NCBI GenBank assembly: GCA_016209155.1
Contig: JACQWU010000243.1
Location: 1-21,045, forward strand
DNA from: Candidatus Desantisiibacteriota bacterium
Lineage (GTDB): Bacteria > JACRDZ01
Direction: 5' to 3'
DNA: 21,045 nucleotides
Shown: positions 1 to 21,045 of the stretch, in pieces
How positions within the stretch are numbered: position 1 is the stretch's first letter
Layout of the letters: every line of letters starts with the position of its first letter
Made by a program: the position numbers and the translations under genes
Notes under the pieces: model-generated
The model's input: the letters and a program-made list of their open reading frames with translations, nothing else
Database searches by the model: none
What the model was told of the DNA's origin: nothing

Positions 1-1296
1 TGCAATTTATGGAATGAAAACATCGCCCTATTTAATAACCTTTATACGATAGATAACTTTGGGACCTTCTTCAAGGCAGTCTTCCTCATCATCTCCATCC
101 TTGTGACCATTGTCTCTCTAAGGTACATAGAGCGGGAGGAGATAAAACTGGCGGAGTATTACTCCCTCTTACTCCTCGGTGTTCTCGGCATGATGATCAT
201 GACCTCCTCTACCAACTTCATCACTATCTTCATCGGACTGGAAGTGATGTCTATAGCGATATACGTCCTCTGTGGTCTTTTAAGAGAGAATGCTAAATCT
301 GTGGAGGCGGCACTGAAATACTTTCTGTTGGGGGCGTTTGCCACTGCATTTTTGCTCTACGGAATGGCGCTGGTTTATGGAACGACAGGGGTCCTTGATA
401 TAAAAGAGATAAAAAATTATGTGAGTTCTGGAAGTTTTTACGTAACTCCCATGTTTGTGGCAGGCCTTGCCTTCCTCATCGTGGGGTTCGGGTTTAAAAC
501 GGCATCTGTCCCCTTTCATATGTGGACACCGGATGTATACGAAGGGGCGCCTACCTCTATCACTGCTTACATGGCGACCGGTGTCAAGGCCGCGGCCTTT
601 GGTGCCTTTTTAAGAGTATTTTACACTGCCCTGACACCTTTTATAGAGGGGTGGTCCGGTATATTATGGATTATTGCTGTGCTTACCATGAGCGTGGGGA
701 ATATCACGGCCCTTGTGCAGGATAATATAAAAAGGATGCTTGCCTATTCAAGTATTGCTCATACAGGATATTTAATAATTGCGCTTGCAGCTGCTTCGAG
801 AGAAACTGTAGACGGCATTTCCAGTATGATATTTTATTTGTTTGGATATACACTAATGAATATAGGAGCTTTTGCAATAGTAATACTTATTTCAAATGAG
901 AAAACGACGGAAGATAAAATAGAAAATTTTGCAGGTCTTGGCCGCACTTCTCCTTTTTATGCTTTTATTATGGCAGTATTCATGATGTCACTCGCAGGAT
1001 TGCCTCCAACTGTGGGGTTTAGCGGAAAAATGTATATATTTATGGCTACAGTTAAAGCGCGTTTTACCTGGCTTGCAGTAATTGGAGTTTTAAATAGTGC
1101 TATTTCAGTATATTATTATGCAAAAGTAGTAATAAAAATGTATTTTTGTCCTCCAAATGAGGAAACAAAAGAACCGAGTCATTCAAGTTTATTAATTTGG
1201 ACCATTTTTATATCATTTTCTCTGGTTCTTTTTTTCGGATTATATCCTGAGCCATTATTGAATTTTATAAAAAGCGGAGTGCGTAAAACTTTTTAA
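1..1296 (+). CDS. nuoN: NADH-quinone oxidoreductase subunit N (NuoN), 5' end outside the window
   Basis: This is a membrane subunit of respiratory Complex I and one of its antiporter-like proton-pumping subunits. The frame is open from base 1, so the N-terminus lies to the left; the GTG at 103 is internal, because the codons before it already encode a hydrophobic segment. About 431 codons are visible, against about 480 for a full NuoN. Family marks are the stretch FKTASVPFHMWTPDVYEGAP, holding the conserved transmembrane Lys and the PFHxWxPDVYEGAP signature, and later KRMLAYSSIAHTGY. At least ten hydrophobic segments alternate with short loops, and the protein ends naturally at TAA. NuoN is usually the last gene of the nuo operon, which fits the unrelated gene that follows. 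By hand count, bases 1-720 are about 46% G+C with many C/G-ending codons, while 721-1296 are about 33%, as in the rest of the window. The family call is secure. Confidence 0.95.
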   Translation, partial: CNLWNENIALFNNLYTIDNFGTFFKAVFLIISILVTIVSLRYIEREEIKLAEYYSLLLLGVLGMMIMTSSTNFITIFIGLEVMSIAIYVLCGLLRENAKSVEAALKYFLLGAFATAFLLYGMALVYGTTGVLDIKEIKNYVSSGSFYVTPMFVAGLAFLIVGFGFKTASVPFHMWTPDVYEGAPTSITAYMATGVKAAAFGAFLRVFYTALTPFIEGWSGILWIIAVLTMSVGNITALVQDNIKRMLAYSSIAHTGYLIIALAAASRETVDGISSMIFYLFGYTLMNIGAFAIVILISNEKTTEDKIENFAGLGRTSPFYAFIMAVFMMSLAGLPPTVGFSGKMYIFMATVKARFTWLAVIGVLNSAISVYYYAKVVIKMYFCPPNEETKEPSHSSLLIWTIFISFSLVLFFGLYPEPLLNFIKSGVRKTF

Positions 1297-1406
1297 TTTT
1301 TACCTGAATCTTGCACTTCAGGATTCATCATAGAACATCCCATGTCCGGCACTATCGTGCTATTAATACCAATTAAATTTAAAACCATTTCGACGAGGGA
1401 ACACAA

Positions 1407-2078
1407 ATGAAAAATTTTCCCCTTTTACGTGCGGGGCAGACAGTGCTGGTAGCTATAAAGAATAAAGAAGAAAAAGAAGAATATTTTTCTAAAATTGAGA
1501 ATATAGAAAACAAATATATATATCTAAATAATCCTTTTGAAGAGAAAAATGTAAAGATAAAAAATGGGGATACTTTACAAATTTTTATTTTAGAGAATAA
1601 TGAAGTCTATGATTTTGCCGGTTCGCTACTGGAAATAAATTTTGGTAATCCGCCTGAACTTAAAGTTGAAATCCTCGGAGAAATAAACCAGAATCAACGG
1701 CGAATAAGTATGCGTTTTCCTGTTTCGTTATCAGTTAAATATGAAATTTTTCAACCAAAATCTTTTTTCAGATCATCATATGCTATTCAGGGAATAGCTT
1801 TAGCCAGAAATATTAGTATTGGAGGTATGCTGCTTGAGACAGAGAATAAAATACACAACAATAGCAGCAATATAACATTACATTTTACCCTGCCGGCATA
1901 TCCAACCATGGATATTAAAGGTGAAATTAAGAGATTGGCATCTCTGCCAAATCATAGAAGTGAATTTGTAGTTAATTTTATAGACCTTGATCCTAATGAC
2001 AGAGAAAATATAATAAGGTATATTTTTGATAGTCAGAAAAAACATATACTTGAAAAAACAGTATTGGAAAAATTATAA
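1407..2078 (+). CDS. PilZ-domain c-di-GMP-binding protein, YcgR-like
   Basis: A predicted cytoplasmic receptor for cyclic di-GMP, 223 residues. The N-terminal ~95 residues look like the beta-rich flagellar-brake (YcgR/PilZN) module that commonly precedes PilZ. The PilZ domain follows: the arginine motif QRRISMR (R98, R99, R103; RxxxR) and the second motif NISIGG (N135, S137, G139, G140; the [D/N]xSxxG signature). Both ligand-binding motifs are intact, so binding is likely. There is no signal peptide or transmembrane segment. The ATG at 1407 is preceded by GAGGG at suitable spacing. The gene ends one base before the trpC start, so the two are probably co-transcribed and translationally coupled. 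The target (flagellar motor, exopolysaccharide synthesis or a transcription process) cannot be read from the context, since no motility or polysaccharide gene lies in the window. Confidence 0.85.
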   Translation: MKNFPLLRAGQTVLVAIKNKEEKEEYFSKIENIENKYIYLNNPFEEKNVKIKNGDTLQIFILENNEVYDFAGSLLEINFGNPPELKVEILGEINQNQRRISMRFPVSLSVKYEIFQPKSFFRSSYAIQGIALARNISIGGMLLETENKIHNNSSNITLHFTLPAYPTMDIKGEIKRLASLPNHRSEFVVNFIDLDPNDRENIIRYIFDSQKKHILEKTVLEKL

Positions 2079-2079
2079 G

Positions 2080-2859
2080 ATGGATTTTTTAAAAAGAATA
2101 ATACAAAATAAAATAGATGAAATAGAAAATAAAAAAATAAAATATCCCTTAGCTGAGTTAAAAAAAGAGGTCGAGAGCTCACCTCAGTATCCTCTGAAAT
2201 TTAAAATCGCGATTTCTATTCCGCATAAAATAAATCTTATCGCAGAAATAAAACAAGCCTCTCCTTCACATGGAATACTCAGGGATCCTTTTAATCTAAA
2301 AGAAATAACAGCTATTTATGCTACGGGCAGGGTATCGGCAATATCCGTTCTTACTGAAACTCTTTTTTTCCGCGGAAATATAAAAAACATAAAAGAAGCA
2401 CGCTCTATAACCGTAATCCCTATTTTAATGAAGGATTTTATTTTAGATGAATATCAGATTTATGAAGCTAAAATTCATGGAGCATCTGCGGTACTTTTGA
2501 TCGCAGCAATTCTCAGCAAAAATAAACTTAAAGATCTAAAATTTTTAGCTCATCAGATAGGATTAGACTGCCTGGTTGAAGTACATGATGAAGAGGATAT
2601 AAAAAAAGCATTGGACGCTGATGCAGAGATTATAGGAATAAATAATAGAAATTTAAAAACATTTCATGTAGATTTGCATACATCAATGGAGCTTAAAAAA
2701 AGTTTACCGGAAGACAAAATTACGGTAAGTGAGAGCGGAATAAAAAATAAAGAAGATATATTAAGACTCAAGGATGCGGGATTTAATGCTGTTCTTATTG
2801 GGGAAAGCTTTATGAAGTCTCCGGATATTGCTCTTAAAATAAAAGAATTATGGCATTAA
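2080..2859 (+). CDS. trpC: Indole-3-glycerol phosphate synthase
   Basis: TrpC closes the indole ring of 1-(2-carboxyphenylamino)-1-deoxyribulose-5-phosphate in tryptophan synthesis; it is a cytosolic TIM barrel. I start it at ATG 2080 (MDFLKR), giving 259 residues, the family length. An ATG 18 codons upstream overlaps the PilZ gene and would add an atypical basic leader. Family motifs occur in order: IAEIKQASPS (catalytic Glu56 and Lys58), SVLTETLFFRG, LMKDFILDEYQI (catalytic Lys), ASAVLLIAAIL, LVEVHDEEDI (catalytic Glu), GINNRNL (Asn), VSESGI (Ser) and VLIGESFM (phosphate binding). All expected active-site residues are present. No other trp gene is in the window, so the pathway must be dispersed or lie elsewhere. 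The one-base gap from the PilZ gene suggests translational coupling. Confidence 0.95.
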   Translation: MDFLKRIIQNKIDEIENKKIKYPLAELKKEVESSPQYPLKFKIAISIPHKINLIAEIKQASPSHGILRDPFNLKEITAIYATGRVSAISVLTETLFFRGNIKNIKEARSITVIPILMKDFILDEYQIYEAKIHGASAVLLIAAILSKNKLKDLKFLAHQIGLDCLVEVHDEEDIKKALDADAEIIGINNRNLKTFHVDLHTSMELKKSLPEDKITVSESGIKNKEDILRLKDAGFNAVLIGESFMKSPDIALKIKELWH

Positions 2860-2862
2860 TAG

Positions 2863-2893
2863 TTGATATTTTAGATAAAGTATGATATATAAT
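2863..2893 (+). promoter_or_regulatory. Candidate sigma-70-type promoter for the cytochrome gene
   Basis: TTGATA at 2863-2868 is followed after 17 bases by TATATA (2886-2891), or after 19 bases by a perfect TATAAT (2888-2893). It lies just after the trpC stop and about 45 bases ahead of the cytochrome start, where a promoter would be expected. The local A+T richness makes chance matches likely. Confidence 0.4.
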
Positions 2894-2937
2894 TAAAAGT
2901 CTGGAAAATTGAAAAGTCAAATAGGATTATCAATAAA

Positions 2938-4731
2938 ATGATACTCACTAATAAAAAAAACAGGAATAATTTTATTGTTTTATCAGTGACTATTTCCGCA
3001 CTTTTTTTTATGACTGTTTTTTCTGAAGCCGAAGACAAAAAAAGCAATTTAAAAACTTTATTACCGGCCTTCGCCCTGCCTGATAAAAAAAAAGATACGG
3101 GACTTGATTTAACAAATGTAAAAATGCGAACAGGAGCAGAAGAGGGTGCTCCGAATGTTCATTCTTTTTTAGGATGTGATTTTTGTCATTCAAAAGTTCC
3201 GGAAAAGGGGTTTGATAAAAAACAGAATCCTGAATTGATTAAATTAGATACAGAGTCCGCGATTTGTGAAACATGTCATGTGCGTGAATGTCTGCATTCA
3301 TCAGAATTAGATCCTTTAACATTAACCCCGCCAATGGATGTCCCTGTTAATCTGCCCCTCGGGACAGGCGGCAAATCAAAAGGGAAAGTTACCTGTATGA
3401 CCTGTCATTATATACATGGGGATACCTTTCTTAATCAGTTAATCCGCGGTTTTGCCATGAACAATACTGATACGAAAATAACATATTCAAGAAGGCTTGA
3501 TTTCTGTTTAGCATGCCATAGCAAAGATGAGGGAGGCAGCAGTAATAAAGGTGCAATATGGAAAGCGCACAAAGGATACAAAGAAAACAAATATTGTGAT
3601 GTTTGCCATAAAACCGCTAATGTTGAAGAATTAAATAAAATAAGAGAGATAAAAACAAAAAAAGAACGTGATCAGAAGACGCTGGCAAGTTTAAGGGCAA
3701 CAATAAAAAGTTTATGTGTTTATTGTCACGTTGATCAGGCAGGTCAACAGCACTTTAGAGTTGTAAATGTTTTTGCCGATAAAAATATTAAAGTGAATTT
3801 GGAAGAATTAGGTCTGCCTCTTTTGGAAGGCAAGTTTACATGTGTGACATGTCATGATACGCATGGAGTATCAGAGCAAAATGCGCATTATTTGAGAAGT
3901 GCTTATCTTCAGGTGGCAACTATGTCCAGCCGTGTTAATCCGCATAGAAGAAAAGATTTTTGTCTTTCCTGTCACACAAGATATGACGAACGCGGAAAGG
4001 TTGCGGGCGGACTTAAGTTTAATAACGATATTAATAAAGTGTGCACATGGTGTCATGATGGAACACAGGCAAGATCAGATGTGCATCCTATTAATGTTGT
4101 TTTAAAAGAAAGTGAGTATATGAAAAAACCTCAGGAACTTATTTTGACAGCAGATGGAAAATTAACCTGCTATACATGTCATTATACAGGATACGGGGAA
4201 TGTGAAAAAGATTCTGTTCATGCTAAAAAAGCACAGGATTTGACTAATGTAACTCATTTAAGAGGACATCCTTTTGAAAATCGATGGGATGAATGTTATC
4301 TGTGTCATGTGAAAAAGGAATTTAAAAAATTCAACGCACATTATCAACTGGATAGTACTACAGGCAAAATTATTGAAGAGTCATGTATTTTTTGTCATGC
4401 CTCACGACCGGAAATAGAAATAAGTGGAATGGAAAAACCAAAATTTAAGGGGGTTTTAATTTTTCTATGTCTTGGTTGTCATCCTGATAGTCCTCATCCG
4501 GGACGAACAGTGGATGGTAAAGGTGTAAATCATATGGTTAAGCCTATAGAAGTTCCGGGAAAATTAAAAATACCTGAAGGTCTTCCCAGAAGTGACAAGG
4601 AAAGACTTCATTGCGGTTCATGCCATAATCCCCATGCAAAAGGTGTAATAAAAACATTAATGGGTAAAGGTGCAGGTGCAAAAGAACGAAGGCGGTTCGA
4701 AAAGTGCACAGATTGTCACATTTCTAAATAG
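2938..4731 (+). CDS. Exported cytochrome c with 15 CxxCH haem-binding motifs
   Basis: A predicted periplasmic or extracellular electron-transfer protein, 597 residues. Residues 1-33 form a signal peptide: basic start (KKNRNN), hydrophobic core (FIVLSVTISALFFMTVF) and a cleavage site near SEA|ED. There is no lipobox and no later membrane segment. I count 15 CxxCH motifs between residues 80 and 594, all of the plain two-residue spacing, for example CDFCH, CETCH, CMTCH, CTWCH and CTDCH. Several are followed by a second histidine (CMTCHYIHG, CVTCHDTHG, CGSCHNPHA), the pattern of the doubled-CXXCH family, and free histidines for axial ligation are plentiful. The gene is followed after nine bases by a small membrane protein, a possible partner. 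No cytochrome maturation gene is in the window. Its redox partner is unknown; it could link a membrane quinol oxidase to an acceptor outside the inner membrane. I do not recognise a named family such as OmcS or MtrA. Confidence 0.9.
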   Translation: MILTNKKNRNNFIVLSVTISALFFMTVFSEAEDKKSNLKTLLPAFALPDKKKDTGLDLTNVKMRTGAEEGAPNVHSFLGCDFCHSKVPEKGFDKKQNPELIKLDTESAICETCHVRECLHSSELDPLTLTPPMDVPVNLPLGTGGKSKGKVTCMTCHYIHGDTFLNQLIRGFAMNNTDTKITYSRRLDFCLACHSKDEGGSSNKGAIWKAHKGYKENKYCDVCHKTANVEELNKIREIKTKKERDQKTLASLRATIKSLCVYCHVDQAGQQHFRVVNVFADKNIKVNLEELGLPLLEGKFTCVTCHDTHGVSEQNAHYLRSAYLQVATMSSRVNPHRRKDFCLSCHTRYDERGKVAGGLKFNNDINKVCTWCHDGTQARSDVHPINVVLKESEYMKKPQELILTADGKLTCYTCHYTGYGECEKDSVHAKKAQDLTNVTHLRGHPFENRWDECYLCHVKKEFKKFNAHYQLDSTTGKIIEESCIFCHASRPEIEISGMEKPKFKGVLIFLCLGCHPDSPHPGRTVDGKGVNHMVKPIEVPGKLKIPEGLPRSDKERLHCGSCHNPHAKGVIKTLMGKGAGAKERRRFEKCTDCHISK

Positions 4732-4740
4732 GAGTAGAAA

Positions 4741-4950
4741 ATGCGTGCTCCGGGTAAAATGAGTAGATTAAAATTTTTAATTTATTTTTTTTCAGGAAGC
4801 ATTATCGGCGGATTGACTCTTGGAGTTATAAGTTATCTGGTTGTAATTCCGAGAGGTGGGGATATATTTTTGTCAATATTGTTTGGAGTTTGTTTTGGCG
4901 CGATTTTTGGGGGACCTCTTCTTGCTTCAAATCTTGAAAAAGAGAAATAA
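4741..4950 (+). CDS. Small two-helix inner-membrane protein, unknown function
   Basis: A 69-residue hydrophobic protein. After a basic start (MRAPGKMSRLK) come two glycine-rich transmembrane helices, roughly residues 11-36 (LIYFFSGSIIGGLTLGVISY) and 44-62 (ILFGVCFGAIFGGPLLAS), then a charged tail (NLEKEK). The ATG at 4741 has an AGGAG six bases upstream that overlaps the stop of the cytochrome gene, so the two are very probably translated from one message. That position suggests a membrane anchor, assembly helper or partner for the multihaem cytochrome, but no motif shows this and the protein has no cysteine pair for haem. Glycine-zipper-like proteins of this size also occur as unrelated membrane proteins of unknown role. 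Confidence 0.7.
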   Translation: MRAPGKMSRLKFLIYFFSGSIIGGLTLGVISYLVVIPRGGDIFLSILFGVCFGAIFGGPLLASNLEKEK

Positions 4951-4964
4951 TATATCCGTTTAAC

Positions 4965-5061
4965 AAAATTTCCCATAATTGAAAAAATGAACCTGATAAG
5001 TACAATAAGATTTAGTAATAAATTTGTGTTCTATATGCTTAATTTTTTTTTGGGAAATTTT
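4965..5061. repeat. 11-base inverted repeat ahead of purH, possible terminator or regulatory hairpin
   Basis: AAAATTTCCCA at 4965-4975 is the exact reverse complement of TGGGAAATTTT at 5051-5061, with 75 bases between. Just inside the arms an A-run (4982-4987) faces a T-run (5043-5050), which could lengthen the stem after a bulge. The right arm runs into T-rich sequence, so on the plus strand the structure could end the cytochrome transcript shortly before the purH promoter. The wide loop weakens that reading. Confidence 0.4.
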
Positions 5062-5073
5062 TTAATTTTTTTC

Positions 5074-5102
5074 TTGACGAAAAATATATTTTTATGCAAA
5101 AT
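5074..5102 (+). promoter_or_regulatory. Candidate sigma-70-type promoter for purH-exbB-exbD
   Basis: TTGACG at 5074-5079 (five of six consensus bases) is followed after exactly 17 bases by CAAAAT at 5097-5102 (four of six). Predicted transcription would begin about 30 bases ahead of the purH start, which has its own AAGGAG ribosome-binding site. This is the only good TTGAC hexamer in the intergenic region. Confidence 0.5.
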
Positions 5103-5139
5103 GATTTAAATATTTTATAAAATCAAAAGGAGTAATTTT

Positions 5140-5736
5140 ATGACAAGGAGGGTATTAATCAGTGTATCTGATAAAACAGGCATAGAAAATTTTGCCAGGA
5201 GTCTTGTGGAATTGAATTTTGAAATAATTTCAACAGGAGGAACAGCTTCAAGTTTAAAAAATGCAAAAATTCCTGTTATTGATATATCTGAATTTACCGG
5301 TCTCCCGGAAATACTCGGAGGACGTGTTAAAACTCTTCATCCCAAAGTATATGCAGGACTACTTGCGCGCCGGAGTGATGCCAAACATGTAGAGCAACTT
5401 AAAAAATTGAATATCCCTTATATAGATCTTGTTGTTTTTAATCTATACCCTTTTAAAAAGACAATTGCTAAAGAAGGTGTAACTATTGAGGAAGCAATAG
5501 AAAATATTGATATCGGCGGTCCAACTGCAATACGTGCGGCTGCTAAAAATTATGAAAGTGTGGGGGTTGTCATAAATCCGGAACAATATGAGGAAGTTCT
5601 TAAAGAATTAAAAAGTCATAACGGAGAATTAACTCTTAAAACCAGGTTTAAACTTGCGGCAGAAGTTTTTCATTATACATCACAATATGATGACATGATA
5701 TTTAAGTATTTGAAAATGAAGGAACAGATAAATTAA
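5140..5736 (+). CDS. purH: Stand-alone IMP cyclohydrolase (N-terminal half of PurH)
   Basis: This enzyme closes FAICAR to IMP, the last step of de novo purine synthesis. At 198 residues it covers only the MGS-like IMP cyclohydrolase domain; the usual bifunctional PurH is about 510-530 residues with a C-terminal AICAR transformylase. Motifs present are SVSDKTG, ISTGGTA, GGRVKTLHPKVYAGLLARR, VVFNLYPF and IDIGGPTAIRAAAKNY, matching the intact domain. It stops at TAA after YDDMIFKYL, the natural domain boundary. The next 60 bases carry no remnant of a transformylase and lead into exbB, so this looks like a true single-domain protein rather than a broken one. The transformylation step must be done by a separate protein (a split PurH C-terminal domain or a PurP-type enzyme) encoded elsewhere. 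It probably shares a transcript with exbB. Confidence 0.9.
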   Translation: MTRRVLISVSDKTGIENFARSLVELNFEIISTGGTASSLKNAKIPVIDISEFTGLPEILGGRVKTLHPKVYAGLLARRSDAKHVEQLKKLNIPYIDLVVFNLYPFKKTIAKEGVTIEEAIENIDIGGPTAIRAAAKNYESVGVVINPEQYEEVLKELKSHNGELTLKTRFKLAAEVFHYTSQYDDMIFKYLKMKEQIN

Positions 5737-5762
5737 TTGATATAGAGTTAAAATTTAAATTT

Positions 5763-5775
5763 CTCGTTTAACGAG
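5763..5775. repeat. 13-base palindrome just ahead of the exbB ribosome-binding site
   Basis: CTCGTTTAACGAG is two 6-base arms (CTCGTT/AACGAG) around a single central T. It ends five bases before the AGGAGGT that serves exbB. It could be a dimeric-repressor operator or a small hairpin that hides the ribosome-binding site. A chance palindrome is possible in this A+T-rich gap. Confidence 0.35.
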
Positions 5776-5797
5776 TAACAGGAGGTATAAAGATACA

Positions 5798-6547
5798 ATG
5801 GAAAAGAATAAGGTTATACTAAAACAGGCGATTTTTTTTACAGGTATGTTTCTTTTAATTATTTTTGCGGTTTCTGTGTTTGGAGTTGAAGAGGTTGATT
5901 ATAGCATAAAAAATACCAGACCATGGGTAGTGGATATGTTTGTCCGCGGCGGAATAACAATGTATATGATTCTTGCATGCTCGATAGTAGGGTTATATAT
6001 TACAATTGAAAAATCAGTTAAAGTACGTAAAAATATGCTTATGCCTTCACCCTTTATTGCTCAGCTTAGGAATACGGTAAAATCAAACGATATTACACAA
6101 TTAATGGAGCTTTGTAAAGATAAAGATATTTCCATTGCAAAAATAATTTCTTCGGGACTTAATGAATATAGAGAAGGTATTTCCGCAGTACGTGAAGCAA
6201 TAGATAACCAGGGTACAATAGAAGTAGGTTATCTTGCACAGCATTTGCAGATAATGGGAGTTCTGGCAAATATGGCGCCTTTGTTTGGTTTTCTTGGAAC
6301 TGTTACAGGAATGATTAGCGCTTTTGGAGTTATCGCCGGTTATGGGTCAAGTCGTCCTGACCTTCTGGCGGCAGGAGTTGCAGAAGCATTGATAACAACA
6401 GCATATGGATTATTTGTGGGTATTCCTCTGCTTATATCTTATTATTATTTTGACGGTAAAGTAAGTCATCTTTCATTGGAAATGCAGGAAACAGCATCAA
6501 GTATTGTTAATGAATTAATGCATGGAGGAGATTTAGGTGGCATTTAA
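5798..6547 (+). CDS. exbB: MotA/TolQ/ExbB-family proton channel protein
   Basis: This is the inner-membrane stator channel of a Ton/Tol-type energy-transducing complex; with ExbD it uses the proton motive force to move a partner that reaches across the periplasm. It has 249 residues. An N-terminal hydrophobic segment (residues ~10-30) is followed by the first core helix (GGITMYMILACSIVGLYITI). After a cytoplasmic region come two helices with family signatures, APLFGFLGTVTGMISAF and AEALITTAYGLFVGIPLL, holding the Thr/Ser residues that line the proton path. The ATG at 5798 follows a strong AGGAGGT. It overlaps exbD by 11 bases, a typical coupled pair. The extra N-terminal segment resembles ExbB forms with a periplasmic leader. 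TolQ-type use is equally possible: the family is clear, while the choice between ExbB, TolQ and a specialised paralogue is not. Confidence 0.9.
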   Translation: MEKNKVILKQAIFFTGMFLLIIFAVSVFGVEEVDYSIKNTRPWVVDMFVRGGITMYMILACSIVGLYITIEKSVKVRKNMLMPSPFIAQLRNTVKSNDITQLMELCKDKDISIAKIISSGLNEYREGISAVREAIDNQGTIEVGYLAQHLQIMGVLANMAPLFGFLGTVTGMISAFGVIAGYGSSRPDLLAAGVAEALITTAYGLFVGIPLLISYYYFDGKVSHLSLEMQETASSIVNELMHGGDLGGI

Positions 6548-6938
6548 AAGAGACTCTAAAAAAATAGATCTATCTTTGCCGTCATTAAGCGATATTATTT
6601 TTCTATTATTAACCTTCTTTCTTTTGACAAGTAATTATGTTGAGCTTGATGAAATGCTGGATATTAAGCTTCCAAATGCAAAAGGCACTGAGAGTCAGGA
6701 AAGACAAAATAATCTAATAGAAGTAAGTCTTGACGGAAAAGTAAATTTCAATGGTACCAGAGTTACCAAAGAGGTTCTGCAATTCAAACTTAACAAACTT
6801 ATGCATGATTTTCCTGATGAAGTGGTCGTTGTCCGTGCTGATAAGAGAGCTCAATATTCCGATGTTGTTTCTATTATGGGAATTTGTAAAGCAGCCAAGG
6901 TAAAGAGACTTGGACTTGCGGCTTTAATGGAAGATTAA
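6537..6938 (+). CDS. exbD: ExbD/TolR-family protein
   Basis: This is the small partner of the ExbB channel, 133 residues. It has a short cytoplasmic start, one transmembrane helix (residues ~17-35) and a periplasmic domain. Asp19 in LPSLSDIIFLLLTFFLL sits where the single proton-carrying transmembrane aspartate of ExbD/TolR lies. The periplasmic part (DIKLPNA, IEVSLDGKVNFNGTRV, VVVRADKRAQYSDVVSIM, LGLAAL) follows the ExbD fold. It begins at GTG 6537 inside the exbB end, preceded by GGAGG at 6524-6528 with good spacing, so translation is coupled to exbB. The TonB-like gene follows after 131 bases that hold a tandem repeat. Which of TonB or TolA function it serves cannot be decided from this protein alone. 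Confidence 0.9.
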   Translation: MAFKRDSKKIDLSLPSLSDIIFLLLTFFLLTSNYVELDEMLDIKLPNAKGTESQERQNNLIEVSLDGKVNFNGTRVTKEVLQFKLNKLMHDFPDEVVVVRADKRAQYSDVVSIMGICKAAKVKRLGLAALMED

Positions 6939-6942
6939 TTTT

Positions 6943-6970
6943 ATTGCGGATTGCGGATTGCGGATTGCGG
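6943..6970. repeat. Four tandem copies of the 7-base unit ATTGCGG
   Basis: Four perfect head-to-tail copies begin five bases after the exbD stop. The last copy gives TGCGGA (6966-6971), which can pair with TCCGCA at 7012-7017; that arm is followed by six Ts. A hairpin with a ~40-base loop and four interchangeable left arms is therefore possible between exbD and the TonB-like gene. The spacing is far too tight for CRISPR. The block could vary in copy number. Confidence 0.8.
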
Positions 6971-7069
6971 AATTAAATTTGGTTATTAATTTCATGTCCT
7001 ACTATCTACTCTCCGCATTTTTTATTTATTGCACTTTGTATAACATACCTAAAAAAGGCAGGATTAAAA

Positions 7070-10000
7070 TTGAGCTTAGTTTATTATTATTTAAAAAATA
7101 AAAATAGTAAGTTGTTTGATTTTATTAATTTTATTGTTTCAATGTGTGCCCATATTATCCTTTTTTTCCTTTTAAATACTATCCCCAATGTTGTATCTCA
7201 GCCTGCTTCATGGACTCAGGTTCATACAGTTAAACAAAAAGGAGAAGCAGGAAAAAGCTGGGCAAGAGGAATAGAAGTAATAAACATGGTTCCACCAAAT
7301 GAAATTAAAGTTGTTGAAGGTCAAAATAAAGATAAAAGCGGTAAATTAAAAAAAATAAATTTGGTTAAAAAAGGTAAAGGTAAGTTAAAAAAGGGATTTA
7401 ATCCTAAAATCAATTTTGCAAATAAGACTGAAGCCGGACCTGAAAAACTGGTCCCGAAAAAAAATGATATAAAAGAAACTAAAGTTTTAGAAAAATCAGC
7501 TTCTGCTCCGCGTATAAAAAGCGGGGAAAGAGGAGTGCGTTCTATTACAGAGAAATCGCCTCTCAGCTCTCCTCCAACTGCTAAAGTAGGACAACCCAGT
7601 AAAAAAACCGGAGGAGATGAAGGGCCTAAGGATAAATATGCGCAGAAAGCACCGCCAAAACCCGCTCCGCTTAAGAAAGTAGAAGTTGCAAAATCATCTA
7701 TACCTGAACCGGTCAAAATAATAAAGAAGACTATGATTGCTCCAAAAGCTGTTATTCCGGTTAAAAGGGAAATTGAAAAAATAGAACCTATTGCTAAAGC
7801 AGAAGATAAAAAGATAGAGATAAAAAAACCTGAAGAAAAGATGGAAAAGCTTGAAGAAAAAGCTCCTGATATTGTTCCTAAACCGGAAGAAATTTCTAAA
7901 CAGGAAAAGATTTTTAAGGATATAACAAGTGAAATTATGAAAAAAAGCAAGATTTCAGAACCTAATCTTACCCGTGTAGCTGAACAGCCTAAAAAAATTT
8001 CTATTACTGCTAAAACTGAGGTTGTTGCAAGTGAAAAGGCAAAAGATATTTCTATTCCTGAAGAAAATAAAGATATAAAAAAAGTTGATATAAAAGACCA
8101 GTTTAAATTAGGATCTCCTGCCGGTGCATTTGAAAACAAAATAAAAGATATAGAGGGTGAAGGGCCGCCTGTGAGTTTTGCGGTCAAAGGAGATAAAGAG
8201 TTAAGCAAAGCTTTAAGAACAACTGCTGAAATTGACAATATAAAAATTTCCGAAAAAGAAATGAGTAAGACATTAGAAGAAATTGAAAGAATTGATACTA
8301 AAACAGTAAGAACTATTACTCAGGGTACAATATTAAAAAATCGTTCTACTATTGAACCCGTGCTGTCACGAGAACCCAGGCATATAAAAATGGCTTCTCT
8401 TTCTCCTTCTGAACAACAGGAAATAAAATCAGAGGATAAATCAGAGGAAAGGAGCAAAGAAGTATTAAAACCCGAAGAGAAATTTGTGAAAGCTGAGGAA
8501 ATTAACAAATTGATGGAAGAGCTTAAGAAGGAAGAAGAGAAAAAAGTAGCGGAAAATAAATTCGATACATCTTTAGAAAGTGAATTTGCACTATTAAATC
8601 AGAAAGAAGAAGTAAATAAGGATGCTAAAATTATAGGTATGGAAAATATAGTAGCATCCGGAGATAAGGGACAGTCTATTGAAACGATAAAAATAAAAAG
8701 AACATTTGATAGAAATCCCATGTCAGTTACCAAGAGAACACCTTTAACTCATGTCAGCAATGTCGGCTCAACACGACAGGTGGTAACAAAAGATATGTCC
8801 TCGGATGAAGTTAAAAAAGTTGAGAAGCAAATTGAAAAAATTAAAAAAACAGCTTTAGTAACAGGTGAAGGCGGCGGTACTGCCTTGTTTTCACCAATTA
8901 TCAATAGAATAGACTTAGATAGCCTTCTGGCTCAGGAAGAAGAAATCGGGGTGTCGCAAGGTGAAAAAACAGGCAGCCAGTTTGATGGTACGGGAGAAGA
9001 GGCTTCAGGATTTGATATAAATCCTGAACCGGACAAGGAAATAGTACAAGATTTTAAAAGCTATGAAAAAAAATCTAAAAGCGATAAGTCATTTTCAGAA
9101 AAAGAAACATTTAATTTATCTGAAGGAGGAGCAGGAGGAGAATTAAGCGGATTGGGTAAGACGAGCGGAGGAAAAGATACTTTTATCGGACTGAAAGATA
9201 AGCAGCTTACGGAAATTGAAAAACATGGCAGAGAAATTACATCTTTTCAGAAAGCCAGAGTTATTAGTATCCGTAAAGGTAAATTTCCTATGATTAAAAT
9301 AGTAGCGCATGATGCCACTCATACTCTTGGAAAAGGTGATGAGCTGGTTGTAACCTTAAGCGGTGATCCCGGGGAAAAGGCTTCTTTTGATATAGGTCTG
9401 TTTCGCACAGATATCGACATGAATGAAATTTCTCCCGGTGTTTATCGAGGATATTACAGAGTGATGGAGGGAGATAATATTGTAGATGCAACTATTGTTG
9501 GTTATTTAATGAATAGACAAAATAATCAACAGTCAATGGCTGCATCCAAAACAGTAAGTATTGATACTTCCCCCGGTGTTACAATTGCTACTCCTCCTCG
9601 TGATAGTACAGTAGATAAAGCTGTCCAGACAGTAACAGGGGTTGTTGATGATCCCGAAGTTAAAAATGTTGTATTATCTCTAAACGGCAGTATGCGTAAT
9701 GTTATAGTTGAGAATGGATTTTTTAATACAGATGTGGATCTCTTAAAAGGTAAAAATATTGTTGAAGTTATGGCAGTTAATTCAAGAGGTGATGTTGGAC
9801 GGGATAAAATAGAAATAACTTATGCCACTTATAAAGCAGGTCCAAAAGTTACTATAACTTTTCCTAACGACGGAGATATGGTAAATTTAGCTGAGAGCCT
9901 AGTACTTGAAGTACAGGGGACTATAAGTGATATTAGTTTAACAAAAGCGAAATTGCTGATAAATGATTTGCCAATGGATATTAGTGTTCAGGACGGGGAA

Positions 10001-10522
10001 TTTAAACAAAAAATAGTAGTTTTTTCTGAAATAAACAGTGTGGTGGTTCAAGCCATAAATAAGGAAGGGACAATAGGTATGAGCGAACCTATAACTGTTA
10101 AGGCGACTGGCCTTGGTCATTATGATGCAATTATAAGTCTTTATTGGGATACTCCTCAAGCAGATGTTGATTTAATAGTAAGAAGAGGTGAAAAATTTAT
10201 TTCACACAAAGCGCAAAATTTTAGAATGAATCCTAATGCCATACCGGAAGGAGAGCTGCAGCTGGATGATATGCAGGGTTTTGGACCGGAAGTTATAACA
10301 CTTAGGCAGGCTACTTCAGGATTATATTCCGTACATGCCGCTTATTATGAAGCCAATGGAGATAAATCTGTTAATGCAACCATCAGTATAACACTTACAG
10401 ATCAAAATGATCCGACAAAAATCACTTCAAAAGTATTTGGTCCGAAAACAATGAATGTAGGTGAGGAATGGAAAGTGATTTTTATTGGTATTCCCGAAAT
10501 GAGATTTTATGCTGTTGAGTAA
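7070..10522 (+). CDS. TonB/TolA-like anchored periplasm-spanning protein with Ig-like modules and a C-terminal YfaP (DUF2135) domain
   Basis: A predicted inner-membrane-anchored protein of 1150 residues, encoded directly after exbB-exbD, the place of TonB or TolA. I see one N-terminal transmembrane helix (residues ~20-38), then about 600 residues of low-complexity Lys/Glu/Pro/Ser-rich sequence with stretches such as KKPEEKMEKLEEKAPD, as in TonB/TolA spacers. A beta-sandwich module follows at ~725-830 (KGDELVVTLSGDPG ... SPGVYRGYYRVMEGDN), then two Ig-like modules (~834-920 and ~924-1013). The end (~1018-1150) is a YfaP/DUF2135 domain: LYWDTPQADVDLIV and GELQLDDMQGFGPEVITL match its WDtxxtDVDLhV and DDxxGxGPE marks. 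No TonB C-terminal fold is visible. The start is TTG 7070, six bases after AGGA; the next in-frame Met would cut into the membrane helix. By position it is the ExbB/ExbD-driven partner, but its target is unknown. Confidence 0.75.
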   Translation: MSLVYYYLKNKNSKLFDFINFIVSMCAHIILFFLLNTIPNVVSQPASWTQVHTVKQKGEAGKSWARGIEVINMVPPNEIKVVEGQNKDKSGKLKKINLVKKGKGKLKKGFNPKINFANKTEAGPEKLVPKKNDIKETKVLEKSASAPRIKSGERGVRSITEKSPLSSPPTAKVGQPSKKTGGDEGPKDKYAQKAPPKPAPLKKVEVAKSSIPEPVKIIKKTMIAPKAVIPVKREIEKIEPIAKAEDKKIEIKKPEEKMEKLEEKAPDIVPKPEEISKQEKIFKDITSEIMKKSKISEPNLTRVAEQPKKISITAKTEVVASEKAKDISIPEENKDIKKVDIKDQFKLGSPAGAFENKIKDIEGEGPPVSFAVKGDKELSKALRTTAEIDNIKISEKEMSKTLEEIERIDTKTVRTITQGTILKNRSTIEPVLSREPRHIKMASLSPSEQQEIKSEDKSEERSKEVLKPEEKFVKAEEINKLMEELKKEEEKKVAENKFDTSLESEFALLNQKEEVNKDAKIIGMENIVASGDKGQSIETIKIKRTFDRNPMSVTKRTPLTHVSNVGSTRQVVTKDMSSDEVKKVEKQIEKIKKTALVTGEGGGTALFSPIINRIDLDSLLAQEEEIGVSQGEKTGSQFDGTGEEASGFDINPEPDKEIVQDFKSYEKKSKSDKSFSEKETFNLSEGGAGGELSGLGKTSGGKDTFIGLKDKQLTEIEKHGREITSFQKARVISIRKGKFPMIKIVAHDATHTLGKGDELVVTLSGDPGEKASFDIGLFRTDIDMNEISPGVYRGYYRVMEGDNIVDATIVGYLMNRQNNQQSMAASKTVSIDTSPGVTIATPPRDSTVDKAVQTVTGVVDDPEVKNVVLSLNGSMRNVIVENGFFNTDVDLLKGKNIVEVMAVNSRGDVGRDKIEITYATYKAGPKVTITFPNDGDMVNLAESLVLEVQGTISDISLTKAKLLINDLPMDISVQDGEFKQKIVVFSEINSVVVQAINKEGTIGMSEPITVKATGLGHYDAIISLYWDTPQADVDLIVRRGEKFISHKAQNFRMNPNAIPEGELQLDDMQGFGPEVITLRQATSGLYSVHAAYYEANGDKSVNATISITLTDQNDPTKITSKVFGPKTMNVGEEWKVIFIGIPEMRFYAVE

Positions 10523-10534
10523 CAAAAATTTAAG

Positions 10535-10563
10535 TTGGCAAAATCTTAGAAAATTTGTATAAT
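10535..10563 (+). promoter_or_regulatory. Near-consensus sigma-70-type promoter for the TPR gene block
   Basis: TTGGCA at 10535-10540 (five of six) is followed after exactly 17 bases by a perfect TATAAT at 10558-10563. It lies 12 bases past the stop of the TonB-like gene. The first TPR gene starts at 10788, so a transcript from here would carry an untranslated leader of more than 200 bases containing the hairpin and dispersed repeat listed separately. This is the best promoter match in the window. Confidence 0.65.
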
Positions 10564-10583
10564 AACTAAAATATTAACTGTTC

Positions 10584-10622
10584 AGGAGGATGGTTTTATA
10601 GGCACTTTTAAAAAAAAAAGTG
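10584..10622 (+). other. Leader element: orphan AGGAGG, three-codon ORF and A-rich hairpin
   Basis: AGGAGG (10584-10589) touches an ATG at 10590 that reads Met-Val-Leu-stop. Immediately after, CACTTTT (10603-10609) can pair with AAAAGTG (10616-10622) around a six-A loop. The ribosome-binding site has no usable spacing to that ATG, so translation there is doubtful. The block lies in the predicted leader of the TPR genes and may be regulatory or may be the remains of a lost gene start. Confidence 0.3.
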
Positions 10623-10626
10623 ATGT

Positions 10627-10678
10627 AAATTAAAATGCAAAAATCAAAATGCAAAATGACAAATTAAAATTAAAATTA
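10627..10678 (+). repeat. Dispersed AT-rich intergenic repeat, copy A
   Basis: A 52-base element that recurs at 17073-17125 with one C/T substitution and one single-base length difference. Both copies are on the same strand and in intergenic sequence. It is built from related short words (AAAATGCAAAA, ATCAAAATGC, AAATTAAAATT). Here it lies in the leader of the TPR genes. The near-identity over 50 bases in different contexts marks a repeat family rather than chance A+T richness. Confidence 0.8.
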
Positions 10679-10743
10679 AATTTAAAAATGATTGTTTATT
10701 TTATACTTAAACTTATGAAAGTAAGTTATAGTTTTAATATGTG

Positions 10744-10756
10744 ATTTTGATTTTTG
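10744..10756 (-). repeat. Inverted partial copy of the dispersed repeat core
   Basis: ATTTTGATTTTTG here is the exact reverse complement of CAAAAATCAAAAT at 10638-10650 inside copy A. The two arms are 93 bases apart and bracket the rest of the leader, so copy A plus this arm (10627-10770) may be one element with inverted ends. The match is 13 bases of low complexity, hence modest confidence. Confidence 0.45.
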
Positions 10757-10787
10757 AATTTAAAATGTATCTGTTTTAGGAGGACGT

Positions 10788-11468
10788 ATGATTATGAAAA
10801 AAAGTATTATGTATTTATTATTAGTAGTTTTTTTATCTTTAACTTTTTATTTACCTGCTGAAGCAGGGGACGATAAATGCAGTAAACAATATTTATTTGC
10901 TGCAGGATTATATGAAAAGGGAAATTTTGAATTGGCAATTGAACAGTTTCAGCGTTTTATTACTGAATGCCCGCAAAATGAAACTGCCGCTGATGCTCAG
11001 TACTGGATCGGAGAATCTTATTATAATCAGGAAAAATATAAAGAAGCCATTGGTGAATATACAAAGGTAGTAGGAACATTTCCTAAAAACAAGATAGCAA
11101 GTGAATCGCAGTCAAGAATAGGAAATTGTTATTATCTTTTGCAGGATTATAAAAATTCTATTTCAGCTTATCAGAAAGTATTGGATGATTATCCTTCAAG
11201 CGAGGAAGCTCAAAGTGCATTATATTGGCTTGGCTGGAGTTATTTTAAAAATTCTGATTTTGAGAATGCAGCTAAAACCTATGACAGATTTTTGAAAAAC
11301 TATCCGCAAAGTCAGCTTGTTGTTGAAGCTGTTTTTATGCTTGGAGAATCTTTGTTTAATTTGCAGAAATATGCACCTGCGATAGATATTTATAAAAAAA
11401 TTACCGGTATGCCAACTCCACAGGAGCCATATACATTAAATTCATATTATGGTCTTGGCTGGTGTTAA
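10788..11468 (+). CDS. Exported TPR protein, CpoB/YbgF-like, 5' fragment of a split gene
   Basis: A 226-residue protein with a signal peptide (MKKSIMYLLLVVFLSLTF, cleavage near AEA|GD at ~26) and about five TPR units of the 36-37-residue kind seen in CpoB/YbgF and BamD, for example LFAAGLYEKGNFELAIEQFQ. In the Tol-Pal system CpoB follows Tol genes and links envelope constriction to peptidoglycan synthesis, so the position after ExbB/ExbD and a TolA-like gene is suggestive. AGGAGG at 10778-10783 can serve ATG 10788 or, with better spacing, ATG 10794. It stops in mid-repeat: after GLGWC, where helix A should continue, TAA intervenes. The next frame resumes at IFSRILKNYP, the end of helix B of the same repeat, and overlaps this stop. 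I read this as the front of a once continuous gene of about 1300 codons, broken by a small deletion, or as an assembly error there. Confidence 0.75.
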   Translation: MIMKKSIMYLLLVVFLSLTFYLPAEAGDDKCSKQYLFAAGLYEKGNFELAIEQFQRFITECPQNETAADAQYWIGESYYNQEKYKEAIGEYTKVVGTFPKNKIASESQSRIGNCYYLLQDYKNSISAYQKVLDDYPSSEEAQSALYWLGWSYFKNSDFENAAKTYDRFLKNYPQSQLVVEAVFMLGESLFNLQKYAPAIDIYKKITGMPTPQEPYTLNSYYGLGWC

Positions 11469-14400
11469 TTTTCAGCAGGATTTTAAAAAATTATCCGGAA
11501 AGTGAACAATGTATAGAATCTCAATATAAGATAGCCGAAAATTATTATATGAAAGGAGATTATAGTTTATCTCTTGATGAATTTTCAAAATTTGTATCTT
11601 CATATCCTGATAATAATTTAGTGCCTACAGCCAAATATTATCTCGCTGAATGTTATTTCCATGCAGATAAGTTTGATTCTGCTTTGCTTAATTATCAAAA
11701 TGTCCTTGAAAAAAATCCTGAAATAGATATTGCAGATAATCTGCAGTATAGCATAGCCTGGAGTTATTATAAAAAGAATGAAATCGATAACGCCAGAAAA
11801 AATTTTGCAATTCTTATTGAAAAATATCCGAAAAGTCAGTATTCTCCGGATAGTTATTATCGTCTTGGAGAAATATCTTATAATAAGGGAGATTTACAGG
11901 AAGCCATTGATAAATTTACAAAATTCACCGAACTTGTTCCAAATAGTCCCAATGCCAGCGATGCTTATTATTGGATAGGATGGAGCTATTATCAGCTTAA
12001 AAATTGCACGAAAACAATAGAAACATTTGAAAAATTAAAGACTAATTATCCTAAAAACCGTTATATGAGAGATATAGAATATTTAATGGCTGAGTGTTAT
12101 TATAAAGAAAATAAGCTTGAAGAATCAAAAAAATATTATAACAAGGTGTTAGAAAGTAAAGCTGATACGACTTATGTGCCTGATTCATTATTTGGGTTAG
12201 TATATGTCTATCAAAAACAAAATGATGAAAATAGAGTTATTGAATTGCTTCAGGAATTAGTTAGGAGATTTCCGGCGAGTAAATATGCTGCGGATTCATA
12301 TTTAAAACTTGGAGATTATTATTATAAGAATCAGAAGTATGAACAGTCGATAGAATCTCTAAAAAGAATTACATCAGACACAGCTTTGTACATTCAATCG
12401 GCCACTATTTTAGACAGTACACAGTCTACTTTAGAAAAACCTGTGTATAAGAATGTGAACCGGACTAATCCACAGGTAATTTATGCTCAGCTTTTAATTG
12501 CTGATGCGTATTTAAATCTTAAAGATACAAAAAACGCAGTCCGGGAGTACCGCTTTTTTCTTGAAAAATTTCCTGATAGTGAAAAAAACATAAAAGTACT
12601 TAAAGCTCTCGCATGGATTTACATTCAGGAAAAGGATTACACATCAGCAATCGTAGCATATAATGATCTACTTTCGAAAAATCCTCCGTCAAATACTATT
12701 GATGAAATACATTATAATATAGGGGAAGCCTATTATTCTTTAAAAAATTATGATAGCGCTATTTTTGAATATGAGCGGATAAGAGGAGGAGAATTTGCGG
12801 ATGATGCTCTTTATGGCAGTGCCTGGAGCAGCTTAAAGAAAAAAGATTATAAAGCAAGTATAGCTGATTTTCAGGACCTGGTAGATAAGCATCCTGATTC
12901 CAAATATCTTGCTGAATCACTTTTTCGTATAGGAGAAATTTATTATTTGCTTAATCAATATGATTCTGCATTTTATAGCTATAAGAAAAATATTGATAAG
13001 CAGCCTAAAAATGAATACTCAGATGATGCGTTTTACTGGATGGGATGGACTGGATTAAAAGGTAATGACTTTAATAAGGCGATAGAGTCGTATACTCAGC
13101 TTATTGAGAAATATCCGGGCAGCGAATTTGTTGAAGATGCTTCCTTCCGTATAGCATTTTCATATATGAGTATGAAAAACTATGATATGGCTATTAAAAA
13201 ATATCAGGAATTTTTAGCTAAATATCCTCAGGGAAAATTAGTGGAGGATGCAATATATGCTCTTTCTCAATGTTATCATGATAAAGGTGATGCAAAAGGC
13301 GGAGAAACAGAGCTTAGTGATCTTTTAGGTAAAGATTTTAATCCGGAAGTTAAAATACATATTGAATATATACTCGGGTTAAGCGCTTTTAACAGAGAAG
13401 ATTACGCAAAATGCGTTGAATATTATGAAAATTTTTTGAAAAAATATCCTGATAATAATCGAAATAAAAATGTATTATTCAGATTAGCGCAGGCTTATTA
13501 CAATCAGAAAGAATACAAAAAAGCCATAGAAAAACTTATGGAATATCGCCAGAAATTTCCGGGCGGAGAAGATTTTGAAAGTGCAATCTATTGGACAGGG
13601 CTTGCTTATTTGCAAATGAAAGAGCCTGATAAAGCACGCGAGGAATGGAATAATATTATTAATAATCCTGCAAGCAAATTAATAGGAGATGTGGAGTATC
13701 AACTTGGAGAAATATTATATGCAGCAGGTAAATTTGATGAAGCGCTTAATAAATATAAACAAATAATTGAAAAATATCCTGCTAATATAAAAGCATTTAA
13801 TGCGGCAAAATATAGTATCGGATGGACATATATTCAGCTTAAGGATAACAACACTGCCATAGAGAAATTTAATGATATTGTGGTAAATCACCCGGACAGT
13901 GAATACTGGGCATTTGCTTTTTATAAATTAGTTGAGCTTTATTCTGAGATAAATAAAAATGATGAATTGATATTATTATATGAAAAATATAGCAGTAAAT
14001 TGACAAAAGATGAAACTTATTATAATGCTTTATATCGAATAAGCACAGGATATAATGCTTTGAAAAGATATGATGATGCAATTAGGACTTATGAAATTAT
14101 TGCGGCTTCCGACAGGGAAAAATTAAAATCCAGGGCATTGCTTGCAGAGGGGTATATATATGTTGAACAGAAAAAATGGTTTAGCGCCCGCGAAAAATTT
14201 GAAAAAATAACAAAAAATTATCCTGATGAACCGGAATGGGAGGAAGCTCAATATAATCTTGCTATAACATGGATTAAAGAAAATAAATGGAATGAAGCTA
14301 TCAAAAGTTTGGAACCTTTAATTAATAAAAAAGGTGAATATTCGGATGATGCCTATTTGCTGTCAGGTATATCATATTATCAGACAGGTGATTATTCTAA

Positions 14401-14713
14401 TTCTGTGAATTTTTTACGCAAGCTTATGGATGATTTTTCCTCAAGTAAATTTGTAGCTGAAGCGCAATTTAGAATCGGGGAATCCTTATTGGCGGATAAA
14501 AAAAATAAAGAAGCTATTGTAGAATATTTAAAAATGGATATACTTTACAAAAATAGTGAATATGCAGACGATGCTTTATTACGGCTGGGTGAAATTTACG
14601 AAATGGAAAATAACCTGCCAAAAGCAAAAGAAACATATAAAGCATTTATTTCAAATTATCCTACCAGTGAACTTATGGAAGATGTAAAAAACAAATTAAA
14701 AAAACTGGAATAA
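11462..14713 (+). CDS. Giant TPR-repeat protein, 3' remainder of the split TPR gene
   Basis: This frame encodes 1083 residues made almost wholly of TPR-like units about 35-37 residues long, roughly 26-28 by counting ends such as KNYPES, EKYPKS, DKHPDS, EKYPGS and SNYPTS. Recurrent words are YYWIGWSYY, RLGEISY, FRIGE and AEAQFRIGESLL, the CpoB/BamD-type extracellular TPR style. It has no signal peptide; the first codon available is GTG 11462, which overlaps the previous stop and falls inside a repeat unit. It is therefore unlikely to have evolved as a separate gene and probably is the body of the exported protein beginning at 10788. If translated alone by reinitiation it would stay in the cytoplasm. 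The reading frame is otherwise clean over 3.2 kb, so the break is recent or artificial. It probably acts as a large periplasmic protein-binding scaffold for the ExbB/ExbD-linked machine. Confidence 0.75.
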   Translation: MLIFSRILKNYPESEQCIESQYKIAENYYMKGDYSLSLDEFSKFVSSYPDNNLVPTAKYYLAECYFHADKFDSALLNYQNVLEKNPEIDIADNLQYSIAWSYYKKNEIDNARKNFAILIEKYPKSQYSPDSYYRLGEISYNKGDLQEAIDKFTKFTELVPNSPNASDAYYWIGWSYYQLKNCTKTIETFEKLKTNYPKNRYMRDIEYLMAECYYKENKLEESKKYYNKVLESKADTTYVPDSLFGLVYVYQKQNDENRVIELLQELVRRFPASKYAADSYLKLGDYYYKNQKYEQSIESLKRITSDTALYIQSATILDSTQSTLEKPVYKNVNRTNPQVIYAQLLIADAYLNLKDTKNAVREYRFFLEKFPDSEKNIKVLKALAWIYIQEKDYTSAIVAYNDLLSKNPPSNTIDEIHYNIGEAYYSLKNYDSAIFEYERIRGGEFADDALYGSAWSSLKKKDYKASIADFQDLVDKHPDSKYLAESLFRIGEIYYLLNQYDSAFYSYKKNIDKQPKNEYSDDAFYWMGWTGLKGNDFNKAIESYTQLIEKYPGSEFVEDASFRIAFSYMSMKNYDMAIKKYQEFLAKYPQGKLVEDAIYALSQCYHDKGDAKGGETELSDLLGKDFNPEVKIHIEYILGLSAFNREDYAKCVEYYENFLKKYPDNNRNKNVLFRLAQAYYNQKEYKKAIEKLMEYRQKFPGGEDFESAIYWTGLAYLQMKEPDKAREEWNNIINNPASKLIGDVEYQLGEILYAAGKFDEALNKYKQIIEKYPANIKAFNAAKYSIGWTYIQLKDNNTAIEKFNDIVVNHPDSEYWAFAFYKLVELYSEINKNDELILLYEKYSSKLTKDETYYNALYRISTGYNALKRYDDAIRTYEIIAASDREKLKSRALLAEGYIYVEQKKWFSAREKFEKITKNYPDEPEWEEAQYNLAITWIKENKWNEAIKSLEPLINKKGEYSDDAYLLSGISYYQTGDYSNSVNFLRKLMDDFSSSKFVAEAQFRIGESLLADKKNKEAIVEYLKMDILYKNSEYADDALLRLGEIYEMENNLPKAKETYKAFISNYPTSELMEDVKNKLKKLE

Positions 14714-14736
14714 AATTATAGTAGAAGGGGGTATTT

Positions 14737-15780
14737 ATGAAAAATAAATTTCTTTATTTAAAAATATTGATTTTTGTATTTTTTATTGGGATTTTTACAG
14801 GATGCAGCAATAAAGCTGATCAGCTCCTTGCAGCAAAAAAACTAATAGATAATAAAAAATATGTTGAAGCTGTTCCAATTCTTGAAGATCTTATAAAATA
14901 TGATCCTGAAAATGCAGAAGCACATTTTTATCTTGGTATATCCTACACGTATGATAATCAACATGAAAACACAGAAGCAGCCGAGCAATTTAAGAAAGCC
15001 ATTATTGCCAAACCTGAATACGCTGAAGCGCATTATCAGCTTGGGATGACATATTATGAAGGCGGAGTAGGTACAATGGAGGATGCGATAGCTGAATTTG
15101 AAAAGGCTATTTCAATAAATCCTAAATATGCTCAGGCAATGAATAGTCTTGGACTTGCTTATTATGATAAAGGACTGGAAGAAGAAGCTATTGCTGAATG
15201 GGAAAGAACCATCAGTATAGATAATTCATTTTATCTTGCTAATAACAATCTTGGATGGCTTTATTTTAATAATAAGGAATATCAGAAATCCATTGAGCAG
15301 TATCGTAAAGCAATCAAAATTCAACCAAATGATGCTGTGGCTTTTTATAATTTAGGATTGGTATATTCCGCTATGAAACAATATGACAGTGCTGTTATTT
15401 ATTATAAGAAAGTTGTAAAGCTTACACCTAACAATCCAAACGCACATTATATTCTTGGTGATACATATTTTACAAATAACATGTATCATGAAGCAATTAA
15501 TGAATATAAAAAAGTTCTTGAAATTAATCCATTTGATGCTGAAGCCCATTTTGCTCTCGGCAGGGCAAATGAAAAAACCGGATATCTGGAAGATGCAATT
15601 GCTGAATATAAAAAAGCTCTTGAAGTGGACCCTAATTATGCAGAAGTTCATTATCAACTCGCTGAAACCTATTACCGTAACGGTAGAATAAAAGATGCAA
15701 GTGATGAATTAAAAAGCGCACTTGCTTTAGTTCCAGACTATCCGGAAGCTAAAAGTTTATTAGGTAAAATAACAAAGTAG
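14737..15780 (+). CDS. TPR-repeat lipoprotein
   Basis: A 347-residue predicted lipoprotein. The signal sequence has a basic start (MKNKFLYLK), a hydrophobic core (ILIFVFFIGIF) and the lipobox FTGC at Cys23, with Phe instead of the preferred Leu/Val/Ile three residues before. The mature part is nine or so canonical 34-residue TPRs (for example AEAHFYLGISY, AQAMNSLGLAYYDKG, AVAFYNLGLVYSAMKQYDSAV), ending in ALALVPDYPEAKSLLGKI. These are regular TPR-1 units unlike the 36-residue CpoB-type units of the gene before. Ser24 after the lipid Cys would allow outer-membrane sorting under Lol rules. It follows the giant TPR gene by 23 bases with GAAGGGGG as ribosome-binding site and precedes purD closely, so it is in the same operon. 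It is a likely protein-protein adaptor anchored in the envelope; PilW/PilF-like or NlpI-like roles are possible but not shown. Confidence 0.85.
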   Translation: MKNKFLYLKILIFVFFIGIFTGCSNKADQLLAAKKLIDNKKYVEAVPILEDLIKYDPENAEAHFYLGISYTYDNQHENTEAAEQFKKAIIAKPEYAEAHYQLGMTYYEGGVGTMEDAIAEFEKAISINPKYAQAMNSLGLAYYDKGLEEEAIAEWERTISIDNSFYLANNNLGWLYFNNKEYQKSIEQYRKAIKIQPNDAVAFYNLGLVYSAMKQYDSAVIYYKKVVKLTPNNPNAHYILGDTYFTNNMYHEAINEYKKVLEINPFDAEAHFALGRANEKTGYLEDAIAEYKKALEVDPNYAEVHYQLAETYYRNGRIKDASDELKSALALVPDYPEAKSLLGKITK

Positions 15781-15799
15781 TGATTACGTGAAGGATCAT

Positions 15800-17074
15800 A
15801 TGAATATTTTAGTAATAGGCAGTGGCGGACGAGAACATGCTATCGTATGGAAATTAGCACACAATAAAAATATTAAAAAAATTTATTGCGCGCCGGGAAA
15901 TGCCGGAATTTCAGAATTAGCAGAGATTATTCCCATTGATGTCTCAGATATTAATGGATTAAAATACTTTGCCTCTTCACATAATATAACCCTCACTGTG
16001 GTAGGTCCCGAAGTTCCCCTTTCATGTGGTATCAGCGATATTTTTTTGGAATCGGGTTTGAAAATTTTTGGGCCATGTAAAGATGGAGCCTTGCTTGAAA
16101 GCAGTAAAATTTTTGCTAAAGAATTTATGTCACGGCATAATATTCCCACAGCGGATTTTTTTATTTTTGATGAAGAGCAAAAAGCCATAGATTATTTGCG
16201 GACAGCTTCATATCCGCTGGTAATCAAAGCTGACGGTCTTGCTGCAGGTAAAGGAGTTATTATTGCTGACAATTATAATGAAGCATGTATAGCCGTAAAA
16301 AATATTATGATTGAAAAAATTTTTGGAAATGCAGGGGACAAAATATTGATAGAGCATTTCCTTACAGGAGAAGAAGCATCAGTTCTGGCTTTTATTGATG
16401 GGGATACAATCCTGCCAATGGCGGGAGCGCAGGATCATAAAAGAATACTGGACAATGACAAAGGTGCCAATACAGGAGGAATGGGAGCTTATTCCCCTGC
16501 CCCTGTGGTTTCTAAGGAAATAGAAAAGAAAATTAATGAAAAAATTTTTTATCCGCTGCTTAATGGATTAAAAAAAGACAGGATTGATTATAAAGGTGTT
16601 ATATATGCAGGAGTTATGATAGAAAAAGGAGAACCCAGTGTACTCGAGTTTAACGTTAGATTTGGAGACCCTGAGACACAGGTGATTTTACCGCGTCTTA
16701 AAAGCGACCTTCTTGAAGTTATGCTGGCTGTTGTTGATAACAAATTAAAAGAAATACAACTGGAATGGTATCCATCCCATGCTTTATGCGTTGTGATAGC
16801 TTCAGGCGGTTATCCTGAACAATACGAAAAAGGCAAAGTAATAACAGGACTTGAAAAATTATCATCTGAAAAAGATATAACAGTATTTCATTCAGGTACT
16901 TCCTTAAAGGGAGATAAAATCATAACATCAGGCGGAAGAGTATTGGGTGTCACAGGTATAGGTGAAACCCTAAAAGAAGCTTATAATAAAGCATATGAAG
17001 GTGTTGAAAAAATTAATTTTGAAAATATGTATTTCCGCCGGGATATAGGGCACAAGGCTCTTAAAAACTGCTAA
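15800..17074 (+). CDS. purD: Phosphoribosylamine-glycine ligase (GAR synthetase)
   Basis: PurD joins glycine to phosphoribosylamine with ATP, the second step of de novo purine synthesis; it is a cytosolic ATP-grasp enzyme. Starting at ATG 15800 (MNILVIGSGGREHA) gives 424 residues, the family length. GTG 15788 would only add four residues and lacks a ribosome-binding site, whereas AAGGA at 15791-15795 serves 15800. Motifs in order are GSGGREHA (N-domain), VVGPEVPLSCGISD, KADGLAAGKGV (ATP-grasp loop), AGAQDHKR, NTGGMGAYSP and LEFNVRFGDPETQ (metal and ATP binding); the C-terminal domain is complete. It follows the TPR lipoprotein stop by 19 bases and so probably rides on the envelope transcript. 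Together with the purH domain at 5140 it brackets the ExbB/TPR cluster. The stop codon overlaps the first bases of the dispersed repeat, copy B. Confidence 0.95.
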   Translation: MNILVIGSGGREHAIVWKLAHNKNIKKIYCAPGNAGISELAEIIPIDVSDINGLKYFASSHNITLTVVGPEVPLSCGISDIFLESGLKIFGPCKDGALLESSKIFAKEFMSRHNIPTADFFIFDEEQKAIDYLRTASYPLVIKADGLAAGKGVIIADNYNEACIAVKNIMIEKIFGNAGDKILIEHFLTGEEASVLAFIDGDTILPMAGAQDHKRILDNDKGANTGGMGAYSPAPVVSKEIEKKINEKIFYPLLNGLKKDRIDYKGVIYAGVMIEKGEPSVLEFNVRFGDPETQVILPRLKSDLLEVMLAVVDNKLKEIQLEWYPSHALCVVIASGGYPEQYEKGKVITGLEKLSSEKDITVFHSGTSLKGDKIITSGGRVLGVTGIGETLKEAYNKAYEGVEKINFENMYFRRDIGHKALKNC

Positions 17075-17125
17075 ATTAAAATGCAAAAATCAAAATGTAA
17101 AATGACAAATTAAAATTTAAAATTA
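17073..17125 (+). repeat. Dispersed AT-rich intergenic repeat, copy B
   Basis: A 53-base near-copy of 10627-10678 (one substitution, one single-base insertion in the T-run near the 3' end). It begins within the purD stop codon and lies in the 158-base gap before the MBL-fold gene. No target-site duplication is evident. The rest of the gap, to 17232, shows no clear promoter, RNA gene or terminator. Confidence 0.8.
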
Positions 17126-17232
17126 GTTCACCTTCAGTAATAACATAGTAAAGTAATGGCAGTGACACCGGGTTTATCAGTTAAACAATTGTAAAAAGAT
17201 GCGGATTGTGTTTGATAATTTATAGGAATTAT

Positions 17233-18039
17233 ATGTGTGTAAATTCTGCTAAATCAACAATTAAATTTTTAGGTACTGCAGGGGCGAGATTTGTTGTAAC
17301 AAAACAGCTTAGGGCTTCAGGCGGTATATGGTTCACATTGGAAGGTACGGAATTTCTTGTTGACCCCGGTCCCGGGACACTCGTAAATGCGTTAGCCGCA
17401 TGTCCTAAAAAAAATCCTGCCAATTTATCAGGTATACTTCTCTCTCATAGGCATTTAGATCATTCAAATGATTTGAATATTATGGTTGAAGCAATGACTG
17501 AAGGCGGACGTGTAAAACGGGGCGAGATTTTTTTACCGGAAGATGCATTGAATAATAAAGATCCTATCTTCTTCAGCTATTTACACAAAACCGTAAAAAG
17601 TATAAATGTGCTTCATGAAAAACATACATATCAGTTCCAGAATTTAACCTTTGAAACATCCCCATTGCATGATCACGGGACAAAGACATATGGATTTAAA
17701 TTTATAACTTCATCAGGTACTATTGCTCATATAACAGACACAAAATATTTTGAAGAAATGCTCACTTTTTATAAAGCGGACATTTTAATTATTAATGTGG
17801 TCTGTTGTGATTATTCCATAAAGAAAAATAATATTGAAGAAATAAAACATATTTTTTTCCCTGAAGTAATAAAAATAGTAGAAGAGGTAAGACCTAAATT
17901 GGCTATCCTTACCCATTTCGGGCTTAATATGCTTAGCGAGAATCCAAATAAAAAAGCCGCAGAACTCACAAAAAAAACCGGTATTACAGTTATTGCCGCA
18001 GAGGACGGTATGGAAATTAATGTTGATGCTTATCTCTGA
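17233..18039 (+). CDS. MBL-fold (metallo-beta-lactamase superfamily) metal-dependent hydrolase
   Basis: A 269-residue cytosolic hydrolase of the metallo-beta-lactamase fold, with no signal peptide. Metal-binding motifs are HRHLDH (His72, His74, Asp76, His77), HDHGTKTYG (the next histidine region), the aspartate in AHITDTKY and the histidine in AILTHFG. The N-terminal IKFLGTAGAR and FLVDPGPGTL resemble RNase Z-like and related phosphodiesterase-type members, although the long RNase Z exosite arm is not seen. I start it at ATG 17233, five bases after AGGA. A TTG nine codons upstream is also open, but the added residues do not match the fold. The substrate cannot be told from the sequence: nucleotide or cyclic nucleotide phosphodiesterase, tRNA processing and lactone hydrolysis all occur in this superfamily. 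It follows purD by about 160 bases and is convergent with the toxin gene on the other strand. Confidence 0.85.
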   Translation: MCVNSAKSTIKFLGTAGARFVVTKQLRASGGIWFTLEGTEFLVDPGPGTLVNALAACPKKNPANLSGILLSHRHLDHSNDLNIMVEAMTEGGRVKRGEIFLPEDALNNKDPIFFSYLHKTVKSINVLHEKHTYQFQNLTFETSPLHDHGTKTYGFKFITSSGTIAHITDTKYFEEMLTFYKADILIINVVCCDYSIKKNNIEEIKHIFFPEVIKIVEEVRPKLAILTHFGLNMLSENPNKKAAELTKKTGITVIAAEDGMEINVDAYL

Positions 18040-18106
18040 TTTTAATTATATATTAATGGATATTTTTTAGGATTTTTTAAAATTTTTATTGTTAAATCTA
18101 CATAAT

Positions 18107-18397
18107 CTAAATTCTATATTTCCAATATTCTGGTTCTCTGTGCAGATGCATTACGGCTACAATATATATTTTTTCTTTATCTTCTGAATATAAAATCCCA
18201 TAAGGAAATCTCTGGACTAACGAACGTCGAATATCATCCTCTATAATCGGCCAGGCTTTTGGAAAAGCTATTGTTCTTTCAATAGTTAAATATACCTCAA
18301 TTGCGAAATCATATCCCAATCCTGATTCCTTTTCTTCATAATAATTAATAGCTTCAATAAATTCTTCTTCTGCTTCGGGGTGGAATGAATAGTTCAT
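18107..18397 (-). CDS. parE: ParE/RelE-family toxin of a type II toxin-antitoxin pair
   Basis: A 96-residue protein of the ParE/RelE toxin superfamily. The start YSFHPEAEEEFIEAINYYEE is the usual H-x-x-A-x-x-E-(x)-xxYY opening. The C-terminal half RRSLVQRFPYGILYSED ... IYIVAVMHLHREPEYW matches the RRxxxxxFPYxIxY and AVxHxxRxPxYW signatures of the plasmid-stabilisation (ParE) group. Members either poison DNA gyrase or cut mRNA; which applies here is not decidable. Its ATG overlaps the antitoxin stop by four bases (ATGA), the standard coupled order with the antitoxin first. The length is complete and no frame disruption is seen, so the pair may be active. Confidence 0.9.
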   Translation of the reverse strand: MNYSFHPEAEEEFIEAINYYEEKESGLGYDFAIEVYLTIERTIAFPKAWPIIEDDIRRSLVQRFPYGILYSEDKEKIYIVAVMHLHREPEYWKYRI

Positions 18398-18618
18398 TTT
18401 GAAAACCTACTCCATATTTTTTTAAATACTTCTTCTCCTTGTACTGTTTCCACCCTGCCGGAACGAAGTTCTTCTATACGCCGTTTGGCCACTAATACCC
18501 ATTTTTTATCTATTTCTGATTCTGGGGGATTTAGACTTTTTAATAAAGAATCAACAAACATTGCCCTTTCTTCAACAGGTAATGAAATTGCTTCTGCTAT
18601 AAGATCTTTTGTCTTCAT
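18394..18618 (-). CDS. Antitoxin of the addiction-module (PF09720-like) family
   Basis: The antitoxin partner of the ParE-like toxin, 74 residues from the ATG at 18618 (MKTKDLIAEAISL). The sequence LPVEERAMFVDSLLKSLNPPESE, the Trp and Arg residues in DKKWVLVAKRRIEELRSGRVETVQGEEVF, and the size match the putative addiction module component family that pairs with ParE/RelE toxins. AGGAGG at 18629-18634 (minus strand) supports this start. The frame stays open back to 18681, but the extra 21 residues (MSRQYSVLNK...) contain the ribosome-binding site and do not match the family. It lies about 70 bases downstream of the thioredoxin-like/TPR gene on the same strand, so it may be read from that operon as well as from its own promoter; I see no clear operator. 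Confidence 0.85.
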   Translation of the reverse strand: MKTKDLIAEAISLPVEERAMFVDSLLKSLNPPESEIDKKWVLVAKRRIEELRSGRVETVQGEEVFKKIWSRFSK

Positions 18619-18691
18619 ATTGGCTTTTCCTCCTGGGAATTCCACCGATAACTTATTTAAAACTGAATACTGACGGCTCATAGCTTTCTTT

Positions 18692-19900
18692 TTAGTTCGC
18701 TCTATCGCGTTTTTCCCGTAGAAGTTTTTCTGTTAAATCCTGATAGACATTGAAAGATTTTTTATATTGTTCGATTGCATTTCTATTATCTTTTAGATTA
18801 AGATATATTTCACCCATGTTGAAATAAGACATGGCAAAACGTATTTTTTCATCAATGGTAAAATCCTTCCATCCGGAATAACGTTTTATTGCTTCTTCTA
18901 TTTTGCTTTTAGCTGAATCAAATACTTTATTATCAATACAAATTGTTCCCATGCCATAATATCCTTCAGCGGCTTTGGCTGAATCGAGGTCAATGATGTT
19001 TTTAAACTGTAAAAAAGCATCGTCTTTTTTTTTTTTTTTTTTACATAAAAAACCATAATTTAAAAGTGTTTGCACATTATTTGGTTCCAGAGTCAGAGCT
19101 TTCCGGAATGCTTCAACTGCTTTCTCTTTTTTTCCTTCCTGCATATAATATTCGCCGAGAGTGCTGTGAGCCAGCGCATAATCAGGGTCTTTTGTTATAG
19201 CAGTCAAAAGATGCTCAATGGCTTTCTCTGTATTCCCTCTTTGTTTTACTACAACAGCCAGTTTATAACTAAAATCGGCTTTGTTTTTGGGCATATATTC
19301 CTGTTTTTTTACAATAATTTCTTCAGGTATCCCCAGAGTTTTTTTTACATTAGTACGGATATCTCTTTCTGCGCCGAATTCAGGAAATCCGGATAAGATA
19401 TAAGTTACTATTCCGTTTTTGTCCAGAATGGCAGAGCTCGGAAGTGTGATAATTCCATATTTACTAAAAACACCTAATCCTTGATCAATCAATACAGGAT
19501 AAGTTATTTTGTTATCATCGATTATTTTTTTTATTCCATTTAGTTCTTCATCTGTTACATTTTTATCGGTCTGGGGGCAATAAACAGCAACAACTTCCAG
19601 CCCTTTATCCAAATTATAAGTATCATGCATTGTCTGCCAGTAAGCAAGAGCCTTATCCCCTCTTAAACTGGGGAATTTAAAAAAAACTAAAACAAGTGTA
19701 TTTTTATTTTTAAAACTTGAAGTACTTATTGAGGTTCCATTTATATCTTTTAAAGTAATATCAGGAGCAGGTTCTCCAACACCGAGGCGTTTAAAAGCCT
19801 GCGCATGTATCTGCGGGAGGAAAAATGTTCCAATAATAGTTAAAATAATTATAATTAGAAAATGATGTAATAAAGTTTTAAAATTTTTTTGTTTTCTCAT
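18692..19900 (-). CDS. Exported thioredoxin-like (catalytic cysteines absent) plus TPR protein, paralogue 1
   Basis: A 402-residue protein with a signal peptide (residues 1-35, cleavage near AQA|F). Residues ~39-185 form a thioredoxin/AhpC-TSA-like domain: GEPAPDITLKDINGTSIS, the strand LVLVFFKFP, VVAVYCP, TYPVLIDQ, the cis-proline LPSS and ILDKNGIVTYILSGFP. Four or five TPRs follow (~205-395). Where a CxxC or peroxidatic Cys should follow the first strand, the sequence is FKFPSLRGDKALAYW, with no Cys, so classical redox activity is unlikely. A cysteine in VYCP is shared with the paralogue. The ATG at 19900 has AAGGAG six bases upstream. It lies 48 bases after the stop of paralogue 2 in one operon. 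A run of six lysines is encoded by an 18-base A-run. It is probably a periplasmic binding or scaffold protein; the ligand is unknown. Confidence 0.8.
   Translation of the reverse strand: MRKQKNFKTLLHHFLIIIILTIIGTFFLPQIHAQAFKRLGVGEPAPDITLKDINGTSISTSSFKNKNTLVLVFFKFPSLRGDKALAYWQTMHDTYNLDKGLEVVAVYCPQTDKNVTDEELNGIKKIIDDNKITYPVLIDQGLGVFSKYGIITLPSSAILDKNGIVTYILSGFPEFGAERDIRTNVKKTLGIPEEIIVKKQEYMPKNKADFSYKLAVVVKQRGNTEKAIEHLLTAITKDPDYALAHSTLGEYYMQEGKKEKAVEAFRKALTLEPNNVQTLLNYGFLCKKKKKKDDAFLQFKNIIDLDSAKAAEGYYGMGTICIDNKVFDSAKSKIEEAIKRYSGWKDFTIDEKIRFAMSYFNMGEIYLNLKDNRNAIEQYKKSFNVYQDLTEKLLREKRDRAN
19025..19042. repeat. 18-base homopolymer (T on plus strand) inside a coding region
   Basis: Eighteen consecutive Ts (A-run on the coding strand) encode six lysines between two TPRs of paralogue 1. 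Paralogue 2 has the same length at this place (LCMEMGMKDDA against LCKKKKKKDDA), so the frame as given is correct. A tract this long is prone to slippage and to sequencing error. Confidence 0.9.
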
Positions 19901-19948
19901 GACAAATCTCCTTAAATTTTTCCTCTCAAATTCTGCTCATCGCTCATC

Positions 19949-21045
19949 TTAATTTGCTCTCATTGATTTTTGTTCTTCTTTTATTAATTCACCTGTAATT
20001 TCTTCATATTTTTTTAAAGCGTCTTTGTATTGCTCTATAGCTTCCTTTTTTTTTTTATTTTTCAGCAATATTTCAGCGGCATTTATATAAGACATCGTCA
20101 TATGTAAACGCTCTTGAATAGACATATCTTTTTGCTGGCTATATAGTTTAATTGCTTCCATAACTTTTGAAAGTGCTGAATCATATACCTCGTTTTTTAA
20201 ATAAATTGTGCCCATCCCAAAATAAGCTTCAGCCGACTTATTCGGAGCAATTTCGATAATATTTTTAAATTGCAAAAGAGCATCATCTTTCATCCCCATT
20301 TCCATGCATAAAAGTCCATAATCTATAAGAGTGTTAACATCGGATGAATCAAGTTCAAGAGCTTTTTGGTAGTTTTCCAGAGCTTTATCGGTTTTATTGG
20401 ACTGAGAATAAAGCTTAGCCATCAAAACATAAGGATCCGGATATTTTGGATCTTTTTGAATGGAAATATTTAAATATTCCATTGCCTTTGTCGTATTCCC
20501 TCTTTGCAGAACTGCTATTGCAAGTTTATAATTTCTTCCGGCATCAAGTTCGGGAACATACTTTTTTTCTGCAATTTTTTCCTCGGGAATTCCAAGTATG
20601 CTTTTTAAATTTTTAGTTATATCTTTTTCCGCGCCAAAAGTAGGAAATCCCGGCAGAATATATTTTACTACTCCCTGAGTATCTAAAACCATGGAACTTG
20701 GAAAACTTATTACACCGTATTTTGAAAATATATTCAATCCGTCGTCAATGAGCACGGGAAATTTAACATTTGCTTCTTCAATTATTTTTTGCAAATCATC
20801 CATTTCAGCGGATGGAATACTTTGAGGTGTACGGGGACAATAGACTGAAATCATAGAAAATTCATGATCATTTTTGTATTTATCATAAACCTTTTGCCAG
20901 TAAGCAAGTGCTTTTACACTATTTAGACCTGGGACTTTAAAAAAAATAACTGCCAAATTCTTTTTATTTTTAAAACTTGATAAAGAAACCTGTCCTCCAT
21001 TTATATCACGAAGTGTAAAATCAATTGCATTTTCATTCAGATTTA
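19949..21045 (-). CDS. Thioredoxin-like (catalytic cysteines absent) plus TPR protein, paralogue 2, N-terminus outside the window
   Basis: The frame is open to the right edge. The TTG at 20956 is internal, because upstream codons continue the fold (AIDFTLRDINGGQVSLSSFK), matching paralogue 1 (APDITLKDINGTSIS). About 364 residues are visible; the signal peptide and first strand are missing. The thioredoxin-like part shows LAVIFFKVPGLNSVKALAYW with no Cys at the active-site position, then ISVYCP, FPVLIDD, the cis-proline FPSS and a TPR tail of about five units. By eye it is near half identical to paralogue 1, with the same domain order and matching lengths, so the two arose by tandem duplication. 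An 11-T run (20046-20056) falls in its Lys-rich tail. Transcription runs leftward into paralogue 1, with only 48 bases between. Confidence 0.8.
   Translation of the reverse strand, partial: NLNENAIDFTLRDINGGQVSLSSFKNKKNLAVIFFKVPGLNSVKALAYWQKVYDKYKNDHEFSMISVYCPRTPQSIPSAEMDDLQKIIEEANVKFPVLIDDGLNIFSKYGVISFPSSMVLDTQGVVKYILPGFPTFGAEKDITKNLKSILGIPEEKIAEKKYVPELDAGRNYKLAIAVLQRGNTTKAMEYLNISIQKDPKYPDPYVLMAKLYSQSNKTDKALENYQKALELDSSDVNTLIDYGLLCMEMGMKDDALLQFKNIIEIAPNKSAEAYFGMGTIYLKNEVYDSALSKVMEAIKLYSQQKDMSIQERLHMTMSYINAAEILLKNKKKKEAIEQYKDALKKYEEITGELIKEEQKSMRAN

Follow-up and report, generated by a model that had tools for sequence, protein, structure and literature searches.

Transducers that dock on proton-driven motors through a TonB/TolA-type helix and yet end in a head other than that of TonB or TolA have already been published. 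Specifically, vWA force transducers encoded beside 5:2 motors have the TonB/TolA head replaced (Williams-Jones et al. 2025, PMC12204202), and the motor-docking motif of TonB and TolA, termed SHLS, has been defined as Ser-3X-His-6X-Leu-3X-Ser (PMC12905483). Given the published vWA replacement, the transducer described here, encoded by gene X, represents a further variant of that kind, adding another head to the list. We consider it reasonably probable that the Ton-type ExbB-ExbD-TonB-TPR cluster of the phylum is present here in an additional, divergent copy, with the head of the transducer exchanged.

The motor genes and the transducer slot

The window (i.e., the whole stretch of DNA that was analyzed, 21,045 nucleotides) belongs to a MAG that is 79% complete, consists of 352 contigs and carries several broken genes in or near the clusters. 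The phylum set comprised four genomes, that is, the window genome and three relatives (G001, G002 and G003). The genes of interest are as follows:

5798..6547, + strand: exbB, ExbB/TolQ-family proton channel subunit, 249 aa (PF01618, pore threonines, tree)
6537..6938, + strand: exbD, ExbD/TolR-family axle subunit, 133 aa (PF02472, aspartate, tree)
7070..10522, + strand: gene X, TonB-like transducer with a non-TonB head, 1150 aa, TTG start
10788..11468, + strand: 5' piece (226 aa, with signal peptide) of a large TPR gene whose product is exported (PF13174, 3e-32)
11462..14713, + strand: remainder of the TPR gene (1083 aa), out of frame with the first piece (PF13174, 1e-128)
14737..15780, + strand: TPR lipoprotein, 347 aa, lipobox FTGC

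The motor genes are intact and coupled, as an earlier note on this DNA had claimed: the products match PF01618 (E 4e-28) and PF02472 (E 1.6e-25), the last 11 nt of exbB also belong to exbD, both ExbB/TolQ pore threonines are kept in the alignment to the solved TolQ (8odt), and the transmembrane aspartate is kept in the alignment to the solved ExbD (6tyi). In the trees, the window ExbB falls in one clade with those of the ExbB-ExbD-TonB-TPR clusters of G001, G003, G002 and another contig of its own genome, C228 (support 100/99), and the window ExbD groups with those of C228 and G001/G003 (97/95), i.e., these are adjacent ExbB/ExbD genes of the Ton-cluster type.

The slot that X occupies in the window encodes a TonB_C protein in C228 (PF03544, 7.6e-8) and in G001 (5.2e-7), and in G002 the TonB_C domain was missed by Pfam and found by a lineage HMM at 5e-5. 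The order ExbB-ExbD-transducer-TPR, whose conservation in relatives the earlier note had made a condition of its reading, is kept in the phylum with a TonB-type head, whereas the YfaP head described below adjoins ExbBD only in the window genome, and the ExbBD-X arrangement was seen in no close relative. We also compared the listed matches of 39 other genomes in which a YfaP-like domain occurs, and no listed ExbD is located within 110 kb of any of them; two scans of genome contigs, with X or its C-terminal alignment, yielded no relatives. The same note had likened the gene order to TolQ-TolR-TolA-CpoB; the order turned out to be the phylum's own ExbB-ExbD-TonB-TPR and not specifically that of Tol, and the label Tol-Pal was rejected since TolB_N (PF04052), detected in the E. 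coli control, was found in none of the four phylum genomes, of which the window genome is only 79% complete. Membership of the window ExbB in the Ton-cluster clade, together with the TonB-type protein in the same slot, thus points to a divergent Ton-type copy with a different head.

A docking helix, a long linker and a non-TonB head in gene X

X has the TonB/TolA-like topology previously proposed for it, with a single N-terminal helix followed by a long spacer:

7121..7183, + strand: N-terminal membrane helix, residues 18-38 (sequence, helix HMM, motif count)
7250..9244, + strand: Lys/Glu-rich, low-complexity linker of 665 residues, residues 61-725 (composition)
7526..7570, + strand: conserved linker island RG(V/I)RSITEKSxLSS, residues 153-167 (word score against the paralogue)
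9278..9571, + strand: beta-sandwich module, residues about 737-834
9572..10117, + strand: tandem pair of Ig-like domains (Glucodextran_B, PF09136), from residue 835 to about 1015
10121..10519, + strand: YfaP/DUF2135-like C-terminal domain, residues 1018-1150, predicted beta-sandwich (hhalign)

The helix holds three of the four SHLS residues (Ser24, His28 and Leu35), with Pro39 in place of the last Ser. With a helix HMM trained without X, X ranks 15 among 623 ORF N-termini, above all non-TonB proteins, although its E-value taken alone is only 0.3, and its paralogue (below) is level with the background. The pattern H..L[hydrophobic]..[hydrophobic][NPD] occurs in 8 of 207 hydrophobic N-termini, namely those of six TonB-type proteins, X and the X paralogue. 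Residues 61-725 are 17% K, 13% E and 6% P, with KEPST making up about 50%; RGVRSITEKSPLSS is a linker peptide of X. Island 153-167 has a word score of 56 against the paralogue, compared to a maximum of 48 over 200 shuffles, and weaker collinear islands (residues 62-76, 346-381 and 540-570) score from 50 down to 38, only 367-381 (50) being above the shuffle maximum.

The head is positively placed in families other than those of TonB and TolA, in agreement with the series of beta-sandwich, two Ig-like modules and YfaP/DUF2135-like domain read earlier from the sequence alone. Neither TonB_C nor TolA_C was found in X by Pfam up to E 10 (PF03544/PF13103 for TonB_C), and the lineage-built TonB_C HMM gave X only E 0.24 vs. 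5e-5 for a held-out TonB; the Pfam search found no vWA match either, and the head was assigned to Ig and YfaP. Over two stretches, the Ig modules hit Glucodextran_B (PF09136) at E 1.4e-14, glucodextranase being the sole match of the Ig part in a PDB sequence search, and the YfaP-type domain aligns with a profile of five proteins that include E. coli YfaP at hhalign probability 98.3 (E 1e-14), with W, D, D and E columns in common. X does not reach the gathering score of PF09906, a model of 48 positions only, which E. coli YfaP does reach. The beta-sandwich module recurs in two further proteins of the same genome, one with TPR and TonB_C (contig C139) and one with Ig and TPR (contig C88).

An AF2 single-sequence model of the YfaP domain has eight strands (pLDDT 64, pTM 0.64), while that of Ig-Ig-YfaP (pLDDT 35) was unusable. 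Foldseek with the former gave no match below E 0.001, and VIA-align returned TerD-like, DUF4425, Ca-dependent CBM and protease jelly-roll domains at Z 6-7, which is too low to distinguish true relatives from domains that only share an arrangement, and we claim no fold for the domain for this reason.

Paralogues and orphan TonB proteins

The window genome encodes a complete X paralogue (contig C34), open apart from masked Ns, without adjacent motor genes and located away from ExbBD within its assembled contig. It keeps the helix, the linker islands and all head domains, which argues that the architecture of X is not a chance fusion on one contig. A secreted Ig-Ig-YfaP protein without the motor helix is also encoded. 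As for a separate canonical TonB, raised earlier as an objection, the genome has three TonB_C proteins of that type, one in the second ExbBD-TonB_C-TPR cluster (C228) with its own ExbBD and two orphan TonBs (C20 and C22) without adjacent ExbBD, so the objection stands to the extent that sharing of the motor is possible. The genome also encodes TBDTs, none of them within the window, and the end of contig C31 holds the first genes of a TPR-TBDT-type cluster.

It is possible, if unlikely, that X serves as an adhesin or scaffold anchored in the inner membrane, merely adjoins exbBD and is not energized, with the motor serving the orphan TonBs. The two orphans, the full-length paralogue not beside exbBD and the Ig-Ig-YfaP protein that is secreted without a motor helix are all in line with such a role. 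However, X sits where clusters of this type, which keep their gene order across the phylum, encode the transducer, and it has Ser24, His28 and Leu35, residues that would be superfluous in a simple anchor; the C228 motor or the cluster at the C31 end could equally serve the orphans.

The TPR genes

An exported giant TPR protein does follow X, as noted previously, but not with about 1300 residues before its break: that figure is the sum of two pieces, the one before the break having 226 residues and the other 1083. The frame breaks at 11465, inside a TPR repeat of the first piece; the second has a GTG start overlapping the upstream stop and no signal peptide, and strongly matches the TPR genes in Ton clusters of the phylum. 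We left the split gene unmended and describe it as two pieces. The TPR lipoprotein is present after it, as claimed; purD starts 7 nt past its gene, and its membership in the cluster is uncertain. We considered whether the cluster had been inserted between purH and purD and found no support for this in synteny with the three relatives; in the stretches compared from these, purD does not follow purH.

The frame break, the purH 5' fragment with stops that extends to 5796, immediately upstream of exbB, and the intergenic repeats at 6943-6971 and 10627-10687 could mean that the cluster is decaying or misassembled and its arrangement not a working unit. We find this very improbable, as exbB, exbD, X (1150 codons) and the TPR lipoprotein gene are all open with catalytic residues retained, and the X paralogue is open except for masked Ns.

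The combination of motor, TonB-like transducer and exported TPR protein also resembles AglR-GltG-GltD (PMC3169522), and the predicted head fold is similar to binding-type beta-sandwiches. The locus might accordingly encode a gliding-type machine like Myxococcus Agl-Glt, with a motor, a TonB-like linker (GltG/GltJ), exported TPR proteins (GltD and others) and a YfaP/Ig head that would hold on to an adhesin or a polymer at the surface. This appears rather improbable: there is one ExbD vs. the AglQ/AglS pair, X lacks an FHA domain, no Glt outer-membrane component was seen in the window, and ordinary TonB clusters of the phylum come with TPR genes as well. The TPR genes, which the earlier note had counted as part of the oddity, are ordinary ExbBD companions there, the giant one included.

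Proposed mechanism and significance

Under the favored explanation of a divergent Ton-type copy with an exchanged head, proton flow through ExbB/ExbD would move the helix of X, which would dock at the side of ExbB through S24/H28, and X would transmit force over the periplasm via its long, flexible linker. The ligand of the head may be something other than the TonB box, the candidates being an outer-membrane protein, a glycan polymer and the adjoining TPR scaffold, in which case the motor would act on a different envelope target; it probably pulls on something other than the usual nutrient receptors. The short conserved linker islands may represent docking sites for TPR proteins, the weakest step of the model. 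Both the force coupling of X and the target of its head are putative, as is the co-transcription of X with exbD, the gap of 131 nt between exbD and the start of X being counted against the model. The helix E-value of 0.3, Pro39, the location of the paralogue away from ExbBD, the incomplete and fragmented MAG with its broken genes, the lack of the ExbBD-X arrangement in close relatives and the orphan TonBs as possible users of the motor were likewise counted against it.

In the earlier note, the locus was proposed to be a proton-motive-force-driven envelope machine with a different output domain; the protein in the transducer slot, its docking helix and the replaced head agree with this proposal, while the likeness to Tol does not hold. 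A bolder and rather doubtful version is that X defines, next to TonB/TolA and the vWA type, a third type of trans-envelope transducer driven by protons, in which the motor pulls a glycan or surface polymer held by the Ig-YfaP head via a >600-residue linker with docking islands for TPR scaffolds, two such transducers (window and C34) sharing motors in one cell.

The domains attachable to the TonB/TolA docking helix define what 5:2 motors can power, and a YfaP/Ig head would widen the list past TonB_C, TolA_C and vWA. The uncharacterized DUF2135 family would gain a testable context, namely force-bearing binding across the envelope. Since one genome holds both a TonB_C (C228) and a YfaP (window) version of one cluster, the head exchange is directly testable.

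Comparison with known systems

The Ton system is similar to the window in that the ExbB/ExbD are homologues of those of the phylum's Ton clusters and in the transducer slot and docking helix, but its transducer has TonB_C where X has the Ig-Ig-YfaP head. Tol-Pal (TolQ-TolR-TolA-TolB-Pal-CpoB) also clusters a motor, a transducer and a TPR protein, and differs in having TolA_C, absent from X, and TolB, with no TolB_N in the four phylum genomes. Agl-Glt of Myxococcus shares the proton-motive-force motor, TonB-like linker and exported TPR proteins, but has two ExbD-like subunits and the FHA-bearing GltG, compared to one ExbD and no FHA match (Pfam) in X. E. coli YfaP (DUF2135; yfaTSQPA region) has, like X, a DUF2135-like domain after an Ig-like region; it is, however, a free exported protein with no membrane helix or motor, whereas the module of X is tethered to the inner membrane. 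Finally, the vWA transducers (PMC12204202) resemble X in their TonB/TolA-like topology, SHLS-type helix with His, disordered linker, non-TonB globular head and adjacent motor and TPR genes. Their head combines a vWA fold with a ~100-residue domain II, as opposed to beta-sandwich-Ig-Ig-YfaP after a 665-residue linker in X, and the PVC examples have paired tolR-like genes where the window has one exbD.

Organization of the locus and its motor subunits

The source genome is AT-rich (3.08 Mb, 352 contigs, 79% complete; the window is its contig C177), and was compared within its phylum with three other genomes (G001-G003), the locus being known from a single MAG. On the forward strand, the order is purH 5' fragment, exbB, exbD, X (the 1150-aa protein under study), split TPR gene, TPR lipoprotein and purD:

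2938-4731, exported multihaem cytochrome c with many CxxCH motifs
5140-5797 (+), purH, a 5' fragment of 198 codons and the remnant that follows it
5798-6547 (+), exbB
6537-6938 (+), exbD
6943-6971, short repeats between exbD and X
7070-10522 (+), X
10627-10687, short repeats between X and the TPR gene
10788-14713 (+), large TPR gene, split at 11465, inside a repeat
14737-15780 (+), TPR lipoprotein
17073-17123, short repeats downstream of purD
18692-19900 and 19949-21043 (-), two tandem paralogues, each joining a redoxin (AhpC/TSA) domain to TPR repeats

ExbB and ExbD are intact, as the earlier note had claimed: both are complete by Pfam (PF01618, 4e-28; PF02472, 1.6e-25), their genes overlap by 11 nt, and alignment to solved TolQ and ExbD shows conservation of the residues named previously (PMC12905483), namely both pore threonines (Thr145 and Thr178 of TolQ) and, in ExbD, the aspartate of the transmembrane segment (Asp25).

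AICARFT similarity continues past the purH fragment through five stops up to 5796, immediately upstream of exbB, while purH is full-length (515-521 aa) in relatives; the remnant may mark the arrival point of the exbB cluster, or a recombination or assembly junction. The cluster abuts purD, which also directly adjoins exbB-exbD-tonB in an unrelated genome (L124, G030:C164). The intergenic repeats (units ATTGCGG x4 and AAATCAAAATGCAA-type), the second of which lies close to an inverted repeat (10630-10764), look like small repetitive elements. Ton clusters of G002 (L053) and G003 (L058) likewise have exported redoxin-like genes nearby that resemble the window's pair.

X combines a transducer-like N-terminus with a YfaP-like head

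X has a single N-terminal helix (residues 18-38), a 665-residue linker, half of which is K/E/P/S/T, and then a folded C-terminus (the head). Pfam recognizes two Glucodextran_B Ig domains, and its PF09906 model gives no match in the last 133 residues; however, a profile built from X plus the paralogue matched one of E. coli YfaP together with four proteins encoded in other genomes (probability 98.3, E 1e-14). In E. coli YfaP itself, the DUF2135 domain is C-terminal and preceded by another exported region. The predicted model of the YfaP-like head is moderate (pLDDT 64) and resembles just common beta-sandwiches. No TonB_C match to X was found in Pfam up to E 10, and a lineage-built TonB_C HMM gave X an E of 0.24 vs. 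5e-5 for a held-out TonB that Pfam missed. Judged by these searches, a TonB_C domain in X is excluded at the sensitivity available, and the topology described earlier (N-terminal helix, charged spacer, Ig/YfaP end) stands.

TonB/TolA dock on ExbB/TolQ through the motif Ser-3X-His-6X-Leu-3X-Ser (PMC12905483). In X, Ser24, His28 and Leu35 are correctly spaced, and Pro39 replaces the final Ser. Of the 207 ORFs in the retrieved loci whose N-terminus is hydrophobic, 8 carry the pattern H..L[hydrophobic]..[hydrophobic][N/P/D]: X, the paralogue and six proteins of TonB type. A helix HMM from whose construction X was left out ranked X 15th of 623 N-termini (E 0.3, not significant alone), the 14 above and the two right below all being TonB-type, and scored the paralogue at background. 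We propose a putative docking helix because of the motif and gene position taken together.

A probable Ton rather than Tol origin

Two cluster types recur in the phylum: ExbB-ExbD-TonB-TPR (C228 of the window's genome, G001 C114, G002 C80 and G003 C11, the last truncated where its contig begins) and TPR-receptor-ExbB-ExbD-TonB (G001 C119, G002 C199, G003 C36). The window ExbB groups with the former type (support 100/99) and its ExbD with those of C228, G001 and G003 (97/95); therefore, X occupies the position of TonB, and its large TPR neighbour is the usual one. C228 retains a TonB_C protein in the equivalent slot, and its gene (L030:7831-8728) changes frame within a Gly-rich stretch, which splits it and leaves TonB_C in the second frame. 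The likeness to TolQ-TolR-TolA-CpoB suggested earlier fails, since TolB_N is missing from all four phylum genomes, including the window's (79% complete).

Related genes and distribution

A full-length X paralogue (1473 aa, C34), adjoining M16 peptidase genes, has a head 46% identical over 408 residues. The two linkers are divergent apart from common collinear islands, of which RG(V/I)RSITEKSxLSS (score 56) and X residues 367-381 (score 50) exceed the maximum of 200 shuffles (48), the remainder scoring inside the shuffle range. The Ig-Ig-YfaP protein encoded on C198 is secreted, and its gene contains an in-frame TGA. TonB_C proteins without neighbouring exbBD occur on C20 and C22, and a TPR and receptor pair ending C31 may belong to one more ExbBD cluster that the assembly has truncated. 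On C139 (L034:4015-6870), an exported TPR protein carries an X-type beta-sandwich module and a TonB_C-like C-terminal end (lineage HMM 5.8e-11; PF03544 over cut-off), that is, TonB_C borne by a protein without a motor helix.

YfaP alignment matches occur in 40 of 290 diverse genomes. By hand comparison of coordinates, YfaP was near ExbD in none of the 39 others among the matches listed, where the closest pair on one contig was >110 kb apart; hence, the ExbBD-X arrangement is seen only in the window's genome, in a comparison containing no sister genome.

Comparison with known transducers

Our full-text literature search found no paper with DUF2135 and none tying YfaP to a motor. Williams-Jones et al. 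2025 described transducers in which a disordered linker connects an SHLS helix to a vWA head, adjoining motor and TPR genes, and foresaw further systems of this kind (PMC12204202). X, whose motor coupling is putative, is on sequence grounds a new head on this published plan, i.e., it shares the plan of the vWA transducers but carries a different head.
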